Source of the DNA: Myxococcus eversor
GTDB lineage: Bacteria; Myxococcota; Myxococcia; Myxococcales; Myxococcaceae
Length of the DNA stretch: 64,000 nucleotides
Direction: 5' to 3'
NCBI RefSeq assembly: GCF_010894455.1
Contig: NZ_JAAIXY010000016.1
Coordinates: 124,001 to 188,000 of the forward strand
Under the pieces are notes generated by a model. The model saw only the letters and a list, made by a program, of their open reading frames with translations. It made no database searches and was not told the origin of the DNA. Each line of letters begins with the position of its first letter. Within the stretch, counting starts at the first letter, position 1. A program made the position numbers and the translations under genes. Below, one piece after another: positions 1 through 64,000 of the stretch.

Positions 1-1
1 C

Positions 2-598
2 GACGCGGCCAACGAGACGAGCGCTCACGACTTCGGCAAGTCCATCATCAGCGAGCTGTACAAGACGGCGCCGGTGTACGTGTACGACTTCGCGCAGAAC
101 GAGATTGCCGGGCAGGAAGGCAAGGAGCGCGGCTACTGGCGGGACGTGGGGAACATCGACATCTACTACCAGTCCAACATGGAGTTGGTGGAGGTGGACC
201 CCATCTTCAACCTGTACAACGACCGCTGGCCCATCCACACACAGTCCAACAACTACCCGCCGGCCAAGTTCGTCTTCGCGGACAAGGACAACCAAAGGGT
301 CGGCCACGCCATGGACTCGCTGGTGGCGGAGGGCTGCATCATCTCCGGCGGGCGCGTGAATCGCTCCGTGCTTTCCCCGAAGGTGCGCGTCAACTCGTAC
401 TCGGAAGTGGAGGCGTCCATCCTCTTCGAGAACGTCACCATCGGCCGCCGCAGCCGCATCCGGAAGGCCATCATCGACAAGAACGTGGAGATTCCGCCGG
501 GGACCACCATTGGCTACGACCCGGTGGAGGACAAGCGGCGCTTCCACGTCACGCCGGACGGAGTCGTCGTCATCCCCAAGGGCATGAAGGTGGTGTGA
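2..598 (+). CDS. glgC: glucose-1-phosphate adenylyltransferase, C-terminal part (cut by window edge)
   Basis: The frame enters from the left edge, so the start is missing and 198 codons remain. It opens with an H-D-F-G-K stretch and then Y-W-R-D-V-G, both typical of the second half of GlgC. It continues into the left-handed beta-helix region, seen here as repeated small-residue/hydrophobic hexads ([15 protein letters not shown]). The family makes ADP-glucose from ATP and glucose-1-phosphate for glycogen synthesis in the cytoplasm. The end K-G-M-K-V-V is normal for the family. Assignment is confident; regulation cannot be judged without the N-terminus. Confidence 0.93.
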
Positions 599-604
599 GC
601 GGCC

Positions 605-1138
605 ATGGTCTCATCGGGGGGCCTTCACCTGCGGCCAGCGCGCGACTCGGACCGTCGCGCGCTGTGGCGTGTCCACACCGAGGCGGTGGAGACGCTGTGC
701 CAGGGTGTCTATGCCCCCGATGAGCTGAACACCTGGGTGAGTCTGCTCCGGCCGGAGGGCTATCTCCGGCCGGACCGGCCGCGCACGGTGTTGGTGGCGG
801 AGCGGGGCCGGCGCCTGGTGGGCTTCGGCCAACTCCACTGCCGCGCCGGAGAGCTGGAGGCCCTCTACGTGGTGCCGGACGAGGTGGGTCACGGCGTCGG
901 CTCCCAGTTGCTCGCCGCGCTGGAGTCGGTGGCCTGGGGTGTCGGCACGCCGCTGTTGGGCCTGGATGCCAGCCTCAACGCGGAGGACTTCTACCGGCAC
1001 CGGGGTTACGTGTCGCTGCATCCGGCCACACGGCCGCTGACGCAGCGGGTGCAGCTGGCCTGCGTGCGGATGCAGAAGCGCAGGCCCATGGCCTCCTCGC
1101 GGCGCGAGTCGAGCGCCGGAGCGATGCCCCCTACCTGA
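605..1138 (+). CDS. GNAT-family N-acetyltransferase
   Basis: This 177-residue protein starts six bases after glgC stops, so it may be co-transcribed. It has the GNAT order: an N-terminal L-R-P-A-R-D-S-D entry strand, then around residues 95-105 the strand A-L-Y-V-V-P followed by the acetyl-CoA loop V-G-H-G-V-G-S-Q, then the N-A-E-D-F-Y-R-H-R-G-Y tail motif. GNAT enzymes move an acetyl group from acetyl-CoA to an amine; the substrate cannot be read here. The last 30 residues are Arg/Ser-rich and probably lie outside the fold. Its end overlaps the convergent membrane-protein gene by eight bases. Confidence 0.85.
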   Translation: MVSSGGLHLRPARDSDRRALWRVHTEAVETLCQGVYAPDELNTWVSLLRPEGYLRPDRPRTVLVAERGRRLVGFGQLHCRAGELEALYVVPDEVGHGVGSQLLAALESVAWGVGTPLLGLDASLNAEDFYRHRGYVSLHPATRPLTQRVQLACVRMQKRRPMASSRRESSAGAMPPT

Positions 1139-1595
1139 AGGCGGCCTTCACCTCGGGCTTGGCCAAGACCACCAGCGCCCAGATGCCGATGGGCAGGGCA
1201 AGGCAGCCACAGGTGCCACAGCATGGCACGAGCGACGCGATGGCACCCGCCATGGCCAGTCCGCGACTCTGGAGCTGCCGCATCTTGAACGCGCCGAAGA
1301 AGGTGAGCGCATTGAGGAGGAGAACCGGGCCGAACATCACCAGCCGGCCGCCCACGGAGACGAACCAGTCGAGGGTCCCCTTGTTCTTCTCCAGCACGTC
1401 CCGGTACTGCGCCAGGTTCGGGTCGTTGTAGAGCTGCTCCAACTGCTCCGGCCCGACGGGTGTCGCCAGGTTGGTGAGGGCCCAGAGGAACGTCACCGCG
1501 GAGGTGACCATCAGGAGGATGGCCGGCAGGGACACGGCCTCCTTCGGGTTGGTGCCGGGAAAGCCATCCGTGGGGGCTCCGTATGCGTTCTCCAT
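1131..1595 (-). CDS. small multi-pass membrane protein of unknown function
   Basis: The start M-E-N-A-Y-G (154 residues) is chosen over an upstream ATG because a GGAG-type ribosome site precedes it and the upstream extension is Arg/His-rich. Hydrophobic segments lie near residues 22-43 (L-P-A-I-L-L-M-V-T-S-A-V), 84-102 (after G-G-R-L-V-M-F-G-P) and 118-146, the last containing C-C-G-T-C-G-C. This gives about three membrane spans. The layout resembles small myxobacterial inner-membrane proteins with no known role. It is convergent with the acetyltransferase gene and overlaps it by eight bases. Confidence 0.7.
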   Translation of the reverse strand: MENAYGAPTDGFPGTNPKEAVSLPAILLMVTSAVTFLWALTNLATPVGPEQLEQLYNDPNLAQYRDVLEKNKGTLDWFVSVGGRLVMFGPVLLLNALTFFGAFKMRQLQSRGLAMAGAIASLVPCCGTCGCLALPIGIWALVVLAKPEVKAAFR

Positions 1596-1722
1596 GTTTC
1601 CAGCTCCCGTGACACGTGAAGGGTGCGTGGGCCCACGGCCCAGGATGGCGCGTATTCCAACCAGGAGACGGTGCGGGCACCAAGCGAAATGGCGCCGCAC
1701 CGTCCCCCAGTCGTCGTCAGGC

Positions 1723-3147
1723 TCACGCCTTGAAGGTGAGCAAGGGCGCCAGACGCGCCACCTCGCGGACGATGCCGGCCTTCACCTGCGAGTCCACCAC
1801 CGGACGGATGGGCTTGTAGGCGGCGGGGGCCTCCTCCACCCGTCGCTCCGAGCGCAGGGTGATGCAGTCCACGCCCTTCAGGCCCAGCGCCGCCTCGCTC
1901 TGGTCGGCCCCACCCCGTGACAGGGAGAAGCGCGAGCGCGCCCGCCCCGCCCCATGGGACGCGGACTCCAGCGCCCGCGCATCACCGCACCCCACCATGA
2001 GGAAGGACGTGGCGCCCATGGAGCCGGGGATGATGACGGGCTGCTCGGCGCCCGCGGGGCAGGCGCCCTTGCGCGCCAACCAGCCCCCCTCGTACGGGAG
2101 GGTGAGGTTGTGCGGCACGTCGTAGACGAGCGGTGCCTCCACGTCGCCGAACAGCTCGCGCAGCGTCTGTCGCAACAGCTCCGCGAGCAGCAGCCGGTTG
2201 AGGAAGGCATAGTTGGCGGCGGTGGCCTCGGCCTCCAGGTAGCCAGCGACGAGCGCCTCGTCCGCCAGCGGGAGGATGCCGCTCTCCGGGAAGGGAGCCC
2301 CCTGGGGCCAGGCCTTGCGGGTGCGCTCACGCCAGGCCACCCCGACGTGTTTACCCACGTCGCGGCTGCCGGTGTGAATCATGAACGCCAGCTGTCCTTC
2401 GCGGACGCCCCACTGCCAGGCTCGCGCCCGGTCCTCGACGGCCTCCACGCGCTGCACCTCGACGAAGTGGTTGCCTCCGCCGATGGTGCCCAGGCCCGCG
2501 TCGCGCACCACGCCCTCGCGGGTGAGTGCGTCCGGTGCCCAGCTCGGGTTGCCGCGCAGCGCGCCGCCCAGGTGGATGCGTCCCACCTCCGCGTCGAGCT
2601 GCGCCAGGTCCGCCGCTTTCGCGCAGCCCAGCGGTGCGTCCAGCGTCTCCAGGAGCCAGCCTGGGATGCCGTCGCGCAGCAGGGCCGTGGACGCTCGCGA
2701 GGACATCGCCACGTCCCTCGTGCCGAAGAAGTAGTGGCCCTTCATGCGCTCGACGAAGTCGTCACGTCGCGCCAGGAAGTCCTCCACGGAGAGGTCCGCG
2801 ACGTGCAAGCGCATGCCGCAGTTGATGTCGGTGCCCACGGCGCCCGGGACGACGAGCCCACGCGTGTGCAGCACCGAGCCGATGGCCACGCCGGAGTCGC
2901 CCGGGTGGAAGTCAGGGGTGGCGCGCACGCGCAGCACCTCGCCACCACCCGGGTGCTTCAGGGCGGCGAGCTGTGCGAGCTGTTGGAAGGCCTTGCCCTC
3001 GACGGGCAGGTCCGGGGGGAGAAGCACCTCGGCGGGTGGCGCGTTCGCGTCACCGTGGAGGCGCACGGTGTAGAGATGACCGTCATAGGTCACCTCGAGC
3101 CCCTCGCGGGCAAGCGCCCGCAGGAGCCGATTCAGTTTCGGCTGCAT
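1723..3147 (-). CDS. rtcB: RtcB-family RNA ligase (tRNA-splicing/repair ligase)
   Basis: RtcB joins RNA 2',3'-cyclic phosphate or 3'-phosphate ends to 5'-OH ends, using GTP and Mn2+. The 474-residue length is usual. Family landmarks appear in order: G-T-D-I-N-C-G-M-R near residue 120, the metal-site G-G-G-N-H-F-V-E-V-Q near 225, H-T-G-S-R-D-V-G-K-H, the R-K-G-A segment, then S-H-G-A-G-R, whose His is the residue that becomes guanylylated. The end A-Y-K-P-I..V-V carries the C-terminal family motif. No archease, RtcA or RtcR gene is adjacent. A TROVE/Y-RNA locus, a frequent partner of rtcB in bacteria, lies 12 kb away, and a Y RNA lies 3.5 kb away. Confidence 0.95.
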   Translation of the reverse strand: MQPKLNRLLRALAREGLEVTYDGHLYTVRLHGDANAPPAEVLLPPDLPVEGKAFQQLAQLAALKHPGGGEVLRVRATPDFHPGDSGVAIGSVLHTRGLVVPGAVGTDINCGMRLHVADLSVEDFLARRDDFVERMKGHYFFGTRDVAMSSRASTALLRDGIPGWLLETLDAPLGCAKAADLAQLDAEVGRIHLGGALRGNPSWAPDALTREGVVRDAGLGTIGGGNHFVEVQRVEAVEDRARAWQWGVREGQLAFMIHTGSRDVGKHVGVAWRERTRKAWPQGAPFPESGILPLADEALVAGYLEAEATAANYAFLNRLLLAELLRQTLRELFGDVEAPLVYDVPHNLTLPYEGGWLARKGACPAGAEQPVIIPGSMGATSFLMVGCGDARALESASHGAGRARSRFSLSRGGADQSEAALGLKGVDCITLRSERRVEEAPAAYKPIRPVVDSQVKAGIVREVARLAPLLTFKA

Positions 3148-3443
3148 GACCCAACTCAGGGAATGCCCCGGTGCTCGCGGACGAGCCGCTCGGGGAGACG
3201 TGGCGGAGAGAGATGGTGGACCTTGGGTCAGCAGCCGCGGTCGCCGGACGGCTCGAAAGCCATCCTCACCGCGCAGGGACGCATGCCGCGCCGGAGGCTG
3301 ACGAAACAGTCCACCCGAGGCCGCTTCACTGCCTCACCTCACGCCAAATCACAGCTCGCCGTGCCCCGCTTCACTCGACGGCAAGCATCCGCTCGGCCCC
3401 CGCGGCCACCAGCCGAGCGTCGCGCGCCATCGCCGCGTCGGGA

Positions 3444-4223
3444 CTACACCGCCCCGGACAAACCGCCGTCGACGTTGATGGCCGTGCCGCTGATGTAGCC
3501 ACCCCGAGGAGACAGCAGGAAGGCGACGACGTCCGCGAACTCCTCCGCGCGCCCTACTCGCCCCAAGGGGATGCCCGCGTTGCGCGCCATCTCCGCCTGG
3601 AACGACTCCACCGACTTGCCCAGCTCCTGCGCCCGGCGCCCCCACTGGCCGCTCTCGATGATGCCCACGAGCACGGCATTCACGCGGATGTTCTTCGCTC
3701 CGAGCTCCTTCGACAGCGCCTTCGTCAGCGCCATGCCCGCAGCGCGTGACACCGAGGACGGCGTCGACTGCGCCCCGGGCGTCTTCGCGCCAATCGCCAG
3801 CACGTTGACGATGGACCCGCCCCCGGACTCGCTCAGGTGGGGCAGCACGTGCCGCGATGCGCGCACCGCCGCGAACAACTTGAGCTGGAGGTCCGTCTCC
3901 CACTCGGCGTCCGTCACCGAGGCGAACGGACGGGCCGCGGCGGTGCCGGCGTTGTTCACCAGCGCGTCCACCCGCCCCCACCGCGCATGGGCCGCGTCCA
4001 CGAAGTGCTCCACTTCCCACGCCTTGGACACGTCCGCCTGCACCGCGAGGACGTCACCGCCCTCCGCGCGCAGGGCCGAGGCCGTGGCCTCCAGCCGCTC
4101 CGTGCCCCGGGCACACAGGGCCACCTTGGCCCCTTCCCGGACGAGCCGTCGGGCCACCGCCGCGCCCAGCCCATCCGAACCGCCCGTCACCAACACCACC
4201 CTGCCACCCAGTTCCAGGTCCAT
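3444..4223 (-). CDS. SDR-fold protein lacking the usual catalytic Ser-Tyr-Lys
   Basis: The start M-D-L-E-L-G follows an AAGGAGG site, giving 259 residues. The nucleotide-binding signature V-T-G-G-S-D-G-L-G is at residues 11-19 and V-N-N-A-G near 88-92, so a Rossmann-type short-chain dehydrogenase fold is clear. Where active SDRs have Ser and then Y-x-x-x-K, this protein reads N-V-L-A-I-G-A and later P-S-S-V-S-R-A-A-G, so the catalytic Tyr and Lys are replaced. The C-terminal I-S-G-T-A-I-N-V-D-G-G is intact. I infer a binding or very altered enzyme; some SDR subfamilies share this change. It faces away from rtcB and forms no clear operon. Confidence 0.85.
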   Translation of the reverse strand: MDLELGGRVVLVTGGSDGLGAAVARRLVREGAKVALCARGTERLEATASALRAEGGDVLAVQADVSKAWEVEHFVDAAHARWGRVDALVNNAGTAAARPFASVTDAEWETDLQLKLFAAVRASRHVLPHLSESGGGSIVNVLAIGAKTPGAQSTPSSVSRAAGMALTKALSKELGAKNIRVNAVLVGIIESGQWGRRAQELGKSVESFQAEMARNAGIPLGRVGRAEEFADVVAFLLSPRGGYISGTAINVDGGLSGAV

Positions 4224-4327
4224 GTGCGCCTCCTTCGCGGGCCACGGCACCGGAAGCTCGCGAGAGCCTCCGGCCTGGACACCGGTGCGTGGCCGATGAC
4301 GCCGCGCACGCACCGGAGGCTACGCCA

Positions 4328-5491
4328 TCACGCCGGCTGCTTCACGGGCACATGCCGCTTCTTGTCGAAGGCGGCGAGCGTGGTGGCGATCTCCTCGTTC
4401 ACCAGCCGCAGCATGTCCTGCTTCTCGCGGAACGGGAGGAAGGCGCTCTTGAAGCCGGAGACGATGATGGTGGCCAGGTCATCCAACGACAGGCCGAGTT
4501 CCTTGTGGGCCACCCACAGCTCCTTCGTCACCGTGGTGTCGGTGATGAGGCGGTTGTCGGTGTTGATGGTCACCCGCAGACCGTAGTCGAAGTAGAACTT
4601 CAACGGGTGCGCGGCGAGGCTCGACACCGCGCCCGTCTGCACGTTCGACGTGGGGCAGACCTCCAACGGAATCCGGTGGTCGTTGACGTAGTTGAGCAGG
4701 TCCCCGTCCTCGCGCAGCCGCGTGCCGTGGCCGATGCGATGCGAGCCCAGGTTGTGGATGGCCTGGGAGATGGACTCGGGGCCGTACGCCTCGCCGGCGT
4801 GGGCGGTGCAGTTGACGTTGTTCTTCAGGATGAGCTGGAAGGCATCCTTGTGGTCCTTGGCCGGGAAGCTCGCCTCGGCGCCCGCGAGGTCGAAGCCGAT
4901 GACGCCCCGGTTCTTGTAGGCCACCGACAGCTCCGCCAGCCGCATGGACGTCTGCGGATTGATGTGGCGGATGCCGCACACGATGACGCCGCACTTGATG
5001 CCCGTCTCGCGCTTGGCCACGCGCAGGCCCTCGAGCACCGAGTCGATGACGGTGGTCATCTTCAGGCCCTTCTGAAGGTGCAGCGCGGGCGAGTAGCGCA
5101 CCTCCAGCCACCGCACGTTCTCCGCCGCCGCGTCCACCGCCAGTTCGTAGGCCGCGCGGTAGAGGGAGTCCGCCGTCTGGAGCACGGAGAGCGTCACGTC
5201 GAACGCGACGAGATACTCCTCCAGGCTCTCGCAGACCTCACCCATGTGGATGGCCTTGGCCAGTCCGTCCACGGTGTCCGCCGGCAGCTTGACCTTCTGC
5301 TGCTCGGCGAGTTCGAGGATGGTCTTCACCCGCATCGAGCCATCCAGGTGGCAATGCAGGTCCGTCTTGGGCAGGGCGTGCAGCAGCTCTTCCGTCACCG
5401 CCAGCGTGGGGGGCGGGACGAAGTCCGTCCGCCGGGCCCCAGAAGGGATGCCGGTGGCGCTGGGAATCTCGTCGTCACGAATCGTAGGCAT
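4328..5491 (-). CDS. add: adenosine deaminase
   Basis: Adenosine deaminase converts adenosine or deoxyadenosine to inosine in purine salvage. The chosen start M-P-T-I-R-D has a GGAAGG-like site upstream and gives 387 residues, normal for the family. Zinc and catalytic motifs are present in order: D-L-H-C-H-L-D-G-S, H-A-G-E-A-Y-G, H-R-I-G-H-G-T-R-L, and N-T-D-N-R-L in place of the commoner N-T-D-D-P; the Asn variant is found in other bacterial members. The gene lies between the SDR gene and a divergently transcribed lipoprotein gene, with only 35 bases between the two starts. Confidence 0.92.
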   Translation of the reverse strand: MPTIRDDEIPSATGIPSGARRTDFVPPPTLAVTEELLHALPKTDLHCHLDGSMRVKTILELAEQQKVKLPADTVDGLAKAIHMGEVCESLEEYLVAFDVTLSVLQTADSLYRAAYELAVDAAAENVRWLEVRYSPALHLQKGLKMTTVIDSVLEGLRVAKRETGIKCGVIVCGIRHINPQTSMRLAELSVAYKNRGVIGFDLAGAEASFPAKDHKDAFQLILKNNVNCTAHAGEAYGPESISQAIHNLGSHRIGHGTRLREDGDLLNYVNDHRIPLEVCPTSNVQTGAVSSLAAHPLKFYFDYGLRVTINTDNRLITDTTVTKELWVAHKELGLSLDDLATIIVSGFKSAFLPFREKQDMLRLVNEEIATTLAAFDKKRHVPVKQPA

Positions 5492-5526
5492 GGTCGAACT
5501 TCCTTCCTTACGCCATCCTCCAAACC

Positions 5527-6636
5527 ATGTCGCCCCGCGCGTGTCCATGCAGGCCCCTCGCCCCCGCCCTCGCCCTGACATTGGTGATGGCCGTGGGGTG
5601 CCGGGAGCCCGCGGAAACGGCCTTCCGGTACTCCACGGATGCATCCTCCCGTGCCGGACTGACACCCCTGCCGGATGGGGTCATCACCGGCAACGAGGCC
5701 GGCGCCGTGGTGCGGCTGGACCGCGCCGGAGCGGTGGTCTGGCGGGTGGCGCTCGGACGGGAAGTGGCGACGCGGCCCGTCGTGGCCGGCGACAGCGTCA
5801 TCGTCGGAACAGTCGCCGGAGACCTGGTGCGACTGGCCCTCGTGGACGGAGCGGAGCGCTGGCGCCTCACCGGCGAGCCCCCGGTCCTCACTCCCCTGGT
5901 CGCGACCTCCGACGGAGCCTCGGTCTTCGTCGTGGCTCCGGATGGCGCGGTGCGTTCACACGCGGTGGACACGGGCAAGGTCCGGTGGCGGACGCCCGTG
6001 CCCAAGGCCGACGAAGCCCACCTGGATGCCCGTCGCGGGCTCCCCTCCCCCGTCCTCGTGGACGGGCGGCTGGTGGTGGCGCTCGGGGATGTGGGGCTGG
6101 TGGCCCTATCCTCGGAGGACGGAGCCCGGGTCTGGCGGCAGGAGGTCCGGGGCGTGCTGGGACTGGAGGTCTCCGGGGACGTCCTCTTCGCCAGCACGCG
6201 AGACAAGCGCGTCTGGGCCTTGAAGGCCCGGGATGGCGCACCGCTCTGGGAGAAGAGCCCCGCGAAGGAGCTCACCAGCCCGCCCTCCCTGGCCCTGGGC
6301 CTGCTGTGGGTGGGCGCGCGCGTGGAGGACGCCGCGGTGCTGGTGGCGCTCTCGCCGGAGGACGGGAAGGAGGTGGCGCGGGTGGGACTGCCGGACGCGC
6401 TCACCACCAGCGTGGCCGAGGCTCCTGGCGACATGCTGCTGGTGCCCACCCACGGACGACAGGGACGGCTGGTGGCCCTGAAGCGGCCCACGTGGGAGCG
6501 CGCGTTCTCCCTTCGCACGGACACGGCACTGCGCTCGCGGCCGGTCGTCCTGGGGCAACAGGTGTTCGTGCTCGGCCAGGATGGGCGGGTGCTGTCGTGG
6601 AAGCTGCGCCCACCGGAGCCTGTGCGCGGGCCCTGA
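5527..6636 (+). CDS. PQQ-type beta-propeller lipoprotein (BamB-like)
   Basis: The first 24 residues form a lipoprotein signal ending V-M-A-V-G-C, so the mature protein should be anchored at residue C25. The rest of the 369-residue chain is a run of PQQ-like propeller blades, each with the pattern G-x-V-x-x-L-x-x-x-G-x-x-x-W (for example A-V-V-W-R-V-A-L-G and R-V-W-R-Q-E-V). This is the architecture of BamB, the outer-membrane assembly propeller, but other myxobacterial lipoproteins share it. No bam gene is near, so a role in the BAM complex is only a possibility. Confidence 0.8.
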   Translation: MSPRACPCRPLAPALALTLVMAVGCREPAETAFRYSTDASSRAGLTPLPDGVITGNEAGAVVRLDRAGAVVWRVALGREVATRPVVAGDSVIVGTVAGDLVRLALVDGAERWRLTGEPPVLTPLVATSDGASVFVVAPDGAVRSHAVDTGKVRWRTPVPKADEAHLDARRGLPSPVLVDGRLVVALGDVGLVALSSEDGARVWRQEVRGVLGLEVSGDVLFASTRDKRVWALKARDGAPLWEKSPAKELTSPPSLALGLLWVGARVEDAAVLVALSPEDGKEVARVGLPDALTTSVAEAPGDMLLVPTHGRQGRLVALKRPTWERAFSLRTDTALRSRPVVLGQQVFVLGQDGRVLSWKLRPPEPVRGP

Positions 6637-6687
6637 AGATTCCCGGCGCGACGTCGTCAGGGGGCCCCACGGGCGGGCGTCCTCTTC

Positions 6688-6838
6688 TCCGCGCCCGGCA
6701 GAAGAGGCCCTACACGCTCTCGGACTTCGCTGGTTCGAATCCAGCTCCCTCCGCCATCTGGAGGGATAGCCAAGCGGTCGACGGCACCAGACTTCCATCT
6801 GGCAGGTCTTCCTCACGGCTTCCTCACTCGGGCGCGGA
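6688..6838 (+). ncRNA. Y RNA A: permuted tRNA(Gly-like) module closed by a long stem
   Basis: A 10-bp closing stem pairs 6688-6697 with 6829-6838. After a 3x3 internal loop (GCA/ACT), an inner stem pairs 6701-6709 with 6817-6825 (one A-C mismatch, one G-U). Inside lies a circularly permuted tRNA. The T-arm comes first (6729-6745, loop TTCGAAT), then the acceptor 3' strand 6746-6752, G, CCA and TCT, then the acceptor 5' strand 6760-6766 (a perfect 7-bp stem). Next come TA, a D-arm at 6769-6785 with a GG pair, and an anticodon-like arm at 6787-6802 with loop CTTCCA. That loop is one base short of tRNA-Gly(UCC). Bacterial Y RNAs of the YrlA type are known tRNA mimics, and two more copies lie near the TROVE gene. 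Confidence 0.85.
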
Positions 6839-6860
6839 AGAAACCCCGCGCGTTCCCCTG

Positions 6861-9185
6861 CTAGCCTGGCATCAGGAAGCGGGCGATGACGCGCTTGAGT
6901 CCCACGGCACCGCCGAACTCCACCGTCACCTTGGCATTCGGCCCCGAGCCATCCGTGGCGACGATGCGGCCCACGCCGAACTGCTCGTGTCGCACGCGCA
7001 TGCCGCGCACGTCCCCGCTCACCGCGTCCATGTCCGACGCCTGTGAGTAGGAGCGGTCGATGCGCGGCCCGTCGTCCTCGTCCCAGGTCCGCTTGCGCGG
7101 GGGCGCCATGGGCGCGGGCCGAGGTGGCTCCGGGATGTCCTGCTCGCTGATGCCGAACAGTTTGGGCGGCACGTCTCGCAGGAAGCGGCTGGGCTGGTTG
7201 TAGCGCAGCTCACCGAACAGCGAGCGGCACTGCGCCAGGCTCACGAAGAGCCGCTTGCGCGCACGGGTGAAACCCACGTAGCAGAGGCGCCGTTCCTCGG
7301 CCATCTCCTCCCCGTTGTCCGGGTCCTCGCCCTTCAGCGCTCGCGAGTGAGGGAAGACGCCGTCCTCCAGGCCCGTGAGGAACACCGCGTCGAACTCCAG
7401 GCCCTTGGCCGCATGCAGCGTCATCAGCGCCACCCGGCCCTCACCGACCTCCGCGTCCGCGTCACCCACGAGTGAAATCTGCTCGAGGAACGCCTGGAGC
7501 GGAGGCGTGTCCGCCGACAGCGGCGCGGCGTCCACCTCGGGCGGCACCTCCGCGGGGGGATTCGCCGCGGCGGCCACCGACGCGGCCGCGCGGTTCAAGT
7601 CGAACTCCTGCGCGGCGCCCAGGAACTCGCGAAGGTTCTCCGCGCGCGTCGTCGCCTCGTCGCTGCCCTCGGCGACGAGCGTGTCCACCAGCTTCGTCTC
7701 GCGCAGCATCTCGTCCACGGCGCTCGCCGCGTCCGTCGTTCCCTCCGCGTAGGCGTTCAGCGACTTCAGCAGCCCGTGGAACGTGCGCAGCCGCTTCACC
7801 GCCGTGCTGTTCAGCGCGGGGATTCGCTCGGGCTCGGCGAGGACCTCGAACAGGCTCTGGCCCTGGGTGTTGGCGTGGTCCGTCACCCGCTCCACGGTGG
7901 TGTCGCCGATTCCGCGCGCGGGCGTGTTGATGATGCGCAGCAGGTCCGCGTCCGAGCGCGGGTTCACCATCAGCCGCAGGTACGCGGAGGCATCCCGCAC
8001 TTCCGCGCGGTCATAGAAGCTGCGGCCGCTCACCAGCGTGTACGGCACGCGCGCCAGGCGCAGTCCCTCTTCCAGCACACGGCTCTGCGCATTGACGCGG
8101 TAGAAGACCGCCATGCTGGAGTACTTGATGAAGCCCTCCCGCTGGAGCGCGAGAATCTGCCGCGCCACCTCCTGCGCCTCCATCCGCTCGTCGCGGTTGA
8201 GCATGAGCTGGAGCGTCTGGCCCGCGGGCCGGTCCGACCACAGCTTCTTCTCCATCCGCCGCGTGTTCTTCCGGATGACCTCGTAGGCCGCGTCCAGGAT
8301 GTTCCGGTCCGAGCGGTAGTTCTGCTCCAGCTTCACCACCTTCGCGCCCGGGTACTCGCGAGGGAAGTTGAGGATGTTGTCCACGTCCGCGCCGCGCCAG
8401 CGGTAGATGGACTGGTCGTCGTCTCCCACCACCACCAGGTTCGCCGACGGCGGCGGCGCCAGTTGCTGCAGGAGCGCGTACTGCACCGGGTTGGTGTCCT
8501 GGAACTCGTCCACCAGCACGTGGTGGAAGCGGCGCCGGTAGTTCTCCAGCACCTCCGGCCGCTTGCGGAACAGCGTCACCAAGAGGAGCAGCAGGTCGCC
8601 GAAGTCCACGGCGTTGGCCGCGCGCAGGCGGTCCTGATAGGCACGATACACCTTGTGGACCAACTGGCCGCGCTCGTCACCGGGCGCCACCTCCATGTCC
8701 TCTGGCAGCCGGGCCGCGTTCTTCTCCTGGTCGATGCGACTGAGGATTTCGCGCGGTTGCATGGACTGCTCCAGCCCCGCCTCCCGCATGGCCCGCTTCA
8801 CGACGTTGAGCTGGTCCCCATCGTCATAGATGACGAACGAGCGGGTGAGCCCCACGTGCTCCGCCTCGCGCCGCAGAATCATCGCCGCGGCCGAGTGGAA
8901 GGTGCTCACCACCAGGTCGTTCGCCTGGCGCCCCAGCAACTGCACCAGGCGCTCGCGCATCTCCCTCGCTGCCTTGTTGGTGAAGGTGACGGCGAGGATG
9001 CGCCACGGGAAGACCTCTTGGACCTTCACCAGGTGCGCCACCCGGCGGGTGATGACGCGCGTCTTGCCGCTGCCGGCGCCCGACAGGACCAGGAGCGGGC
9101 CCTGCTGGTGCAGCACGGCCTCCCGCTGGGGAGGATTCAGGTCTTCGAGGAGGGCGGATTCGTGGACGTTCACGGTGGGACTCAA
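6861..9185 (-). CDS. pcrA: UvrD/PcrA-type DNA helicase
   Basis: This 774-residue superfamily 1 helicase carries the full motif set. It has a Q-motif with N-P-P-Q-R-E-A-V, Walker A G-A-G-S-G-K-T near residues 37-43, T-F-T-N-K-A-A, the Walker B region D-E-F-Q-D-T-N, D-D-Q-S-I-Y-R-W-R-G-A, and late motifs such as L-M-T-L-H-A-A-K-G-L-E-F and V-G-F-T-R-A. PcrA/UvrD unwinds DNA 3' to 5' in nucleotide-excision and mismatch repair and clears replication obstacles. The C-terminal 60 residues form the small RNA-polymerase-binding-type domain seen in PcrA (V-R-H-E-Q-F-G-V-G-R-I). Its 3' end lies 22 bases from Y RNA A on the other strand. Confidence 0.94.
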   Translation of the reverse strand: MSPTVNVHESALLEDLNPPQREAVLHQQGPLLVLSGAGSGKTRVITRRVAHLVKVQEVFPWRILAVTFTNKAAREMRERLVQLLGRQANDLVVSTFHSAAAMILRREAEHVGLTRSFVIYDDGDQLNVVKRAMREAGLEQSMQPREILSRIDQEKNAARLPEDMEVAPGDERGQLVHKVYRAYQDRLRAANAVDFGDLLLLLVTLFRKRPEVLENYRRRFHHVLVDEFQDTNPVQYALLQQLAPPPSANLVVVGDDDQSIYRWRGADVDNILNFPREYPGAKVVKLEQNYRSDRNILDAAYEVIRKNTRRMEKKLWSDRPAGQTLQLMLNRDERMEAQEVARQILALQREGFIKYSSMAVFYRVNAQSRVLEEGLRLARVPYTLVSGRSFYDRAEVRDASAYLRLMVNPRSDADLLRIINTPARGIGDTTVERVTDHANTQGQSLFEVLAEPERIPALNSTAVKRLRTFHGLLKSLNAYAEGTTDAASAVDEMLRETKLVDTLVAEGSDEATTRAENLREFLGAAQEFDLNRAAASVAAAANPPAEVPPEVDAAPLSADTPPLQAFLEQISLVGDADAEVGEGRVALMTLHAAKGLEFDAVFLTGLEDGVFPHSRALKGEDPDNGEEMAEERRLCYVGFTRARKRLFVSLAQCRSLFGELRYNQPSRFLRDVPPKLFGISEQDIPEPPRPAPMAPPRKRTWDEDDGPRIDRSYSQASDMDAVSGDVRGMRVRHEQFGVGRIVATDGSGPNAKVTVEFGGAVGLKRVIARFLMPG

Positions 9186-9299
9186 GGGGGAGCCTCTGCT
9201 TCTAACGTCTTTCTCCGTCCGGTGGGCGGCCTTCCACCGCCCCGGGACGCCCGGCCGGTCCCCTGGCTTTTCGCGCTCGGGTATATAGGGCGGAACACC

Positions 9300-9785
9300 A
9301 TGTCCGACTCCTCTTCAGGTCCCCCTTCGCGGCCCACCCAGGCCGCACTGGAACGCTACGCGGAGCTCTTCAACCAGAGCCTGACGATGCGCCACTTCGG
9401 CGCCTCCGTGTCCTTCCCCGAAGGCCGCAAGGTCGTCGTCTCCCTGCCCGAGCTGCGACCGGAGCACCGAGGGGGCGTGGGCAGCGCCGCCGCCGTCAAC
9501 GGCGGCATCCTCGCCGCCCTCTTCGACCTGGCCATCGGCACCTGCGGCGCGCTGGTGGACCCCAGCCGCCGCTGCGCCACCGTGCAGCTCTCCATGAGCT
9601 TCGAGCGACCCGTCACCGGCGACCACATTCGCGTGGAGGCCGAAATCGACAGCCAGGGCCTCACCCTCCTCTTCGCCACCGCCCGCGTGTACGACTCGGA
9701 GGGCCGGATGTGTGGGCGCTGCCAGGGCGTCGTCCGCCTCTCCAACCTCCCCTGGTCCTCTGGGGAAAGCCCCGCCATCAACTGA
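9300..9785 (+). CDS. PaaI-type hot-dog thioesterase
   Basis: The ATG sits at the end of a short GC-rich leader, giving 161 residues, the usual size of a single hot-dog domain. The active-site region reads V-N-G-G-I-L-A-A-L-F-D-L-A-I-G-T, matching the PaaI/YdiI pattern G-G-x-x-x-x-L-x-D, and it is followed by the strand V-Q-L-S-M-S-F-E-R-P. Enzymes of this family hydrolyse acyl-CoA thioesters, often aromatic. The substrate cannot be told. The helicase gene is divergent, with 114 bases between starts. Confidence 0.83.
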   Translation: MSDSSSGPPSRPTQAALERYAELFNQSLTMRHFGASVSFPEGRKVVVSLPELRPEHRGGVGSAAAVNGGILAALFDLAIGTCGALVDPSRRCATVQLSMSFERPVTGDHIRVEAEIDSQGLTLLFATARVYDSEGRMCGRCQGVVRLSNLPWSSGESPAIN

Positions 9786-9911
9786 CCCTTGACCACCCCT
9801 CCGCACATCTTCCCGGTTCCCGACGATATGTCCGCCACGGACACACGTTACCCGGGCACCGGGGAGCGGCGGCCACGCCCCGGAGACGCTTCAGAGCGAC
9901 GGGAAGACGGC

Positions 9912-10556
9912 ATGAGTGCAGCCGTGCAGGGCCTGCGGATGACGACGGTTCGACTACCGAGGGAAGCCGAGGAGCCGATGGAGGCGTCGCGCGGGGTGGA
10001 CGAGGAGTCCCTGTCGCGCAAGGCCCTCGCCGGTGACAGGAGCGCGTGGGACGCACTGGTTGCGCGCCACCACCGCCGCGTCGTGGTATCGCTGCTGGCC
10101 CGAGGCGTCCGGGTGGACCGGGCGCACGAGCTGGCCCAGGAGACGTGGGCCCGGCTCATCCAACAACAGCAGCGAGGGCTGCTGACGGAGCTGCGCCTGC
10201 CCAACCTCGCCCTCACCCAAGCGGCCTTCCTGGCCGCGGACGATGCCCGCCGCGTCCGGCGAGAGTCCATCTCCGGGGCGGTGGAGGAATTGCCCGAGCG
10301 TCAGCATCCCGTGGACCCGGCCGTGTCCGCCGAGCGTCGCCTGCTTTCCGAAGAGCAGTTGTCCCGCGCCCATGCCGCGCTCGCCCAGGTGTCGCCGAGC
10401 GCGCGGAGCGTGTTTCTCCTGGCCTGTGACGGCCAGGAGCTACCCCATGCCGAAGTCGCCGCGAAGGTCGGTCTCTCCGTCCAGCGCGTGCGGCAGATCC
10501 TGTGCGAGGTCCGGAAGAAGCTGCGGACCGCGCTCGAGGAGGAGACCCATGCTTAA
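9912..10556 (+). CDS. ECF-type RNA polymerase sigma factor
   Basis: I take the ATG at M-S-A-A-V-Q-G (214 residues); an in-frame ATG 123 bases upstream would add an Arg/Pro-rich stretch without homology. Region 2 is seen as A-W-D-A-L-V-A-R-H-H-R-R-V-V and H-E-L-A-Q-E-T-W-A-R. Region 4 is the helix-turn-helix L-P-H-A-E-V-A-A-K-V-G-L-S-V-Q-R-V-R near the C-terminus. ECF sigmas direct polymerase to stress or envelope promoters. The stop overlaps the start of an anti-sigma-like gene by eight bases, the usual coupling of sigma and regulator. Confidence 0.85.
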   Translation: MSAAVQGLRMTTVRLPREAEEPMEASRGVDEESLSRKALAGDRSAWDALVARHHRRVVVSLLARGVRVDRAHELAQETWARLIQQQQRGLLTELRLPNLALTQAAFLAADDARRVRRESISGAVEELPERQHPVDPAVSAERRLLSEEQLSRAHAALAQVSPSARSVFLLACDGQELPHAEVAAKVGLSVQRVRQILCEVRKKLRTALEEETHA

Positions 10557-11106
10557 GCCCCACCTGACCCGCGACTCCGCGGAGCAGTACATCCTGGGCG
10601 CACTGGCCCCGGAGAAGGCGGCGGCGTTGGAGGCCCACACGCTGGAGTGTGAGCCTTGCGCCGTGCTGCTGCAGGAGGAAGCCCTCCTGTCCGAACAGCT
10701 CACCGAGGCGGCCAGCACCTTCCCCCGGGAAGAGCGCGTCGTGCGTCCCCTCGTGTGGCACGCAAGACGCGCGGGGACGGGCGCGGCCATCGCGGCCCTG
10801 GCGGCGGCGGCCTCGCTCACGCTGGTGCTGCTGACCGGCGACAAGGCGACGCATCCCTCGGTGCCCGACACCCTGGATGTGAGGCCGCCCACCGTGGCCC
10901 TGGAGCTGGACGAGGTCGACTCGCCGACGAAGTCGAACGTCGTCGCATGTCCGGACCTGGCCACGCAGGACTTCTGCACGCGCAAGGCCGCCGAGCGCGG
11001 CCTGCTGGTCATGAATCCCTGGGGCACCGCCGAGGTCCCCCGCTACGAGGCCCGCACCGGCCTCCCCGAAGGCGCGCTGAGCGCGCGCCAGCCCGTGTCG
11101 CTGTGA
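10549..11106 (+). CDS. anti-sigma factor with zinc-finger-like N-terminus and one membrane span
   Basis: This 185-residue protein begins inside the sigma gene's last codons. The N-terminal part holds H-T-L-E-C-E-P-C, the H-x3-C-x2-C metal motif of ZAS-type anti-sigma domains. A single hydrophobic span follows near residues 74-98 (A-A-I-A-A-L-A-A-A-A-S-L-T-L-V). The C-terminal part, with two Cys (residues near 131 and 139), would be outside the inner membrane. Family knowledge suggests it holds the upstream ECF sigma inactive until an envelope signal arrives. Translational coupling supports the pairing. Confidence 0.8.
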   Translation: MLKPHLTRDSAEQYILGALAPEKAAALEAHTLECEPCAVLLQEEALLSEQLTEAASTFPREERVVRPLVWHARRAGTGAAIAALAAAASLTLVLLTGDKATHPSVPDTLDVRPPTVALELDEVDSPTKSNVVACPDLATQDFCTRKAAERGLLVMNPWGTAEVPRYEARTGLPEGALSARQPVSL

Positions 11107-11117
11107 GGACGCCCGCC

Positions 11118-12287
11118 ATGGACTTCCGGAAGAATCTCGTCGCCCTGCTGCTCGCCCTGGCCGCTCCAGCGGCCGTGGCGCAGTCGTCGGGCGGCGCCCA
11201 GAAGCTGCCGGTCGGCTGGTACGTCACGGAGAGCGCGCCCAAGCGCTACGAGGCGGGTGTCGACAACAGCGAGCCCTGCGAGGGCGCCCGCAGCGCGTAC
11301 CTGCGCTCGCTGTCGCTCGATGAAGCGGGCTACGGCACGTTCATGCAGGCCTTCGGCGCGCAGGACTTCCGCGGCAAGCGGCTGCGCTTCTCCGCCGCCG
11401 CGCGCGTGAAGGACGTGGACGGCTGGGCTGGCCTGTGGATGCGCGTGGAGGGACCTGACCCGAAGCAGCCGCTCGCCTTCGACAACATGCAGTCGCGCGC
11501 GCTGGTCGGCACCCGGGGCTGCAAGCGCTACGAGGTGGTGCTGGACGTCCCCAAGGAGGCCACCACCATCATGGCCGGCCTCATCATGAGCGGCACGGGA
11601 CAGGCGTGGCTGGACGGCGTGCGCTTCGACATCGTGGACAACACGGTCCCCGTGACGGACCTCCTCGCCGGGCGCCCGGTGGTGGCCTCCACTGGCCCCG
11701 CCGGACTGGACGAAGTCGCCACCCCCGTGGCGAAGAACGACCAGGTCCCCCTGGGCCGCGTGGGCGACGTCTGGTTCAACCATGGCCGCGTCGCGGCGGA
11801 AAAGGCATACACCAAGCGCGCGGATGGCGTCTGGGTGAGCATCCTCTCCGAGGAGATCTACGAACACGGCATCGAGGTGACGGGCACCTTCGGCCAGCGC
11901 CAGTTGGAGCTGAAGGTACGGGCCGGCACCTCGAAGACGCTCATCGACGGCACGTGGGGCGGAGAGCCCGTCAGCATCGCGCTCTCTCCGGACGCCCTCA
12001 CCATGAAGTGGGGCCGGCTGACGCGGGAGCTGCAGCGGGACAAGGACGCCGCGGTGGACAGCACCTGCAACCGCTACCAGGTCAACGAAGGGCCGCGCGT
12101 CATGGACCAGATAGACGTGTGCGGCGCGGCGCTCGGCACCAAGCCTCCCGCGGCCCAGCTCGTCACGGCCTTCCTGGCCAACGGCTTCCGCCGCAGCATG
12201 CCGGCTCGCAACTTCCCCATCCCGCAGCCGCCCGTGCTCAGCCGCGAGGCGCTCGACACGCAGCGCACCGGCACTCCGAACCAGTAG
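11118..12287 (+). CDS. exported protein with an effector-binding/CBM-like domain
   Basis: The start lies 11 bases after the anti-sigma gene, so this is probably the third gene of that operon. Residues 1-21 form a cleavable signal peptide ending A-A-V-A-Q. The N-terminal half (about 30-170) resembles a jelly-roll-like domain often attached to AraC-type regulators: F-R-G-K-R-L-R-F-S, D-G-W-A-G-L-W-M-R-V-E-G and W-L-D-G-V-R-F-D-I-V. The second half contains Cys residues that could pair in the periplasm. I do not know its substrate; its placement suggests a target or sensor of the upstream sigma system. Confidence 0.7.
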   Translation: MDFRKNLVALLLALAAPAAVAQSSGGAQKLPVGWYVTESAPKRYEAGVDNSEPCEGARSAYLRSLSLDEAGYGTFMQAFGAQDFRGKRLRFSAAARVKDVDGWAGLWMRVEGPDPKQPLAFDNMQSRALVGTRGCKRYEVVLDVPKEATTIMAGLIMSGTGQAWLDGVRFDIVDNTVPVTDLLAGRPVVASTGPAGLDEVATPVAKNDQVPLGRVGDVWFNHGRVAAEKAYTKRADGVWVSILSEEIYEHGIEVTGTFGQRQLELKVRAGTSKTLIDGTWGGEPVSIALSPDALTMKWGRLTRELQRDKDAAVDSTCNRYQVNEGPRVMDQIDVCGAALGTKPPAAQLVTAFLANGFRRSMPARNFPIPQPPVLSREALDTQRTGTPNQ

Positions 12288-12343
12288 CAGCAGCCCGGGA
12301 AGTGTGGGGCCCGCGCTCACCGCGAGGGCCCCGTCCCGCGAAG

Positions 12344-13531
12344 TCAGAAGGCGAAGTCCCGCTCCAGCGTCTCGCCGCCAGCCTGCACCGTGAGGTGGGC
12401 GGAGCGCGCGCCGGTGGAAGACGCCGTGGACAAGTCGAATGCCAGGCCCTCGGGCCCGGACGTGGGCTTGAGCGAGGGACGGCCGGGACTGAGGAACACC
12501 GCCGCCGTCACCGTCCGGCCCGTCAGGGGCTGCACCAACAGCCGGACGCGCTGACGCTCGCGAACCAGCACCACTCGAAACTCCCGCCGCTCCTCCAGCA
12601 CCTCCCGATGCTCCGGGTGGCGCGCCGCGGAGGGACGCTGAGAGGCCGGCTCACGCGAAGAGCGCGCGGCGCGGGCCATCGTCCCGTCGCCCTCCTCCAT
12701 CTCCAGGGCCTCTTCAATCGCGTCGTCGCCCTCACCGAGGGCCAGCACCGCCTGGGCGCATTCGCCACAGCGGGCCGTGTGCGCGTCCATCCGCTCGCGC
12801 TCGTCGGCGGACATCATCCCCATGTCGAAGCGCCAGAGGTCATCTTGCGTGAGGTGGCGACGCGGGGGCGCATCCACGGGCGCCGCATCCGCGATATCCG
12901 CGCGGCACTCGACACAGCCCTGGATGTGGGGAGTGGGTGTCTGGGGCCCGCCTGTCCAGGTGGCCACCAGGTCATCGCAGCCGGCCCGGGAACCAAACCA
13001 CCAGGCCTTGTCCTGCTCCGCGGAGTCGAGCAACTCCAACTCCTGACGGCGCTGCGGGTTGAGGGGAATGAACCAACGGGCTCTGGGGCGAAGCGACGAA
13101 TCCAGGCTCCCGAGCGACTCCAGATAGCGGTCTCGATTTCGAGCGGCCTCACCATCCAAGGCACCATGGAGACCCTCCCAGGCGGCCAGTGCAAATGCGG
13201 CGGAGGCGGCCCTGTCCCGAGCGGCAAGTCCCTCCAGCGCCGAGGCCCGCCACACCTCCGCCTCGTCACCACCCTCCAGCGCCACCTCCATCGCTTCTTC
13301 CGCGGCCCTCAACAGCACGGGCTGGAGTGCCTGCGGTTTCTGCGCCTGGAGCCAGGTCTCCACCCCCGGTCGACCGAGGCCGCGAAGGGCGGCCTCCACA
13401 CCTTCCGTCCCCAACCGGGTCGCCCTCCTCAGAAAGTCCCCAGCGGCCTCGAGGACGACTCCTGGTGAGGTGGACCCGGCGGTGAGAACAGCGCGACGGG
13501 TGGCGTAGCGAGACATGGCATCGGTCTTCAT
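12344..13531 (-). CDS. anti-sigma-like zinc-finger protein
   Basis: This 395-residue protein has two Cys pairs, G-C-V-E-C near residue 208 and H-T-A-R-C-G-E-C near 254. The second matches the H-x3-C-x2-C motif of zinc-binding anti-sigma domains. The N-terminal 200 residues are helical and Ala/Glu/Leu-rich, and the last 100 look like a beta-rich domain. There is no clear membrane span, so it would be cytoplasmic. It starts 47 bases from the end of an ECF sigma gene on the same strand, so the two are likely a regulator pair. Function beyond that is inference. Confidence 0.68.
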   Translation of the reverse strand: MKTDAMSRYATRRAVLTAGSTSPGVVLEAAGDFLRRATRLGTEGVEAALRGLGRPGVETWLQAQKPQALQPVLLRAAEEAMEVALEGGDEAEVWRASALEGLAARDRAASAAFALAAWEGLHGALDGEAARNRDRYLESLGSLDSSLRPRARWFIPLNPQRRQELELLDSAEQDKAWWFGSRAGCDDLVATWTGGPQTPTPHIQGCVECRADIADAAPVDAPPRRHLTQDDLWRFDMGMMSADERERMDAHTARCGECAQAVLALGEGDDAIEEALEMEEGDGTMARAARSSREPASQRPSAARHPEHREVLEERREFRVVLVRERQRVRLLVQPLTGRTVTAAVFLSPGRPSLKPTSGPEGLAFDLSTASSTGARSAHLTVQAGGETLERDFAF

Positions 13532-13577
13532 GACTTCATTCCTCCTGAATACCCCGGGATGTGACCGGGAAGGAGGC

Positions 13578-14327
13578 TCACGCTTCCTCCCCTCGTGGCG
13601 ACTCTCGCTGGAGATCCAGCAGGTAGAGCTTCAAGTAGGCCTGGGCGCGACTGACGCGCTTGTAGGAGTTGACCACGGTGATGTTCAGCCGACGTGCGCA
13701 TTCCTCGTGATCCTCCACGTCCTCGTGGTGATACAGCTCCCATGCCGAGGCTTCCTTGGGGTGCTCCTGCTGGAGCCGGGCGAACGCGGCCCAGTACAGC
13801 TCCTGGGCATCCGCGCGCTCCTCGGTCCTCCGGCCCAGCTCCACGGCGCGAGACCGCTCCGATGGAGACTCTTCCATGGCGTCATCGGGGTCCGACGGAG
13901 GCGCCGCGAGCTCCTCGCGGTGCCGCCGGTAGAAGTCGATGGCGACGTGCTTGACGATGCGCAGGAAGAACGTCTTGGGAGACGCGCTCCGGCCTGGCAT
14001 CTGTTGGGAGATGCCACGGAACTGATCCAACCCGCGGTCGAGGAACTTGCCGACCGCGTCCTGAAAGAGCTCATCCGAGTCCGCTGGGGACCCGCGGCCG
14101 TAGCTCGCCTGAATCTTGCTGATGACATACCGGGCAGGCCGGTTCCATCGCTGGACCAACGTACCGAGCGGGCCTCCAATGGGCTCGCCCGAAGCGCGGC
14201 GGCGGACCACCTCCGCGAACAATTCGTCATCCGTGAGTTGCTCGAACACCGGAAGGACCTGAGGGCTGTGCCCGGAGAACCGCCCCGGGAGATGGGGATA
14301 CAGGGATGTGGCGCGGCAAGGTACCAC
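13578..14327 (-). CDS. ECF-type RNA polymerase sigma factor
   Basis: The 249-residue protein has region 2 landmarks (S-P-K-T-F-F-L-R-I-V-K-H-V-A-I-D-F-Y-R-R-H) and a C-terminal region 4-like helix-turn-helix ending R-L-N-I-T-V-V-N-S-Y-K-R-V. The central acidic linker (D-P-D-D-A-M-E-E-S) is typical of ECF factors. The true start could be downstream, near L-P-V-F-E-Q-L. Its downstream neighbour is the zinc-finger protein on the same strand. Its upstream region contains Y RNA B on the opposite strand, 200 bases away. Confidence 0.78.
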   Translation of the reverse strand: MVPCRATSLYPHLPGRFSGHSPQVLPVFEQLTDDELFAEVVRRRASGEPIGGPLGTLVQRWNRPARYVISKIQASYGRGSPADSDELFQDAVGKFLDRGLDQFRGISQQMPGRSASPKTFFLRIVKHVAIDFYRRHREELAAPPSDPDDAMEESPSERSRAVELGRRTEERADAQELYWAAFARLQQEHPKEASAWELYHHEDVEDHEECARRLNITVVNSYKRVSRAQAYLKLYLLDLQRESPRGEEA

Positions 14328-14526
14328 GTTGGCATCCGCAGGCAGCCTCCGAGTGGAGCAGGGGACCCCGGCTACCCGGACGACCGGACAGACGGAGCAC
14401 CCAAGGAGGCCCGACCCTCGACGCGCCGATTTCCTGACAAACTATCCCTCAGGGAATGCGGGCGGGGGAGCGGGAATTTTCGCGTCAGGAACCGGAAAAG
14501 GTCGCGTCCCTGGCCGCAACGCTTTC

Positions 14527-14655
14527 GAGCGCCCGGCCCGAGAGGCCCTACACGCAGTGGTTCGACTCCACACCCCCACCACCCGGTGGGACGACGCCGG
14601 GCGGACCGGCACTGACCTCGTAAATCAGCCCGCCGGCCTCTCGACTCGGGCGCTC
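14527..14655 (+). ncRNA. Y RNA B: permuted tRNA(Thr-like) module closed by a long stem
   Basis: The closing stem is a perfect 9 bp (14527-14535 with 14647-14655), followed by the same GCC/ACT internal loop as copy C and a perfect 9-bp inner stem (14539-14547 with 14635-14643). The enclosed part reads T-arm (14557-14571, loop TTCGACT), a closed acceptor-like hairpin (14575-14580 with 14585-14590, loop ACCC), D-arm (14596-14610 with GG) and an anticodon-like arm (14612-14628). That arm has the canonical loop CTCGTAA, anticodon CGU for threonine with U33 and A37/A38. Inner-stem sequence differs from copy C but pairing is kept, which is covariation. Confidence 0.88.
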
Positions 14656-14681
14656 ACCCTCTTTCTTGAAGGAGCCGTGTC

Positions 14682-15389
14682 ATGTCCCCCCGCACCATCG
14701 TCATCGGAGACCTCCATGGCTGCCACGACGAGGCCCTGGAGCTGCTCGCCAAGGTGGGGGCCACGTCCAGCGACCGCGTCATCTTCGCCGGGGACCTGGT
14801 GGACCGGGGCCCGAAGCCCCGCGAGTGCGTGGAGCTGGCGATGCGGCACGAGGCCATCCTCGGCAATCACGAGGAGAAGCACCTCCAGCAGCGCCACCGC
14901 GAGGACAGCCGCCTGCTGCCGGACCACCTGGCGACGCGACAGGCCCTCGACGCCACGCACTACGACTGGATGGCGGCGCTGCCCCACTACATCCGCCTGC
15001 CCGAGCACAACGCCCTCGTCGTGCACGCCGGCATGCTGCCCGACCTCCCCGTCGAGGCGCAGGACCCCTACCACCTGCTCCACGCGCAGTGCATCCAGCC
15101 ACCCGGCAAGAAGAGCTACTGGCCGTCCAAGGCACCGGAGGGCTGGACGTTCTGGACCCATCACTGGAAGGGGCCGGAGCGGGTCATCTTCGGACACACC
15201 GTCTTCGACCAGCCGCTCGTCACCGAGCACGCAGTGGGTATCGACACCGGCTGCGTGTATGGCCGCTCACTGACGGCGGTGGTGCTGCCCACGTGGGAGC
15301 TCGTCTCCGTGCCCGCCCGGAAGTCCCACCGGAGTGGCAAGGACGTGGCGCGCATCCCCATCCACGGCGACGTGTGCGTCTTCTCCTGA
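14682..15389 (+). CDS. PPP-superfamily metallophosphatase (ApaH/PrpE/Pnkp-phosphatase type)
   Basis: The ATG follows a GAAGGAG site only 26 bases after Y RNA B. The 235-residue protein shows the complete PPP motif series: G-D-L-H-G-C at residues 9-14, G-D-L-V-D-R-G near 38-44, G-N-H-E near 61-64, a later V-V-H-A-G and F-G-H-T. Relatives cleave diadenosine tetraphosphate, protein phosphates, or, in bacterial Pnkp, RNA 2'- and 2',3'-cyclic phosphates. Its place between two Y RNAs and upstream of a TROVE gene makes an RNA-end-healing role attractive, but that is inference. Confidence 0.88.
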   Translation: MSPRTIVIGDLHGCHDEALELLAKVGATSSDRVIFAGDLVDRGPKPRECVELAMRHEAILGNHEEKHLQQRHREDSRLLPDHLATRQALDATHYDWMAALPHYIRLPEHNALVVHAGMLPDLPVEAQDPYHLLHAQCIQPPGKKSYWPSKAPEGWTFWTHHWKGPERVIFGHTVFDQPLVTEHAVGIDTGCVYGRSLTAVVLPTWELVSVPARKSHRSGKDVARIPIHGDVCVFS

Positions 15390-15413
15390 GCACCTGAGCA
15401 CCGATACGATTTC

Positions 15414-15547
15414 GCGCCCGGCCGACGGGGCCAGACACGCCTGAGAGATGCGGGTTCGAGTCCCGCCGACGGCCGTCAGGCCTCGTAGTTCAACTGGCAG
15501 AACACTGGACAGTCAATCCAGCAACACAGGCCTCGTCACTCGGGCGC
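15414..15547 (+). ncRNA. Y RNA C: permuted tRNA(Asp-like) module closed by a long stem
   Basis: The closing stem pairs 15414-15420 with 15541-15547, then GCC/ACT, then a 9-bp inner stem 15424-15432 with 15529-15537 (one G-U). Inside are a T-arm (15450-15466, loop TTCGAGT), a closed acceptor-like hairpin (15467-15474 with 15479-15485, one bulged C, loop GTCA), TA at 15486-15487 and a D-arm (15488-15503 with GG). An anticodon-like 5-bp arm follows (15505-15521) with loop CAGTCAA, which reads GUC (Asp) but has A where U33 is expected. The short motif ACACGC follows the inner stem in all three copies. It lies 160 bases upstream of the TROVE gene, the expected protein partner. Confidence 0.88.
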
Positions 15548-15707
15548 ACCCTCTCTCTCCCTCACATCCCAGCTTCGCGCGGGTGGCCGTGCCTTGAGCA
15601 CGAAAGGCCCCCGTGCGTTCCACGCGCGGTGCACTCCCCTATCGCCCTCGGGCGCCTGGGGTCCGCCCCGCGCCTGACCCGCCGCACGTCCCGAAAGGTG
15701 GCACCCC

Positions 15708-17474
15708 ATGACGACCCCGACGCAGAACACTCCGCTGCTGCCCGAGACGCAGCGTGGCCCCGCCGAGCGCCTGCTGGACCTGGTGCTCAGTGGCTCCGCG
15801 CACCTGTGGCACAACCGGCCGGGACTGGACGTGAATGGCACCTGGGTGGCCGCGGCGCACGCCACTCCGGCGCAGCGCACGCTCGGCAAGCCCGTGAAGC
15901 CGGGCCTCTTCGTGCCGGCGGCGGTGCGCCTCTACCGACAGCTGTTGGACATCCACCGACTCAACTCGGAGCTGATGGCGCACTTCGCGTCGTACGCGCT
16001 GACGCAGACGGACTGGCGTGACCTGAAGGTGGCCACGTGCGCGCTCATGCTGGTGCAGGAGCACGCGGGCCAGCCCGTCGTCGGCGAGGACGGGAAGGTG
16101 GCGTTCCACGACGATGACTGGCGGGCCATCGGCGAGGCCATGGTGCTGCACTACGAGCGCAAGTCCACGCGCATGCTCACGCCCAAGGCGGTGCTGCGAG
16201 TGGCGGAGCTGCTCGAGCTGCCGGACATCGCGCGCCTCAACCGAGAGGCGGGCTTCGGCGACCCGGCGTCTCGCAAGGCGCCCATGGGCCGCTGGAAGCG
16301 CGTGGCGTCCCGGTGGCTGGCGGCGCGTGAGGCCAACCTGCCGATGCTCCAGGGTCTGGTGAAGGCGGGCTACAAGGAGACGCTGAAGAAGCTGGCGCGC
16401 AAGGCGGGGTACAAGCCGCGCGCGCAGGGCTTCTTCGAGGTGCTCGGCTGGAAGCAGAAGCAGGCCGAGGGCGGGCACCGCACGGTGGGCCTGAGCGGGC
16501 TGACGTTGGTCAAGAGCCAGCGCTTCGACGGGTTGTCGGAGGCGGAGATCTGCGAGTGGATCGAGCTGGAGCGCCTCTCCTACAAGGAGGTGGTGGGCCG
16601 GCTGCCGAAGGACCTGGGCATGACTCCGGCCATCATGGCGGCGCTGCTGCCCTCGTTGTCGGACCGTGACTTGCGACTGATGACGCCGACGCTCGAGGAG
16701 CTGGGGCTGTTGGCGGAGCCCTCCGTGCGCGGGCGATGGGAGCTGGCCGTCCAGACGGCGACGGACCAGCGCGCGCTGAACATCGCGAAGAACGTGCGCA
16801 GCGACGTGCTGCGCCAGAAGCTGGAGGAGGCGAGCGACAACGCGGCACGACAGGCGGTGGCGGAGGCGACGGCGGAGACCGACGTGAGGGTGATGTTCCT
16901 CATCGACAAGTCGGGCTCCATGGAGGGCGCCATCGAGAACTCGAAGGAGGCGCTGGCGCGCATCCTCGCGGGCTTCCCGATGGAGAAGCTGCACATCGCG
17001 GCGTTCGACACGATGGGCACCGTCCTCAAGCCGAAGGCCGCCAACCGCACGGCGGTGCAGCACATGCTCGAGCGGCTCAAGGCGTCGGGCGGCACGACTC
17101 ACGCGGCCGGGGTGCATGCCCTGCACCGCGACGGCGTGAAGGTGCCTGAGGGGGCGAAGCTGGTGGTCATCGTCGTGGGTGACGAGGCGGGCGAGGCGGG
17201 TGACCAGTTCGCCCGCGCGTTCCGCGACTGCGGCTACACGGTGGCGGCGCTGGCGTTGCTGGTGAGCGTGGCGGGGGCCCGTGGCAACACGGTCCGCACG
17301 TGCGCGAGCTTCATGAAGGTGCCCTTCAGCGAGGTGAACGTGGACCAGTTCGCGGACCCGTACCAGGTCCCCCGGGTGCTCAAGGCGCTGCTGGATGCGC
17401 CGACTCAGCCCGGTGCCAGCCAGTCCGGCTGGGTGGAGCGGGTGATGCGCACGCCGTTGCTGAAGGTGGCGTGA
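15708..17474 (+). CDS. TROVE/vWA-domain protein, Ro60/Rsr-like Y-RNA-binding protein
   Basis: This 588-residue protein has a helical HEAT-like N-terminal region (about 20-380), the shape of the TROVE ring that binds misfolded RNA and Y RNA. A C-terminal vWA domain starts near residue 392 with V-M-F-L-I-D-K-S-G-S-M. MIDAS residues are visible: D400, S402, S404, a G-G-T-T-H near 461-465 and G-D-E-A-G-E later. In other bacteria Rsr works with Y RNAs and exoribonucleases such as PNPase in RNA quality control and stress survival. Here two Y RNAs lie directly upstream. It is the first gene of a three-gene operon. The TROVE call rests on architecture and context; the vWA part is certain. Confidence 0.85.
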   Translation: MTTPTQNTPLLPETQRGPAERLLDLVLSGSAHLWHNRPGLDVNGTWVAAAHATPAQRTLGKPVKPGLFVPAAVRLYRQLLDIHRLNSELMAHFASYALTQTDWRDLKVATCALMLVQEHAGQPVVGEDGKVAFHDDDWRAIGEAMVLHYERKSTRMLTPKAVLRVAELLELPDIARLNREAGFGDPASRKAPMGRWKRVASRWLAAREANLPMLQGLVKAGYKETLKKLARKAGYKPRAQGFFEVLGWKQKQAEGGHRTVGLSGLTLVKSQRFDGLSEAEICEWIELERLSYKEVVGRLPKDLGMTPAIMAALLPSLSDRDLRLMTPTLEELGLLAEPSVRGRWELAVQTATDQRALNIAKNVRSDVLRQKLEEASDNAARQAVAEATAETDVRVMFLIDKSGSMEGAIENSKEALARILAGFPMEKLHIAAFDTMGTVLKPKAANRTAVQHMLERLKASGGTTHAAGVHALHRDGVKVPEGAKLVVIVVGDEAGEAGDQFARAFRDCGYTVAALALLVSVAGARGNTVRTCASFMKVPFSEVNVDQFADPYQVPRVLKALLDAPTQPGASQSGWVERVMRTPLLKVA

Positions 17475-17503
17475 ACCCGAAGTCGTGGTGACAAGGAGGC
17501 GGC

Positions 17504-18523
17504 GTGGACTACCGGAAGTTCCTCGGGAAGGTGGAGTCGGCGGTGCTGCCGTATCTGGGCGGCGGCACCGTGGACACCGCTTCGCGCCGCCTCCGTGTCA
17601 CCTCCCCCGTGGCGCCGGGGTGGTGGCGCTTCGAGGTGAAGGGGCGGGAGGCCACGGCGTGCGAGCCGGCCAGTCCGGAAGGTCTGGACAGGCTGCCGCG
17701 CGTGCGAGGCCACATGTGGGGCTCGCGGCTGGTGCGCGAAGGCGCGGTGGCCGAGCCCCTGGAGTTGATGCCAGAGGAGGAGCCCGCCGTGCTCGCGCCC
17801 GTGAGTGCCCGGCGCTGGCACGACGGCTCGCTGCTGTTCGACGGGGTGGACTTCGAGGGCGAGGCGGAGGACCAGGCACGCCGTGCCCTGGAGGAGGGTC
17901 AGCCGCTCTCCACCGTGAAGGGCGTGAGCGCGCCGCTGCGGGCGGCCTATGGCTACGCGCTCTTGGGGTCGGCGTCCAGGACGCTGGGCATCCGCTTCGC
18001 ACCAGCGGAGACGCGCGGCCGGGTGCTGCGGGTGGCCGAGCAGGGCCGGACCGAGGCGGAGTCCTGTCTGCGGGCCCTGGTGGCGGAGCGAGAGGCCCAT
18101 CAGCGCGCGCTCGCGGCGAGGCTGCTGGCGGCGAACGTGCAAGCGCAGGCGGCACAGACAGCGGAGGCAGCGCGGGCCCGTGCCGTGGAGCTCGCGGAGA
18201 GGGCTCGGCGACACCTCGATGGCGCGGGGGCCCGACATGGGCGGGGTGCGCCAGTGGGCGACCACTCGCGCGCGGAGGTCGCGCTCCAGGGCGCGGGGGC
18301 GCGGTTGCTGAACCATCGAAGGATGGCGGGAAATCAGTTGGAGGTGACGTTCGCCTTCATGGGGGAGCGCTTCATCTCCGTCGTCGACGCGGGCACGCTC
18401 CAGGTCATCGACGCGGGCGTGTGTCTCGCGGGCGCGGACAGCGAGGTGACGCTGGAGAGCCTGCCCTCGGTCATCCGAGAGGCCATCGAGACGGACGTCC
18501 TGGTCATCACCCGGCACGGGTGA
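17504..18523 (+). CDS. unknown protein of the TROVE/Y-RNA operon
   Basis: A GTG start 29 bases after the TROVE gene, preceded by AAGGAGG, gives 339 residues. I do not recognise the family. The N-terminal 150 residues look globular with Trp-rich motifs (G-W-W-R-F-E-V, R-R-W-H-D-G-S). Residues 180-245 are an Ala/Arg/Glu-rich helix likely to be coiled coil. The last 60 residues form a compact beta/alpha unit (L-E-V-T-F-A-F-M-G-E-R-F, then V-I-D-A-G-V-C). No membrane segment or signal is seen. Tight spacing to both neighbours suggests it works with the Ro-like protein or with the JAB-like protein. Confidence 0.75.
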   Translation: MDYRKFLGKVESAVLPYLGGGTVDTASRRLRVTSPVAPGWWRFEVKGREATACEPASPEGLDRLPRVRGHMWGSRLVREGAVAEPLELMPEEEPAVLAPVSARRWHDGSLLFDGVDFEGEAEDQARRALEEGQPLSTVKGVSAPLRAAYGYALLGSASRTLGIRFAPAETRGRVLRVAEQGRTEAESCLRALVAEREAHQRALAARLLAANVQAQAAQTAEAARARAVELAERARRHLDGAGARHGRGAPVGDHSRAEVALQGAGARLLNHRRMAGNQLEVTFAFMGERFISVVDAGTLQVIDAGVCLAGADSEVTLESLPSVIREAIETDVLVITRHG

Positions 18524-18542
18524 CGTGCGGAGAGGAGGAGTC

Positions 18543-18914
18543 ATGTCGATGCAAGAGGTGTGTCTGCTCATCGGTCGGGACGAGGAGGTGTTGTGGTGCG
18601 AGACCTCCGACAGTCCCGTCCTGCTGCCTGACTCCCGCACGCGGTGGGAGGCCATCTGGTACTGGCGTCACGAGCTGGTGGAGGTGGCGCACAGCCACCC
18701 CGAGGGCCCGCTCGGCTTCTCCACCGAGGATGAGACGACGATGACGGCGTTGACGGAGGCGCTCGGTCGCGCACCGCGCTTCTCCGTCGTGGCCCCCGGC
18801 GGCATGGTCGCCCGCGTCGAGGGCCGCGATGTCTGGGTCTCCGACGAGCCCTGGTGGGCCGAGCCCTTGCGCGAAGTCTCGGGAATGACTCACTCGCCCA
18901 TGGCGCGCGCGTAA
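18543..18914 (+). CDS. JAB/JAMM-like metalloprotease (isopeptidase-type)
   Basis: This 123-residue protein has the exact JAMM zinc signature H-x-H-x7-S-x2-D, as H50-S-H52, S60 and D63, set in A-H-S-H-P-E-G-P. JAB domains remove ubiquitin or ubiquitin-like tags and occur in bacterial E1/Ubl operons. The start is chosen at M-S-M-Q-E-V because GGAGGAG precedes it; it lies 19 bases after the preceding gene. The matching candidates for a tag and an E1 are about 10 kb away at 28.3-29.2 kb. The N-terminal part, before the metal site, is short, so the domain is compact. Confidence 0.8.
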   Translation: MSMQEVCLLIGRDEEVLWCETSDSPVLLPDSRTRWEAIWYWRHELVEVAHSHPEGPLGFSTEDETTMTALTEALGRAPRFSVVAPGGMVARVEGRDVWVSDEPWWAEPLREVSGMTHSPMARA

Positions 18915-18922
18915 GGCTCCGC

Positions 18923-19420
18923 TCAGCTCGGGTGACGCCACAGCTCCTTGAGGTCCTCGGGGAGCTGGTCCATGACATCCTCGGCCTCGCCTTCGCTGAT
19001 CTGATCTCTCACGGCGTTGAGGACCGCGCGAACCACGGGCGCCACCGCGTCCGGGTTGAGCGCCAGGTCCTCACCCACGCGCTTGAGCAGCTCCTCGCGG
19101 CCAAAGCCCCCCGGCAGCTCGTCCTCGTGGCGCTCGCACCGGTGCAACAGCTCCGTCAGCTTGCCGGGGAGTTGCGCCTCCAGGTCCTCTGTCTCCTCGC
19201 TGTTGATGCGCTGCTCCACCGCGCAGAGCACGGACACGGCGGCCTGCTCCGCCACCGCGGGCGACATGCCACCGCGCTCGCACAGGTGCTTGATGAAGGC
19301 CCGGTAGGTCTGGCTCGCGTGCGCGGCGCTTCTCCGGGCACGTCGGGCCTCGATGGGCAGCTCTCCGCGCGCGCCTTCTGGTGAAGCCCGCCGGCCCTCT
19401 TGCTCCCGCTTGTCCGCCAT
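18923..19420 (-). CDS. DUF2267 protein
   Basis: This 165-residue cytoplasmic protein has a charged N-terminal 35 residues and then two related helical units, about 38-95 and 105-160. Both have the pattern F-x3-L or L-L-x-R-V followed by A-V-x-x-A-V or A-V-L-N-A-V, then E-A-E-D-V-M/E-T-E-D-L-E and Q-L-P. This duplicated pattern is that of DUF2267, a family of unknown role often found near stress genes. It is convergent with the JAB-like gene, eight bases apart, and not part of that operon. Confidence 0.82.
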   Translation of the reverse strand: MADKREQEGRRASPEGARGELPIEARRARRSAAHASQTYRAFIKHLCERGGMSPAVAEQAAVSVLCAVEQRINSEETEDLEAQLPGKLTELLHRCERHEDELPGGFGREELLKRVGEDLALNPDAVAPVVRAVLNAVRDQISEGEAEDVMDQLPEDLKELWRHPS

Positions 19421-19524
19421 GACCTGTCCTCCCGATGTGCCTTCGTGGACATCAGGTTGCCCACGGCTCCCGGGAGGAGCACCACTCGACCTGTGCGGAG
19501 GACGGGCCGCCGCCTCCCCGCCCG

Positions 19525-21867
19525 CTACGCGGCTTTGCGCACGTAGGTGTCGTACAAGGCGCCGAAGAAGAACCGCCCGAAGCGCAGCAGCGCGGACAGC
19601 CGACGCTGCGTGTCCCGAGCGCTCGGCACGCGCAGCGTGGAGAGCTGCACGGCGAAGTCCTTCGCATTCAACCGCAGCAGCCCTCGCGCGATGCAGGGGC
19701 CCGAGGCGTCACTCCCCCGGTGCACGGACACGAGCAACCGCGTGGTGTCCACCCAGAGGTCGAAGCCCGCGTCGTCGTGGACGTCCTTGTAGCCGTCGAG
19801 GAAGAAGCGCTCGCCCGACTCCGCCACCAGGGGAAGCTGGTAGTGCATCCGCCGCCCGCCCGGTCGCGCCGCCTCCCGAGTCATCAGGTGGAGTTCGCCT
19901 CGCTCCACCGCGAGGGGCCGAGGAGACAACGACAAGGCCTCCACCACGCCGGAGAGTCCCAGGGGATGCAGCGGGTCCTCCAGCGTGCGCTCCAGGTCAT
20001 GAGTCTCCACCGTGAGGACGAAGCGCAGGTGGGTCGCATCGACGCGCTTCGGGTCTCCCGCGACGAGCGCGTTCTCCGCCACAGCACCCGAGATGGAGCC
20101 GTACATCGTCTCGGTGAAGCGCACGCCCACCGGCGTCCGAGCTCCGGCCTCCAGCTCCTCCGTCGCGGGTGTGTAGTCGATGCTCCACCCGTGCCGCTTC
20201 GCCATCAGCGAGACACAGCGCTCGGCCACGGCGGAGAGCGTGAACAGGGGATTGGTCCCCAGCGGTCTCGGAATCACCGAGCCGTCGCTGACATAGAGCC
20301 CTTCGTGCACCTCGGTGCCTTCCTCGCGGGCGAAGACACGTCCCTCGTGGTCCACGACGCCCGCGCTGGCGTCCTCGGCCATGACGCAACCGCCGAGCGG
20401 ATGCGTGCAGAGGACCTCATGGCCGGTGAGCCGATTCCACAGCGGATTGCGAACGAAGGTCCCACCCAGGGCCGCGGTGGCCTCGCGCAATCTCCGGTCC
20501 ACCCGCTCCAGCTCCGGCTGCGTGCCCACGTCCGGCCAGTTCACCCGCACCCGGTCGCCCTCCAGCCGCAGCTCACCGGTGCCCGCGTCGTGGGACATGA
20601 CGAGGAAGGTCTGCGTGTTGCGCATGGCCCCGTGGTACGGCCCCCGCACCGCGCTGTCCGCCACGCGCGCCAGCTCCTCCAGCTTGTCCCGCAACCCCTC
20701 GTCCGTGTCGTCCCCGGCCACCGCGGAAGCGGCGGCGAGCAGGCCCAGCATCGGCCTTCCGAACGCACCCGGCATGGCGCCGTTCTCGATGACCATGCCG
20801 TCCTCCTGCCGGGACGTCCCGCGCTCATCGATGATGCCGCTGATGGTGGGGCCCACGGGCTCACGGCCCTCCACCGGATGGGTCCCATGGCCCACGCCGT
20901 TGATGGGGACGTCCGTGTTGTAGCCGAACGCCATCACATCGCCGTTGGAGCTGAAGCGCTGGCCCAGCATCCGCGACAACGGCAACCCCAGTGCCTGGGA
21001 GCGCAGCAGGATTTCCGCCGAGCCCATGGTGCCCGCCGCGAGGACGACCATGTCCGCCGTCACCCAGAGGTCCGGCGCCTCGAAGCGCTCACGGCCGCTG
21101 TTCATCGGCCGGTAGTAGATGCGCCAGCGTCCGCCATCGCGCGCCAGGTAGCGCACGCCCACTTCAGTGAAGAGCTTCGCGCCGTGGCGGTGCGCATCCG
21201 GCAGGTAGTTCATCAGCACGGAGTTCTTCGCGCCCTGATTGCACCCGGTGAGGCAGTCGCCGCACAACGAGCAGGCGCCCTGACGCACGCCCGCTTCATT
21301 CACTCCGCCCGCGAAGGAGACGGCCAGGGGCGGACGCCGGAAGGTGCCACCCAGGTGGCGCGCGGCGCGCTCCATCGCCTCCAGCGAGGCCAGGGGCGGC
21401 GAGGACTCCGGATAGGGCGTGGGACGCAACATGCGCTCGGCCCAGGTGAACCCGTCTTCGAGGCGGCCGGGCACATCCGCCCGGAGCGCCTCCGGCCAGC
21501 GTGCGTCCTGGAACACGCGCGGGTCCGGCCGCAGCGTGACGCCCGCGTTGATGAGTGAAGTGCCGCCCAGACCGCAGCCCGTCACGACGGCCACGTCTCC
21601 ACCCCGGTGCAGCTCGAAGAGGGCCGTGGGGCTTCCCAGGTCCACGCCGCTCTCGGCCTCGAGGTGTATCTGCAGTTCCTTGGCGAAGTCCGCCTCCGTG
21701 CGTGGATAGTCGCCCGGTTGCAGCTCCCGCCCCCGCTCCAGGACGCACACCTGACGCCCTGCTCGCGCGAGCCGGCTGGCGGTGATGGCGCCGCCATAGC
21801 CCGACCCGATGACGACCACGGAGTAATGGGACTCCAACTCACTCCACCGTGCTGACAGCCTCCGCAT
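19525..21867 (-). CDS. GMC-family FAD oxidoreductase (cholesterol-oxidase-like)
   Basis: From the start M-R-R-L-S-A the protein is 780 residues. The FAD fingerprint G-S-G-Y-G-G-A is near residues 18-24, and L-E-R-G near the end of the second strand. A cysteine cluster C-S-L-C-G-D-C-L-T-G-C near 190-200 resembles an iron-sulfur or structural cluster of a GMC subgroup. The C-terminal third includes the conserved H-P-L-G-G-C and G-T-N-P motifs of GMC enzymes. Members oxidise sterols or other alcohols. It has about 200 extra C-terminal residues forming a beta-rich domain, also seen in bacterial cholesterol-oxidase-like proteins. Confidence 0.87.
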   Translation of the reverse strand: MRRLSARWSELESHYSVVVIGSGYGGAITASRLARAGRQVCVLERGRELQPGDYPRTEADFAKELQIHLEAESGVDLGSPTALFELHRGGDVAVVTGCGLGGTSLINAGVTLRPDPRVFQDARWPEALRADVPGRLEDGFTWAERMLRPTPYPESSPPLASLEAMERAARHLGGTFRRPPLAVSFAGGVNEAGVRQGACSLCGDCLTGCNQGAKNSVLMNYLPDAHRHGAKLFTEVGVRYLARDGGRWRIYYRPMNSGRERFEAPDLWVTADMVVLAAGTMGSAEILLRSQALGLPLSRMLGQRFSSNGDVMAFGYNTDVPINGVGHGTHPVEGREPVGPTISGIIDERGTSRQEDGMVIENGAMPGAFGRPMLGLLAAASAVAGDDTDEGLRDKLEELARVADSAVRGPYHGAMRNTQTFLVMSHDAGTGELRLEGDRVRVNWPDVGTQPELERVDRRLREATAALGGTFVRNPLWNRLTGHEVLCTHPLGGCVMAEDASAGVVDHEGRVFAREEGTEVHEGLYVSDGSVIPRPLGTNPLFTLSAVAERCVSLMAKRHGWSIDYTPATEELEAGARTPVGVRFTETMYGSISGAVAENALVAGDPKRVDATHLRFVLTVETHDLERTLEDPLHPLGLSGVVEALSLSPRPLAVERGELHLMTREAARPGGRRMHYQLPLVAESGERFFLDGYKDVHDDAGFDLWVDTTRLLVSVHRGSDASGPCIARGLLRLNAKDFAVQLSTLRVPSARDTQRRLSALLRFGRFFFGALYDTYVRKAA

Positions 21868-22060
21868 CGGCACTCCCAATGGCGACCCCCGCCCTCGCTT
21901 CACCACCCTCGAAGTACGGTGCCAACGCCCTGGCACGGCTTCCCGCGAAGGCGGCCGGGGTGACGTTCGCCCGAGCACCCTGGCGCCCGGACCACGACCC
22001 CGTCATGAGGACTTCGGACATAGAGGGGGAAGGGCCCGCGGTCAAATCCACGGGGGTGCC

Positions 22061-22762
22061 TCACTCCAGCTCGGCCGCCTCACCGTCCGCGCGCCTGAGC
22101 GCGTTCACCAGCCGGTGCGCCTGTCGCGTGGTCTCCGGCTCGCGGTACTTCGGACTCGCCCGCAGCACCAACTCCACCGCCGTGGGCAGATCCATCAGAT
22201 GGCCTGGCGACACATACACGGGCTGAACCGCCTTGCGCGTGCGGACCGCCATCCCCACCACCTCTCCCCTGTGAATGATAGGTGACGTCGCGCCTCGCTC
22301 TTCGCCCAGCTTGCCGTGTGTCCCGACCAACAGGGACTTGCCACAGCCGATGGAGGGGACGCCGAACAACAACCCGCCATGGCTGGCGATGCCCAACCTG
22401 CGCGGGTGCGCGATGCCGTGCCCGTCGAAGATGAGCACGTCGGGCCGCACCGTGAGCCGCTCCCAGGCGACCGCCACCACGGGCAGCTCCCGGAAGGACA
22501 ACAGGCCTGGCACATACGGAAACCCGAGGGTCACCGCCGAGCCCGCCCGCGCCACCGGTGCAAGCGTGGCCGCGTCCAGCACCACGATGCCGCCGAAGCC
22601 CGTGTCGTTCCCTTTCTCCGTGGACACATCCGCGCCCGCGATGAGCTCCACTCGCAGACCCGGCGGAGGCCGGAGCACCACCCGGTCCTTGAGTTGACGT
22701 TGCAGCGCCACCGCCTCCGTCGGCGAGACATTCCAACGATGCATCTCCGGCTGAAGCTCCAT
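22061..22762 (-). CDS. nfi: endonuclease V
   Basis: The start at M-E-L-Q-P-E has an AGGAGGTGG site upstream and gives 233 residues, the family's usual length. Motifs are clear: I-A-G-A-D-V-S at 40-46, the long F-D-G-H-G-I-A-H-P-R near 110-120 and G-K-S-L-L after it. Endonuclease V nicks DNA (and RNA) one base 3' to deoxyinosine and starts repair of deaminated adenine. It stands alone between the GMC oxidoreductase gene and an exported protein gene on the other strand. The 298 bases in front of the next gene show no ORF or RNA that I can support. Confidence 0.93.
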   Translation of the reverse strand: MELQPEMHRWNVSPTEAVALQRQLKDRVVLRPPPGLRVELIAGADVSTEKGNDTGFGGIVVLDAATLAPVARAGSAVTLGFPYVPGLLSFRELPVVAVAWERLTVRPDVLIFDGHGIAHPRRLGIASHGGLLFGVPSIGCGKSLLVGTHGKLGEERGATSPIIHRGEVVGMAVRTRKAVQPVYVSPGHLMDLPTAVELVLRASPKYREPETTRQAHRLVNALRRADGEAAELE

Positions 22763-23060
22763 GCGGGGTCCACCTCCTGGTGCGTCTCCAGTCTGTGAAC
22801 CCGCATGGACTCGGCAACCCGGCACGACACTCGCGAGCGGGGTCTCCGTGGACCATCCAACGTCCTCACCGCCCCGAGGGGCCGAGCGCGTGTCCCCTGT
22901 CACACTGCCCTCCGGGTCCGGCCTGGAATGCCGAGGCACCGTGCCTACCGTGCTCGCTCCCAGGCATCGGTGAAGCCGCTCCCACGGACCTCTCCCCGAG
23001 CCACGCCTGGGTCATCACAGGGGCCGGCCCACGGGAGCGTCGCATGTTCGGGAGTCACTG

Positions 23061-24089
23061 ATGCGTCGAGTCCTCGCAGGCTGTCTGGCCCTATCCGCGC
23101 TGGGAACCACCCTCCCCGCCGCCGCGTCCGAGTGCGGCTACACCGCCGCGGGCTGGAACGCCCCCAACGGCGCGGTGGTGTTCAGTCGGAGTGATGACGG
23201 CCCCATCCGCAATGTGATTGATGCCATTGGCGAGTTCCGCACGCACTCCATGCTCTCGCATGGCGCGACGGGAGGCGTCACCCACGCCACCATGAAGGAC
23301 CCGGAACAGCACTCGTTGCCCACTGTCTGCGGAACACCGCTCAAGGCCGGCCAACTCCAGAACGGCTACCCGGGGCTGGAGCAGATCAATCAGGGCGGCA
23401 TCTATCATTATCTCTACGACGCGAATGGCCACGGGCCGGACTGGACCGCGTGGCAATTGGGAGACGCGGTGGGCGCGGCGCGCATCGCGGACAGCCTCTG
23501 GTTCAACCACCCCTATGTCAGTGACGTGTCCCGCGCCGACGGCAGCCAGCTCATCGACCGACCCCTGTGGAACGGGGCGCGCGTGCCGTATTCGTTGTTC
23601 CAGTACAGAGACGTGGAGTCGACGCACCAGATTCCCGGCAACGCGGCCAACAACGGGATGATGTGCTCCAGCTTTCTCGCCTACGCCCACAACTACGCGG
23701 GCAGAGGCATTGTCACCACGCACACCTATCCGCACGAAGTCGTCGCCAACGCGGCCAACACCATCCACTGGGGCGTGCATGGCCAGTGCAAGTCGTCGCT
23801 CGGCTGGTTCGAGAAAGCCGCGCTGACGGTCCTCTGTCCCTTCTCCAACGTATGCACCAACGCCGGCAACCAGGTGGCCAACTGCATGTCAGCCAATCGC
23901 TGTGACGTGAGCACCGGCGGCATCTGGAAGGGCGTGCGTGACGACCCCGCCACGACCGCCACCTCCATCAGCCCGGACCGCATCGGCGGCTGGAGCGTGC
24001 ACCCCTCCAACACCACCCTGTGGGCCAGCGACTACTCGCACCAGCTCCAGTGGAACTCCGGCGGCAACGTCTACGGCTGCTGGCAGTGA
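23061..24089 (+). CDS. exported permuted-papain-like (YiiX/NlpC-type) cysteine hydrolase, putative
   Basis: Residues 1-22 are a signal peptide ending P-A-A-A-S. A possible active site has a His in T-H-S-M-L-S-H-G near 62-68, followed much later by M-M-C-S-S-F-L-A-Y-A near residue 200. In the permuted NlpC/P60-like YaeF/YiiX group the His precedes the Cys in this way, and Cys-Ser-x-Leu/Phe is typical. Several Cys pairs near the C-terminus suggest disulfides. Such enzymes hydrolyse amide or acyl bonds in the envelope. The assignment is by motif order only. It is the first of three exported-protein genes in the same direction. Confidence 0.55.
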   Translation: MRRVLAGCLALSALGTTLPAAASECGYTAAGWNAPNGAVVFSRSDDGPIRNVIDAIGEFRTHSMLSHGATGGVTHATMKDPEQHSLPTVCGTPLKAGQLQNGYPGLEQINQGGIYHYLYDANGHGPDWTAWQLGDAVGAARIADSLWFNHPYVSDVSRADGSQLIDRPLWNGARVPYSLFQYRDVESTHQIPGNAANNGMMCSSFLAYAHNYAGRGIVTTHTYPHEVVANAANTIHWGVHGQCKSSLGWFEKAALTVLCPFSNVCTNAGNQVANCMSANRCDVSTGGIWKGVRDDPATTATSISPDRIGGWSVHPSNTTLWASDYSHQLQWNSGGNVYGCWQ

Positions 24090-24127
24090 GCACCCCCTCC
24101 CGCTGAATCAATCGACAGGAGCCCCGG

Positions 24128-25480
24128 ATGAATCCCTCGGAACCGCCCTGGTGGCGCCGACGCCTCACCCTCATGCTCGGTCTCGGAATCGCGGCGCTGG
24201 TGGCCGGCGGGCTCCTCTCCCTGGAGTCGCCCGCGCATCCCGAAGCCATTCCGCTCGCCGTGGAGGCCTCACGCTCTCCAGCGGTGTCCGCGCGCACGGC
24301 CCCCATCCTGCCCACGGGGATGGTTAGCGCCGTTCGCCCCGCTCCGGAGCGTGCTCCCGCCCCCATCATCGACAGCGTGACGGTGGAGAAGCGGGAGGTC
24401 TGCTCCGGCGAAGACAACCTCATCAGCGTCAGGGCTCATTCACCGGATGGCAATGACGCCTATCTCCACACCACCGTCGGCGCGGGTATCGGCATGCGCG
24501 TTCCCCTGCGCGTCTGGCGTGAGCCGGATGGGACGTACGAGCTGCCCACCGTGACGGTGTTCGGCAAGGACAACGTCGCCACCACCGTGCAGGTGCCCCG
24601 CTACACCGTGAAGGACTGCGAGCCCGAGCGCCTGGTCGAGGTCTTCTCCCGGCGAGCCCCCAACACCGAGGAGGACTTCGAGTTCCTCGCTCGCATCCTC
24701 GAGCCACCTCGCCAGGACACCGCTTCACGGGAGCCCTTCACGCCCGTGCGCTTCGTCTGGACCTTCGACGACCGGCACGCGGTGACGACGAGCACGCCCA
24801 TGGTGACGCAGACCGTGAGCCCCGACGTCACCCAGCCTCCTTCCATGTACAGCCAGCACATGGTGCGGGTGGACGTGTTCGACGCCACGGGCAAGAAGGT
24901 GACGGGCCGCTCCTCGCTCCAGCTCCTCGACAACACGTTCGAGAACTTCGACAAGAAGGGCGTCGTCACCGTGCTCGCGGCGGGGATACCGCGCTTCCCC
25001 GTGGAGGACGCCGAGGGCGTGGTCCGACAGACCTTCCGCCTGTCCCACCGGTGGAAGGGCTCGGTGAGGCTGGAGCGTGTCACCGCGCTGCGCGCGCGAG
25101 CGCCAGAGCCCGATGCCCCGCCCCTGCCCGAGGACACCGAGGAGGTGAGCCTGCGCGTGGACTCCCTTCCCGAAGGCCGGGGCGTGGACGTCTCCGTCGC
25201 ATTGGACACCCGGACCGAGGCGGACGTGAGGCAAATCACCTATCTGCTGGAAGGCACCACCGTGGATGGACACCCCGCGCGCGGGACCTTCTCCGTGATG
25301 CGGCCCCCACCCCGCCCGACGCGAGAGAACAGCACGGCCGTGACGGACCCGCTGCTGCTCGCGAAGGTGAAGCGGGCGCGCGAGCTGCTCGGCCAGCCCT
25401 TCGTCACGGACGAGGACCTCTGGCGCCTGGAGCGAGAGGGGCACTTCAAGGACCTCAAGGCCCAGCGCGACACGCCGTGA
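24128..25480 (+). CDS. membrane-anchored exported protein, unknown
   Basis: A GGAG site precedes the ATG, 38 bases after the previous gene. The 450-residue protein has positive residues then one hydrophobic span at 13-30 (L-T-L-M-L-G-L-G-I-A-A-L-V-A), so it is anchored with the bulk outside the cytoplasm. The body appears beta-rich, with repeats of strand-like segments such as V-R-F-V-W-T-F-D and V-E-V-F-S-R-R, in the style of immunoglobulin-like domains. I recognise no family. It probably shares a transcript with the cysteine-hydrolase-like gene. Confidence 0.72.
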   Translation: MNPSEPPWWRRRLTLMLGLGIAALVAGGLLSLESPAHPEAIPLAVEASRSPAVSARTAPILPTGMVSAVRPAPERAPAPIIDSVTVEKREVCSGEDNLISVRAHSPDGNDAYLHTTVGAGIGMRVPLRVWREPDGTYELPTVTVFGKDNVATTVQVPRYTVKDCEPERLVEVFSRRAPNTEEDFEFLARILEPPRQDTASREPFTPVRFVWTFDDRHAVTTSTPMVTQTVSPDVTQPPSMYSQHMVRVDVFDATGKKVTGRSSLQLLDNTFENFDKKGVVTVLAAGIPRFPVEDAEGVVRQTFRLSHRWKGSVRLERVTALRARAPEPDAPPLPEDTEEVSLRVDSLPEGRGVDVSVALDTRTEADVRQITYLLEGTTVDGHPARGTFSVMRPPPRPTRENSTAVTDPLLLAKVKRARELLGQPFVTDEDLWRLEREGHFKDLKAQRDTP

Positions 25481-25588
25481 GCCTCCGCCGTCCACCCCGT
25501 GGGAGCGACCACTCCCCTCGGACTGGCGACCGGTGAGCTCGACTCGATGACCTGGGCCCCGGGGGGCGTGCTGTCCTCCGGGCCGCCC

Positions 25589-26698
25589 ATGCCTCGCTCC
25601 TTCCTCCGAGCCCTGCCTCCGCTGCTGGCCCTGCTGACCGCGAGCCCTGGCGCCGCCGAGACTCCTTCTCACTCGTCCTCGCCCGACCTGAACGTCCCCT
25701 CGGGCCAGGCGCTCCAGGCGCTGGAACAGCGCATCCTCGGACGCGGCTGCGAGCCCCAGCTCCTGGGCGATGCGAGCCGGCGATTCTCCGAGGCCCAGCT
25801 CCTGTGCGCCGCGCACTTGTCCTTCCTCCTGGTCCAGTTGTCACTGGATGGCGGCGCTCCACCCGAGACGCCCCGGCGCGTGAAGGCCCTGCTCGACAAC
25901 GCGCTGACGAAGGGCCGCGCGCCCTTCCTCTCCGATGGCGCCGCGCTCGTGGAGAAGCATCACCTGCCGCACAGCGTGCTCTACCGGGGTTATGTGTTGT
26001 TGATGCTCGCGGGCATGGAGCGCGCGGGCCTGGCCGACGCGGCGTCCACCGCGCTGTTCGATGCCCTGGCCGCGCGGCTCGTGGAGGCCCTCTCGAAGCA
26101 ACTCCTGATGCCTTCCTTCGGCAAGTCCGTCTGGCCCTGTGACAGCGCTCCCGCCGCCGCGGGCCTGCTGTTGCACGGGAGGCTGCGCGGCAACGCCGAG
26201 TCACTCGCGATGGGAGAGCGCCTCACGGCCCGACTGGTGGAACTCGCCGCCCTGCCCTCGGGCTTTCCCACCAAGATGAACGCCAAGGGCCGGCTCGTCG
26301 AGCCCACTCCTCGAGGCACCACGCTGGCGTGGACGGGCGCCTTCCTCGCCATGGGCTCGCACTCCTCCGCCGCCACCTTCACCACTGCGCTGGTGAAGGG
26401 CTACTGCGACCGCCCGGGCGGAGAACTGCTTCCCTTCGCCGCCTGTCGGGAGTGGCCCCGAGGCGTGAACGGCCGCCAGGATGCCGCGAGCGGCCCGTTG
26501 CTGCACGGCGGCTACTCCGTGGGCGCGAGCGCCCTGGCCATCGCCGCCACCCGCCTCTCTCCAGAGCACCGCGCCTGGCACCAGGACCTGCTCAATGCCG
26601 CACGAGAAATGGGCATCCGACCCATGCTCGAAAAGCCACACATGCACCCGCTCGAAACCGCCCTGTATTGGTGGGGGGCCAACGCTCGCCCCTGGTAG
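25589..26698 (+). CDS. exported helical-repeat protein, unknown
   Basis: The start M-P-R-S-F-L-R is chosen because the following 22 residues are a clear signal peptide ending P-G-A-A-E; the longer in-frame start would bury it. The 369-residue mature chain is mostly helical with Ala/Leu-rich repeats, and contains H-H-L-P-H-S-V-L-Y-R-G-Y and W-P-C-D-S. Such alpha/alpha toroid-like patterns occur in hydrolases and lanthionine-type cyclases, but no signature decides. I call it unknown. It ends 140 bases before the subtilase gene. Confidence 0.68.
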   Translation: MPRSFLRALPPLLALLTASPGAAETPSHSSSPDLNVPSGQALQALEQRILGRGCEPQLLGDASRRFSEAQLLCAAHLSFLLVQLSLDGGAPPETPRRVKALLDNALTKGRAPFLSDGAALVEKHHLPHSVLYRGYVLLMLAGMERAGLADAASTALFDALAARLVEALSKQLLMPSFGKSVWPCDSAPAAAGLLLHGRLRGNAESLAMGERLTARLVELAALPSGFPTKMNAKGRLVEPTPRGTTLAWTGAFLAMGSHSSAATFTTALVKGYCDRPGGELLPFAACREWPRGVNGRQDAASGPLLHGGYSVGASALAIAATRLSPEHRAWHQDLLNAAREMGIRPMLEKPHMHPLETALYWWGANARPW

Positions 26699-26838
26699 GC
26701 AATGCCCCCGCATGTCGGCGCACACCCCGGACGTTCAATGACGAACCGCTGTCTCATCCCTGAGGGCTAAATCAGGATTAAGCCGAATTTAAAGTCGATT
26801 CGTATCATTCCGCGTAACCCATTGCAGGGGGATGAGAC

Positions 26839-28140
26839 ATGAATCGACGGATGACCACGCTGACCCTGGCCATGAGTGGACTGGCGATGCTGGGGGCCTG
26901 CTCGAGCAGCCGGCCCGTCTGCAAGGACCCGTCGGCCTCCGCCGCGCTCCGCGCGCCTCCGACGGGGAAGTTCCTCACCGTCAGCAAGAAGATACCGGGC
27001 GAGTACGTGGTGGTGCTCAAGACGCCCGAGCCGGGGCTGCAGCCGCTCGCCGTCACCCAGGCCACCCAGGCCCTCATGGAGCAGTACGGTGGCGCCGCGT
27101 TCGCGGTGTACGAGCATGCGCTGCGCGGCTTCGCCAGCAGGATGAGCGAGGACCAGGCGCGCGCCCTCGCGGAGGACCCCAGGGTCGCCTACGTCCAGGA
27201 GAACGGGGTGATGTCCATCCGCGAGAGCCAGCCGAGCCCCACCTGGGGCATCGACCGCGTGGACCAGCGCACGCTGCCGCTCGACAAGCTCTACATGTAC
27301 AACGCCACCGGGCTGGGGGTGCATGTCTACATCCTCGACACCGGCGTGCGCTTCTCGCACCGCGAGTTTGGAGGCAGGGCCTCCGTCGGGTTCGACGCCA
27401 TTGGCGACAGCATGAAGGGCAATGATTGCCATGGCCACGGCACGCACGTGGCGGGCACGGCGGCGGGCAGCACGTATGGGCTGGCCAAGAACGCCACCGT
27501 GCACTCCGTCCGCGTGCTCGCGTGCAACGGCTCGGGCTCCACGGCCCAGGTCATCGCGGGCATCGACTGGGTGACGAAGAACCACCAGTCCCCGGCCGTG
27601 GCGAACATGAGCCTGGGTGGAGATTCCGACCCGGCCATCGACGAAGCAGTCCGCCGCTCCATCGCCTCGGGCGTCACCTACGTGCTCGCCGCGGGCAACG
27701 AGTCCGGCGATGCCTGCAGGCACTCTCCGGCCCGGACGGAGGAGGCCATCACCGTGGCCGCCACCGACACCAGCGACAAGCGCACGCCCTTCTCCAACTA
27801 CGGCGACTGCGTGGATGTCTTCGCGCCCGGCAACAGAATCACCTCGGCCTGGCACTACGGAGACCAGGAGTCGCGCGAGCTGAGCGGCACCTCCATGTCC
27901 GCGCCCCACGTGACGGGCGTGGCCGCGCTCTGGCTGGAGCTGAATCCCGACTCCACGCCCGCCATCGTCGCCAGCGCGCTGTTCGAAAACGCCACGCTCG
28001 ACAAGGTGCGAAGCCCCGGTGAGTGCACCCCCAACCGGATGGCGTACTCGGGCTTCATCGGCGCCGTGCCGGTGCTGCCCACCGTGAGCACCGAGCCCGA
28101 GACGTCGCCAGCACCGGTGAGCGGCGAAAGTTCGAAGTAA
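26839..28140 (+). CDS. proteinase K-like subtilisin (S8) lipoprotein protease
   Basis: The 433-residue precursor begins with a lipoprotein-type signal ending M-L-G-A-C, then an inhibitor I9 propeptide with G-E-Y-V-V-V-L-K and A-Y-V-Q-E-N. The S8 domain follows with the full triad: Asp in Y-I-L-D-T-G-V, His in H-G-H-G-T-H-V-A-G-T, Ser in S-G-T-S-M-S-A-P-H-V. The oxyanion Asn is in A-A-G-N-E-S-G. These proteases degrade prey or environmental protein outside the cell. The AT-richer upstream 130 bases probably hold its promoter, and a strong hairpin terminator follows the gene. Confidence 0.92.
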   Translation: MNRRMTTLTLAMSGLAMLGACSSSRPVCKDPSASAALRAPPTGKFLTVSKKIPGEYVVVLKTPEPGLQPLAVTQATQALMEQYGGAAFAVYEHALRGFASRMSEDQARALAEDPRVAYVQENGVMSIRESQPSPTWGIDRVDQRTLPLDKLYMYNATGLGVHVYILDTGVRFSHREFGGRASVGFDAIGDSMKGNDCHGHGTHVAGTAAGSTYGLAKNATVHSVRVLACNGSGSTAQVIAGIDWVTKNHQSPAVANMSLGGDSDPAIDEAVRRSIASGVTYVLAAGNESGDACRHSPARTEEAITVAATDTSDKRTPFSNYGDCVDVFAPGNRITSAWHYGDQESRELSGTSMSAPHVTGVAALWLELNPDSTPAIVASALFENATLDKVRSPGECTPNRMAYSGFIGAVPVLPTVSTEPETSPAPVSGESSK

Positions 28141-28180
28141 GCGTCCGGCCGCGAGGACCCCTCCCCCTCGCGGCCCCCGA

Positions 28181-28224
28181 GGGCCGGACTCCGTCAGCAC
28201 GACGGAGCCCGGCCTTCGTCTTTT
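28181..28224 (+). terminator. rho-independent terminator after the subtilase gene
   Basis: A nested inverted repeat pairs CTCCGTC with GACGGAG around AGCAC, and outside it GGCCGG with CCGGCC, giving a 13-bp stem with a small bulge. It is followed by a T-rich stretch (TTCGTCTTTT). It separates the subtilase gene from the Ubl/ThiF genes downstream. Confidence 0.8.
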
Positions 28225-28338
28225 CACGGGCGCCCCTTGCGCCGAGTCAGGACGCCCCGCGCGCTCCCGTCCCGCGAGGTGCCTGGCCGGCCGCCCTTTT
28301 CGCGGCCCCTGGCACGCGCGAGGAGGCGCGAGACGACC

Positions 28339-28587
28339 ATGGCGACCCTGAACATCACCTATGACGGCATGTCCGCGGACGTGCCGGTGGAGCTGGACCG
28401 GCCGGTGTCCGACTCCGACGTGCGCCGCATCGCCGCGGAGCTGATTCGCGCGGGCGGAGTGCCCGGCCTGCACCTGGCGCACCTGCGCGACGACGTCTTC
28501 CAGCACTTCGTCGTGGACCGGTTCCGGGGTGCGCGTGGCGACGAGCGCATCTACCTGCGCCCCAAGGTGCCCTTCGGCGCCCGCTGA
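28339..28587 (+). CDS. small beta-grasp (ubiquitin-like) protein candidate
   Basis: The 82-residue protein starts at M-A-T-L-N-I after GAGGAGG. The predicted order is strand (L-N-I-T-Y-D-G), strand (A-D-V-P-V-E-L), a helix (S-D-S-D-V-R-R-I-A-A-E-L-I-R), then two short strands ending R-I-Y-L-R-P-K. This is the beta-beta-alpha-beta layout of ubiquitin-like folds. It ends G-A-R, not Gly-Gly, so conjugation is not proven; processing by a JAB protein could expose another end. The next gene, nine bases away, encodes a ThiF/E1-like enzyme, the usual partner of bacterial Ubls. The fold is inference from pattern and context. Confidence 0.6.
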   Translation: MATLNITYDGMSADVPVELDRPVSDSDVRRIAAELIRAGGVPGLHLAHLRDDVFQHFVVDRFRGARGDERIYLRPKVPFGAR

Positions 28588-28596
28588 GGAGAAGCC

Positions 28597-29178
28597 ATGC
28601 GCATCCTCTTCTGCGGTGTGGGCGCCATCGGCTCCCAGGCGGCCGTCCTGTGCCGCAACCTGGAGGCCACCCTGGTCTTCATCGACTTCGACCGGGTGGA
28701 GTCCAAGAACCTGCTCGCCCAGGCCTACGTGAAGCCCTCTGTCGGGAAGAACAAGGCCGAGGCCCTCAAGCTCCAGCTCCTCAACCTGCACGGCGTGAAG
28801 TCGGAGTCCTTCGGCGTGCGAGTCACCCGCGACAACGTGGCGGCCCTGTGTGGCGGCGCGGACCTGCTGGTGGACTGCTTCGACAACCAGGACAGCCGCC
28901 AGCTCCTCGGCGACTTTGCTCGGGGAGCAGGCAAGCCCCTGGTACACGGCGCGGTGAGCGCGGACGGGACTTTCGGCCTGGTCCGCTGGGACGAGCGATT
29001 CGTCCCGGATGCCGAGGACACCGCCGGGCAGGCCACCTGCGAGGGCGGCGCGCACCTGCCTCTCCTGGGCCTGCTGGCCGCCACCCTCGCCCGCTGCGTG
29101 CAGGACTTCGTCAAGCAGGGCATCAGGCGGGACGCACTCGTGAACCTCTCCTCCGTCGTCCCCACCTCGAGTCACTGA
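28597..29178 (+). CDS. ThiF/E1-like adenylyltransferase, small form
   Basis: The 193-residue protein is a minimal Rossmann-type E1 domain. G-V-G-A-I-G is at residues 7-12. I-D-F-D-R-V-E-S-K-N-L-L-A-Q at 29-42 matches the E1 pattern D-x-D-x-V-x-x-x-N-L-x-R-Q, except that Ala replaces the conserved Arg. K53 and V-D-C-F-D-N (92-97) fit the ATP site. C148 in T-C-E-G is a possible acceptor cysteine. E1 enzymes adenylate the C-terminus of ubiquitin-like proteins. It starts nine bases after the beta-grasp-like gene. At under 200 residues it lacks the extra domains of MoeB or canonical E1. Confidence 0.85.
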   Translation: MRILFCGVGAIGSQAAVLCRNLEATLVFIDFDRVESKNLLAQAYVKPSVGKNKAEALKLQLLNLHGVKSESFGVRVTRDNVAALCGGADLLVDCFDNQDSRQLLGDFARGAGKPLVHGAVSADGTFGLVRWDERFVPDAEDTAGQATCEGGAHLPLLGLLAATLARCVQDFVKQGIRRDALVNLSSVVPTSSH

Positions 29179-29226
29179 CGTGATTTGACCAAGACGTCAC
29201 ACCCCACGCCCCACGCGGAGCCTCCC

Positions 29227-30120
29227 ATGGCCCTGGACATCCTCTTCGACATGGAGACGAGCGACCCCGACGACGCGCTCACGCTCTGCCTGTTGGCCAC
29301 GCACCCCGCCGTCACCCTGAGGGCGGTGACCGTGACGCCGGGCACACTCGCTCAGGTGGGAATGGTGAGACACCTGCTCGCGCGTGCCGGCCGGAGTGAC
29401 GTGCCCGTAGGCGCGCGCAATCCGGCGGCGGAAAAGGAGAGCCTCTCGGCTTTCCATACGAAGTGGCTGGGCCCCCTGCCTCCCGCCGCGCCGGATGCCC
29501 TGGCGCACGAGGTGCTGGCACTCGCGCTCGGGCGATTTCCCGAGGCGACACTGGTGACGGGCGCGCCGCTCCAGAATCTGCGGCTGCTGCTGGAGCACCA
29601 TCCGGACCTCCACCTGCGTCGTTGGGTGGCACAGGGCGGCTTCGCGGGTGACAACGTGGTCCCTCCGGAGCACCGGCTGCCCAAGTTCGAGGGCCGGCGC
29701 ACCTGCCCGACCTTCAACTTCAACGGAGACCCCAAGGGCGCGCTGCTGGCCCTCTCCTCGGACCGAGTGGGTCGACGCGAGCTGGTGTCCAAGAACGTCA
29801 CCCATGGACTGGCCTATGACGGCGCCTTCCACGAGCGGATGAGGCCCTACGCCTCGGCGACGCCCGGGCTGGCGCTCATCTTCGAGGCCATGGAGCGCTA
29901 CCTGGCACAGCGGCCCGAAGGAAAGCTCCTGCACGACCCCATCGCCGCATGCGCGGCCATCGACCCGGGAATCGTCACCTGGGCGGAAGTAGAGATGGTG
30001 CGCGAGCGCGGAGAGTGGGGAGCCGAGCTGGCGCAAGGCACCCGGACGTTCATCTCGGTGGCCCTGGACCCCGAGCGCTTCTTCCGAACCTTCGTGGGAA
30101 TCGACGCCGCGACAAATTAA
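29227..30120 (+). CDS. nucleoside hydrolase-like (IUNH-family) protein
   Basis: From M-A-L-D-I-L-F (297 residues; a start 42 bases upstream is also possible) the N-terminus reads D-M-E-T-S-D-P-D-D, equivalent to the D-T-D-x-G-x-D-D calcium-binding motif of inosine-uridine nucleoside hydrolases. Later P-I-A-A-C-A-A-I-D (near 240) matches the second metal-side motif H-D/P-x-A. These enzymes cut N-glycosidic bonds of nucleosides. Here the protein lies between a ThiF-like enzyme and a tRNA array, so its substrate might be a modified nucleoside, a nucleotide or RNA; that is inference. The gap to the ThiF gene is 48 bases. Confidence 0.82.
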   Translation: MALDILFDMETSDPDDALTLCLLATHPAVTLRAVTVTPGTLAQVGMVRHLLARAGRSDVPVGARNPAAEKESLSAFHTKWLGPLPPAAPDALAHEVLALALGRFPEATLVTGAPLQNLRLLLEHHPDLHLRRWVAQGGFAGDNVVPPEHRLPKFEGRRTCPTFNFNGDPKGALLALSSDRVGRRELVSKNVTHGLAYDGAFHERMRPYASATPGLALIFEAMERYLAQRPEGKLLHDPIAACAAIDPGIVTWAEVEMVRERGEWGAELAQGTRTFISVALDPERFFRTFVGIDAATN

Positions 30121-30181
30121 TCGCGGCGCTGTCAGGGATGAAAATCAACCGCCGTAGATTCCCCCAGAAAGGAGCGGTGAC

Positions 30182-30340
30182 ATGACAACGGCGAAGATGC
30201 AGTCGAACGAGACGAAGCGCAGCTATCGACACAACCTCTGGTCCCAGTTCGACGCCGCCTCCTGCTCCTTCTCGAGCACAGGCTCGATTCGCAACGTGGG
30301 ATTCAGCCACCTTCACGGCCATCCGCCCGTACCCTGCTGA
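30182..30340 (+). CDS. 52-residue ORF before the tRNA array, possible leader peptide
   Basis: An AAAGGAG site seven bases before the ATG makes translation likely. The peptide starts M-T-T-A-K-M-Q-S-N-E and ends H-P-P-V-P-C. It is Ser- and His-rich and uses all 20 standard amino acids by residue 48, including Trp20, Cys28 and four His. Thirty-eight bases after its stop is a hairpin terminator, then the tRNA array. I suggest a leader peptide whose translation reports tRNA shortage. A peptide substrate of the nearby ThiF-like enzyme is the main alternative. No known family is recognised. Confidence 0.6.
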   Translation: MTTAKMQSNETKRSYRHNLWSQFDAASCSFSSTGSIRNVGFSHLHGHPPVPC

Positions 30341-30377
30341 CGCTCGCGCTTCGTCACTGACGCGCCAAGCCACGCAG

Positions 30378-30411
30378 AGGCCGGGCTCCCATCCAGGGGA
30401 CCCGGCCTTTC
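30378..30411 (+). terminator. hairpin terminator/attenuator candidate ahead of the tRNA array
   Basis: AGGCCGGG (30378-30385) pairs with CCCGGCCT (30401-30408) across a 15-base loop, and a short TTT follows. It ends 22 bases before the first tRNA. It could stop transcription from the upstream genes, or act as an attenuator controlled by translation of the 52-residue ORF. Confidence 0.65.
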
Positions 30412-30432
30412 GGCTTTCGGGCCTCCGATCCA

Positions 30433-30517
30433 GGGGACGTAGAGCGTTACGGCAGACGCGCGGGCCTGTAGAGCCCGAGCCCGACAGGGCCTGCTGGGTT
30501 CAACTCCCAGCGTCCCC
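30433..30517 (+). tRNA. tRNA-Tyr(GTA), class II
   Basis: A perfect 7-bp acceptor stem (GGGGACG/CGTCCCC), D-stem GCGT/ACGC, anticodon loop CTGTAGA (GTA), a long variable hairpin GCCC-GACA-GGGC as in bacterial tRNA-Tyr, and T-arm with TTCAACT. Discriminator A; CCA is not encoded. Confidence 0.88.
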
Positions 30518-30567
30518 ATGCTCCGCACGAGCAGGGCTGCATCATCCAAACCCAGACGTAATTTTCC

Positions 30568-30637
30568 AGGGGTATAGCTCAAAGGCAGAGCACTCGCTTG
30601 ATAAGCGGGTGATCCCGGTTCGACTCCGGGTACCCCG
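30568..30637 (+). tRNA. tRNA-Ile(GAT)
   Basis: Acceptor strand AGGGGTA faces TACCCCG with an A-G mismatch at the first pair. D-arm GCTC/GAGC, anticodon arm CTCGC/GCGGG with loop TTGATAA (GAT), T-arm CCCGG/CCGGG with TTCGACT. The variable loop has four bases. Confidence 0.82.
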
Positions 30638-30644
30638 ACTCCAT

Positions 30645-30716
30645 GTTGGCCGAAGGCGATTGGTGAGCCACCGGGATGTGACCCCGGGGAAGAGGGTTCG
30701 ATTCCCTCCGGTCAAC
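30645..30716 (+). tRNA. tRNA-His(GTG)
   Basis: Seven acceptor pairs with one G-U, D-stem GGC/GCC, anticodon stem CCGGG/CCCGG with loop ATGTGAC (GTG), T-arm GAGGG/CCCTC. Discriminator C is as in tRNA-His, but the base before position 1 is T, so the usual G-1 identity base is not encoded. Confidence 0.8.
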
Positions 30717-30795
30717 CTGACAGTCCCAGCTCTCTGACAACTGAATCGTCGTGGTGAATGCACGCCGCCTGCTCACACAGGGGTGGCGGCAAAAT

Positions 30796-30865
30796 GCCTC
30801 CGTAGCTCATTGGTAGAGCATCCGCCTCTTAAGCGGACGGCGAGGGTTCGAATCCCTCCGGAGGT
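30796..30865 (+). tRNA. tRNA-Lys(CTT)
   Basis: Acceptor GCCTCCG/CGGAGGT (G-U first pair), D-arm GCTC/GAGC, anticodon stem TCCGC/GCGGA with loop CTCTTAA, T-arm GAGGG/CCCTC with TTCGAAT, discriminator A. The 79 bases before it hold nothing I can name. Confidence 0.88.
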
Positions 30866-30883
30866 ACTCGAAGCAGCAGCAAC

Positions 30884-30953
30884 GCGGGTGTCGTCCAGCG
30901 GCAGGATGGCGGTTTCCCATACCGTCGACACGGGTTCGAATCCCGTCACCCGC
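30884..30953 (+). tRNA. tRNA-Gly(CCC)
   Basis: Acceptor GCGGGTG/CACCCGC is perfect. D-arm GTCC/GGAT, anticodon loop TTCCCAT (CCC) on a 5-bp stem with one G-U, T-arm ACGGG/CCCGT with TTCGAAT, and discriminator T as expected for glycine. Confidence 0.86.
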
Positions 30954-30973
30954 TTCACATGTGTCACTTCCAT

Positions 30974-31044
30974 ACCGGAGTCGTCTAATCAGCAGGATGG
31001 CGGATTCTGACTCCGCAGGCGCAGGTGCGATTCCTGCCTCCGGT
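30974..31044 (+). tRNA. tRNA-Gln(CTG)
   Basis: Acceptor ACCGGAG/CTCCGGT, anticodon stem GCGGA/TCCGC with loop TTCTGAC (CTG), T-stem GCAGG/CCTGC. The T-loop is TGCGATT, with G where position 55 is normally T, so the usual pseudouridine site is absent. Confidence 0.82.
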
Positions 31045-31064
31045 TCTCTCTTCACGCAGCACAT

Positions 31065-31135
31065 TCCCCGGTAGCTCAATGGCAGAGCGCGCGGCTGTTA
31101 ACCGCGAAGTTGGGGGTTCGAGTCCCTCCCGGGGA
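31065..31135 (+). tRNA. tRNA-Asn(GTT)
   Basis: Acceptor TCCCCGG/CCGGGGA, D-arm GCTC/GAGC with GG, anticodon stem CGCGG/CCGCG with loop CTGTTAA, T-arm with TTCGAGT, and discriminator G as in asparagine tRNAs. Confidence 0.88.
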
Positions 31136-31154
31136 GCTTGCAACAGACGCAACT

Positions 31155-31223
31155 GGCCAGTTCCGCCCGGGGTGGCAACGGTCTGCAAAACCGTTTGGGA
31201 CGGGTTCGACTCCCGTATTGGCC
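31155..31223 (+). tRNA. tRNA-Cys(GCA)
   Basis: Acceptor GGCCAGT/ATTGGCC with one G-U, D-stem GCC/GGC, anticodon stem ACGGT/ACCGT with loop CTGCAAA, T-arm ACGGG/CCCGT, and discriminator T, the cysteine identity base. Confidence 0.86.
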
Positions 31224-31234
31224 TCACTTTCATT

Positions 31235-31306
31235 GCCGACCTGGCGTAGGTGGTCCGCGCGCCCGTCTGAAGAGCGGGAGGACTCGGTTCGATTCCGAGG
31301 GTCGGC
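31235..31306 (+). tRNA. tRNA-Phe(GAA)
   Basis: Acceptor GCCGACC/GGTCGGC, D-stem GCG/CGC with loop containing GG, anticodon stem CCCGT/GCGGG with loop CTGAAGA, T-arm CTCGG/CCGAG, discriminator A. Confidence 0.86.
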
Positions 31307-31330
31307 ACTTCGCAGCACGTTTCACTTCAT

Positions 31331-31397
31331 AGGCTGCGCTCCGGGAGCAGCTTGGACTCCAAATCCGAGCGCGCGGGGTTCAACTCCCTGGCGGCCT
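31331..31397 (+). tRNA. tRNA-Trp(CCA) with minimal D-arm
   Basis: Acceptor AGGCTGC/GCGGCCT, anticodon arm TTGGA/TCCGA with loop CTCCAAA, T-arm CGGGG/CCCTG, discriminator G. Only 14 bases separate the acceptor and anticodon stems. They form GCTC-CGG-GAGC, so positions 8-9 are missing and the D-loop has three bases. Confidence 0.78.
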
Positions 31398-31406
31398 GCT
31401 CGTTTC

Positions 31407-31479
31407 GCCCCTGTAGCTCAACTGGTAGCAGCACCGGTTTCGTAAACCGGGGGTTGTCGGTTCGAACCCGACCGGGGGC
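31407..31479 (+). tRNA. tRNA-Thr(CGT)
   Basis: Acceptor GCCCCTG/CGGGGGC, D-stem GCT/AGC with GG in the loop, anticodon stem CCGGT/ACCGG with loop TTCGTAA, T-arm GTCGG/CCGAC with TTCGAAC, discriminator A. Confidence 0.86.
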
Positions 31480-31506
31480 ACTTCACGCAACACGCAGTCG
31501 TCACAT

Positions 31507-31577
31507 GGGTTCGTGGCTCAATGGGAGAGCACTCGGTTTGCACCCGAGGGGTTCCGGGTTCGAGTCCCGGCGGATCC
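31507..31577 (+). tRNA. tRNA-Ala(TGC)
   Basis: Acceptor GGGTTCG/CGGATCC carries the G3-U70 pair that marks alanine tRNAs. D-arm GCTC/GAGC, anticodon stem CTCGG/CCGAG with loop TTTGCAC, T-arm CCGGG/CCCGG, discriminator A. It is the only member with U34. Confidence 0.88.
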
Positions 31578-31584
31578 ACTTCAT

Positions 31585-31657
31585 GCCCTTGTAGCTCAGT
31601 GGATGAGAGCGCACGGTTCCGAACCGTGAGGTCGCAGGTTCAATCCCTGCCAGGGGC
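31585..31657 (+). tRNA. tRNA-Arg(CCG)
   Basis: Acceptor GCCCTTG/CAGGGGC, D-arm GCTC/GAGC, anticodon stem CACGG/CCGTG with loop TTCCGAA, T-arm GCAGG/CCTGC with TTCAATC, discriminator A. Confidence 0.87.
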
Positions 31658-31681
31658 ACTCGCTTCAGCCAAAGCCATTCC

Positions 31682-31755
31682 GCTTCCGTAGCTCAGTGGA
31701 TTCAGAGCAGGCGCGTCCTAAGCGCGAGGTCGCAGGTTCGAATCCTGCCGGGAGC
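31682..31755 (+). tRNA. tRNA-Arg(CCT)
   Basis: Acceptor GCTTCCG/CGGGAGC, D-arm GCTC/GAGC, anticodon loop GTCCTAA (CCT) on GGCGC/GCGCG, where the outer G-G does not pair. T-arm GCAGG/CCTGC, discriminator A. A T-rich run (31769-31775) follows. Confidence 0.83.
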
Positions 31756-31776
31756 ACACACGTTTCACGTTTTTTC

Positions 31777-31846
31777 TGCGGGGAGAGGCTGGTGCCTCAC
31801 CGGGCCTCATAAGCCTGGCCTCCAGGGTTCGACTCCCTGCTCCGCA
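31777..31846 (+). tRNA. tRNA-Met(CAT)
   Basis: Acceptor TGCGGGG/CTCCGCA with a normal T1-A72 pair, so probably an elongator type. D-stem GAGGC/GCCTC with the four-base loop TGGT, anticodon stem CGGGC/GCCTG with loop CTCATAA, T-arm CAGGG/CCCTG. Confidence 0.82.
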
Positions 31847-31855
31847 ACTCTTCAT

Positions 31856-31927
31856 GCACGCCGAGCCAGCTGGAGACGGCGACGGTCCCACACACCGTTT
31901 TCGCCGGGTTCGATCCCCGGGGCGTGC
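31856..31927 (+). tRNA. tRNA-Val(CAC)-like with C33
   Basis: Acceptor GCACGCC/GGCGTGC is perfect, D-stem GCC/GGC, anticodon stem ACGGT/ACCGT, T-arm CCGGG/CCCGG. The loop is CCCACAC: anticodon CAC, but position 33, almost always U, is C. Confidence 0.8.
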
Positions 31928-31947
31928 ACTCGTATTTCCGTGGTCTT

Positions 31948-32020
31948 GCCGGTGTAGCCCAATGGGTAGAGGTGCCAGGTCGAGAACCTGGAGGATGCGG
32001 GTTCGACTCCCGCCACCGGC
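31948..32020 (+). tRNA. tRNA-Leu(GAG)-like with C33 and short variable loop
   Basis: Acceptor GCCGGTG/CACCGGC, anticodon stem CCAGG/CCTGG, T-arm GCGGG/CCCGC. The seven-base loop TCGAGAA places GAG at 34-36 with C at 33. The variable loop has only five bases, although leucine tRNAs are normally class II, so amino-acid identity is uncertain. Confidence 0.75.
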
Positions 32021-32076
32021 ACTGTCGTCGCAGTCCGTAGCCCGCAGTCGCAAGTCAGCAGGACATCCCGAAGTCC

Positions 32077-32149
32077 GTCCGCGTAGCCCAAACGGGAGAG
32101 GCCGCCGGCTCAAACCCGGCACAGTGCGAGTTCGACTCTCGCCGCGGAT
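32077..32149 (+). tRNA. tRNA-Leu(CAA)-like with short variable loop
   Basis: Acceptor GTCCGCG/CGCGGAT (G-U first pair), D-stem GCC/GGC, anticodon stem GCCGG/CCGGC with loop CTCAAAC, T-arm GCGAG/CTCGC. The variable loop is five bases (ACAGT) instead of the long leucine arm. Confidence 0.78.
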
Positions 32150-32170
32150 ACAACCGAAAGGCGTTGCGTC

Positions 32171-32713
32171 ATGGAGACGCTGGTTCTCAGTCAGTCCTTC
32201 GAGCCCGTCGCGCGGATTCCCTGGCAGCGCGCGGTGATGCTCATCTTCCAGGGCAAGGTCGAGGTGGTCGAGGAGTACGAGGACCGCTTCGTGCGCTCGG
32301 TGACGGTGGAGATCCGCATGCCCTCCGTCATTCGTTTCTTCCGCGGGCTGCGCAAGGGCCCCAAGGGCGTGAAGTTCAGCCGGGAGAACGTCTACCTGCG
32401 AGACCGCTGCCGCTGCCAGTACTGCGGCCTCAAGGTGTCTCGCGCTGAGGCGACGTATGACCACGTCCTGCCTCGGGCCCAGGGTGGCCGCACGTCCTGG
32501 GACAACGTCGTCATCGCGTGTGTGCCCTGCAACCAGAGGAAGGGCAACCGGACTCCGGAGCACGCGAAGATGGCGCTGCGCTGCGCCCCGGTGAAGCCCA
32601 AGAAGCTGCCGGACGCGATGCACCTGACGTTCGTCTTCGAGCAGGGCATGCCCATGTCGTGGGCCAAGTTCCTGAGGGACGTGGCGTACTGGCATGGCGA
32701 GTTGGAGGATTGA
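32171..32713 (+). CDS. HNH endonuclease embedded in the tRNA array
   Basis: The 180-residue protein has a basic N-terminal half with a K-G-P-K-G-V-K patch and a C-terminal HNH/zinc module. That module holds C-R-C-Q-Y-C-G, then Y-D-H-V-L-P-R-A-Q-G-G, W-D-N-V-V-I-A-C and C-N-Q-R-K-G-N-R-T-P. The His-Asn-Asn catalytic pattern and two Cys pairs are intact, so a metal-dependent nuclease is expected. The gene starts 21 bases after the last leucine tRNA-like unit and is followed by three serine tRNAs, so it is probably on the same transcript. Related HNH proteins are common in bacteria and usually of unknown target; a role in cutting or trimming array RNA is speculation. Confidence 0.88.
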   Translation: METLVLSQSFEPVARIPWQRAVMLIFQGKVEVVEEYEDRFVRSVTVEIRMPSVIRFFRGLRKGPKGVKFSRENVYLRDRCRCQYCGLKVSRAEATYDHVLPRAQGGRTSWDNVVIACVPCNQRKGNRTPEHAKMALRCAPVKPKKLPDAMHLTFVFEQGMPMSWAKFLRDVAYWHGELED

Positions 32714-32744
32714 GGTCCCAGGACGGTGCGCCTGGAGGGGATGA

Positions 32745-32784
32745 GGAGGTCCGCCAGAGGCGGCCTCCCGCCCATGGACCTCCC
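32745..32784 (+). other. nested inverted repeats after the HNH gene
   Basis: GGAGGTCC and GGACCTCC form an 8-bp inverted repeat, and CCGCC-AGA-GGCGG nests inside it. The two hairpins share bases and cannot both form fully. No T-run follows. It may be a processing or termination signal between the HNH gene and the serine tRNAs. Confidence 0.4.
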
Positions 32785-32826
32785 CGCGAGCCGGCAGGCG
32801 GGTGCGCTGCTGCCGGCGACTTTTCT

Positions 32827-32911
32827 GGAAGACCGACGCTGGAGGCCGGCGGCCCGTTTCGAAAACGGTGCGGGTGCATGACGCGCTCGGGGTTCGAGTC
32901 CCCTGTCTTCC
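32827..32911 (+). tRNA. tRNA-Ser(CGA), class II
   Basis: Acceptor GGAAGAC/GTCTTCC, anticodon loop TTCGAAA (CGA) on a 4-bp stem with a C-T next to it, a long variable arm containing GCG/CGC, T-arm GGGG/CCCC with TTCGAGT, and discriminator G typical of serine. Confidence 0.82.
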
Positions 32912-32921
32912 GCTGTGACTT

Positions 32922-33005
32922 GGAGCATGCGGGCCGGGTGGCCGGCCGCCTGGCTGGAAACCAGGAGAGCCCTTCGGGGCTCGTGGTTCGACTCCACCGT
33001 GTTCC
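32922..33005 (+). tRNA. tRNA-Ser(GGA), class II
   Basis: Acceptor GGAGCAT/GTGTTCC with two G-U pairs, anticodon stem CCTGG/CCAGG with loop CTGGAAA, a strong variable hairpin GAGCCC-TTCG-GGGCTC, T-arm GTGG/CCAC, and discriminator G. Confidence 0.86.
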
Positions 33006-33022
33006 GCTCGCTTCACATGTTT

Positions 33023-33109
33023 GGAAGTTGGACTGGCGATGGCGCCAGGCCCCGCTGCTACCGGGTGCGAGCCGGCCTTCCGGCTTGAGGTTCGAGTCCT
33101 CCGACTTCC
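33023..33109 (+). tRNA. tRNA-Ser(GCT), class II
   Basis: Acceptor GGAAGTT/GACTTCC, a six-pair D-arm CTGGCG/CGCCAG, anticodon stem CCCG/CGGG with loop CTGCTAC, variable hairpin AGCCGG-CCTT-CCGGCT, T-arm GAGG/CCTC, and discriminator G. Confidence 0.84.
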
Positions 33110-33164
33110 GCTTCCCTCCGGCCTCGGGCCAGGGGATTCCGGCCACCCGCCGGGATTGCGCGCT

Positions 33165-33200
33165 CACCTCGACGGTTCAGCGGTTAGAGTGCGTGCTCCG
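33165..33200 (+). other. possible 5'-half tRNA fragment
   Basis: A D-arm-like stretch (GGTTCAGCGGTTAGAGT) resembles the start of tRNA-Asp or tRNA-Glu, but no anticodon arm or T-arm follows before the next start codon. It could be a decayed 22nd array member or the leader of the fusion gene. Confidence 0.35.
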
Positions 33201-33222
33201 GCGAGGGGGCGGCTGACGACAC

Positions 33223-36042
33223 ATGGCGACGAGGAAGAGCGAGGACCAGGAGCGACTCATCGACCGGGACCTGACCGCGTTGGCCCGAGAGGGTCGGCTG
33301 CCGGCCGCGCATGGCGTAGACGCCGCGGTGACGGAGGTTCTGGGACTGCTGACGCGCGGTGGCAAACACCCGCTGCTGGCGGGAGACCCCGGCGTGGGCA
33401 AGAGCGCGCTCGTGCAGGAGGTGGCGCGCCGCATCGCCGAGGGACGCGTGGACGCGGAGCTGACGCAGTCGCGTCTGGTAGAGGTGTCCGTCGCCAACAT
33501 CCTCGCGCGCAGCACCCAGCGACAGGCCGCGGAGAGCTTCGAGGAGCTGCTGGCCCACCTGGCGCGGCACCCCTGTCCCATCGTCTACATCCGAGACCTG
33601 CCGGCCGCGCTGGGCGGGCCCCTGGCCCCCGTGGCCGTGCGCGCGCTGCGCACCGGAGGCCTGCGCTTCATCTTCGAGACAGAGCCCAAGCGCGTGCAGG
33701 AGCTGCTGCGCTCCGACGAGGCGCTCGCGGAGCGGCTGCACCTGCTCCCCCTGCACGAGCCCCCGCTGGAGAAGGCGCGCTGGATACTGGGCCGGGTGGC
33801 GGAGGAGCTGGAGCGCGAGCTGCGCCTGCCCATCGACCCGGCCGCGTGCGATTTGGCCCTGCGGCTGTCGTCCAAGTTCCTGCTGGCGCAGCGCATGCCG
33901 CGCAAGGCCATCGAGCTCTTGAAGGAGACGGCGGCGGAGGCCGCGAGCGCGGCCAAGGACCACGTCGGTCCCGAGGACGTGCTCACCCGCTTCTGTTCCG
34001 CCACGCGCCTGCCGCGCTTCGTGGTGGACGACGCCATGCCGTTGGACCTGGAGGAGACGGAGCGCTTCTTCGGAGAGCGGCTGCTCGGCCAGACGGACGC
34101 GGTGGGCGCGGTGCTGCGCTCGGTGGCGCTGCTCAAGGCGGGGTTGAACGACCCGCGCCGGCCGCTGGGCGTGTTCCTGTTCGCCGGCCCCACGGGCGTG
34201 GGAAAGACGCAGCTCGCGAAGCTGCTGGCGGAGTACCTCTTCGGCTCGGCGGACAGGCTGGTGCGCCTGAACATGGCGGACTACCCCAACGACGGTGACG
34301 AGAGCGTGCCCTTCGGCGCGTCCTGGGCCCCGGCGCTGGAGACGCGTCGCGGAGAGCTGAGCGCGCTCCTGGACGGCAAGGTGTTCTCCGTGCTGCTGCT
34401 CGACGAGTTCGAGAAGGCCGCGCGCAGCGTGCACGACCGCTTCCTCCAGCTCTTCGACGAGGGCACCTTCGTCAACGGCGCGGGCGAGGTCGTCTCGTGC
34501 AACAACACGCTCATCGTCGCCACGTCCAACGTGGGCGCGGAGGTGTACCGGGAGCCCGCCATGGGCTTCGCGGGCACCAAGCGCGCGGACGAGATGGTGT
34601 CGGAGGTCGACCGCCGCATCGGCGAGGCCTTCCGCCCCGAGTTCCTCAACCGCTTCGACGCCATCTGTCACTTCCAGCCCCTGTCCAAGGTGGACATCCG
34701 CAAAATCGCGCAGCGCGAGGTCGGCCGCGTGCTGGAGCGAGAGGGCATCCGCGCGCGCTCCCTGGACGTGGAGGTGACGCCCGAGGTCGTCGACCGGCTG
34801 GTGGAGCGCGGCTACTCGCCCCAGTTCGGCGCGCGCTACCTCCAGCGGGAAATCGAGAAGACGCTCACCGCGGCGCTGGCCGTGGAGATTGCGCGCAAGC
34901 CGCTGCCCCCTGGCACCCCCGTGCGCGTGGAAGCACGCCCCGGAGGCCGGGTCATCGCGGTGGCCGAGCCCGCCGCCCCACTGCCCTCCCCCACCGCGCA
35001 GCTGCTGTTGCCGTCCGCACGGGCGACGCCGGTGAAGCGGCGGCTGGACCGCAAGTCGCTGCTGGTGGAGATGGACCGGCTGGTGGGCAAGGCCCGCTCG
35101 CTGGCGGCCTCCGCTGGGCGGCCGGAGATGGAGGAGCGCCGCACGTCCCTGCTGACGGAGACGCAGGCGCCCAACCTCTGGGACGACCCCACGCACGCGG
35201 CGGATGTCATCCGGGCCTTCCGGACAGTCGAGGCCCACCTCAACGAGATGGAGCGACTGGAGGCCGCGTGTCTCTTCGGGCGGCGCCTGGTGCGCGAGGC
35301 GAAGAACGAAGTGCAGCTCGCCTCCGCGGCCCGGCAGGTTGAAGACGTCGCGCGCGAGGTGCAGATGGCGGAGGCGCTCCACGCCTCCGGCTCCACCACC
35401 CTGGACAATGAAGCGCTGGTGGACATCTGCGCGAGCGACTCGGCGGAGACACAGGAGGCGTGGGTGCAGGAATTGGCCACCATGTACCTGGGCTGGGCGC
35501 AGCGGCGCGGCTACGAGGCGGTAGCGGTGGCGGAAGCCGACGAGCCGGCCCGCGTCGTGGTGCGCATCGCCGGCCCCGGAGCCTACGGCTTCCTCGCGGG
35601 CGAGGCGGGCATGCACCGACGGCTGGAGGACGAGAAGCGCCAGCGCGCCTATGTCCGCGTGCACCGGGGCGGCGCTCTCTCGGAGGAGGAGCTGGAGCTG
35701 CTGGAGGTGCTGGGCCGGCCCGTGAAGAGCCATGAGGGCACCTATCTCCAGCGCGTGCGCACCGAGGTGACGGTGAAGGACGAGTCCACCGGCCGGGTGC
35801 TGACGCTCACGGGCGCGGGCGAATTGGACGAGCTGAAGGACATCGCCGCTCGCGTGGTGGCCGGACAGGGCGGAAGCACGGACGAGGTGCGGCGCTACTA
35901 CCTGGGCCGCAGCGCGCGGGTGGAGGACCCTCGCACCGGCGCCGGGACTCCTCGCGTGAAGGACGTGCTGCGCGGCGAGCTGGACGTGTTCATCGCCGCG
36001 TGGATTTCGCGCCCGCCGTCGGAGCCCCCGCTGGGGAGCTGA
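33223..36042 (+). CDS. ClpA/B-like double AAA+ unfoldase fused to an RF2-like domain without GGQ
   Basis: The 939-residue protein begins directly with AAA+ module 1 (Walker A G-D-P-G-V-G-K-S at 54-61); no Clp N-domain is present. Module 2 has G-P-T-G-V-G-K-T near 322-329, L-L-L-D-E-F-E-K as Walker B, and a ClpB-type C-terminal subdomain with G-A-R-Y-L-Q-R-E-I-E. From about residue 607 it resembles release factor 2: W-D-D-P in the first helix region, M-Y-L-G-W-A-Q-R-R-G-Y, A-Y-G-F-L-A-G-E-A-G-M-H-R, and V-E-D-P-R-T-G at the end. The peptidyl-hydrolase loop that should read G-A-G-G-Q is S-H-E-G-T-Y-L-Q (about 835-842), so hydrolysis is not expected. It follows the serine tRNAs by 113 bases. I infer recognition of stalled or damaged ribosomes coupled to ATP-driven remodelling. 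Confidence 0.9.
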   Translation: MATRKSEDQERLIDRDLTALAREGRLPAAHGVDAAVTEVLGLLTRGGKHPLLAGDPGVGKSALVQEVARRIAEGRVDAELTQSRLVEVSVANILARSTQRQAAESFEELLAHLARHPCPIVYIRDLPAALGGPLAPVAVRALRTGGLRFIFETEPKRVQELLRSDEALAERLHLLPLHEPPLEKARWILGRVAEELERELRLPIDPAACDLALRLSSKFLLAQRMPRKAIELLKETAAEAASAAKDHVGPEDVLTRFCSATRLPRFVVDDAMPLDLEETERFFGERLLGQTDAVGAVLRSVALLKAGLNDPRRPLGVFLFAGPTGVGKTQLAKLLAEYLFGSADRLVRLNMADYPNDGDESVPFGASWAPALETRRGELSALLDGKVFSVLLLDEFEKAARSVHDRFLQLFDEGTFVNGAGEVVSCNNTLIVATSNVGAEVYREPAMGFAGTKRADEMVSEVDRRIGEAFRPEFLNRFDAICHFQPLSKVDIRKIAQREVGRVLEREGIRARSLDVEVTPEVVDRLVERGYSPQFGARYLQREIEKTLTAALAVEIARKPLPPGTPVRVEARPGGRVIAVAEPAAPLPSPTAQLLLPSARATPVKRRLDRKSLLVEMDRLVGKARSLAASAGRPEMEERRTSLLTETQAPNLWDDPTHAADVIRAFRTVEAHLNEMERLEAACLFGRRLVREAKNEVQLASAARQVEDVAREVQMAEALHASGSTTLDNEALVDICASDSAETQEAWVQELATMYLGWAQRRGYEAVAVAEADEPARVVVRIAGPGAYGFLAGEAGMHRRLEDEKRQRAYVRVHRGGALSEEELELLEVLGRPVKSHEGTYLQRVRTEVTVKDESTGRVLTLTGAGELDELKDIAARVVAGQGGSTDEVRRYYLGRSARVEDPRTGAGTPRVKDVLRGELDVFIAAWISRPPSEPPLGS

Positions 36043-36059
36043 GCCGCCGGAAAAACAGT

Positions 36060-36090
36060 GAGGGGACGGGCCATCCCGCCCCGTCCCCTC
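36060..36090. terminator. bidirectional hairpin between convergent genes
   Basis: GAGGGGACGGG (36060-36070) pairs perfectly with CCCGTCCCCTC (36080-36090) around a nine-base loop, between the stops of the Clp-RF2 fusion and the CARDB lipoprotein. No long T-run is seen on either side, so it may rely on Rho or on stem strength. Confidence 0.7.
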
Positions 36091-36107
36091 GTCAAGACAT
36101 CAGCGCG

Positions 36108-39100
36108 CTACTGGTTGATTTGGAGCGCGATGGCGCGGGAGTTGTTGTCCTCGCGCAGCTCCGTCAGCGACTGGTACGGGTCCACGTAGGCGCCCAGGAA
36201 GTAGGCGCCGCCCTGCCCCATCGCATCCATCGGCAACCACGCCGACACGTTCAGCGTCTGCGTGATGCAGTCACCCGGGTTCAGGGCGATGACATTCACG
36301 CCCCCCAGCTCACGCTGGTCCGAGTTGGCGTTGCCGCCAGGGCCCGGCATGGAGGGCTCCGGGGAGAGGTTCGCGTCGAGGGACGAGTAGAGCGACACCC
36401 AGGCCGAGGGGCTTGCCTGCGTACCCTGGTTGCACACGCGCACCGTCGAGGAGAAGGTGTTCCCCTGGAGGATGGAAGCAGGCCCCGTGAGCGAGGTGAC
36501 GACGAGGTCCGGCCTCGTCCCCACTCCGATGAGCCCCTTCACGAAGGTGTTGTTGTCCTCGCGAAGCTCCTGCACCCCGCCGCTCGAGTCGACGAGCGCT
36601 CCCAGGAAAAAGGCGGTCCCCTGACCACCGGGCGGCACGTACGCGTTGGCGGTCGTGCTGCGCGAGATGCACTGGGCCGCGAGCAGGGACGGCACGGACA
36701 CCGAGCCAATCATCACCTGGTCCGCCACCGTCGGCGACGTCGACAGGGAGAGCACATCGTCCAGCGACAGGACCACGTCGACGTACGTGGCGGCGCTGGA
36801 CTGGGTCCCCTGGTTGCACACCGTCACCGTCGTGCTGAAGGACTGTCCCTGCGTCACGCTCGTGGGCGAGGTCATCGCGGTGATGACCAGGTCCGCGCGG
36901 CTGCCCACGCCGATGAGCCCCTTCACGAAGCTGTTGTTGTCCTCGCGCAGCTCCTGCACCGACGCCGGGTCATCGACGATGGCGCCCAGGTAGTACGCCC
37001 CGTCGCCCTGCGCGTCCGGCGGCAGCCACGCGGTGGCACTCACCGAGCGCGTCGCGCACTGCCCCACCGTCAGCGAAGGGATGCTCACGTTCGCGACCTC
37101 GGTCTGGTCTCCCGCGGGATAGCCGGGCCCTGACATCGGCGACAGGACCGCGTCCACCGACAGGAGGAGGCGCGCCTGCGTCGAGGTGCTGGGGGTGGTG
37201 CCCTGGTTGCACACCGTCACGCCGGCGGTGAACGGCTGGCTGATGGACGCGCTCGTGGGCGCGGTCATCGCGGTGATGACGAGGTCCGGCCGATTGCCAA
37301 TGCCGATGGGACCCTTCACGAAGCTGTTGTTGTCCTCACGAAGCTCCTGCACGCTGGCCGGGTCATCGACGATGGCGCCCACGTAGTACGCCCCGTCGTT
37401 CCCCTGCGCGTCGGGCGGCAGCCCGGCCCAGGCCGTCGTCGAGCGCGTCGCGCACTGCCCCGGATTCAGCGACGGCAAGGGGACGTATCCCGCCGGAGAC
37501 TGGTCCGTGGCCGGGGAGCCGCCGGGCCCGTACGGCATCGGCGTCAACACGGTGTCCGTCGACACGTAGATTTGCGCCTGCGTCGAGTAGCTGCTGGTGG
37601 TGCCCTGGTTGCACACCGTCACGGCGGCGGTGAAGGACTGACCATTCTGAAGGACTTGCGGCACGTTCAGCGCCGTGACGACAAGGTCCGGCCGGTTGCC
37701 CACGCCGATGAGGCCCTTCACGAAGACGTTGTTGTCCTCGCGCAGCTCCTGCACGGAGCTCGGGTCATCCACGATGGCCGCCAGATAGTACGCGCCATCC
37801 CCCGTCCCATCCGGCGGCGGAGGACTCCCAGCGAACATGCCACTGCGCGTCAGGCACGCTCCGGCATTCAGCGCGGGCACGGGCATGGAGCCCAGCGGCA
37901 CCTGGTCCAACGGCGGACCGCCGGGGCCAGCCGCCATCGGCGTCAGCGTCGTGTCCGTCGACAGGTAGAGCTGCGCCTGCGTCGAGGGGCTGGACTGGAG
38001 GCCCTGGTTGCAGAACGTCACCGTCGCGGCGAAGGACTGGCTGGAGTTGAAACTCGCGGGCCCGGTCATCGCGGTGATGATGAGGTCCGCACGGCTGCCC
38101 ACGCCGACGAGTCCCTTCACGAAGGCATTGTTGTCCTCGCGAAGCTCCTGCACGGAGGCCGGCTCGTCCGCGATGGCCCCCACGTAGTAGGCCCCTTCTC
38201 CCTGCCCATCCATGGGGAAGTTCACCCAGGCACTCGTGCTGCGAGTCGCACACTGCCCCGGGCTCAGCGAGGGCAGGCCAATCATTCCCAACGGAGCCTG
38301 GTCCGTCGGCGGGGGTCCGCCAGGGCCAGGGCCGGGGGACATCGGCGTCAGCGTCGTGTCCATCGACAGGTAGAGCTGAGCGTTCGTCGAGGAGCTGCTG
38401 GTCGTGCCCTGGTTGCACACCGTCACCGACGCGGTGAAGGACTGACCGGGCGACAGGGTCGGCGGAACGTTCACGTCCGTGACGATGAGGTCCGGCCGGT
38501 TGCCCATGCCGACGAGCCCCTTCACGAAGACGTTGTTGTCCTCGCGCAACTCCTGCACGGAGCTGGGGTCGTCCACGATGGCCGCCAGATAGAACGCGGT
38601 GGCGTCCGTGGGGAACGGCGGAGGCGAAGCCCAGAGGTTCTCTCCGCGCGTCGCGCACTGACCGGGAGCCAGCCCCGGAATCATGATGTAGCCCATCGGC
38701 GACTGGTCACCCGGAGGAGGCCCCATGGGCCCCATGGGCGTCACCGTCGCGTCGATGGAGAGGTACAGCTGGGCCATCGCCGAGGTGCTCTGCGCCGTGC
38801 CCTGGTTGCAGACCGTCACGCTGAACGGAGCGGACTGTCCCGAGCTCAGGCTCGCCGGCGACGTCAACGCGGTGACGATGAGGTCCGGACGGTTGCCCAC
38901 GCCGATGAGGTCCTTCGCATAGGTGTTGTTGTCCTCGCGCAGCTCCTGCACGGAGTTCCCGTCGTCCACGATGCCCCCCAGGTAGAAGGCGCCGGGGCTG
39001 ACGCCCGCGGGAGGCAGCCAGGCCTGGGCGGAACCGGAGCGCGTCACGCACTGCCCCGGGTTCAACAGGGGGACCTGCACCATGCCCACGTCCCGCTGGT

Positions 39101-40211
39101 CCGTGGGAGGCGCTCCCGGGCCCATCTGCGTCAGCACGGTGTCCAGCGACAGCAGGAGCCGCACGGACGTCGCATTGGCATAGGTCGTCCCCTGGTTGCA
39201 GACGCGCGCCTGGACCTCGAAGTTCTGACCATCCGACACACTGGCGGGACCGCGCAGCTCGGTGATGATGAGGTCGGAGCGGTTGCCCACGCCGATGAGG
39301 TCCTTCGCATAGGCGTTGTTGTCCTCGCGCAGCTCCTGCACCGACGCCGGGTCATCGACGATGGCGCCCAGGTAGAACGCCCCGGGGCCCGGCGACGCGG
39401 GCGGTTGCATCGCGTAGACCGAGACAGTGCGGCGGACACAGGCGCCCGCGTTCAGCGTCGTCTGGGTCTGCACCTCGCCAATCGGCGCCTGGTCCGTGGG
39501 AGGAGCGCCCGGGCCGGACGGCGTCAGCACGTTGTCGGTCGACAGGAAGAGCTGCGTGCGGACCGAGGGGACGCTCACGGTGCCCTGGTTGCACACCGTC
39601 ACCGCCACGGTGAAGTACCCGCCCTGCGGCACGCTGGGAGGGCTCGACAGCTCGGTGATGACGAGGTCCGGCCGGTTGCCCACGCCGATGCGCGTCTGCG
39701 CATGGGTGTTGTTGTTCTCGTTCAGCTCCGCCACGGACTGGTTCGCGTCGACGATGGCGCCCAGGAAATAGGCACCGTCACCCTGCGCCGCGGGAGGCAA
39801 CCAGGACGTACCGGGCACGCGGACGTCCGAGCACTGGCCGGCCGACAGGTCCACCTGGAGCGTCTCCTGGCCCGCCAGGGACTGGTCCGTCGGAGGAGGC
39901 ATCGTCGTCAGCGGGGACAGTACGTTGTCCACGGACAGCAGCACCGCCACGCGGGAGCCCCGGTACGCGGGGGCCGTGCCCTGGTTGCAGACCGTCACCG
40001 TCGTGGTGAACGAACTCCCCGAGATGACACTCGCGGGGCCTCGGACGTCCGTCACCACCAGGTCGGGCCCCGGGTTCAGGGAACTCGACGCCGTCTCCAG
40101 TGCGGGTTGCTCCTGTGCGGGCTCTCCACCCGAACAGCCCGTGCCCACACCGACAAACAAGCCCATGACCAGCCACCTCGTGGCGGTCGCGCTCCACTCC
40201 AGCCTCTTCAT
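36108..40211 (-). CDS. CARDB-repeat surface lipoprotein with ten tandem domains
   Basis: The 1367-residue protein has a lipoprotein signal ending G-V-G-T-G-C near residue 26, then ten copies of a domain of about 130 residues. Each opens with G-N-R-P-D-L-V-I-T or a close variant, contains V-T-V-C-N-Q-G-T, then D-Q-x-P-x-G, C-A-T-R-S and A-Y-Y-L-G-A-I-V-D. Each ends V-Q-E-L-R-E-D-N-N or similar. This is the CARDB (cell-adhesion-related) beta-sandwich. Such proteins are exposed on the surface and may bind other cells or matrix. There is no enzyme signature. DNA repeats between units are strong, so copy number may vary by recombination. Confidence 0.9.
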   Translation of the reverse strand: MKRLEWSATATRWLVMGLFVGVGTGCSGGEPAQEQPALETASSSLNPGPDLVVTDVRGPASVISGSSFTTTVTVCNQGTAPAYRGSRVAVLLSVDNVLSPLTTMPPPTDQSLAGQETLQVDLSAGQCSDVRVPGTSWLPPAAQGDGAYFLGAIVDANQSVAELNENNNTHAQTRIGVGNRPDLVITELSSPPSVPQGGYFTVAVTVCNQGTVSVPSVRTQLFLSTDNVLTPSGPGAPPTDQAPIGEVQTQTTLNAGACVRRTVSVYAMQPPASPGPGAFYLGAIVDDPASVQELREDNNAYAKDLIGVGNRSDLIITELRGPASVSDGQNFEVQARVCNQGTTYANATSVRLLLSLDTVLTQMGPGAPPTDQRDVGMVQVPLLNPGQCVTRSGSAQAWLPPAGVSPGAFYLGGIVDDGNSVQELREDNNTYAKDLIGVGNRPDLIVTALTSPASLSSGQSAPFSVTVCNQGTAQSTSAMAQLYLSIDATVTPMGPMGPPPGDQSPMGYIMIPGLAPGQCATRGENLWASPPPFPTDATAFYLAAIVDDPSSVQELREDNNVFVKGLVGMGNRPDLIVTDVNVPPTLSPGQSFTASVTVCNQGTTSSSSTNAQLYLSMDTTLTPMSPGPGPGGPPPTDQAPLGMIGLPSLSPGQCATRSTSAWVNFPMDGQGEGAYYVGAIADEPASVQELREDNNAFVKGLVGVGSRADLIITAMTGPASFNSSQSFAATVTFCNQGLQSSPSTQAQLYLSTDTTLTPMAAGPGGPPLDQVPLGSMPVPALNAGACLTRSGMFAGSPPPPDGTGDGAYYLAAIVDDPSSVQELREDNNVFVKGLIGVGNRPDLVVTALNVPQVLQNGQSFTAAVTVCNQGTTSSYSTQAQIYVSTDTVLTPMPYGPGGSPATDQSPAGYVPLPSLNPGQCATRSTTAWAGLPPDAQGNDGAYYVGAIVDDPASVQELREDNNSFVKGPIGIGNRPDLVITAMTAPTSASISQPFTAGVTVCNQGTTPSTSTQARLLLSVDAVLSPMSGPGYPAGDQTEVANVSIPSLTVGQCATRSVSATAWLPPDAQGDGAYYLGAIVDDPASVQELREDNNSFVKGLIGVGSRADLVITAMTSPTSVTQGQSFSTTVTVCNQGTQSSAATYVDVVLSLDDVLSLSTSPTVADQVMIGSVSVPSLLAAQCISRSTTANAYVPPGGQGTAFFLGALVDSSGGVQELREDNNTFVKGLIGVGTRPDLVVTSLTGPASILQGNTFSSTVRVCNQGTQASPSAWVSLYSSLDANLSPEPSMPGPGGNANSDQRELGGVNVIALNPGDCITQTLNVSAWLPMDAMGQGGAYFLGAYVDPYQSLTELREDNNSRAIALQINQ
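36120..40060 (-). repeat. ten tandem CARDB-coding units, about 390 bp each
   Basis: Units of roughly 390 bp repeat across the gene with near-identical blocks at V-C-N-Q-G-T and L-R-E-D-N-N. Middle units are more alike than the end units, which suggests past duplication by unequal recombination. Confidence 0.85.
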
Positions 40212-40489
40212 GAAGTCTCCCGTTGCATGGCATGCGGAGCGACACGGCGGACGCCGGGTCGGACTCCAGGCACGCGCCCTAAGTGCGTAGCAGGAAGACT
40301 GAAAGTACCGAAGTGCCTGGGAGGTATTGCTCCCAGGGAAGCCTCATGAAGTCTGAAAAGACTCCAGCAAACCCCAGCCGACTCTCGGAGCTTGAGGTTC
40401 CATGAAACAAACGGGGCGATGTCGACACCTGAATGTTTCCAAATGTGTCGCGAGACGCATGTCACATCCACCGATGTTTCAAGCGGGTC

Positions 40490-41062
40490 TCAGCGGACCA
40501 CGCCGGCCAGGCGCGCGGGCGCGGGCGCGGTGGGCGAGACGGCCACGGCCCTGCCGAGCGTCCCCGCGCTCTGGGGGAAGGGGCCTCGCGCCAGCTCGTG
40601 CCCCGCGGGGTCCAGCACCTGCGCATAGACAGTCTTGAAGCCCTTCTTCAGGCCCACCGACTGGTGAGGCTCGCCCTTGCTGTCGGCGACCATGAAGAGC
40701 GAGGAGTCGAGTTCAGGGGGCGGCGACTCGCCGTGCCGCTGGAAGAGGTCTCGCATGAGGTCGAGCGACTCCGCGTGGCTCTTGCGAATCTCGCCCTTCG
40801 CCATGCCCTTGAAGAGACCCGGGACGTCACGCAGGTCCACGCGGACCACGACGATGGGTTTGACCGCTCGGACGTCGTACACGAACTTGTAGGCGTGCTC
40901 CTTCAGCTCCTCCCGGGTGCCCTTGTTGGCATACAGCACCACGGTGGGACGCCCCTTCCCGATGGGGACTTCCTTTCCGAACACGTCCTTCAGCTCGGCG
41001 GCATGCGCTGGCAGGACTCCCAGGACGCCCAGCAGACCTACGAGCGCGGCGAACTTCCTCAT
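40490..41062 (-). CDS. exported thioredoxin-fold-like protein, unknown
   Basis: From the ATG with an AAAGGAC-like site, the protein is 190 residues with a signal peptide of 21 residues ending A-H-A-A-E. The body has L-K-D-V-F-G-K-E-V-P-I, then G-R-P-T-V-V-L-Y-A-N-K, the order seen at the start of thioredoxin-like domains, but there is no C-x-x-C. A role in transfer of thiol groups is therefore unlikely. I do not recognise a precise family. It is divergent from the deacetylase gene with 207 bases between starts. Confidence 0.65.
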   Translation of the reverse strand: MRKFAALVGLLGVLGVLPAHAAELKDVFGKEVPIGKGRPTVVLYANKGTREELKEHAYKFVYDVRAVKPIVVVRVDLRDVPGLFKGMAKGEIRKSHAESLDLMRDLFQRHGESPPPELDSSLFMVADSKGEPHQSVGLKKGFKTVYAQVLDPAGHELARGPFPQSAGTLGRAVAVSPTAPAPARLAGVVR

Positions 41063-41269
41063 GTGACGTGTCCTTTCAAAAGACGTTGTGATGGGTGCAA
41101 CGGCTTCTACGAACACCACCGCCTCCATCCCGAATCCCTGGCGACGTCCACCGGTGGCTCCATGGGACACCCGCTCACCAGGCCACACGACTCCTGCGCG
41201 CCCGCTCGGTTGCTCGGCGGCACCGCCTCTGCTATCGCCTTGCCCCGCGCCTCCAGAGGCGCGCGGGGG

Positions 41270-42490
41270 ATGTCCATGATTGAGCGGTTCCGGAAGTTGC
41301 CATTCATTGCCACGCTGCTGCTGGGGACGCTCCATGCATCCGCGTTCGCCGCCCAGCCTTTCGAACAGGGCATGGTCACCATCACGTTGGATGACGGATG
41401 GTCCACGCAGTACACGAAGGCCCGGCCCGCGCTCAACGCGAGGAACATCCCCGCTACGTATGCCCTCATCACCCAGGCGCTCGCGCAGGGCTGGGGTGGT
41501 TACATGAGCATCGCGCAAGCGCAGACACTGGTCACCGAGGGCAACGGCATCGCCAGCCACACGCTGACCCATCCGGACCTGACCACGCTGTCCGCGCCCG
41601 AGCTGGAGTCGGAGCTCGGGGACTCGCGGGACTGGCTGGTGACGAACCTGGGGCTGACGTCGGTGCCCGACTTCGTCATCCCCTATGGGCTCTATGACGC
41701 CAACGTGCTCGCGGCCATCCGGCAGCATTACGGCAGCAGCCGCACGGTGAACGCCGGGCGCAACTTCCGCGACACCCTCGTCTACGAGCTGCGGGGCAAC
41801 GACGTGGCTCGCAACGTGCCGGTGAGCACGGTGCGCGGCTGGATTGACCAGGCGCTCGTGGAGAAGAGCTGGCTCATCCTCGTGTTCCACGAGTTCGTGG
41901 ACGGCACGCCGACGCGCGACACGCAGTACCGGACGTCGAACTTCACGGCCATCCTGAACTACCTCCAGACGCGCGGCGCGCGCACCGTGACGCTGTCCCA
42001 GGGCCTGGCGCTGATGGACGGCCGCACCGAGCCGGACCCGTCCTCGGGCGTGTCCATCTATGGCGACACATTGGAGAGCGGTTTCGCGGATTGGAGCTGG
42101 GCGGAGCACTCGCTCGAAGAGACGGGCATCGTCCACGCGGGCTCGGCCTCCATCCGCTTCGAGCCGGACACGTGGGCGGGGGTGCTCCTGCATCACTCGG
42201 GTGTGGAGGTCGCGGGGTACCAGTCCCTGGAGCTGTGGGTCCATGGCGGCACCGCCGGGGGACAGTCGGTGCGCGTCGTATTGCATGACGGCACCGATGT
42301 GCTCGGGACGATGCGGCTGGATGAGGCCCTGGGCGGACCGCTGGTCGCCGGCGAGTGGCGGAAGGTGACGCTGTCGTTCGATGCGATGGGCGCGACGTCG
42401 GGCACGCTGCGCGACCTGTACTTCCAGGACGACTCCGGGGATGACCAGGCGGCAGTGTACCTGGACGACATCTCGCTCGTTCCCAGGTGA
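41270..42490 (+). CDS. exported polysaccharide deacetylase with C-terminal beta domain
   Basis: The 406-residue protein has a signal peptide (residues 3-27, ending S-A-F-A-A), followed by a NodB-type deacetylase. The catalytic T-L-D-D-G-W is near residue 41, and the zinc motif H-T-L-T-H-P near 101. The fourth motif includes F-H-E-F-V near 207. These enzymes remove acetyl groups from chitin, peptidoglycan or surface glycans. The last 150 residues form a galactose-binding-like beta sandwich (W-A-G-V-L-L, V-Y-L-D-D-I-S-L) that may hold a polysaccharide. The start two codons downstream is equally possible. Confidence 0.87.
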   Translation: MSMIERFRKLPFIATLLLGTLHASAFAAQPFEQGMVTITLDDGWSTQYTKARPALNARNIPATYALITQALAQGWGGYMSIAQAQTLVTEGNGIASHTLTHPDLTTLSAPELESELGDSRDWLVTNLGLTSVPDFVIPYGLYDANVLAAIRQHYGSSRTVNAGRNFRDTLVYELRGNDVARNVPVSTVRGWIDQALVEKSWLILVFHEFVDGTPTRDTQYRTSNFTAILNYLQTRGARTVTLSQGLALMDGRTEPDPSSGVSIYGDTLESGFADWSWAEHSLEETGIVHAGSASIRFEPDTWAGVLLHHSGVEVAGYQSLELWVHGGTAGGQSVRVVLHDGTDVLGTMRLDEALGGPLVAGEWRKVTLSFDAMGATSGTLRDLYFQDDSGDDQAAVYLDDISLVPR

Positions 42491-42634
42491 AGGGATTCGA
42501 GGCGGGGCGGAGAGGGATTCCGCTTCGCCGCGCCATATCCAGCTGAACACTTGCGGGCCCAGGTCAATACCTGGCGGGCTTCTTGACGGGGCCCCCTTCT
42601 CAGAAACCTGTCACGTGGTGGAACATCCCGGTTC

Positions 42635-45600
42635 GTGTCCTGCTTCGACGAGAAGACCGCGCGGGCGCTGGCCACCGGAATGCTCTCCGCCGTGGAGGCA
42701 CAGCGTCTTCGGCGCCACGCGGAGGGCTGCCGTCAGTGCGCGGCGCTCCTGACCCGTGTGACGCCGCCTGGCACGGCCGCTCGTCGAATCACACTCGTGC
42801 AAGACGGGGCCACGGACCTGGCCATCCCGCGCCCCACGCTGCTGGGCGATGCGTTGGACCTCGAGTTGCCAACCGAGCCCGTCCGGACCGCCAAGTCCGC
42901 GCGCGCTTCCAATGACAGCTCAGCATCGGCCAAGGCGCCTCCGCAGACCTCACACAAGCCCGATGCGCCCGCGGTCTCCGCGGAGGCAGAGCCGCACACG
43001 GACGCCTTTGCGCGCCCGCTGACTTCGAGCCCCAGGGCCCCTACCCTGTTGGACCCCGACCTCCATGCGGCATTGGAGTCGAGGCTGCGCGCGGACGGTT
43101 CGAGTGAGTTGACGGAGGAGGCGCCTCCGGATGCCGGAACACTGATTGCGCCTCTGCCACGTCGTCCAGGTGAAGCAGGCGCGCAGCAACCCATGTCTGG
43201 CGCGGGAGCATTCGCATCGCGGGCTCAACCGGATGTTGGGGCACGTGCGCGCGCGGCCACTCCACAACCTTCCGCGAGCGCGGCGGGCAAGTCGGGCGCA
43301 CCGGCCCAGCCTTCGTCCGGTGCGAGCACACCAGCCTCGGCGGCTTCGTCCGGTGCGGCGAGCCCACGCATCAAGACACCCGAGGCGCGTCCCAGCACGA
43401 CCTCACCACCAGCTCCGCCCGCACCATCCAGCGGAGCGAGTTCGCGCGTACAGCCACCCGCGAGCGCATCCCCACATCCCGCGCCTCAACCATCGTCATC
43501 CATCGGTGCGAGCTCGCGCATCCAGCCGCCACAGTCCTCGCCTTCCTCTGCATCGGCCGGCGCCGCGGGCTCACGCGGGCCTCCCGCTGACGTGGGCACC
43601 CTGATTGCGCCTCCGCCACAACCACCCGCGGGCGAGGGCACCTGGGCTGCTCCTCCTCCCGCCCCTCCGCTGGGCTCCAGCGTGCGTGTCCCTCCTCCCG
43701 CGCAGGGTGCACAGGGGCGCTCACGTCATCCCGACGATGGCGCCGCTCGCAAGGGCGAGGCGAGGGAGACTGCATCGCGCGCCTCGGTGGGGCGCTACCA
43801 CATCCTCGACAAGCTGGGCTCCGGCGGAATGGGCGTCGTCTACAGCGCCTATGACCCGGACCTCCATCGTCGCGTGGCCATCAAGCTGCTCCACCCGGAC
43901 GCCAACACCGTGGTCCGCACCGACGGCGCCTCTCGCCTGCTGCGCGAAGCCCAGGCCATGGCCCGCCTCTCCCACCCCAACGTCGTCTCCGTCTACGACG
44001 CGGGCACCTTCGCCGGTCGCGTCTTCATCACCATGGAGCTCGTCGAAGGCCTGTCCCTCCGGCACTGGCTTCGCGCCGAACATCGCTCCTGGCGCGAGGT
44101 CCTCGACCTCTTCCGTCAGGCGGGCCAAGGACTCGCCGCCGCCCACGCCGCCGGACTCGTCCACCGCGACTTCAAGCCCGCCAACGTGCTCGTCAACCGG
44201 GACGGCCGCGCCCAGGTGACGGACTTCGGCCTCGCACGCAACACCACGGACCAGGACGCCATGGAGGAAGGGCGTCCCACCACCCCCTCACGACTCGCGC
44301 TGCGCGAGGAGGACCTGCTCGAATCGCCCCTCACCGAGGCCGGCCTCGTCATGGGCACCCCCGCGTACATGCCGCCCGAGCAACACGAGGACGGCCGCAC
44401 CGATGCGCGCGGCGACCAGTTCAGCTTCTGCGCCTCGCTCTACGAAGCCCTCTACGGCCAGCTCCCCTTCGAAGGGAAACAAGCCACCGCCTACCTCCAG
44501 GAGTCCCTCGCAAACCGCGTGCGCCAGCCCCCGCGCGGCAGCCGCGTCCCCGCCTGGCTGTTCCGCGCCGTCACCCGAGGCCTCTCGCCCACGCCCGACG
44601 CGCGCTACCCCTCCATGGAGGCCCTGCTGACGGAGCTCGGCAAGGACTCGTCCGTTGCGTGGCGACGCCGGAGCATCCTGGCCGCCGGATTCCTCCTCAT
44701 CTACGGCTTCATGGGCGTCACCTGGTGGATGGGCAACCGTCGCCACGCCCCGTGTCTGCGCCCCGAGGCTCGACTGGCTGGCATCTGGGATGCCTCGCGC
44801 AAGGACACCGTGAGCCGGGCCTTCGCCGCCACGAACAAACCCCAGGCCCCCGAGTTCTTCTCCCGCGTGGCCCAGAGCCTGGACACCTTCGCCCAGGAGT
44901 GGGCCGGTATGCACCAGGAGGCCTGCGAGGCCACGCGTGTGCACGGCCATCAGTCGGACGCCGTGCTGTCGCTGCGCATGGCCTGCCTGGAGCGCCGTCG
45001 CTCCACGCTGGATGCCGTGGTGGGCGTGCTCGCGCAGACCGACGCGGAGTCCCTCACCACCTCGCTGGACGCGGCCCAGCGCCTGCCCTCTGTCGCCGAC
45101 TGCGCGAACGTGGACGCCCTGCGCATGGGGCTCCCGGAGTCTCCCGAGCAGCGCCAGCGCGTGGAGAAGATCCGCGCCAGCCTGGACCGCACCACCGCGC
45201 TGGTGGACGCCGGTCGCTATGAGCAGGCCAACGGGGAGCTGAAGGCGACACTGGAGCAGGCTCGCGCGCTCGACTACCGCCCCGTTCTCGCGGAGGCCCT
45301 GGAGCTGGAAGGCCGGCTCGGACTGGTGCTCGGCGATGAGGCGCGCGCGCAGACGGCACTGCGCGAGGCCCTGCTCACCGCGCAGGCCACGCGCCACGAC
45401 GAGGTGGCCGCACGCGCCGCCGCGCGCCTGGTCACCACCCTGTCCCAGACGCCCGCGCTGGAGGAGTGGAGCATCGCGCAGGCGAAGTCCTGCATCGAGC
45501 GCGCGGGTGGCACCCCGGACCTGGAGGCCCTGCTCCAGACGAGCCTCGCGCGCAACGCATTCCTCCGCGGCCAGTACGCCCAGTCCGCCGAGGCCTTCGG

Positions 45601-46447
45601 CCGCTCCGCGACGCTGCGAGAGCAGGCCCACGGCGCCGTGCACCTGCTCACACTCGAGTCCCTGCGCAATCAGGCAGCCGCCCTCTCCCGCACGCCCGAG
45701 ACGGAGCACACCGCCCGCCTGCTGCGCCGCGTGCTGGAGACGACGAAGGAGGTCATGGGGCCCGACCATCCCCAGACGGCGATGGCCGCCAACGCGGTGG
45801 GCTACCACCTGACCGTCAGCCGCCGCTTCGAGGAGGCCATCCCCTTCCTCGAGCAGGCCATCGCGCTGGAGGAGCGGGCGATGGGTGCGAACAGCGCCAC
45901 GCTCAGCTATCCCCTCAACAATCTCGCCAGCGCATTGGAACCGCTCCGCCGCTATGCCGACGCGCGGAAGCTTCGCGAACGCGCCCTGGCGCTGGACCTC
46001 CAGACGCACGGCCCCGCGCATCCGGAGACCGCATCGGATTGGGCGCTGCTGGCGGAGCTGGCCCTGAGCGAGGGCCGCACCCGCGACGCGGTGGACCTGG
46101 CCCTGCGCAGCACGAAGGCCTACGAGACCTTCCAGAAGGGGCATCCCGACCAGGCCACGCCGCTCACCACGCTTGGACTCGCCCAGCTCGCCTTGGGAAA
46201 ACCGCGCGAGGCTCGCGCCACCCTGGAGCGCGCGCTGACCTTGCGCACCGCCACGCCCGGCCCGGGAGATGGACTCGCGGCCACCCGCTTCGCCCTGGCC
46301 CGCGCCCTGCCCTCCAACGAGGTCTCCCGCGCACGCGCCCTCGCCCAGCAGGCCCTGGGCTTCTACGGCGCGGAGCCCGCCGGCTGGTCCACCGAAGCCC
46401 AGCGCGTCAAGACGTGGATGAGCGGGCGCACCACCCCGCCCCCCTGA
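42635..46447 (+). CDS. Ser/Thr protein kinase with zinc-finger N-terminus, membrane span and TPR region
   Basis: Beginning at a GTG, this 1270-residue kinase has an N-terminal H-x3-C-x2-C motif (H-A-E-G-C-R-Q-C, residues 28-35) like an anti-sigma zinc finger. A 350-residue Pro/Ala/Ser linker follows, then a Hanks-type kinase from about residue 387 (L-G-S-G-G-M-G-V-V-Y, H-R-D-F-K-P-A-N-V, D-F-G-L). One membrane span lies near 677-700 (F-L-L-I-Y-G-F-M-G-V). About 550 residues of TPR-like helices follow outside, with L-E-Q-A-I-A-L-E-E-R-style units. The layout suggests an outer sensor controlling an inner kinase. HRDFKP, not HRDLKP, is common in myxobacterial kinases. Confidence 0.88.
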   Translation: MSCFDEKTARALATGMLSAVEAQRLRRHAEGCRQCAALLTRVTPPGTAARRITLVQDGATDLAIPRPTLLGDALDLELPTEPVRTAKSARASNDSSASAKAPPQTSHKPDAPAVSAEAEPHTDAFARPLTSSPRAPTLLDPDLHAALESRLRADGSSELTEEAPPDAGTLIAPLPRRPGEAGAQQPMSGAGAFASRAQPDVGARARAATPQPSASAAGKSGAPAQPSSGASTPASAASSGAASPRIKTPEARPSTTSPPAPPAPSSGASSRVQPPASASPHPAPQPSSSIGASSRIQPPQSSPSSASAGAAGSRGPPADVGTLIAPPPQPPAGEGTWAAPPPAPPLGSSVRVPPPAQGAQGRSRHPDDGAARKGEARETASRASVGRYHILDKLGSGGMGVVYSAYDPDLHRRVAIKLLHPDANTVVRTDGASRLLREAQAMARLSHPNVVSVYDAGTFAGRVFITMELVEGLSLRHWLRAEHRSWREVLDLFRQAGQGLAAAHAAGLVHRDFKPANVLVNRDGRAQVTDFGLARNTTDQDAMEEGRPTTPSRLALREEDLLESPLTEAGLVMGTPAYMPPEQHEDGRTDARGDQFSFCASLYEALYGQLPFEGKQATAYLQESLANRVRQPPRGSRVPAWLFRAVTRGLSPTPDARYPSMEALLTELGKDSSVAWRRRSILAAGFLLIYGFMGVTWWMGNRRHAPCLRPEARLAGIWDASRKDTVSRAFAATNKPQAPEFFSRVAQSLDTFAQEWAGMHQEACEATRVHGHQSDAVLSLRMACLERRRSTLDAVVGVLAQTDAESLTTSLDAAQRLPSVADCANVDALRMGLPESPEQRQRVEKIRASLDRTTALVDAGRYEQANGELKATLEQARALDYRPVLAEALELEGRLGLVLGDEARAQTALREALLTAQATRHDEVAARAAARLVTTLSQTPALEEWSIAQAKSCIERAGGTPDLEALLQTSLARNAFLRGQYAQSAEAFGRSATLREQAHGAVHLLTLESLRNQAAALSRTPETEHTARLLRRVLETTKEVMGPDHPQTAMAANAVGYHLTVSRRFEEAIPFLEQAIALEERAMGANSATLSYPLNNLASALEPLRRYADARKLRERALALDLQTHGPAHPETASDWALLAELALSEGRTRDAVDLALRSTKAYETFQKGHPDQATPLTTLGLAQLALGKPREARATLERALTLRTATPGPGDGLAATRFALARALPSNEVSRARALAQQALGFYGAEPAGWSTEAQRVKTWMSGRTTPPP

Positions 46448-46589
46448 GGCCCCACCCAGGACGCTCCGCGTCATACCGCCCGTCCGTACGTGACATCCCC
46501 ATCACGCCTGGAGCGAAGCACCTTCTCGCCGCATCCGCCGATACTCCAGGTGCGGGCCTTTTCAGGTCGGTCCCGCGCCCGGGGGTGTC

Positions 46590-46949
46590 ATGCGCATCGA
46601 TTCCTCACCGAAGTCCGCCGCCAGAACCGGTTCGCGTCCCGCCTCGCCCGTGTCCGAGGCCTCGGCCCGCACGGTGGCCCCCAAGCCGGGCGGACAACGG
46701 GACGTCCCGCAGGCCGACAAGTTCGACACACGCATGGCGAAGGGCGCGGGGTTGCCCATCCGAATCACGGGCCGTTGCCCCCCACTGTCGCCGTGGCTGC
46801 CCGTCAAGCCCTGGGTCCCCAAGACGAAGCTGGAGCCCTGGACTGGCACCCAGACCAAGCCCTGGCTCCACCGCCCGGACATCTTCCGGAGGCCCCACTG
46901 TCCCCGGGGAGCGTCGATGGGCTGCGGCCTGCCCATCCGCATCACCTAG
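46590..46949 (+). CDS. small Pro/Trp-rich protein, unknown
   Basis: The 119-residue ORF begins with a ribosome-site-like GGGGGTG. It has a Ser/Ala/Arg-rich first half and a second half with five P-W or K-P-W motifs. The heptad G-L-P-I-R-I-T occurs twice, near residue 54 and at the very end. There is no signal peptide. I see no family. The repeated motif and clean start make it worth keeping, but a chance ORF in GC-rich DNA is possible. Confidence 0.4.
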   Translation: MRIDSSPKSAARTGSRPASPVSEASARTVAPKPGGQRDVPQADKFDTRMAKGAGLPIRITGRCPPLSPWLPVKPWVPKTKLEPWTGTQTKPWLHRPDIFRRPHCPRGASMGCGLPIRIT

Positions 46950-47039
46950 CGGGCCGCTCGGGGTCAACCGACCCCACCCACCTGGTCGCCGCGCAACTTT
47001 CCACCGCGCGCGACGGGACGAGTCTTTAGACTCCCCCCA

Positions 47040-48680
47040 ATGCTTCAAGTCATTCCCCTGGGCGGCCTGGGAGAAATCGGCCTCAACTCCCTGGTCATCG
47101 CCTGTCGCGGGGAGATGCTCCTCATCGACGCCGGCCTGATGTTCCCTTCCGAGGGGATGCCCGGGGTCGACATCATCATCCCGGACTTCAGCCACCTGAA
47201 GCAGAACGCCGCCCAGCTCAAGGGCGTGGTCCTCACTCACGGCCACGAGGACCACCTGGGCGCGCTTCCCTACCTGCTCGGCGAGGTGAACGTCCCCGTC
47301 TACGGCACCCGCTTCACGCTGGCCATGGCGCGCCACCGGTTGAACGAGCTGGGCATCGAAGCGGACCTGCGCGAAATCGAGCCGCGCGAGCCCTTCGCCG
47401 TCGGCACCATGTTCAAGGTCGAGGCCAGTCGCGTGACGCACACCGTGCCGGACGCGGTGGGCTTCATCATCCGCACGCCCGAGGGCACCTTCATCCACAC
47501 GGGTGACTTCAAGCTGGACCCCGACCCCATCGATGGGCTGCGCACGGACCTGGAGCGCTGGGGCGAGGCGGGCGAAGAGGGCGTGCTGTGCCTCCTGTCG
47601 GACTCCACCAACTCCGAGCTGACGGAGGAGACCGGCAGCGAGCGCGTCGTCGAGCAGACCTTCGAGCGCCTCTTCAAGGACGCCACCGGCCGCATCGTCG
47701 TCGCCCTCTTCTCCTCCAACCTGCACCGCGTGCGGCACCTGTTGGCCATCGCCGAGCGACTGGGCCGCAAGGTCGCGCTCCAGGGCCGCAGCATGGTGCG
47801 CAACGTGGAGATGGCGCGCGAGCTGGGCTACCTGGACGTGCCCGACTCGCTCTTCGTGCACCTGGACACGGTGCCGCAGCTGCCGCAGCAGCGCGTGCTG
47901 GTCCTCACCACCGGAGCGCAGGGCGAGCCGCGCGCGGGCCTGTCCCAGCTCGCCGCCGGTGACGGCCCGTTCAAGCTGGGCCCGGGAGACCTGGTCGTCC
48001 TCAGTTCCCGAGCCATCCCCGGCAACGAGCGCGGCGTGGGCGCCCTCATCGACCAGCTCCAATGGCGCGGCGCACGCGTCGCCTACGCGCAGGTGGAGCC
48101 CGGCGTCCACGTGTCCGGCCACGCCAGCCGCCCCCAGCAGCAGCGCGTGCTGGAGCTGGTGAAGCCGCGCCACTTCATCCCCGTCCATGGCGAGGGCCGC
48201 CACCTCCACCGACATCTGGCCACCGCCCGGGAGTCGGGGATGGAGCCCGCGCAGTGCCTGCTGGCCCAGGACGGGGACATCGTCGGCTTCGAGGAGGGGC
48301 GCGGCCGCTTCACCGGCAGCGTGGCCTCCGGGCGCATCTTCAAGGACCGCTTCGGAGGCGGCATGGTGACGGCGGACACACTCCATGAGCGGGTGCGCCT
48401 GTCCGAGACGGGCCTGGTGGCCGCCGTCGTCGTGCTCCAGCGCGACACCCTGAAGCTGGTGGGTGGCCCGCAACTCTCCGGCCAGGGCCTGTCCCTGGAC
48501 GAGCAGGTGATCCTCCCCCGGGTGGCCCAGGAGGCCCGGGCGCTCTTCGAGGAGCTGTCCGTCCAGCTGCGGGGCGACGACGCCCTGGTGCGAGAGGAAC
48601 TCACCCGGGTGGTCCGCCGTGCGTTCCGGCTGTACACCTCCAAGCGCCCCCTGGTGGTGCCCATGGTCGTCAGGGTGTAG
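47040..48680 (+). CDS. rnj: ribonuclease J
   Basis: The 546-residue protein has the metallo-beta-lactamase signature T-H-G-H-E-D-H-L-G near residues 65-73, T-H-T-V-P-D-A-V, H-T-G-D-F-K and the beta-CASP motifs S-S-N-L-H-R and P-V-H-G-E. RNase J acts as a 5'-to-3' exonuclease and endonuclease in mRNA decay and rRNA maturation. The C-terminal end, V-V-R-R-A-F-R-L-Y-T-S-K-R-P, is typical. It lies near but outside the tRNA and Y-RNA islands, so I treat it as a housekeeping gene. yajQ follows 25 bases later. Confidence 0.94.
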   Translation: MLQVIPLGGLGEIGLNSLVIACRGEMLLIDAGLMFPSEGMPGVDIIIPDFSHLKQNAAQLKGVVLTHGHEDHLGALPYLLGEVNVPVYGTRFTLAMARHRLNELGIEADLREIEPREPFAVGTMFKVEASRVTHTVPDAVGFIIRTPEGTFIHTGDFKLDPDPIDGLRTDLERWGEAGEEGVLCLLSDSTNSELTEETGSERVVEQTFERLFKDATGRIVVALFSSNLHRVRHLLAIAERLGRKVALQGRSMVRNVEMARELGYLDVPDSLFVHLDTVPQLPQQRVLVLTTGAQGEPRAGLSQLAAGDGPFKLGPGDLVVLSSRAIPGNERGVGALIDQLQWRGARVAYAQVEPGVHVSGHASRPQQQRVLELVKPRHFIPVHGEGRHLHRHLATARESGMEPAQCLLAQDGDIVGFEEGRGRFTGSVASGRIFKDRFGGGMVTADTLHERVRLSETGLVAAVVVLQRDTLKLVGGPQLSGQGLSLDEQVILPRVAQEARALFEELSVQLRGDDALVREELTRVVRRAFRLYTSKRPLVVPMVVRV

Positions 48681-48704
48681 GTATGTTAAGGGCCGCTGCT
48701 GCCC

Positions 48705-49202
48705 ATGCCTTCGTTCGATGTCGTCTCGAAAATCGACCTCGCCGAGCTCGACAACGCGGTCAATCAGACCAAGAAGGAGCTCAGCACCCGCTATGACTTC
48801 CAGGGCGCCCAGGCGGACGTCCTCGTCGCTCCGGACCACACGGCCCTCACCGTGAAGGCCAACAGCGAGGAGCGCGTCCAGGCCGCCAAGGAAGTGCTTC
48901 TGGTGAAGCTGGCCAAGCGGAACATCAGCTTGCGCGCGCTCGAGTACGGCGACGTCGAGAAGACGGGTCTGCACAACGTGAAGCAGGTCATCAAGCTCCA
49001 GCAGGGCATCCCCGTGGAGAAGTCCAAGGAGCTGGTGAAGCTGCTGAAGGATTCGAAGATGAAGGTGCAGGGCTCCATCCAGGCCGACCAGCTGCGTGTC
49101 ACCGGCAAGAACCGGGATGACCTCCAGGCCGCCATCGCCCTGTTCCGTGGGGAGCAGGACCGACTGAAGCTGGACATGCAGTTCACCAACTTCCGCGATT
49201 GA
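48705..49202 (+). CDS. yajQ: YajQ-family nucleotide-binding protein
   Basis: The 165-residue protein begins M-P-S-F-D-V-V-S-K-I-D, the near-invariant start of the YajQ family, and ends with L-D-M-Q-F-T-N-F-R-D. R-Y-D-F-Q-G and D-Q-L-R-V-T-G-K are also typical. Members bind nucleic acid or cyclic-di-GMP and have been tied to regulation in some bacteria. It is 25 bases after rnj and nine bases before an exported-protein gene, so an operon is likely. Confidence 0.93.
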   Translation: MPSFDVVSKIDLAELDNAVNQTKKELSTRYDFQGAQADVLVAPDHTALTVKANSEERVQAAKEVLLVKLAKRNISLRALEYGDVEKTGLHNVKQVIKLQQGIPVEKSKELVKLLKDSKMKVQGSIQADQLRVTGKNRDDLQAAIALFRGEQDRLKLDMQFTNFRD

Positions 49203-49210
49203 AATAGCCC

Positions 49211-50323
49211 ATGCGAGCCGCTGCTGCCCTGTCCCTCTGCTGGTTGTTCTGCGTTCCGGCCGTCGCCTCCGCCCAGGAAGAAGCACCCCGTCCGTCACGG
49301 CTGGTGCCCAACATGACCAAGCCGCCGCGCTTCCAGGGAGGCCTCAAGGGCTTCACCTCGCCGCTGGCGCTCAAGTCCCTGGACACCGAGGGCGCCAGCG
49401 CGTCCTTCACCGCCAAGGTGGGCTTCCGCAAGGACACGCTCTACGTGGGCGTGGACGCCAAGGATGATCAGCTCCTCGCGGGCGACGTGCTCACGGTGTC
49501 CATCTACTTCCCGGACACCGGGCCGCTGACGACGGGCTACACGTGGCGCTTCGGCTTCGATGGCAAGCGCGCGTCGGGAGCGGACAGCGGCACGCCGGAG
49601 TTCGCGCAGCAGAAGGTCAATGGCGCGGTGGAGCGCCGGGGCAACACGCTGTCGCTGGTGGCCGCGGTGCCGGTGCGCGCGCTGCCCCGCTTCCCGGCTC
49701 GGGACCCGATGGTGATGGACGTGTGCATCACCTACGAGGACCAGGATGGCGCGGGCACCAAGGCGGTTCCCGTCTCCAACTGCCAGAGCGGCACCATGGT
49801 GGGTGACGCGCTGAGGCTGCCGGACGAGCCGCGCAAGGCGCTCAAGCTGAAGCCGCCGGAGCACGTCACCGCGCTGGAGCCCGCGGCCACGGGCTGGCTG
49901 GGGTGGGACTTGCTCAGCTACCCGGCCTGGGCGCAGGGTGATGAGGACCTGACGCCGGAGTCGCTGCGCAAGCTGGTGGTGACGGACGCGCTGGAGGCCG
50001 CGTCGGTGAACGTGAACGTGCCGGATACGTTGAGCCTGCCGGACGGGCGACCGGTCGTTACGGTGCTCTCCGGGAAGAATCCCTATGCCGTCGCGGGTCA
50101 GTGTGACGCCGAGAAAGAGCTTCGACTGGGGTTTTACATCGTGACGGGGAAGACGGCGGCTCGAGTGCTCGAGTGGCCGGCTGCTACGTGTGCCCTGGGG
50201 CGTGCGTCCTCGGTGGAGCTGGATGAAGAGGACGGGTTGACCATCCGTTACTCGAACGGCGCGACCATGAACTTTGCCTGGAGTGGTGACCACTTCACGC
50301 GAACCGAGCTTGGAAATAGGTAG
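49211..50323 (+). CDS. exported protein with CBM9-like domain
   Basis: A signal peptide covers residues 1-22 (ending A-S-A-Q). The mature 348 residues contain a strand-rich region ([17 protein letters not shown]) like family 9 carbohydrate-binding modules, followed by a second beta domain. No catalytic residues are evident. It is six bases before rimO. The substrate is unknown. Confidence 0.7.
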
Positions 50324-50328
50324 ACGCG

Positions 50329-51753
50329 GTGGAACCAACCAAGAACCTGTACATGATGACCCTCGGCTGCCCGAAGAACCGGGTGGACTCCGAGGTGATG
50401 CTCGGCACGCTGAAGCACCGCGGATACACGCTGGTGCAGGAAGCGTCCGAGGCCCAGGTCATCGTCGTCAACACCTGTGCCTTCATCGGTCCCGCCAAGC
50501 AGGAGTCGGTGGACTCCATCCTGGAGATGGCCGAGCTGAAGAAGTCGGGCAGCTGCAGCACCCTGGTGGTGACGGGGTGTCTGTCGCAGCGCTACGGCGA
50601 GGAGCTGGCGAAGGAGATGCCGGAGGTGGACCACTTCCTGGGCACCAGCGCCTACGCCCAGATTGGCGACCTGCTGGCGGCCGAGGCCTCCCCGCGTCAG
50701 GTGATTCCGGACCCCGACTACATCCACGACGCGAACACGCCGCGCATCAACTCGATGCCGAAGTACACCGCGTACCTCAAGGTGTCCGAGGGCTGCGACA
50801 ACGCCTGCGCGTTCTGCATCATCCCCACGCTGCGCGGTGGACAGCGCTCGCGGCCCATCGACGACATCATGATCGAGGCCCGGCGGCTGGCGGACAGCGG
50901 CGTGCAGGAGCTGAACCTCGTCGCGCAGGACCTGACGGCGTACGGGCATGACCTGCCGGGCCGCCCGAAGCTGCATGACCTGCTCAAGGCGCTGGTGCAG
51001 GTGGACGTGAAGTGGATTCGCCTCCACTACGCCTACCCGCGCGTGTTCCCGGACGAGCTCATCGACGTGATGGCGTCGGAGCCGAAGATTGCCCGCTACC
51101 TGGACATGCCGGTGCAGCACGTCAGCGACAAGCTGCTGTTGTCGATGAAGCGTGGCCGCAACTCGGAGTTCCTCAAGGGCCTCCTGACGAAGCTGCGTGC
51201 GCGCGTGCCGGGGCTGGTGATGCGCACCTCGCTCATCGTCGGTCTGCCGGGTGAGACGGAAGAGGACTTCGAGATGTTGAAGGAGTTCGTGAAGACGCAG
51301 CGCTTCGAGCGCCTGGGCGTCTTCCAGTACTCCGACGAGGAAGGCACGGCGGCGTTCGATTTGCCGGACAAGGTGCCGCAGAAGACCATCGAGCGCCGGT
51401 GGCGCGAGGTGATGGCCATCCAGAAGCGCATCAACCGCGAGCAGAACAAGAAGCTCGTCGGCAAGCGGCTGGAGGTGCTGGTGGAAGGCCCCGCGCCGGA
51501 GACGGAGCATCTGCTCGTGGGTCGGCACCAGGGACAGGCGCCGGACATCGACGGGCTCGTCTACATCAACGACGGCCTGGCGTACCCGGGTGAGCTGGTC
51601 ACCGTGGAGGTGACGGAGGCGCACGACTACGACCTGGTGGCTCGCGTGGTGGAGCGCCCGGACCCGAAGCAGCGTCAGCACACCGCGCGTGACGCGCACC
51701 CGGCGCCGATTTCGCTGGTGCCCGCGCCTCGGCCGGTGACTCGGTTGGAGTAG
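50329..51753 (+). CDS. rimO: ribosomal protein S12 methylthiotransferase
   Basis: RimO adds a methylthio group to Asp of ribosomal protein S12. The 474-residue protein starts at a GTG ([17 protein letters not shown]) and has the UPF0004 domain with three Cys, then the radical-SAM signature [10 protein letters not shown] at about residues 157-166. The TRAM domain (L-V-E-G-P-A-P-E and V-Y-I-N-D-G) is near the C-terminus. Length and motifs are normal. Confidence 0.94.
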
Positions 51754-51854
51754 TGGTTCTTCCCGGGCCGCCGCCCGTGTGTCGTGAGCGCGGCCCGGGA
51801 GTTCGTCGGTGGACCCTGGCTGGGTGTTGAACCGCCAGGTGGGGAGCGCTGGAG

Positions 51855-53699
51855 CTACCGGGGATCTTCGGGTTCCAGCTCGCGCTCCTCGCGCGGTGGC
51901 TCGCGGGAAGGGGCCTTGCGGGACGGCGCGGCGACACCTTCTCCCAGTGGCGTGGGCTGGCACTCGCACACCGTGCGACGTGAGGACGTCTCAGTGACGA
52001 AGGCGCACGCCGTGGGGCACTCGGGCTGACTGCCTTCCTCGAAGAGCGCCAGGGTGAAGCCTCGCGCTTGAACGAGCGCCGCGTGGCACACGGGCAGGGC
52101 TTGTGCGAGCGACGGCCAGGGCAGGCGGTGCTGAGTCGTGAGGCCTCGACTGGTGGCCGGGAAGCTCAGGCCGATTCCGCACCCGGACTCCAACCGCTGA
52201 CCGTCCGGGCCTACTGGTTCAAGGTGCAGGCGCCCGCCTTCAGGCAGATCTCGGAACACCGCACCCACCACGGAGATGCCGCCCTCGGGCTCCTTGCGCA
52301 CGTGCAGGCCGTAGCAGGCCTCTTCGCTGAAGACGCCGTGTGCATCGGTGCACTGCTGTCGCTTCACGACGGGGCTCGGAGTCGCCGAGCGTGGCGGCTC
52401 CGACGAGGACTGCGGAGGAGTCGAGGAGTCACCTGGAGACTGCGCCGAGGGGCCCGCAGGCGCCGTGGGCAGTGCTGGTGGCTGTGACGAAGGTGAAGCG
52501 ATGCCAGAAGCCTTCGGTGCAGTGCCGGCAGTCGTAGCAGGGGATGTCGTGGAGCGTGACGGAGGCGAGGCAATACTCCCCGAAAGCACTGGTGCGGCAC
52601 CCACTGTCGCCGCAGGACGCGTCAAGGATGCACTCGCCCCCATTCCTCCTGGGCCTTCTGTCTCCGTGGACCGTGGTGAAGCGGCAGCCGCATCGGGTCC
52701 CTCCGCCCTCCCCGCCCGTAGCGATGACACCGAGCCCACTTCAGTCGCATCCGCTGCACGGACTCGCGGACGCCGCAGCACCAGCACCCCGCCCTTCGCA
52801 TCCAGCGTCGCGGTGAAGCGTCCCCACACGTCCGGCCCCAACCGACCCAGGCTGCTCGGCGAGTCCCATCGTCCCGCGGCCTCCACCACGAGAGGCCGCG
52901 CGCCCACGCCCTCCGCCACGTCCATCGAATCCACCGCGAAGGTGCGCGGTGGCAGATGCGCTGCCGTCTCCAACGGCTGGAGCCCCTGCGCCTCTGCGGG
53001 CGCCACCGCGATGCGCGAGAAGGGCTCTCTCGTGGCGAGGACAAAGGGGCCGGTGAGCTCCGCCTCTCCTTGAGTCACCCGCACCGCCAACAGCGGCCAG
53101 TCACCCACTGGCTCGCGGCTCAACTCCACGCGGTGCACCTCCCGCGCGGCATCCGGAGCCGCCACCTCCGCCGTCGGCTGCGCCTCACGCGAACGCGACG
53201 CGGTGAACGTCACCTCTCGCCGCAGCGGGTCCACCGTGAGCGCATACGGCTCCAGCACGTCCGAGCCCAGCGTGACCGAGCAGGGCTTCTCCCCGGACAG
53301 CCCCGCGGTGCGCAGCGGCACCGTAGCTCCTCCCACCGTGAGCACAGGCAACGCCACCACTGGCCAGGCCCGGAAGCCTCCCGCGATTTCGGGCGCGCGC
53401 ACGGTGCCTTCGGGTGCGGGCGCGCCTCCGTCGAAGCACGCCTGGGACACCATCGACAGGGGCCGCGCCACATCCAGCACCACAGGGACGACGCGCGCCC
53501 CCAGCTTCCCCGCGACGGTGAGGCGCAGCGCCGGCGAGGCCAGCAGCGGCAGCGTCCGCCCTGTCAGTCCTTCGGAACGTGAAGGGCCGGACGCCACCTC
53601 TCGGTGACACCCGGCCCCCACCACACTCAAACCCACCCAGAGCAGGAACGCGCCGCGCACGGCGCACAGGTTACTGCTTCTTCTGCTTGGTGAAGTCAT
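51855..53699 (-). CDS. lipoprotein with retropepsin-like (aspartyl-protease-fold) halves, putative
   Basis: A lipoprotein signal ends V-V-G-A-G-C. A GTG 39 bases downstream would give a more typical 18-residue signal and would avoid overlap with the lolA gene, so the true start is uncertain. The N-terminal half has repeated V-V-L-D-V-A and L-G-S-D-V-L segments like weak aspartyl-protease lobes, but D-T/S-G is not intact. A Pro/Ser/Thr-rich linker of about 120 residues follows, then a C-terminal Cys-containing domain with C-E-C-Q. It is convergent with rimO. Its function is not known. Confidence 0.65.
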   Translation of the reverse strand: MTSPSRRSSNLCAVRGAFLLWVGLSVVGAGCHREVASGPSRSEGLTGRTLPLLASPALRLTVAGKLGARVVPVVLDVARPLSMVSQACFDGGAPAPEGTVRAPEIAGGFRAWPVVALPVLTVGGATVPLRTAGLSGEKPCSVTLGSDVLEPYALTVDPLRREVTFTASRSREAQPTAEVAAPDAAREVHRVELSREPVGDWPLLAVRVTQGEAELTGPFVLATREPFSRIAVAPAEAQGLQPLETAAHLPPRTFAVDSMDVAEGVGARPLVVEAAGRWDSPSSLGRLGPDVWGRFTATLDAKGGVLVLRRPRVRAADATEVGSVSSLRAGRAEGPDAAAASPRSTETEGPGGMGASASLTRPAATVGAAPVLSGSIASPPSRSTTSPATTAGTAPKASGIASPSSQPPALPTAPAGPSAQSPGDSSTPPQSSSEPPRSATPSPVVKRQQCTDAHGVFSEEACYGLHVRKEPEGGISVVGAVFRDLPEGGRLHLEPVGPDGQRLESGCGIGLSFPATSRGLTTQHRLPWPSLAQALPVCHAALVQARGFTLALFEEGSQPECPTACAFVTETSSRRTVCECQPTPLGEGVAAPSRKAPSREPPREERELEPEDPR

Positions 53700-54561
53700 C
53701 CACGCGAGTGTCGTCCGGCACATCCATCTTGAAGCTGTCCGCGGAGATGCCCACGTTCGTCTTCAGGTCCAGGAAGGAGATGGCGTTCTCGCTGCCGTCC
53801 GGATCCACCACCGTGCTCTTCAGCACCTGCGCCGTCGCGGGGTCCACCTCCAGCCTCACCTGCTTGAAGCGGGGCTCCACCTTCAGCGGATCCAGCACCA
53901 GCAACGTGCCCTTGCAGTCCTTGCAGGCCCCCTTGCTGATGGCGAACTCATCCGCGAGCTTCCCCTGTCCGAAGAGGAACGTCACCGAGGCGGAGAGCTG
54001 GCTGGTGTCCATGCTCGCCACCGTGAGCGACTGGGCCGGCGGGTCGTACATGTACACTTTGTTGCCGGCCAGGACGAAGGTGCGCACGGAGGGCTTCTGG
54101 TACTCCCACCGCATCAGCCCGGGCTTCTTGTAGGTGACGACCCCCTCGGACGTCTGCGTGCGCTTGAAGGTCTTGTACTTGTAGTCCTGTCGGAAGCCCG
54201 CCTTGAAGTCGCCGGTCTTCTCGTAGAAGGCCTGCATCCGGTCCACCAGGGTCTTCACCTCGGGCGTCATCGGCGGAGCCGTCTTCACCACGGGCTTCGC
54301 ATCCGAAGCGCTCGCCTGGGGCGCCGCGACAGCCGGCTTGCCCGACTCGACGGCGGGGGGCTTCGCGGTGGGAGCGGAAGTCACCGGATTCACGCCCTGC
54401 GCGGCGGGAGCCTTCGTCGCGCCCGTGGGAGGCGTCACCAGGGGCTTTCCAGCACCGGCCGGAGCGCCCTGGGCCACCAGGACGGGCTGCGCGGGGACGG
54501 CCTGCGCGGCGGGCACGGCTTGCGAGGACAGGAGCGTGGCGAGCAGGGTTTCCAGGAACAT
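53671..54561 (-). CDS. lolA: outer-membrane lipoprotein carrier LolA-like protein
   Basis: LolA chaperones lipoproteins across the periplasm. The selected start (M-F-L-E-T-L-L) gives 296 residues. A hydrophobic N-terminus is followed by an Ala/Pro/Val-rich 90-residue linker, longer than in E. coli LolA. The core has Y-E-K-T-G-D-F-K-A-G-F-R-Q-D, G-L-M-R-W-E-Y, Y-M-Y-D-P and L-D-L-K-T-N, all LolA-like. The end K-Q-K-K-Q overlaps the next gene's start region by 29 bases. Lol function is likely; the linker is unusual. Confidence 0.85.
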   Translation of the reverse strand: MFLETLLATLLSSQAVPAAQAVPAQPVLVAQGAPAGAGKPLVTPPTGATKAPAAQGVNPVTSAPTAKPPAVESGKPAVAAPQASASDAKPVVKTAPPMTPEVKTLVDRMQAFYEKTGDFKAGFRQDYKYKTFKRTQTSEGVVTYKKPGLMRWEYQKPSVRTFVLAGNKVYMYDPPAQSLTVASMDTSQLSASVTFLFGQGKLADEFAISKGACKDCKGTLLVLDPLKVEPRFKQVRLEVDPATAQVLKSTVVDPDGSENAISFLDLKTNVGISADSFKMDVPDDTRVDDFTKQKKQ

Positions 54562-54638
54562 GGCGTGCGTCTCCAGGGGGCCAGGTAGGCCCACGGCGTC
54601 CATCTAACCCATCCCGACGCCCCCCGGGGGGCCGGCAT

Positions 54639-55319
54639 TCACGGCTGCTTCTTGAACAGCCGCTTCCTCTGTTTGATGGCCAGCACGTAGAAGCGCTCAC
54701 GCAGCGCCTGCGCCTCTTCTAGCGGCAGGTCTCCGGACCCTCCCGCCAGGTGCTCATCCCGCCAGGCAATCGCCCGGCTGACGCAGGCCGAGGCGGCGGC
54801 GGAGATGTTGAGGCTCTGGCTGAAGCCTCGCATCGGAATCCAGAACGTCCCGTCCACGGCGTTGAGCACGTCGTCGCTCACCCCGTAACGCTCGTTGCCG
54901 AGGACGATGGCCACCTTCTCGTCGAAGCGCAGCGTGTACAGGCTCGTCGCGCCGTCGCGGATGGCCGAGGCATACAGCTTGAAACCCCGCGACTTCAGGT
55001 GCTCCCGACACTCGGCGAAGGACTTGTAGAGCTTCACGTCCAGCCACTTGTCGCAGCCCTGAGCCACCCTCGAGTTCGGCAGGAAGGGTGCCTCCGGGTT
55101 GATGACGACGTGGACTTCCTGGACCCCCATGGACTCGCAGGTGCGAAGCACCGCGGCCATGTTGAAGCTGTCCTCCAGCCGGTCCAGGACCACCACGAAG
55201 TTGCGCGTACGCTGGCTGACGACGCGGTCGATCTTCTCCTTGCGCACATCGAGAAGGAACTGCTCCGGATCCAACTTGTCCTTCTCGACGCGCTCGTACC
55301 GAGGACCGCCGCCAGCCAT
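54639..55319 (-). CDS. trmH: SpoU/TrmH-family RNA 2'-O-methyltransferase
   Basis: The 226-residue SPOUT enzyme has the three SpoU motifs: N-M-A-A-V-L-R-T near 53-60, V-L-G-N-E-R-Y-G near 139-146 and I-P-M-R-G-F-S-Q-S-L-N-I-S near 162-174. Members methylate G18 of tRNA (TrmH) or rRNA. The end is rich in Lys/Arg (K-Q-R-K-R-L-F-K-K), as in TrmH. It is four bases after the obgE gene end, in the same direction. Confidence 0.9.
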   Translation of the reverse strand: MAGGGPRYERVEKDKLDPEQFLLDVRKEKIDRVVSQRTRNFVVVLDRLEDSFNMAAVLRTCESMGVQEVHVVINPEAPFLPNSRVAQGCDKWLDVKLYKSFAECREHLKSRGFKLYASAIRDGATSLYTLRFDEKVAIVLGNERYGVSDDVLNAVDGTFWIPMRGFSQSLNISAAASACVSRAIAWRDEHLAGGSGDLPLEEAQALRERFYVLAIKQRKRLFKKQP

Positions 55320-55323
55320 CGTC

Positions 55324-56853
55324 TCAGCCCCTTCCGCCTGACTTGCGCGACGCGGGCTTCTTCGCGGCCGTGGACCGCTTCGGCGCGGTGCCCTTCTTCG
55401 CCAGGACCTTCGCCGGAGCCTTCTTCGCGGCAGCGGCCTTCTTCGCCGGAGCCTTCTTCGCGGCAGCGGCCTTCTTCGTCGCGGCGCCCTTCTTCACGCC
55501 CACCGACTTCTTCGCCACGGCGGCCTTCTTCGCGGGGGCCTTCTTCGCGGCCACTGACTTCTTCGCCACGGCGGCCTTCTTCGCCGGAGCCTTCGTCGCC
55601 GCCTTCGCCACCGCGGCCTGCTTCACCAGAGTCGTCTTCACATGAGCTCCCTTCGCACTGCCTTGCTTCGTGGGAGCACTCTTCACAGCAGCGCCCTTCG
55701 CCCGCCCCAGCTTCGCGGCGGTCGCCTTCACCACGGCGGCGGCGCCCTCGGAGAGGGCCTCGCGCACCTTGGCGATCGCGGCCTTGGCCACGGACTTCTT
55801 GCTCGCGCCCTTTGCTCGGGGCGGAGCCTCGACGTGCAGCTTCTCGGTGCGACCGGTGAACAGCACCTCCGCCACCGAGTCCATCAGCGCCGGCATGCCC
55901 TCGCCCGTCACGCAGGACACCGGATACACGCGGATGCCGCGCTCACGCAGCGCCTCGCGGAAGGTGTCCAGACGGGCCTGCGCGTCCGGCAGGTCCAGCT
56001 TGTTGGCGGCGACCACCTGCGGCCGGCTCGCCAGCTCCGTGCTGTACTTCGCCAGCTCGCGGTTGAGCACGTCGAAGTCGTGCAGCGGCTCGCGGCCCTC
56101 GCCCTCCGCCCCCATGTCGATGAGGTGGATCAGCACCTTGCAGCGCTCGACGTGGCGCAGGAACTGGTGCCCCAGGCCCACGCCCTCGCTGGCGCCCTCG
56201 ATGATGCCGGGGATGTCCGCCATCACGAAGGACAGGTCGTCCTTGTACTGGACCATGCCCAGGTTGGGGACCAGCGTGGTGAACGGGTAGTCGGCGATCT
56301 TCGGCCGGGCCCGGCTCACCCGCGAGATGAACGTGCTCTTGCCCGCGTTGGGGAAGCCCAGGAGGCCCACGTCCGCCAGCAGCTTCAGCTCCAGCCGCAG
56401 CGTGACTTCATCGCCCTTCGTCCCATCCTGGGCGAAGCGCGGCGTCTGCCGCGTCGAGGTCGCGAAGTTCATGTTGCCCAGCCCGCCCCGCCCGCCCTTC
56501 GCCGCCACCCAGCGCTGACCCGGCTCGCTCAGGTCCACCAGCAGCTCTTCGGTGTGGTGGTCCTTCACCAGCGTGCCCACCGGCACGCGGAGGATCATGT
56601 CGTCGGCCGCGCGACCGTTGCAGTCGCTGCCCATGCCATGCTCGCCATTCTTGGCGCGGTGGTGCTGCTGATAGCGGTAGTCCAGCAGGGTGGTGAGCTG
56701 CGGGTCTCCCACGAAGATGACCGAGCCACCGTTGCCGCCGTCACCACCGTTGGGGCCACCGCGCTCGATGAACTTCTCACGCCGGAAGGACACGGCGCCG
56801 TTACCGCCATCGCCCGCCTTCACGAAGATGCGGACCTCATCGACGAACTTCAT
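55324..56853 (-). CDS. obgE: GTPase Obg with long Lys/Ala-rich C-terminal tail
   Basis: Obg is a ribosome-assembly and stress GTPase. The 509-residue protein has the Gly-rich Obg fold (1-158), then G1 G-F-P-N-A-G-K-S-T near 166 and D-I-P-G-I-I near 213. After residue 345 comes a tail of about 165 residues with repeated A-K-K-A-P-A-K-K and similar units, replacing the usual acidic or OCT-like tail. Basic tails can bind RNA. It is directly upstream of trmH and downstream of rpmA, the normal rplU-rpmA-obgE order. Confidence 0.95.
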   Translation of the reverse strand: MKFVDEVRIFVKAGDGGNGAVSFRREKFIERGGPNGGDGGNGGSVIFVGDPQLTTLLDYRYQQHHRAKNGEHGMGSDCNGRAADDMILRVPVGTLVKDHHTEELLVDLSEPGQRWVAAKGGRGGLGNMNFATSTRQTPRFAQDGTKGDEVTLRLELKLLADVGLLGFPNAGKSTFISRVSRARPKIADYPFTTLVPNLGMVQYKDDLSFVMADIPGIIEGASEGVGLGHQFLRHVERCKVLIHLIDMGAEGEGREPLHDFDVLNRELAKYSTELASRPQVVAANKLDLPDAQARLDTFREALRERGIRVYPVSCVTGEGMPALMDSVAEVLFTGRTEKLHVEAPPRAKGASKKSVAKAAIAKVREALSEGAAAVVKATAAKLGRAKGAAVKSAPTKQGSAKGAHVKTTLVKQAAVAKAATKAPAKKAAVAKKSVAAKKAPAKKAAVAKKSVGVKKGAATKKAAAAKKAPAKKAAAAKKAPAKVLAKKGTAPKRSTAAKKPASRKSGGRG

Positions 56854-56982
56854 GAAAGCGTCTCCTGAAAAACGCAGAGCGGGCCGCCTCGCGTCCTGGG
56901 CGCCGGAAAGGGCGCGTGGACTGGAGAAGCGACCCGCTCGTGGATGCCTCGCGGCGACCGGCCCTGTGAGGCCGGTTTACCG

Positions 56983-57255
56983 TCAGGCGCTGGCCTGCTC
57001 GGCGGCCGGATAGACCGAGACCTTCTTGCGGTCGCGGCCCAGGCGCTCGTACTTCACGACGCCGTCCACCACCGAATAGAGGGTGAAGTCGCGACCGAGC
57101 TTCACGTTCTCGCCCGCGTGGATGACCGTGCCGACCTGGCGAACCAGGATGCTGCCAGCCGAGACTTCCTGGCCGCCGTACACCTTCACGCCGCGGTACT
57201 GCGGGTTGGAATCGCGACCGTTTCGCGAAGAACCCTGTCCCTTTTTATGGGCCAT
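56983..57255 (-). CDS. rpmA: 50S ribosomal protein L27
   Basis: Ninety residues starting [15 protein letters not shown], the classic L27 N-terminus that reaches the ribosomal A/P region. F-G-E-like motifs and V-G-R-D-F-T-L follow, with a longer than average C-terminal end. It follows rplU by 38 bases and is in the rplU-rpmA-obgE operon. Confidence 0.96.
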
Positions 57256-57293
57256 GACACCTTGCTCCTGAAGTTGAGGTGAAACCGTCCGGA

Positions 57294-57602
57294 CTAGCCG
57301 GAGATGGAGGTGACCTTCACCTCGGTATACGGCTGGCGATGGCCACGGCGACGGGTCCAGCCCTCCTTCTCCTTGCGGAAGTGGAGGACGCGGCGGTGCT
57401 TGTCCTGCGCGAGCACCTTGCCCACGACGCGAGCGCCGGAGACCGTGGGACGACCCACCTTGGGGCTATCCGTGCCGCCCAACAGCAGGACATCGGTAAA
57501 GGACACCTCGGCTCCGATGTCGCCGGCGATCTTCTCGATCCGGAGGACATCGCCCTCGGCGACGCGGTACTGCTTTCCGCCCGTGCGAATCACTGCGTAC
57601 AT
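57294..57602 (-). CDS. rplU: 50S ribosomal protein L21
   Basis: One hundred and two residues beginning [12 protein letters not shown], the family signature, and ending with the basic [12 protein letters not shown]21 binds 23S rRNA near the base of the subunit. It is the first gene of the operon with rpmA and obgE; its promoter should lie in the 264 bases between it and the divergent lipoprotein gene. Confidence 0.96.
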
Positions 57603-57866
57603 CGTCTAACCCCTGTCAGCTTCGGGTTGGGTCAACCCGTGGAATCGGCCGCGCATTTCGGACGGACGGACCGCCCTTGTGGCGCAAAGGACGGCCGGAT
57701 TTACGGGAGATGCCCTGGGGAGTCAAGACGGTTGCTGGATCATCTCGTCCGGCAGTCCAGATTGCCCCCGGGAAAGAGCGAACCTACCTGATGGTCCGGC
57801 CAGAGCAAGCCCGGCCGATCAGCGCTCCACCAACAAAACCGTCTGTCCCCCGGGGGGAATTCCACA

Positions 57867-58223
57867 ATGAAGAAATTCATGTTCGGCCTGATGGCCGCCG
57901 TCACCCTTTTGTTCGGCGTCGGCTGCGGCGGCAACGCCTGCGATGACCTGGAAGACGCGAACAAGGCGCTCAACGACAAGGTGGCGGCCTGTGGCGACGA
58001 CACCGGCGGGGACGAGGACGTGTTCAACAAGGGCGTCTGCGAGGACGCGCTGGATGCCTGCTCGGACAGCGACAAGGACCGGCTGAGCGACCTGGCGGAC
58101 TGCATCCAGGACCTGCCGGACTGCCAGGTGGGCAGCGAAGTGGACTGGATCAACCAGTTCAGCGAGTGCTTCAACCGGACCGAGGGCATCAGCGCCTCCT
58201 GCGCCGCGGCCGCTGGCGGGTAG
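57867..58223 (+). CDS. small Cys-rich lipoprotein
   Basis: The 118-residue protein starts M-K-K-F-M-F-G-L-M and has a lipobox F-G-V-G-C at residue 20. Eight further Cys residues, spaced as C-D-D, A-A-C-G, V-C-E-D-A-L-D-A-C, C-I-Q and C-Q-V-G, suggest disulfide pairing in the periplasm. It has a Gly-rich ribosome site. Such small acidic Cys-rich lipoproteins are common in myxobacteria with unknown roles. Confidence 0.78.
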   Translation: MKKFMFGLMAAVTLLFGVGCGGNACDDLEDANKALNDKVAACGDDTGGDEDVFNKGVCEDALDACSDSDKDRLSDLADCIQDLPDCQVGSEVDWINQFSECFNRTEGISASCAAAAGG

Positions 58224-58261
58224 TCACCCACCTCTTCCGCTTCACCGGGCCCGGCTTTCCC

Positions 58262-61189
58262 TCAGGAAGGTCGGGCCCTGTCGCTGGTGCGCTCCGTGGC
58301 GCCGCGAGCATCCAGGGCCCGGCGGACGGTGCGGTAGCGGTGGTGGAGGCTCGACTCCAGCGGGTCCAGCGCCAGGCCCCGCTCGTAGGTCTCCAGGGCA
58401 CGCATCAGTTGCCCTTCCCGCTCCAGCGCGGAGCCGGAGAGATAGTGCACACGCGCCATCCCCGCGGACTGGGGCCTGCGCGCGAGGAACTCCCGCCGGA
58501 GCGAATCGAGCTGCTCCGACGTCAGCCCTGCCTCCAGGCACCGGGCCACGCCTCGGTGGTTGCCCCGCCAGGCGTCGTACAGCGCCCGCTGCGTCACCGT
58601 GCCCAGGACCTCTCCGGCCTCGTGCAGCCGGCCGAGCACGGAGTCGAGCAGGAGGCACTGCGAGGAAGACAGGGGTCGCTGGCGCAGCGATTCCAGCGTG
58701 CCACGGGCCTCGCGGGTGCGGGCACGCAAGGCGGTCATGTCCAGGTCGGGAGGCACGGCGAGCACCGCGTAGTAGTCACCCGACAGCCGCGTCCGATAGG
58801 CCTCCAACACATGGGCGGCTTCCGCGTCGTCCGCCATGGGCACGAGCGGCGGAGGACGGCGACCCGGGCCCGCGCGAAGGAGCGCGTCCACGGAGGCCTT
58901 GAGCGCCAGGGTGGCCTCGACGAACTGGACGCCGAAGCCGGTGGCCATGCCCCAGACCCGGGCCTGCTCTTCCGGCACGTGGCGAACGACCTCGCAGACG
59001 ACGGAGTGAGGACCAGAGTCCAGCTCCAGCACCATGGGAAGGCGCGCGAAGAGCGGCGGGAGCAACCCCTCGCTGCGAAGGAACAGCCCGCCGCGCGACA
59101 GGTCCGAGCCCGTCAGCCACACCGGAGTCTCTCCGGGACGCAACACCACGCGCACCGGAAGCTCCACCGTGGGCGGCCTCGCGGAGGGCAGCCCATCACC
59201 GAAGGGAGCACCCACGCGCGCGACGGCGTCACGGCTCGGGTTCGCCGTTGTCGCGGGAGGAGTCCCCCGTCCGACGGGCGCACCCGGAACACCTTCATGC
59301 CTCATGTTCGCCACAGGCGCGGGAGGAGTTCCCCGGCCAATGGGCAGGGCCTGCGCATCCTCGCGACTCGCGCTCACCACAGGCGCCGCCAGAGGCCCCC
59401 GACAAATGGGCAGGGCCGGAGCATCTTCGCGACTCGCGCTCACCACCAGCACGGGCGGGGGCCGTCGACCCGCATGCACGCCTGGAACACCTTCACGACT
59501 CGCGACGCCCACTGGCGCAGGCGGAGTCCCTCGGCCCATCGGAGCACCCGCGCGATTCGCGACCCCCATCGGCGCAGGCGGAGTCCCTCGACCAATGGGC
59601 ACTCCTGGAACACCTTCACGACTCTCGTCAAGCAGTGGCGCGGGCGGAGTTCCTCGGCCGACGGGCATGCTCGGAAAGCCTTCTCGACCCGCGTTCATCA
59701 CCGGCGCGGGCGGAGTCCCTCGGCCGATGGGCACACCCGGAACGCCTTCTCGACCCGCGTTCATCACCGGCGCGGGCGGAGTCCCTCGGCCGATGGGCGC
59801 GCCCGGAACACCTTCTCGACCCGCGTTCACCATCGGCGCGGGTGGAGTCCCTCGTCCAGCGGATGCAACTGGAGCCCCCTCACGACTCGCGACGCCCACC
59901 GGTCCAGCAGGAGGCCCCCGGCCAACGGGCACACCCTCACGACTCACGACTCCCATCAGGCCTGGAGGAGGCCCCCGGCCAACAGGCACACCTTCTCGAC
60001 TCGCGATACCCACGGGCATGAGCATCGGAGGCGCCAGTGGCTGCGCAGCCTCCAGAGCATTCCGAGGAGGCGATGCGGCCCATCCCGGAGCCACGGGGCG
60101 TGGCGCCGGAGACCAGGGCGCGATGAGGTCCTCCGCCACCATGACTTCCGGAGCCACCACCGGAGGCACGGTCCGCACAGGCACGGGAGGACGCGCCGGC
60201 TTCGTCCGCGCACGCGCCTCTTCCGCCAGCGCCCCCTCCAAGGCCGCGCGCAGGACGGCCGCCGTCGCGTACCGCTCCTCGGGAGCCTTGGCCAGGGTCC
60301 GCAGGATGACCCGCTCCAGCGCCACGGGCACCGCTGCGTGCACCGAGCGAGGCGGAGGCGGCGCCCGCATCTGATGGGCCACGAGCTGCGCCGTCAGCCC
60401 CTCGTCCCCGAAGGGCAGGCGCCCGGTGACGAGCTGATACGCGATGACCCCCAGCGCATACAGGTCCGCGCGTCCATCCACGCGGCGACTCAGCGACTGC
60501 TCTGGCGCCATGTACTCGGGCGTGCCCACGATGATGCCGGCGTGGGTCTGCGGCATGCTCGCGTCCGCCAGCTTCGCGATGCCGAAGTCGAGCACCTTCA
60601 CGAAAGGCGTGCCCCGCCCGCGCCGTACCAGGAACACGTTGTCCGGCTTGAGGTCGCGGTGGACGATTCCACTCAAGTGCGCGGCCTGGAGCGCGTCGCA
60701 CACCTGCGAGAGCACGGACACCACCGCGGGCGCGGGCAGCGGCGTCCCCACCCATGCGGACAGCGGCGCGCCGTCCAGGTACTCCATGATGAGGTACGGC
60801 CGGGGCGGCCCCGCGTTCAGGTCGAAGATGCTGACGATGTTCTCGTGGCCAATGACATTGACGGCCCGAGCCTCCGCGTGAAAGCGCTGCACCAGCTCCG
60901 GGTACATGGCCAGGTGCTCGTGCAGGACCTTCACCGCCACCCGACTGCCGATGGACACGTGCTCGCCCAGGTACACCGTGCCCATGCCGCCGCGCCCCAA
61001 CCGGCGCACCAGTCGGAAGCTTCCCAGGCGGGCACCTACCAGGGGGTCTGAGTCCTCGCTCGCCACGGGGCACCTCGGCCTGGGCGCCGGCCCCTCACCT
61101 TCCGCGCGAACCAGCGTCGAGCAAGACGTCGCCGACCCATGTCGCTGGCCGCACGCCTCGCACGCATCACCGCTGCTCACCTCGGCCAT
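58262..61189 (-). CDS. Ser/Thr protein kinase with repeat linker, PilZ domain and J-like/TPR end
   Basis: From M-A-E-V-S-S-G the protein is 975 residues. It begins with a C-E-A-C zinc-like motif, then a Hanks kinase from residue 57 with L-G-R-G-G-M-G-T-V-Y, H-R-D-L-K-P-D-N-V and D-F-G-I-A-K. A long linker holds about 20-residue repeats reading R-E-G-V-P-G-x-P-I-G-R-G-T-P-P-A-P. A PilZ domain follows near 672-775, with R-V-V-L-R and D-L-S-R-G-G-L, the c-di-GMP-binding signature R-x3-R...D-x-S-x2-G. The last 170 residues resemble a DnaJ-like segment (D-Y-Y-A-V-L-A-V) and TPR. It probably links second-messenger level to phosphorylation. Confidence 0.9.
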   Translation of the reverse strand: MAEVSSGDACEACGQRHGSATSCSTLVRAEGEGPAPRPRCPVASEDSDPLVGARLGSFRLVRRLGRGGMGTVYLGEHVSIGSRVAVKVLHEHLAMYPELVQRFHAEARAVNVIGHENIVSIFDLNAGPPRPYLIMEYLDGAPLSAWVGTPLPAPAVVSVLSQVCDALQAAHLSGIVHRDLKPDNVFLVRRGRGTPFVKVLDFGIAKLADASMPQTHAGIIVGTPEYMAPEQSLSRRVDGRADLYALGVIAYQLVTGRLPFGDEGLTAQLVAHQMRAPPPPRSVHAAVPVALERVILRTLAKAPEERYATAAVLRAALEGALAEEARARTKPARPPVPVRTVPPVVAPEVMVAEDLIAPWSPAPRPVAPGWAASPPRNALEAAQPLAPPMLMPVGIASREGVPVGRGPPPGLMGVVSREGVPVGRGPPAGPVGVASREGAPVASAGRGTPPAPMVNAGREGVPGAPIGRGTPPAPVMNAGREGVPGVPIGRGTPPAPVMNAGREGFPSMPVGRGTPPAPLLDESREGVPGVPIGRGTPPAPMGVANRAGAPMGRGTPPAPVGVASREGVPGVHAGRRPPPVLVVSASREDAPALPICRGPLAAPVVSASREDAQALPIGRGTPPAPVANMRHEGVPGAPVGRGTPPATTANPSRDAVARVGAPFGDGLPSARPPTVELPVRVVLRPGETPVWLTGSDLSRGGLFLRSEGLLPPLFARLPMVLELDSGPHSVVCEVVRHVPEEQARVWGMATGFGVQFVEATLALKASVDALLRAGPGRRPPPLVPMADDAEAAHVLEAYRTRLSGDYYAVLAVPPDLDMTALRARTREARGTLESLRQRPLSSSQCLLLDSVLGRLHEAGEVLGTVTQRALYDAWRGNHRGVARCLEAGLTSEQLDSLRREFLARRPQSAGMARVHYLSGSALEREGQLMRALETYERGLALDPLESSLHHRYRTVRRALDARGATERTSDRARPS
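59250..60010 (-). repeat. tandem repeats of about 57 bp coding the kinase linker
   Basis: Units of about 19 codons repeat with high identity, giving G-R-G-T-P-P-A-P and R-E-G-V-P motifs. Copy number is likely variable between strains. Confidence 0.8.
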
Positions 61190-61367
61190 GCCAGTCCCCC
61201 AGGCCTGCCCAGCTAATCTGGACATTCCCGTCCCATGCTGACCACTGGCGCCCCGCGAGGATGTCGGCTGGTGGGACGCAAGCCAGCGCCGCGGTACATG
61301 AAGACGGTCCACCGGCCGACGCTGTCGCTGCCGACAATCCATCACGCTCGATTAAGGTGCGCGGCCC

Positions 61368-62330
61368 ATGTCCGGAACCTCACGCCGCATCCCTCTCCTC
61401 GACCTGTCCCACTACCGAAGCGGCACACCCACCGAGCGCGCTCGTTTCGTCCAAATCTTCGGTGAGGGACTGAGGGAGTTCGGCTTCGTCTCCATCGTCG
61501 GCCATGGCATCGACGACGCGCTCATCCGTCGCACCTACTCTGACGTGGAGCGACTGTTCCAGCTCCCCGAGGACGTGAAGACGCGCTACGCGGTGCCGGA
61601 GCTGGCGGGCCAGCGCGGCTACACCGGCTTCGGCAAGGAGCACGCGAAGGACCGCAAGGTGGGGGACTTGAAGGAGTTCTGGCACGTGGGCCGCGAGCTT
61701 CCGGCCGGCCACCCGTACCTGAAGGACTACGGCGCCAACGTGTGGCCTGGAGAAGTGCCCTCCTTCCGGGAGAACACCCTGTCGCTCTTCCGCGAGCTGG
61801 ATGGCGCCGCCGGCGTCATGCTCCAGGCCCTGGCGGAGTTCTTCGGCGTGGCGCGCACGACGTTCAGTGACATGGCCACGGATGGCAACTCGGTGCTGCG
61901 CCTCATCCACTATCCGCCGCTGCGCGAGCGCTTCATCCCCGGGGGCGTCCGCGCCGCCGAGCACGAGGACATCAACCTCATCACCCTGCTGTGCGAGGGC
62001 ACCGCGTCCGGTCTGGAGCTGCTCACGCGCGACGGCGAGTGGCTGCCGGTGGACACGCTGCGCGGGCAGATTGTCGTGGACTCCGGCGACATGCTCAGCC
62101 GCGTGACGAACGAGGTCATCCCCGCCACCACGCACCGGGTGGTGAATCCGAAGAGCGCGGACGAGGACACCGTCCGCTACTCGCTGCCCTTCTTCGTGCA
62201 CCCCTATTCGGACTGCGTGCTCAAGCCGCTGCCCTGCACCGAGACGCCGGACAACCCAGCCCGGCACGCGCCCATCACCGCAGGCGCCTTCCTGCAGCAG
62301 CGTCTGCGGGAGAACGGACTGTTGAAGTAG
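61368..62330 (+). CDS. 2-oxoglutarate/Fe(II)-dependent oxygenase, isopenicillin-N-synthase family
   Basis: The 320-residue protein has an N-terminal domain I-P-L-L-D-L-S, then G-F-V-S-I-V-G-H-G-I-D, and the Fe(II) triad. His and Asp are in A-E-H-E-D-I-N-L-I-T near 203-205 and the distal His in T-T-H-R-V-V-N-P near 258. The 2OG-binding Arg and Ser lie in R-Y-S-L-P-F-F. Members hydroxylate, desaturate or cyclise small molecules. The gene ends 62 bases before a nitrilase-fold gene, so they may act together. Confidence 0.9.
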   Translation: MSGTSRRIPLLDLSHYRSGTPTERARFVQIFGEGLREFGFVSIVGHGIDDALIRRTYSDVERLFQLPEDVKTRYAVPELAGQRGYTGFGKEHAKDRKVGDLKEFWHVGRELPAGHPYLKDYGANVWPGEVPSFRENTLSLFRELDGAAGVMLQALAEFFGVARTTFSDMATDGNSVLRLIHYPPLRERFIPGGVRAAEHEDINLITLLCEGTASGLELLTRDGEWLPVDTLRGQIVVDSGDMLSRVTNEVIPATTHRVVNPKSADEDTVRYSLPFFVHPYSDCVLKPLPCTETPDNPARHAPITAGAFLQQRLRENGLLK

Positions 62331-62392
62331 GCACACGCTTCTGCCCGGTGGACGGCGCAAGCTCGCGCCCCACCGGATGCCCCGGCCTTTTC

Positions 62393-63457
62393 GTGAACGA
62401 CGCCCTGCCTCCCACCCACGTCGAGCTGTTCGCCCTCCAGCCTCGTGTCTCGCTGGAGGACTACGCGTCCCCCGCATCGTTCACCGCGAAGCACCGCGCG
62501 CTCGCGGCGAGAGTCGATGCGCTGCGTGCACGCGATACATCCGGGCGACCCCTCCACCCCGCCCTCGCGGTGTGGCCGGAGCTGGTGGGCGCGCCCCTGG
62601 CGATGATGGGTCACCTGCCTCGGGTTCAACGCCACACGACGACCCGAGGCGCCATGCGCCGCGTGGCCCTGGCCGAGTGGGCCCCCATGTGGCGAGCCTG
62701 GAGAACGCTCCAGCCGCCGACGCGGGAAGAGTGCCTCTACGCCGCGCTCGCCTCCCGCGTGCATCGAGTGGTGCACGAGACCTTCTCCGGCATCGCCCGG
62801 GACTTCCGCCTGTGGGTGGTGGCGGGCAGCGCGTTGCTTCCTGACAACCGACGAGGACTCGGCACCCCGGACTTCGAGCCCCGAGGCGCGCGCACGTACA
62901 ACACCAGTCACACCTTCGACCCCGAGGGTCATTGCGTGGCGGTGACGCGCAAGGTGAACCTGGTGCCCGGCCGCGAGGACGTGCTGCACCTGAGTCCCGG
63001 ACGTCCCGAGGACATGACGGTGCTCGCCACGCCCTTCGGCCGACTGGGAACGCTGCTGGGCTACGACGCCTTCCGAAAGCCCCACACCGCGAAGGAGCCC
63101 TGGTTCGTGCCCTGCGCGCAGTACCTGGACGCCTTGGGGGCGGACATCCTCGCCCACCCGTCCGCCAACCCGTGGCCGTGGGACTCACCGTGGCCCTTCG
63201 AGTCGGCGGGAGGCAACCCGCGCACGGGAAGCCAGCACTGGTTCGACGAGGGCATTCCCTCCCAACTCTCCACGTTCCGCCGGGTCCGCTACACCGTGAC
63301 GGCCCAGCTCGTGGGAGACCTGCTCGACAACCACTTCGAGGCGCCCTCGCTCATCCTGGAGCGCACGGACGCCGCGCAACCACGGGTGCTCGCCTGCTCG
63401 GAGAACCCGCGGGACGAGGACGTGCTCCACGTCACCGTGCCCGCGTGCACCCCGTAA
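62393..63457 (+). CDS. nitrilase-fold (carbon-nitrogen hydrolase) protein lacking the catalytic Cys
   Basis: A GTG start is preferred because the ORF runs without a closer ATG; this gives 354 residues. The nitrilase fold is suggested by T-R-K-V-N-L-V-P-G-R-E with the expected Lys, and by G-T-L-L-G-Y-D-A-F in the position of G-x-x-I-C-Y-D. There the catalytic Cys is Gly, so classical amide hydrolysis seems impossible. It may be a binding or altered member. It follows the 2OG oxygenase by 62 bases. Confidence 0.72.
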   Translation: MNDALPPTHVELFALQPRVSLEDYASPASFTAKHRALAARVDALRARDTSGRPLHPALAVWPELVGAPLAMMGHLPRVQRHTTTRGAMRRVALAEWAPMWRAWRTLQPPTREECLYAALASRVHRVVHETFSGIARDFRLWVVAGSALLPDNRRGLGTPDFEPRGARTYNTSHTFDPEGHCVAVTRKVNLVPGREDVLHLSPGRPEDMTVLATPFGRLGTLLGYDAFRKPHTAKEPWFVPCAQYLDALGADILAHPSANPWPWDSPWPFESAGGNPRTGSQHWFDEGIPSQLSTFRRVRYTVTAQLVGDLLDNHFEAPSLILERTDAAQPRVLACSENPRDEDVLHVTVPACTP

Positions 63458-63458
63458 A

Positions 63459-64000
63459 TCAGTCGCCGAGCTTCTTCTTGAGCAGCTCGTTGACGAGCGC
63501 GGGGTTGCCCTTGCCCTTCATGGCCCGCATCACCTGGCCCACGAAAAAGCCGAACACCTGCTTCTTGCCCGCGCGGTACTTCTCAATCTCGCCCGCGTTC
63601 TTCGCGAGGATGTCGTCCACCACGGCTTCAATCGCGCCCGTGTCGCTCACCTGGGCGAGGCCCTTCTCCGCGATGATGTCCGGGGCCGAGCGGCCCGTGC
63701 GGAACATCTCCGCCAGCACGTCCTTGCCCGCGTTCGCGGACACCGTGCCCTGGTCCACGGCGCCCAGGAGCTCCGCCAACTGCGCGGGCGTGAAGCGCAC
63801 CGAGGTCACCGTCGAGCCCTCTTCCTTCAAGAGCCGCAGCAGCTCTCCGAGGAACCAGTTGGCGAGCTTCTTCGCGTCCGGGTAGCGCTCGGCGCACGCC
63901 TCGAAGAAGTCCGCGAGCGGGCGCTCCGCGGTGAGGATGCGCGCGTCATACACGGGCAGGCCATACTGACTCACGAAGCGCTGGAGCTTCGCGCGCGGCA
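63459..64000 (-). CDS. gatB: aspartyl/glutamyl-tRNA amidotransferase subunit B, C-terminal part (cut by window edge)
   Basis: The frame is open to the right edge, so the N-terminal part is missing; at least 180 residues remain. It has the GatB tail: L-Q-R-F then Y-G-L-P-V-Y-D-A-R-I-L-T, W-F-L-G-E-L-L, and the C-terminal helical YqeY-like domain ending G-N-P-A-L-V-N-E-L-L-K-K-K. GatB carries the kinase and transamidase channel of the enzyme that converts Glu-tRNA(Gln) or Asp-tRNA(Asn) to the correct amide form. It is convergent with the nitrilase-fold gene. Confidence 0.94.
   Translation of the reverse strand, partial: PRAKLQRFVSQYGLPVYDARILTAERPLADFFEACAERYPDAKKLANWFLGELLRLLKEEGSTVTSVRFTPAQLAELLGAVDQGTVSANAGKDVLAEMFRTGRSAPDIIAEKGLAQVSDTGAIEAVVDDILAKNAGEIEKYRAGKKQVFGFFVGQVMRAMKGKGNPALVNELLKKKLGD

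Follow-up and report, generated by a model that had tools for sequence, protein, structure and literature searches.

A predicted JAB/JAMM protease gene of Myxococcus eversor lies in a co-inherited unit with Ro60-type, putative ubiquitin-like, and E1-like genes

Introduction

Bacterial Ro60 ribonucleoproteins and bacterial ubiquitin-like (Ubl) systems have hitherto been studied as separate subjects. A stretch of 64,000 nucleotides from Myxococcus eversor (contig NZ_JAAIXY010000016.1, positions 124,001 to 188,000; here "the window") raises the question of whether the two can belong together. In the window, a small gene with a JAB/JAMM-like motif follows a putative TROVE (Ro60-type) gene, and candidate Ubl and E1 genes lie nearly 10 kb farther on. 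An original prediction, made from the sequence alone, held that these separated genes might share one conjugation module. Here, we ask whether the JAB-like gene is what its motif suggests, whether it is inherited with the Ubl and E1 genes, and what the combined genes might do. Beyond what had been predicted, the analysis brought in a catalytic glutamate (E5), a further protein that we call X, Y RNAs, a supernumerary tRNA array, a connection to phages, and a C-terminal tail on the Ubl.

Results

The plus-strand open reading frame at positions 18543 to 18914 encodes a 123-amino-acid protein containing the segment HSHPEGPLGFSTED, which reads H50-x-H52-x7-S60-x2-D63. The upstream catalytic glutamate is E5 (in QEVCLLIG), at the position expected for JAMM proteins. 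The predicted metal motif was borne out: E5, H50, H52, P53, S60, and D63 were invariant in 29 JAB homologues from myxobacteria, Verrucomicrobiota, and jumbo phages, and the catalytic set was likewise invariant in all 11 myxobacterial sequences aligned. The window protein fell below the gathering cutoff of the Pfam Prok-JAB model (21.9 bits, E = 1.7 × 10−4; cutoff of 25), and 28 of the 29 family members matched that model (best E value, 3.4 × 10−7). Because the catalytic residues are invariant and nearly the whole family matches Prok-JAB, the motif is not a chance resemblance. At the level of sequence, the product is confirmed as a JAB/JAMM protein; an isopeptidase role is plausible and, like zinc-dependent (iso)peptidase activity itself, only inferred.

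Co-occurrence was assessed in a single sample of 117 Myxococcota genomes for JAB, TROVE, Ubl, and E1 alike. Every one of the 37 genomes with JAB also carried TROVE, Ubl, and the orthologous E1 (orthologues were well separated from paralogues by score; at least 143 versus at most 60 bits). A full-length TROVE-like protein was found in 38 genomes, these 37 plus G002, and the same 38 had the Ubl and orthologous E1. G002 was thus alone in having TROVE, Ubl, and E1 without JAB, and its Ubl ends exactly in PFG. Frequent occurrence of JAB beside TROVE without the Ubl/E1 pair would have refuted the prediction of a shared module; no genome of the 117 had JAB without that pair.

Gene order was compared in 59 loci obtained by scanning GTDB contigs with the TROVE alignment and in 31 IMG/VR viral contigs with a TROVE locus. 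Wherever all five genes were held by one locus (49 loci; 25 phage, 24 bacterial), they followed the order TROVE, X, JAB, Ubl, E1 on one strand. The genes are contiguous outside Myxococcaceae, being adjacent in Polyangia-type genomes, one Verrucomicrobiota metagenome-assembled genome, and jumbo phages; JAB and Ubl are contiguous in 12 bacterial loci, and G106, from another family, has all five genes within 4 kb. The 9.4 kb between JAB and Ubl in the window is an insertion of Myxococcaceae type whose size differs by genus. Given the contiguity in Polyangia-type, Verrucomicrobiota, and phage loci, the two islands of the window are one operon, broken by insertion in Myxococcaceae. The idea of a module split over 10 kb is therefore supported both by co-occurrence (37/37) and by this contiguity, and the Ubl and E1 placed at 28.3 to 29.2 kb are real genes (28339 to 28587 and 28597 to 29178, the latter matching ThiF with E = 7 × 10−20). 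We conclude that, as far as genomic comparison can establish it, the TROVE/Ro60, X, JAB, Ubl, and E1 genes form one co-inherited unit of fixed order.

In the TROVE tree, the chromosomal copies of Myxococcota clustered together, separate from those of phages. Four loci from metagenome-assembled genomes (L115 to L118) fell within the phage part and may themselves be phage contigs; the direction of transfer is unresolved. Within Verrucomicrobiota, the unit was found in 1 of 194 genomes and is therefore rare there. Laboratory strains of Myxococcus xanthus also carry the operon (L143). A plasmid search with the JAB protein gave no match, and one based on E1 led to cyanobacterial plasmids carrying TROVE, X, Ubl, E1, and tRNAs. 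PADLOC made no system call, only E1 resembling the E1-E2 proteins of candidate defense systems, and PHROGs yielded no informative family. A nucleoside hydrolase at 29185 was considered as a further member and left out, since it is not conserved beside E1. Two other neighbors were noted. An Endonuclease V-like open reading frame, read by eye, lies on the minus strand within the insertion between JAB and Ubl (22061 to 22939). The unit also adjoins a divergent ECF-like sigma factor gene (13578 to 14327, minus strand), conserved in several Myxococcaceae and present in G106 (locus L101); its product may regulate the unit.

The first gene of the unit (15708 to 17474, plus strand) encodes helical repeats followed by a C-terminal vWA domain with an intact MIDAS, of which D400, S402, S404, T463, and D492 were invariant in 30 TROVE sequences. 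For its AlphaFold model (pLDDT of 83), the ten best Foldseek matches were all Ro60/TROVE structures (Ro60, Rsr-type, a "Trove domain" structure, and phage Ro60). Alignment to 1yvp_A gave a Z score of 15.1 over 436 residues, and against Ro60/Rsr overall the model matched the helical-repeat ring and vWA domain over ∼430 residues (Z of 14 to 15). The Pfam TROVE model did not match the window protein at E ≤ 1, only vWA models doing so, and a sequence-profile search of TROVE, JAB, Ubl, and X against solved structures gave no useful relative beyond vWA. The description of the locus as a TROVE operon therefore stands at the level of fold but is without a Pfam TROVE match, an absence that divergence can explain and that does not preclude membership, since a Pfam match is not required of Ro60/TROVE proteins. 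The modeled product is taken to have a Ro60 fold; RNA binding is inferred, in the absence of binding data.

Alignment of Myxococcaceae intergenic DNA revealed a conserved element upstream of the TROVE gene. In the window, predicted Y RNA 1 (134 nt; 15414 to 15547, plus strand) lies 161 bp upstream of TROVE and consists of a Ro-binding stem around a circularly permuted tRNA-like domain. Within the long stem (GCGCCCGGCCGAC...GTCACTCGGGCGC), the tRNA-like elements follow one another in permuted order: T-arm, closed acceptor stem, D-arm, and anticodon-like arm. Rfam YrlA matched part of this RNA below its cutoff (28.5 bits, E = 3 × 10−4; cutoff of 69), and double changes were kept in 4 of the 28 predicted pairs (19 aligned sequences). 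With the Y RNA covariance model (R1), the 11.4-Mb genome gave only five hits, of which three fall in the window; Y RNA 2 (125 nt; 14529 to 14653; 78.8 bits) and Y RNA 3 (145 nt; 6691 to 6835; 68.7 bits) are on the plus strand with the same architecture, and the two remaining copies lie elsewhere in the genome (C113 and C46).

Similar RNAs accompany the unit elsewhere. In bacteria, they lie upstream of TROVE, and Polyangia-type loci have them in tandem there (L155 having about seven). Five to seven stand directly upstream of TROVE in L155 (8710 to 9921) and L158 (8877 to 9894). Many phage contigs have at least one Y RNA just after E1 (e.g., at 65 bp in L180, 197 bp in L190, and 220 bp in L203). 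Three loci appear to hold a complete, nonpermuted tRNA within the Y RNA stem (L159, 9794 to 9921; L163, 9807 to 9932; L157, 1974 to 2100), and permuted forms occur in related loci. Single "tRNAs" called by ARAGORN just upstream of TROVE (L151, L155, L158, L159, and L163) proved to be tRNA-like domains of Y RNAs rather than array tRNAs and were excluded from tRNA counts. Y RNAs with tRNA-like domains are hence encoded beside the unit, and their binding by the TROVE protein is a prediction. Between Y RNA 2 and Y RNA 1 lies a PrpE/Pnkp-like metallophosphatase gene (14682 to 15389), which is conserved upstream of TROVE in several Myxococcaceae and was not found beside TROVE in outgroup loci; its product could act on RNA ends.

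Downstream of E1, the window holds an array of 20 tRNA genes (30433 to 33111, plus strand). The 60 tRNAs found at other tRNA sites of the genome include every anticodon of the array, which is thus supernumerary and conforms to the definition of a tRNA L-array (a long supernumerary array). tRNAs occurred within 7 kb downstream of E1 in 18 of 30 Myxococcaceae genomes, compared to about 2% expected by our estimate from tRNA density, and some contigs end sooner than 7 kb; in L114, they begin about 450 bp after E1. This adjacency is not universal, as 12 of the 30 genomes had no tRNAs in the stretch examined. In phage Rctr197k, about 30 tRNAs end 84 bp before TROVE. The ∼22-kb TROVE loci of 14 large phage contigs contained about 205 of their 521 tRNAs, versus about 31 expected, a sum that combines the counts of two programs and to which 2 of the 14 contigs contribute no excess; phages L179 and L209 have their arrays elsewhere and not at the unit. 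A Kovacikia plasmid carries 33 tRNAs in the 19-kb stretch holding the unit (L178).

Several neighboring genes were observed along the way. On Kovacikia minuta plasmid pA, a PolyA_pol/CCA-adding-enzyme-like gene lies between TROVE and X (L176, 3096 to 3893). HNH endonuclease genes are found near tRNAs on a metagenomic contig (L102, 4806 to 5564) and in phage Rctr197k (L174, 436 to 2235), paralleling neighbors reported for other tRNA arrays. After the array of the window, at 33223 to 36042, an open reading frame looks, from inspection by eye only, like a ClpB-type AAA+ ATPase followed by a sequence resembling an RF-2 type peptide release factor.

Protein X (339 amino acids; 17504 to 18523, plus strand) is predicted to comprise two OB-like beta domains, a long coiled coil, and a C-terminal alpha-beta domain arranged as a helix, a four-stranded sheet, Cys307, and a helix (model pLDDT of 92). 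Cys307, within D-x-G-[VILM]-C, was invariant in 29 homologues and is retained in the phage and cyanobacterial proteins. Foldseek searches of PDB and BFVD with X returned nothing below an E value of 0.01; the weak fold matches included an Mpa-type tandem OB (Z of 5.3) and an RWD-type domain of Spc25 (Z of 4.0 over 62 residues), and no E2 was listed among them, which does not exclude that one exists. On the model, the C-terminal domain is possibly RWD/E2-like, making X a candidate E2-like protein or adaptor. Because these matches are weak and no E2 is listed, E2 function remains a hypothesis, no better than a guess. X may instead be an RNA-binding adaptor without E2 activity, with E1 passing the Ubl directly to targets or to Ro60 or X itself. 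The tandem OB-like domains and coiled coil would suit such an adaptor, as would the weak fold evidence for an E2; moreover, several minimal Ubl systems lack an E2, and transfer without an E2 has been put forward for certain minimal systems of bacteria or archaea. The invariance of Cys307, extending to phage and cyanobacterial X, counts against a mere adaptor. We keep this reading as a serious possibility, albeit one that we somewhat doubt.

The E1-like protein (193 amino acids; 28597 to 29178, plus strand) is a bare ThiF/MoeB-type adenylation domain of ∼190 residues, in which the ATP-site residues and the cysteine (G7, G9, G12, D30, D32, N38, Q42, K53, D96, and C148) are invariant. Membership in the PRTRC set was rejected, as the PRTRC ThiF model scored 27.3 bits against a cutoff of 144.75 and the neighbors are TROVE, X, and JAB, not the PRTRC set. 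The affinity of E1 bears on the main rival to protein tagging, namely, that the Ubl is a sulfur carrier like TtuB, Urm1, or ThiS, with E1 forming a thiocarboxylate that thiolates the system's tRNAs or Y RNAs and JAB trimming the precursor. Sulfur transfer to tRNA would accord with an E1 closest to ThiF/MoeB models and with a system tied to tRNAs and tRNA-like RNAs, and a JAB-trimmed Ubl with a terminal glycine fits either chemistry. However, the conserved five-gene set includes no rhodanese, cysteine desulfurase, or PP-loop tRNA thiolase (TtuA/Ncs6), although host enzymes encoded elsewhere are not excluded, and X, despite its invariant cysteine, is not modeled as a PP-loop protein. We therefore consider the sulfur carrier unlikely.

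The putative Ubl precursor (82 amino acids; 28339 to 28587, plus strand) ends in ...RPKVPFG|AR, of which the two residues after Gly80 are predicted to be removed. No Pfam model matched it; its identity rests only on size, place, and the C-terminal glycine, and a beta-grasp fold is inferred. Gly80 was invariant in 28 aligned members (context, ...RPK[VT][PA]FG), and the Ubl of cyanobacterial plasmids ends in ...RPEAVYG. The residues after the glycine vary (A, AR, AC, AS, CL, RV, SSAR, and GSCCGS), with the longest tails, up to about 60 amino acids, in phage Rctr197k and L118.

Tail and JAB were strongly associated. A tail was present in 45 of 49 loci with intact JAB and in none of six where JAB was absent (L115, L117, L160, and cyanobacterial L176 and L177) or truncated (L165), all six ending exactly at glycine (Fisher P = 7 × 10−6, uncorrected for relatedness; L163, L184, and L208 were excluded because their Ubl ends are unreadable or odd). 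On searching the genomes, L115 and L160 proved to lack JAB, L117 gave only a match that is not credible (E = 0.68), and L165 had a truncated copy; for L176 and L177, its absence is known from the plasmid records only. A close pair shows the same pattern, L150 having JAB and the tail CL, and L160 having no JAB and ending in PFG. Because tail presence matches JAB presence, JAB most likely matures the Ubl precursor by trimming the tail, the best-supported role that can be assigned to it by comparison. JAB cannot be solely a maturase, since four loci with intact JAB have no tail (L167, L179, L186, and L195), which suggests a second role such as deconjugation. These four loci could also be taken to mean that JAB is mainly a deconjugase stripping the Ubl from targets, the tail correlation arising merely because the C terminus of the Ubl is less constrained. 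Against this, loci without a working JAB always end at glycine (0/6 with a tail), including the L150/L160 pair, as expected if a tail is harmful where JAB is absent; we find that account improbable. Finally, the sub-cutoff Pfam score and the 9.4-kb distance to Ubl might have suggested that a small, unrelated protein carries the motif by chance and that TROVE, Ubl, and E1 are its neighbors by accident; this reading is ruled out by the invariant catalytic set in 29 homologues, the Prok-JAB matches across the family, the perfect co-occurrence, and an order kept across phyla and phages.

Discussion

We lean toward the view that, in this unit, a Ro60-Y RNA ribonucleoprotein serves as the base of a Ubl conjugation system, recognizing that conjugation and substrate are inferred, with no conjugate, substrate, or expression data. 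The Ro60-type protein would bind its own Y RNAs and, should these become scarce or be displaced, would turn to structured RNA that is aberrant or resembles tRNA. JAB would cut the Ubl precursor after Gly80, here removing AR, and may also strip the Ubl from targets. These first two steps, TROVE RNA binding and Ubl maturation, are inferences but well supported. E1 would then adenylate Gly80 and load the Ubl onto its own Cys148; adenylation is an inference that follows from the family. The last two steps, transfer through X and protein tagging, are hypotheses: Cys307 of X would take over the Ubl, which the OB domains and coiled coil of that protein would keep at the ribonucleoprotein. Under translation stress or tRNA-damage stress, the Ubl would then be joined to proteins that sit on the RNA-bound particle or close to it, and the spare tRNA array would replace lost tRNAs. 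A bolder version, which we offer tentatively and would not expect to hold in full, is an RNP-directed Ubl ligase in which Ro60 and tRNA-mimicking Y RNAs form an RNA-sensing scaffold and X serves as E2, tagging proteins on damaged or mimicked tRNA. Jumbo phages would use it against host tRNA-targeting defenses, myxobacteria would have domesticated it, and the tRNA array would be a replacement stock.

The unit shares features with several known systems. Like the Ro60 (Rsr)-Y RNA/YrlA system exemplified by rsr-yrlBA-rtcBA of Salmonella (PMC7790460), it combines a Ro60-fold protein bearing a MIDAS vWA domain, an adjoining Y RNA with a tRNA-like domain, and a link to tRNA damage. The unit differs in having five genes without RtcB/RtcA and instead with Ubl, E1, JAB, and X; in a TROVE protein too divergent for the Pfam TROVE model; and in Y RNAs set in tandem, some apparently enclosing a whole tRNA. 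With the predicted prokaryotic Ubl/E1/E2/JAB operons of types 6a to 6e, catalogued by Iyer et al. in 2006 (PMC1779556), and with PRTRC, CBASS Cap2/Cap3, and Bil/Bub, it shares a small Ubl with a C-terminal glycine, a ThiF-type E1, a JAB protease, and a candidate cysteine-bearing E2-like partner. Unlike those systems, this unit is tied to a Ro60 ribonucleoprotein and Y RNAs, its Ubl has no Pfam match, its E1 is a bare ∼190-residue adenylation domain, and no similarity between X and the E2 families on record was detected.

Inducible or supernumerary tRNA arrays are known from Anabaena (the L-array; PMC10272220, PMC9938897) and mycobacteria (PMC5966550). They resemble those described here in having 20 to 30 redundant tRNAs per array, in their location on plasmids and phages, and in their reported HNH neighbors, but the sections available of these three papers mention no Ro60/Ubl unit beside the arrays. 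Phage-encoded Ro60 homologues are likewise on record, as TROVE genes of jumbo phages (PMC7824862) and as a Ro60-like protein of cluster C/AF mycobacteriophages (PMC12363180); unlike here, what is accessible of these reports describes no Ubl, E1, or JAB partner genes. No account joining Ro60-Y RNA, Ubl operons, and tRNA arrays was found in the openly licensed literature, itself seen partly in extracts; since coverage was limited to such works, prior mention of the unit is possible.

A joint unit allows a function of Ro60 other than RNA decay to be tested, and it names tRNA or RNA damage as a trigger that can be put to the test for a bacterial Ubl pathway. That the unit occurs in roughly 30 jumbo-phage contigs suggests that it takes part in the contest between phages and their hosts for tRNAs. 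Human Ro60 is paired, as an autoantigen, with the ubiquitin ligase Ro52. By analogy only, a genetically encoded bacterial link between Ro60 and a Ubl would therefore be of interest beyond microbiology as well.

What the first reader, a model, noticed from the sequence alone, without database searches (positions are those of the whole stretch)
28339..29178. Candidate Ubl and minimal E1 pair ahead of a tRNA array
An 82-residue beta-grasp-like protein overlaps in spacing (nine bases) with a 193-residue ThiF-like enzyme that keeps G-x-G-x-x-G and the V-E-x-x-N-L motif but has Ala for the conserved Arg. They are followed by a nucleoside hydrolase-like gene and then tRNAs. A ubiquitin-like system tied to tRNA supply has not, to my knowledge, been described.
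Basis: partly seen in the sequence, partly recalled or inferred. Interest (0 to 1): 0.78.

Follow-up and report, generated by a model that had tools for sequence, protein, structure and literature searches.

The report
Ubiquitin-like system tied to Ro60-Y RNA
The small ubiquitin-like protein and its activating enzyme are real and are two of five genes in a conserved bacterial and phage system that also carries a Ro60-like RNA-binding protein and tRNA-mimicking Y RNAs, which suggests that bacteria may couple protein tagging to RNA quality control.

Summary
The 82-aa protein (28339-28587) is predicted to be a beta-grasp Ubl; its C-terminus is invariant (VPFG, 69 of 69 loci) and followed by a variable tail, as in a pro-Ubl. 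The 193-aa protein is a ThiF/E1 domain. In other families, and in phage-size viral contigs, three more genes precede them in fixed order: a Ro60-like protein (TROVE-like helices plus vWA), an OB/coiled-coil protein with a UBC/RWD-like domain and an invariant Cys, and a JAMM protease. In this window the three lie 9.4 kb upstream (15708-18914). The Ubl and Ro60-like genes occur in the same 76 of 195 genomes. Covarying YrlA-like Y RNAs, most with a circularly permuted tRNA-like module, accompany the Ro60-like gene; the window has three. Best reading: a ubiquitin-like conjugation cascade tethered to a Ro60-Y RNA particle. Conjugation and E2 activity are inferred, not shown. Proximity to the tRNA array is only partly conserved, but a tRNA connection exists through the Y RNAs. 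I found no description of this combination in the searched library, which lacks key Ro60 and RNA-repair papers.

The parts
6691..6835 (+). Y RNA gene (YrlA-like), 9 kb upstream of the Ro60-like gene
   Evidence: cmsearch R1 107.4 bits, not a training sequence; fold z -2.97
14529..14653 (+). Y RNA gene (YrlA-like)
   Evidence: cmsearch R1 64.8 bits, not a training sequence; fold z -4.31
15414..15547 (+). Y RNA gene 160 bp upstream of the Ro60-like gene: two basal stems with a 2x2 internal loop, then T-arm, closed acceptor stem, D-arm and anticodon-like arm (circularly permuted tRNA-like module)
   Evidence: MFE -62, z -3.44; Rfam YrlA RF02553 E 3.4e-4, 28.5 bits, below its gathering score of 69; training member of R1
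15708..17474 (+). Ro60-like protein, 588 aa: helical TROVE-like N-terminus plus vWA domain with complete MIDAS
   Evidence: (vWA in homologues); hhalign to TROVE-vWA proteins E 2.4e-10, N-terminus alone P 7e-4
17504..18523 (+). 339-aa protein: tandem OB-like domains, coiled coil, C-terminal UBC/RWD-like domain with invariant Cys307 (candidate E2)
   Evidence: AlphaFold2 pLDDT 91.5, VIA rows, Cys307 27 of 27, hhalign to bacterial E2 P 0.015
18525..18914 (+). JAMM/Prok-JAB metalloprotease (Met at 18543 gives 123 aa)
   Evidence: homologues hit PF14464 3.5e-7; E5, H50, H52, S60, D63 26 of 26
28339..28587 (+). Ubiquitin-like beta-grasp protein, ends ...RIYLRPKVPFG-AR
28597..29178 (+). Minimal E1 (ThiF domain, 193 aa), invariant Cys148, no Arg at position 41
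30433..33111 (+). 20-tRNA array, redundant with tRNAs elsewhere; association with the system not established

Best explanation
The locus encodes a ubiquitin-like modification system built into a Ro60-Y RNA ribonucleoprotein. Proposed working: the Y RNA basal stem loads onto the Ro60-like TROVE-vWA ring, and its tRNA-like module recruits or imitates tRNA. The JAMM protease trims the pro-Ubl after Gly80 (...VPFG). The minimal E1 adenylates it and hands it, possibly through Cys148, to Cys307 of the OB-coiled-coil-UBC-like protein, whose OB domains sit on the RNA. The Ubl is then attached to proteins met at the particle (for example proteins stuck on damaged tRNA, or nucleases), and JAMM removes it. 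Its presence in phage-size viral contigs suggests a role in phage-host conflict over tRNA. Shown here: gene content and order, perfect co-occurrence, Y RNA structure by covariation, active-site conservation, Ubl tail variability. Inferred: every catalytic and binding step, the E2 assignment, the targets and the biological role.
For: Conserved order vWA-OB/UBC-JAMM-Ubl-E1, all five genes in 29 of 69 loci despite truncated flanks, from Myxococcota, Virgisporangium and MAGs labelled Planctomycetota, Terriglobia and others. The Ubl and Ro60-like genes mark the same 76 of 195 genomes, also where they lie on different contigs. Ubl fold and its rows: ubiquitin, MoaD, ISG15, NEDD8, with Ubl residue 80 at the end of ranges that close at ubiquitin 76 and MoaD 77. 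VPFG in 69 of 69, 30 different tails of 0-16 aa, four loci ending at the Gly; tails of 0-61 aa in viral homologues. Complete JAMM and MIDAS motifs. TROVE match colinear with the vWA match; 0 of 200 shuffles reach the N-terminal score. Y RNAs: 95.2% of cells paired against 72.2% in shuffles, covariation 0.636 against 0.187, 0 of 500; genome-wide in 14 of 14 Ro60-like-positive and 0 of 7 negative genomes; Rfam YrlA matches in L111, L116, L133 and L144. The five-gene system in 6 of 18 viral E1 loci; Y RNAs at 58-76 bits just after E1 in four of the 18.
Against: No conjugate, adenylation or RNA binding was tested. The E1 lacks the Arg found in MoeB (A17, S12, G1 of 30) and the N-terminal region of larger E1s. 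The E2 assignment is weak by sequence (hhalign probability 3%; 1 of 40 shuffles higher, 0 of 100) and by fold (RWD rows at Z about 4). Pfam TROVE does not hit the Ro60-like protein; a search of its profile against PDB returned vWA-containing proteins, no Ro60. Rfam YrlA scores stay below the gathering score. Six of 18 further regions upstream of the Ro60-like gene have no Y RNA at E<=1e-4.
Confidence: 0.65

Rival explanations
1. Sulfur-carrier reading: the Ubl is adenylated and thiocarboxylated like Urm1/TtuB/MoaD, and serves tRNA (or Y RNA) thiolation rather than protein tagging, or both.
For: Closest solved E1 relatives are MoeB, ThiF and Uba4; MoaD rows in the Ubl fold list; tRNA-like module in the Y RNAs.
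Against: JAMM gene in the operon and variable pro-tails fit maturation and deconjugation; the clustering of conserved neighbours put forward the operon genes and no further gene family shared by most loci, so no sulfurtransferase partner was seen (its clusters were not searched for one by profile).
Confidence: 0.15
2. SAMP-like, E2-free conjugation: Ubl, E1 and JAMM suffice, and the OB/coiled-coil protein is an RNA-binding scaffold whose RWD-like domain is not catalytic.
For: RWD rows (3vz9, 3vza) in the VIA list; weak sequence match to bacterial E2; archaeal SAMP systems lack E2 (recalled).
Against: Cys307 in a D-x-G-x-C-L motif is invariant in 27 of 27 homologues, and a G-x-C-L motif recurs in the viral homologues, unlike RWD domains, which lack the Cys (PMC1779556, section 14).
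Confidence: 0.25
3. One reading: the Ubl-E1 pair modifies something in the supply of tRNAs from the adjacent array.
For: Array downstream of E1 in 16 of 26 Myxococcaceae-type loci; operon among tRNAs in L116 and L124, each with a relative of the array's HNH gene; tRNAs beside several viral copies.
Against: Many loci have no tRNA nearby; the array is redundant; in 30 loci of other families Rfam-supported ordinary tRNAs flank only L116, L124 and L145, against 1.56 loci expected, which is not significant; jumbo phages often carry many tRNAs (PMC7824862, passages).
Confidence: 0.08
4. Neighbourhood without joint function: Ubl-E1 and Ro60-Y RNA modules travel together but act separately.
For: In Myxococcaceae the two halves are separated by kilobases or lie on different contigs.
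Against: Identical 76-genome distribution even when separated, fixed order in distant phyla and in viral contigs.
Confidence: 0.05

Closest known systems
Bacterial Ubl operons: BilABCD, CBASS Cap2/Cap3, and Iyer et al. 2006 types 6a-6e (esp. 6d)
   Same: Ubl, E1, JAB and (if right) E2-like protein encoded together; small Ubl with a conserved C-terminal Gly (6d; PMC1779556 section 14; BilABCD from PMC11354881 passages)
   Different: E1 is a bare 193-aa ThiF domain, the putative E2 is joined to OB domains and a coiled coil, and a Ro60-like protein plus Y RNAs are added; no Pfam, NCBIfam or PADLOC model names the system
Ro60/Rsr-Y RNA operons (rsr-yrlBA-rtcBA; RYPER)
   Same: TROVE-vWA-like protein next to Y RNAs with tRNA-like domains (PMC7790460 and PMC8394870, passages); RtcB lies 12.6 kb from the Ro60-like gene in this window
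   Different: Distant from PF05731; partner genes are Ubl machinery rather than rtcBA
FtsH/vWA-MoxR ternary conflict systems with Ubl tri-ligase
   Same: vWA, JAB, E1, Ubl (PMC7159879, passages)
   Different: Those have MoxR, FtsH, RING E3, a Ubl fused to E2 and an EAD domain; here vWA is joined to TROVE-like helices, and Y RNAs are present
Archaeal SAMP-UbaA-HvJAMM; Thermus TtuB (recalled)
   Same: small Ubl plus ThiF-type E1 plus JAMM
   Different: no RNP known to me; the NCBIfam UbaA model scores far below its cut-off (48 of 450)

Membership tests
Ubiquitin-like beta-grasp modifiers | beta-grasp fold | tested here: met
   AF2 pLDDT 91.4, bb-a-bb; ubiquitin, MoaD, ISG15 rows at Z 4.2-5.5 (modest Z, no Foldseek hit at E<=0.001)
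Ubiquitin-like beta-grasp modifiers | conserved C-terminal Gly, exposed by processing | tested here: met
   VPFG 69 of 69 with variable tails; viral tails up to 61 aa; processing itself not tested
Ubiquitin-like beta-grasp modifiers | covalent conjugation | not testable with these tools
   needs biochemistry
E1/ThiF superfamily | ThiF adenylation fold | tested here: met
   PF00899 7.3e-20; MoeB 5.4e-13
E1/ThiF superfamily | Arg of the N-L-x-R-Q motif (phosphate contact, recalled) | tested here: not met
   A17, S12, G1 of 30; D30, K53, D93, D96 are 30 of 30; so 'E1-like', activity open
E2/UBC enzymes | UBC fold with catalytic Cys | tested here: inconclusive
   topology a-bbbb-C-a, Cys 27 of 27, sequence match P 0.015 only
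JAMM/MPN+ proteases | E, HxH, S, D metal and catalytic motif | tested here: met
   26 of 26; PF14464 over cut-off in L108 (30.5 of 25), below it in L116 (21.3 of 25)
Ro60/Rsr (PF05731) | TROVE Pfam match | tested here: not met
   hence 'Ro60-like', not filed as a PF05731 member
Ro60/Rsr (PF05731) | TROVE-vWA architecture by profile comparison | tested here: met
   hhalign E 2.4e-10 whole, P 7e-4 N-terminus
Ro60/Rsr (PF05731) | binds Y RNA | not testable with these tools
   adjacent Y RNA genes only
YrlA Y RNA (RF02553) | match above Rfam gathering score | tested here: not met
   28.5-43.6 bits against 69; hence 'YrlA-like'
YrlA Y RNA (RF02553) | basal 5'/3' stem plus tRNA-like domain | tested here: met
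   short forms without the module in L105, L112, L148, L149
PRTRC system | PRTRC ThiF model | tested here: not met
   27.3 of 144.75 bits

The most novel reading that the evidence does not exclude
An RNA-tethered ubiquitin-like conjugation system: a Ro60-like ring carrying a tRNA-mimicking Y RNA recruits an OB-domain E2 that tags proteins bound to damaged tRNAs. It is used by multicellular bacteria and by very large phages on opposite sides of an anticodon-nuclease conflict, with accessory tRNA arrays as spare parts.
Probability: 0.35. Interest if true: 0.95.

Novelty: categorically new. Interest (0 to 1): 0.88.

Why it matters
Bacterial Ubl operons and bacterial Ro60-Y RNA particles are each known, and what most of them do is open. 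One system that joins both, in several phyla and in phage-size viral contigs, would give a direct handle on what Y RNA tRNA mimics are for and on how ubiquitin-like tagging began. M. xanthus, a tractable laboratory species, carries Ubl, E1, JAMM and the OB/UBC-like gene (L088).

Tried and rejected
Rejected: the nucleoside hydrolase as part of the system (window and L064 only among those examined). RtcB as a conserved partner: present in 5 of 18 upstream regions, all of the same genus. An excess of tRNA genes near the operon: one search gave 5 of 30 loci (P 0.018) and 3 of 30 within 350 bp (P 2e-4), but the hits L108 4632, L115 2003 and the tRNA-like hit L116 4686 proved to be tRNA-like modules of Y RNAs and the L145 Arg call has no Rfam match. 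What is left is L116, L124 and L145, 3 of 30, which I did not recompute; since P for 4 or more was already 0.067, it is not significant. Alignment A1 had four rows read on the wrong strand and was discarded. PDB searches with the Ubl, OB/UBC-like and JAMM profiles gave nothing significant. Foldseek gave no E<=0.001 row for either model. A pattern scan for the vWA protein in viral contigs found none, although its profile finds it beside viral E1 genes. A first regular expression for the Y RNA was mis-specified and replaced. Rows dropped: in the 76-genome count the Ubl hits of G045 and G077 (E 0.006, 0.005) and the second hit of G156. Papers: PMC1779556 (passages and section 14), PMC7159879, PMC11354881, PMC7790460, PMC8394870, PMC7824862 (passages only). 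Not held, so not read: PMC4201824, 10.1093/nar/gkw722 (Burroughs and Aravind 2016), PMC6047535. Literature searches for a link between Ubl and Ro60/TROVE or tRNA arrays; none of the listed titles, abstract starts or passages I saw describes the combination.

Full report
Observation. The two ORFs, their lengths, the nine-base gap, the glycine motif, V-E-x-x-N-L and the Ala-for-Arg change are all as described. The larger protein is a ThiF domain (PF00899 7e-20). The small one matches no family above a cut-off in Pfam, NCBIfam or PADLOC.

The pair is conserved. The Ubl is found in 33 of 61 relatives, and the same 33 have a close E1 (E<=1e-78). A scan of one genome per species gave 69 Ubl loci; all 69 also encode the E1, adjacent in 68, and 5.6 kb away in L128. 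Records include Myxococcaceae, two Virgisporangium species, and MAGs labelled Polyangiaceae, Kofleriaceae, Nannocystaceae, Planctomycetota, Terriglobia and Micromonosporaceae (MAG labels unchecked).

It is two fifths of an operon. Clustering the ORFs of 40 of the 69 loci and then profile searches in all 69 revealed three genes upstream on the same strand and in fixed order: a vWA protein of about 590 aa, a protein of about 300-370 aa, and a JAMM protein of about 125 aa, then Ubl and E1. All five are in 29 of 69 loci; many other loci are cut by contig or flank ends. In the window the first three are at 15708-18914 and other genes fill the 9.4 kb before the Ubl. Across 195 genomes of the phylum the vWA gene (76) and the Ubl gene (78, of which G045 and G077 are marginal) mark the same 76 genomes, also where they are on different contigs (for example G027, G030, G147).

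Ubl. AlphaFold2 on 50 sequences gives a beta-grasp (pLDDT 91.4). The structural second look lists ubiquitin, MoaD, ISG15 and NEDD8 among GB1 and RAS-binding domains at Z up to 5.5, and alignments that end at residue 80 end at ubiquitin 76 and MoaD 77. All 69 sequences read VPFG there; after it come 0-16 residues in 30 versions, four loci ending at the Gly. Viral homologues have tails of 0-61 residues. Strict conservation up to one Gly and drift after it is what a processed Ubl precursor shows. The operon's JAMM protein keeps E5, H50, H52, S60 and D63 in 26 of 26.

E1. It lacks the usual Arg (A17, S12, G1 of 30) but keeps D30, K53, D93, D96 and Cys148 in 30 of 30. It may act on its partner in another way, or be weak; only an assay can tell.

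The OB/UBC-like protein. AlphaFold2 is confident (pLDDT 91.5). Residues 10-117 resemble tandem OB domains (RNase II, RlmCD, IF1, RsgA; Z up to 5.4), 120-236 are helices with a long coiled coil, and 253-329 are helix, four strands, a Cys and a helix. Spc24/Spc25 RWD domains are among the rows for that part (Z 4.3 and 4.0; all Z values here are in the range the tool calls common). Cys307 in D-x-G-x-C-L is invariant (27 of 27). Profile comparison with ten bacterial E2 domains aligns Cys to Cys but weakly (P 0.015; 1 of 40 and 0 of 100 shuffles higher). I call it a candidate E2.

The vWA protein is Ro60-like. Its vWA domain has a complete MIDAS (23 of 23). Pfam TROVE does not match it, but its profile aligns with eight TROVE-vWA proteins over their C-terminal two thirds (E 2.4e-10), and the helical part alone aligns at P 7e-4 in the right place; 0 of 100 column and 0 of 100 block shuffles reach that score, and reversed controls score 20-22 against 37. 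The first 195 residues or so are not covered by that match.

Y RNAs. The 450 bases upstream of the vWA gene hold a conserved element: a basal stem, a 2x2 loop, a second stem, near-invariant GCC..ACA.GC, and CACTCGG on the 3' side; in most copies the loop holds T-arm, closed acceptor stem, D-arm and often an anticodon-like arm, that is, a circularly permuted tRNA-like module. L108 has a normal-order module; L105, L112, L148 and L149 have none. A covariance model from 14 copies finds many not used in training, among them window 6691-6835 at 107.4 bits and 14529-14653 at 64.8 bits. In 27 copies 23 of 30 pairs show double changes, 95.2% of cells pair, and no control comes near (the alignment was fitted to the model, which leans towards the structure). 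Rfam's YrlA family recognises several of them below its gathering score. Thirty-nine control sources (37 other Ubl-E1 loci that do not hold the DNA upstream of the vWA gene, and two unrelated ThiF loci) gave only two weak matches, both at tRNA genes of L106. Genome-wide, 14 of 14 genomes with the vWA gene have 2-6 copies, and 7 of 7 without it have none. Not every vWA locus has one: 6 of 18 further upstream regions had no match at E<=1e-4.

Viral copies. In IMG/VR contigs of 26-619 kb the E1 profile gave 18 loci; 10 also encode the Ubl and 6 all five genes in the same order. L234, L235, L237 and L240 have Y RNAs at 58-76 bits just downstream, and 0-19 tRNAs lie nearby. One further contig has the Ubl and a Y RNA (37.6 bits) within 16 tRNAs. 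That these are phages rests on the collection's labels.

tRNA array. The window's 20 tRNAs duplicate anticodons present among 60 tRNAs elsewhere. Proximity to the system is common in Myxococcaceae-type loci (16 of 26) and recurs in L116 and L124 with a relative of the array's HNH gene, but outside the family it is not statistically secure.

Reading. The parts fit a Ubl cascade housed on a Ro60-Y RNA particle. The link between the two halves is shown by co-inheritance; the chemistry is not shown. I found no description of this combination in the papers I could search, but three papers that might hold one were not available. I rate it categorically new because none of the Ubl systems I compared has a Y RNA and none of the Ro60 systems has a Ubl cascade; if a reader prefers to see it as a merger of two known kinds, 'new variant' would be the milder label.

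Noticed in passing
window 1723-3147 (-): RtcB RNA ligase (PF01139 6.5e-88), 12.6 kb from the Ro60-like gene; kept there in 5 of 18 relatives' upstream regions, all same genus.
   Followed up: partly
window 14682-15389 (+): Calcineurin-like phosphatase lying between Y RNAs 14529 and 15414; near a Y RNA in several relatives.
   Followed up: partly
window 32171-32713 (+): HNH_5 endonuclease gene inside the tRNA array; relatives beside the operon in L116 (43%) and L124 (48%).
   Followed up: partly
window 30182-30340 (+): 52-aa Cys-ended peptide just before the array, conserved in several Myxococcus loci; no family match except a sub-threshold Pfam hit.
   Followed up: no
G000:C46:123772-123910 and C113:392495-392630: Two further Y RNA genes elsewhere in the window's genome.
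   Followed up: no
G141 and G144: Two vWA (Ro60-like) genes per genome; in G141 both have Y RNAs upstream (L231, L232).
   Followed up: partly
L098 (BNCN01000002.1): Record titled Comamonas, but the sequence is Myxococcus-like with Myxococcus gene order: likely mislabelled.
   Followed up: no
L236, L239, L241, L243: Viral Ubl proteins with C-terminal extensions of 33-61 aa after the conserved Gly; their purpose is unknown.
   Followed up: no

Follow-up and report, generated by a model that had tools for sequence, protein, structure and literature searches.

Predatory soil bacteria that keep about 20 spare tRNA genes behind a tiny open reading frame (ORF) listing their amino acids look as if they carried a built-in tRNA gauge. 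The arrangement raises two questions, namely what purpose clustered spare tRNA genes serve and how a silent array could detect tRNA loss. The window analyzed here is a 64,000-nucleotide stretch of the Myxococcus eversor genome (contig NZ_JAAIXY010000016.1, positions 124,001 to 188,000). A previous sequence-only reading had proposed that it encodes a response to RNA damage, and part of that proposal stood: the leader as a sensor, the array as a spare set and the linkage of the Ro60, JAB, Ubl and E1 genes with array and HNH gene were retained, while the single operon, the nucleoside hydrolase, ribosome clearing by the ClpB-like AAA+/RF2-like fusion (ClpRF) and the involvement of RtcB were not. 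Judging from sequence comparisons, the core unit probably consists of the leader ORF, an attenuator-like hairpin and the tRNA array with its HNH gene, and would act as a leader-controlled spare tRNA set.

Organization of the locus

The leader ORF (30182-30340, + strand) encodes 52 aa comprising all 20 amino acids and is preceded by AGGAG at 30170-30174. Immediately 3' of its stop codon lies a hairpin that recurs in relatives (P1, 30342-30370, + strand), followed by the attenuator-like hairpin P2 (30376-30410, + strand, about -26 kcal/mol) between leader and array. The array (30433-33111, + strand) holds 21 tRNAs in about 2.7 kb, 20 of them found by ARAGORN and one by profile search. Its first 18 genes (30433-32151, + strand) specify Tyr, Ile, His, Lys, Gly, Gln, Asn, Cys, Phe, Trp, Thr, Ala, Arg, Arg, Met, Val, Leu and Leu; the HNH endonuclease gene follows directly 3' of tRNA-Leu(CAA) (32171-32713, + strand), and three tRNA-Ser genes complete the array (32828-33111, + strand: CGA at 32828-32912, which ARAGORN missed, GGA at 32922-33007 and GCT at 33023-33111). 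Asp, Glu and Pro tRNAs are missing. Genome-wide, 74 tRNA matches were obtained, about 60 of them outside the array, which is redundant with the housekeeping set.

As had been claimed, the genes from the Ubl-like gene to ClpRF are co-directional (all on the + strand) with short gaps, and both flanking hairpins were found, a terminator-like one after the S8 protease gene (~28176-28215), which P2 resembles, and another beyond the ClpRF gene (36060-36090). Leader, array, HNH gene and ClpRF recur throughout the genus, and these parts are thus not due to chance.

Leader content follows array content

Across six Myxococcaceae genera, 51 leader/array pairs were compared; of their 464 array isotypes, 462 have their amino acid in the leader in cis, the exceptions being two arrays with tRNA-Glu whose leaders lack Glu. 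When Glu was excluded, an amino acid was missing from the leader in 0 of 414 cases if its tRNA was in the array and in 74 of 422 if it was absent. Permutation of arrays among 44 non-redundant leaders (20,000 shuffles) gave a mean of 35 and a minimum of 16 violations compared with the 2 observed, and random peptides used as leaders gave 53-73 on average. The Glu-excluded shuffle within each amino acid resulted in a mean of 32 and a minimum of 19 violations (0 observed); shuffling within amino acid and clade lowered these values to 6.5 and 1 (again 0 observed), although leader/array pairs, being co-inherited, are not fully independent, and shuffling within clades corrects for this only in part. 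Furthermore, none of the 27 clade-by-residue losses contradicts the tracking.

Individual lineages illustrate the pattern. In Hyalangium the arrays include Glu, Asp and Trp and the leader contains 20 amino acids, a relative without tRNA-Trp has a leader likewise without Trp, and in Archangium L108 Cys, Glu, Ile and Trp are missing from leader and array alike. Corallococcus arrays of Pro/Leu type are preceded by a shorter, Pro-rich leader, and where the array is split (L051 and L054) each part has its own matching leader. Amino acids whose tRNA is gone are often still encoded in leaders. At the codon level, codons cognate to the array tRNA-Ala(UGC), tRNA-Arg(CCU), tRNA-Gly(CCC) and, in part, tRNA-Leu(CAA) are in most cases absent, the amino acid itself being present. 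Both earlier suggestions, that the leader may sense tRNA loss and that the array may supply replacement tRNAs, gain support from this agreement.

The window HNH protein is 48.6% identical to that of Virus Rctr197k, both genes being placed after tRNA-Leu(CAA), and belongs to a phage-type, homing-like family; it is probably a homing-type passenger. Together with the reduction of arrays to 1-8 tRNAs in several lineages, this family membership could suggest that the array is left over from a phage and decaying, kept by a homing HNH gene, with a functionless leader. Such an explanation appears very unlikely to us, given that leader content follows the array through tRNA losses, that the leader is kept even ahead of arrays reduced to 1-3 tRNAs, and that synteny is maintained across genera.

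It is equally relevant what is conserved in the leader itself. Its start, Shine-Dalgarno-like site, stop and length are conserved among relatives, as would be expected of a functional small peptide that is not a sensor. However, substitutions at codon positions 1, 2 and 3 (1219, 1375 and 901) together with the base composition (GC3 of 0.86 versus GC1 of 0.49) indicate that the reading frame is kept and the peptide is not conserved. The peptide shows no purifying selection; its sequence drifts and its amino-acid set is retained, and with the tracking of array content this makes the small-peptide explanation hardly credible. Outside Myxococcaceae, no clear leader was found in the M. intracellulare or Nostoc arrays examined. 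ORFs with 19-20 amino-acid types do occur near the Rctr197k array (a candidate of 52 aa) and near tRNAs in L139 and L147, and are only suggestive, given that among small background ORFs 20 types occur in 1.5% and at least 19 in 6.7%.

A possible mechanism of control

The model proposed here builds on the observed ORF, its conservation, its array-tracking content and the hairpins. We infer that the leader is translated and that, when charged tRNAs are plentiful, the ribosome would traverse it to the stop codon beside P1 and P2, whereupon transcription would terminate at P2. If any cognate tRNA were cleaved, uncharged or short, the ribosome would stall within the leader and RNA polymerase would read through past P2 into the array, so that spare tRNAs would be produced upon loss of their housekeeping counterparts. 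We lean toward the view that the leader is a universal tRNA-shortage sensor, a single leader reading up to 20 tRNAs and releasing the matching spares, with leader and array contents co-evolving; this arrangement was not found in the literature searched. A leader listing the amino acids of its array would be a direct sensor candidate, and it predicts which tRNA losses each species could answer.

The hairpins bear on how the signal would be relayed. The stability of P1 is modest (median z of -1.5 in 48 loci, -0.6 for this copy), and in relatives the hairpin at this position is re-formed from unrelated sequences. P2 is near-invariant in sequence across genera; its T-tract is weak, and a strict terminator scan did not call it. 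Folding of three representative leaders, with a ribosome masking successive positions, yielded no competing antiterminator. P2 formed with a probability of ~1 at every masked position, and a classic antiterminator mechanism was thus rejected. It is conceivable, if rather unlikely, that the leader does gauge tRNA supply but that control is not exerted by intrinsic termination at P2, ribosome stalling instead acting via Rho, via RNA stability or via processing of the array transcript, with P2 as a processing or stabilizing hairpin. The missing antiterminator and the weak T-tract agree with this alternative, as does the invariant P2 sequence, which would be expected of a protein or RNA recognition site. 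On the other hand, P2 lies past the leader stop and ahead of the first tRNA, which, like its likeness to the hairpin after the S8 protease gene, fits a terminator.

In the attenuators of trp, his and ilv, the regulated genes are preceded by a short ORF containing cognate codons and then by a terminator-like hairpin, and similar elements stand ahead of the array here. Nevertheless, those attenuators regulate biosynthetic enzymes and their leaders cover one to few amino acids, whereas the Myxococcaceae leader precedes tRNAs and covers nearly all; in addition, no antiterminator was found at the latter in the three leaders folded. Closer in content are the mycobacterial array units, with ~20-27 dense, co-directional, housekeeping-redundant tRNA genes for 17-20 amino acids and, as here, one embedded HNH gene of the same family (PMC5966550; PMC12803027). 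They differ in being mostly plasmid- or phage-borne (PMC5966550; PMC12803027); moreover, the single M. intracellulare array inspected showed no comparable leader ORF, and the Ro60-JAB-Ubl-E1 cassette was not nearby in the examined locus. The trn operon of Anabaena PCC 7120 is a reserve of 26 tRNAs, silent until it is induced by translational stress, that aids survival (PMC10272220). Its promoter is repressed by the RHH protein TrcR (PMC10272220), in contrast to the cis leader peptide proposed here, where induction is only predicted.

Neighboring genes

The nucleoside hydrolase gene (29185-30120, + strand; Pfam IU_nuc_hydro, 3e-21) separates E1 and leader in the window. Apart from the window, a single close relative has it, so that, rather than a member of the system, it is recent cargo outside the conserved unit. 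In relatives, the distance from E1 to leader ranges from 0.06 to 10 kb and is occupied by unrelated genes. This insert was also considered as a defense island and rejected, ten cargo proteins being transporters, hydrolases, peptidases and similar.

The ClpRF gene (33223-36042, + strand) adjoins the array in many genomes, with a gap of about 1 kb in most relatives, and also occurs in relatives without any array. Its PCRF domain is recognizable (Pfam PF03462, E 3e-14). Nonetheless, when ClpRF homologues were aligned with the resident RF2, the GGQ catalytic motif of class-1 release factors and PrfH rescue factors was absent and the stop-codon recognition motif SPF deleted in all of them; ClpRF is therefore not a normal release factor, and the role in clearing stalled ribosomes earlier assigned to it is not upheld. 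A phage-derived origin as part of the cassette was likewise rejected, phage matches being found for the AAA+ half only and none for the RF part. ClpRF is an older, family-wide resident gene, and probably has no functional connection with the array.

These observations weigh on the idea that Ubl, E1, nucleoside hydrolase, leader, array, HNH and ClpRF form one operon acting in concert. In its favor, the genes of the window are co-directional and closely spaced, several genomes, not all of one genus, have an E1 gene less than 400 bp from a leader, and ClpRF is frequently close to the array. Yet the P2 hairpin splits the unit, up to 10 kb of unrelated genes intervene in relatives, and neither the nucleoside hydrolase, limited to two genomes, nor ClpRF, as described above, behaves as a member. 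We thus consider a concerted operon improbable.

The phage-type cassette

Upstream of the core unit lie the genes of a cassette in the order Ro60, g17504, JAB, Ubl and E1. Its order and strand are the same in all viral loci (16/16) and all genomic loci (30/30) with at least four of the five genes (46/46 in total), and it often adjoins phage tRNA arrays with HNH. Phage Rctr197k carries Ro60/TROVE, JAB, Ubl, E1, tRNA array and HNH together. Upon this check of co-occurrence, Rctr197k and the 46 conserved loci bear out the predicted linkage of these genes. On comparative grounds, the array-HNH unit and the upstream cassette are phage-type genes that co-travel in large phages and appear domesticated in Myxococcaceae. 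The cassette connects a putative protein-tagging system to the tRNA arrays of large phages, and is a concrete target for studying phage counter-defense and its domestication by bacteria.

The Ro60/TROVE-fold product (15708-17474, + strand) is modeled with both a helical-repeat domain and a vWA fold, and its model matches Ro60 (1yvp, E 1e-8, Foldseek) and the Ro60 of Thermus phage phiLo (9l5y, E 4e-6). It shares the phage-encoded Ro60 fold with jumbo phages that carry Ro60/TROVE and RNA repair genes (PMC7824862) and with phiLo (9l5y); in the portions of these sources available to us, neither the five-gene cassette nor JAB/Ubl/E1 partners are described. A Ro60-type protein in a tRNA-damage context is also a feature of the rsr-yrlBA-rtcBA RNA repair operon, which is controlled by tRNA fragments through RtcR (PMC7790460). 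Here, however, tRNAs were the only Rfam matches in the window at the gathering threshold, the Y RNA suggested near the TROVE gene not being recovered, and RtcB (1723-3147), although present in the window, is not linked to the cassette, near which it was found in 2 phage loci only. The second gene, g17504 (17504-18523, + strand), is uncharacterized, without a Pfam match, and is kept within the cassette.

The Ubl, E1 and JAB genes are encoded together as in prokaryotic Ubl conjugation systems (PMC1779556; PMC10097602; PMC7159879). Their tie to Ro60 and phage tRNA arrays was not found in the available portions of these papers, and the RNA-repair literature may mention a Ro60-Ubl association. No E2-like gene was noticed within the window. 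Plausibly, Ro60 would handle damaged RNA, and Ubl, E1 and JAB would provide a protein tag. The JAB-like peptidase (18525-18914, + strand) matches Prok-JAB with an E of 2e-4, below the Pfam cut-off. The Ubl-like protein (28339-28587, + strand) ends in a conserved C-terminal RPKVPFG; its AlphaFold2 model (pLDDT 91) gave no Foldseek match under E 0.5, a negative that we do not count against the fold, and the model and its ubiquitin/MoaD/ISG15-like matches with modest Z values of about 5 point to a beta-grasp protein. The small E1-like ThiF protein (28597-29178, + strand; Pfam ThiF, 7e-20) retains the conserved Rossmann motif, and the cysteine of its TCEGG motif is invariant.

Leader and Array Content

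The genome analyzed belongs to the Myxococcus group and comprises 11.4 Mb in 124 contigs. The genes named by the sequence-only reading all lie on the plus strand at the coordinates proposed. ARAGORN detected 20 tRNAs in the array (30433-33111) and a profile search added tRNA-Ser(CGA) at 32828-32912, the isotypes being Tyr, Ile, His, Lys, Gly, Gln, Asn, Cys, Phe, Trp, Thr, Ala, Arg, Met, Val, Leu and Ser; neither search found tRNAs for Asp, Glu or Pro in the window array. Since about 60 further tRNA matches occur elsewhere in the genome, the array represents a spare set. Array size varies greatly among species, some having more than 20 tRNAs and others only 1-8, and this makes it possible to test leader/array matching.

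The window leader (30182-30340) encodes all 20 amino acids within 52 residues. Same-genus relatives carry an ORF in the equivalent position, approximately 95 bp upstream of the first tRNA, from which typically only Glu is missing (P = 0.0007 for a 52-residue peptide lacking Glu alone, given typical proteome composition). Myxococcus, Pyxidicoccus, Archangium, Hyalangium, Corallococcus and Citreicoccus together supplied 51 leader/array pairs, in which the cis leader contained 462 of 464 array isotypes, both exceptions being Glu; swapping arrays among the 44 non-redundant leaders gave a mean of 35 violations and a minimum of 16 (20,000 shuffles). With Glu excluded, residues were missing from the leader in 0/414 cases when the tRNA was present vs. 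74/422 when it was absent; the mean was 32 (minimum 19) when shuffling stayed within each amino acid and 6.5 (minimum 1) when clade was kept fixed too. All 27 clade-by-residue losses were consistent with matching, and they sit in separate lineages of the ClpRF tree. These sequence comparisons strongly support the proposal that the leader would sense tRNA loss and the array would replace the tRNAs, which is the novel part of the sequence-only reading.

Individual lineages provide natural experiments. Where Hyalangium arrays include Glu, Asp and Trp, their leaders contain the full set of 20 amino acids; in a relative without tRNA-Trp, the leader has no Trp. In Archangium (locus L108), Cys, Glu, Ile and Trp are missing from both leader and array. 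Corallococcus arrays cut down to Pro and Leu have Pro-rich leaders of 36-38 residues, and in two loci (L051 and L054) with the array in two halves, each half has its own leader covering its isotypes. Matching is less strict at the level of codons than of amino acids: leaders often have no cognate codon for the array tRNAs Ala(UGC), Arg(CCU) and Gly(CCC), and in part for Leu(CAA).

Substitutions at leader codon positions 1/2/3 (1219/1375/901) and a synonymous fraction of 0.20 vs. 0.24 expected indicate that the peptide itself is not conserved, while a GC3 of 0.86 vs. 0.49 at position 1 indicates that the frame is. A codon-reading sensor would be predicted to keep its amino-acid set while positions drift, and the leader pattern matches this.

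Hairpins and Proposed Control Step

Hairpin P1 (30342-30370), 3' of the leader stop codon, is formed by sequence that differs from genus to genus (median z -1.5; the window copy is weak). The following P2 is near-invariant (median -28.6 kcal/mol), and its window copy (30376-30410) is a strong hairpin with the leader on one side and the first tRNA on the other. Although P2 lies where an attenuator is expected, its T-tract is weak and folding of three representative leaders with ribosome-masked positions found no antiterminator; leader-dependent attenuation at P2 is thus the preferred, unproven control step.

Phage-Type Cassette

The proposed linkage of Ro60-fold (15708-17474), JAB (18525-18914), Ubl (28339-28587) and E1 (28597-29178) genes was supported, and is of phage type. 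Among loci in viral and bacterial collections that carry four or all five of the cassette genes, every one (16/16 viral, 30/30 genomic) kept the order Ro60, g17504, JAB, Ubl, E1 on one strand, and 12 of the 16 viral loci had at least three tRNAs nearby. Records came from Polyangiaceae, Labilithrix, Virgisporangium, Terriglobia, Verrucomicrobia and Chloroflexi, among others. Virus Rctr197k encodes homologues of the Ro60-fold (35%), JAB (37%), Ubl (37%), E1 (40%) and HNH (49%) proteins and, in part, of g17504 (45% over 78 residues), interleaved with about 40 tRNA genes; HNH (window 32171-32713) lies 3' of tRNA-Leu(CAA) in both. Myxococcus phage Mx1 (L077, OR576727 45000-75000) combines clustered tRNAs with an HNH gene and a TROVE-annotated protein; its announcement paper mentions tRNAs and not TROVE. 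Genes for a peptidyl-tRNA hydrolase and a calcineurin-like phosphoesterase also lie among the Mx1 tRNA genes.

Of the AlphaFold2 models, the one for the 15708 protein matches Ro60 (E 1e-8), and the one for Ubl shows with confidence a beta-beta-alpha-beta-beta domain similar to ubiquitin, MoaD and ISG15 (Z about 5). The g17504 product (17504-18523) has no Pfam match, yet phages and bacteria alike conserve its gene in second place in the cassette. In Myxococcaceae (window 18914-28339; comparison loci L108-L133) several kb separate JAB and Ubl, a distance usually smaller in phages and other bacteria.

On the minus strand of Rctr197k (L076, KX853510 160000-197311), a 52-aa ORF with all 20 amino acids, 286 bp upstream of the 30-tRNA array, is a possible phage leader, but a full set of 20 types is also seen in 1.5% of background small ORFs. 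Other Myxococcales (L139 8160-8300; L147 3302-3454) also have small ORFs, with 20 and 19 types, close to tRNAs and the cassette; neither has a clear Shine-Dalgarno-like site, and both have similar acidic-(V/I)T endings.

Neighbors Outside the Unit

A single operon is not upheld: the nucleoside hydrolase (29185-30120) is shared by the window with just one near relative, and relatives have between 60 bp and about 10 kb separating E1 from the leader, with unrelated genes in the longer intervals. Ribosome clearance by ClpRF (33223-36042) was likewise not supported. This ClpB-like AAA+ protein joined to a release factor is encoded throughout Myxococcaceae, one further family has it as well, and it occurs even where no array is nearby; the GGQ and SPF stop-codon motifs of the resident RF2 are missing from all aligned copies. 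Its first AAA+ domain has a Walker B without the usual DE, and a ClpP-docking tripeptide was not observed in its second AAA+ domain. ClpRF may possibly be a ribosome-binding unfoldase.
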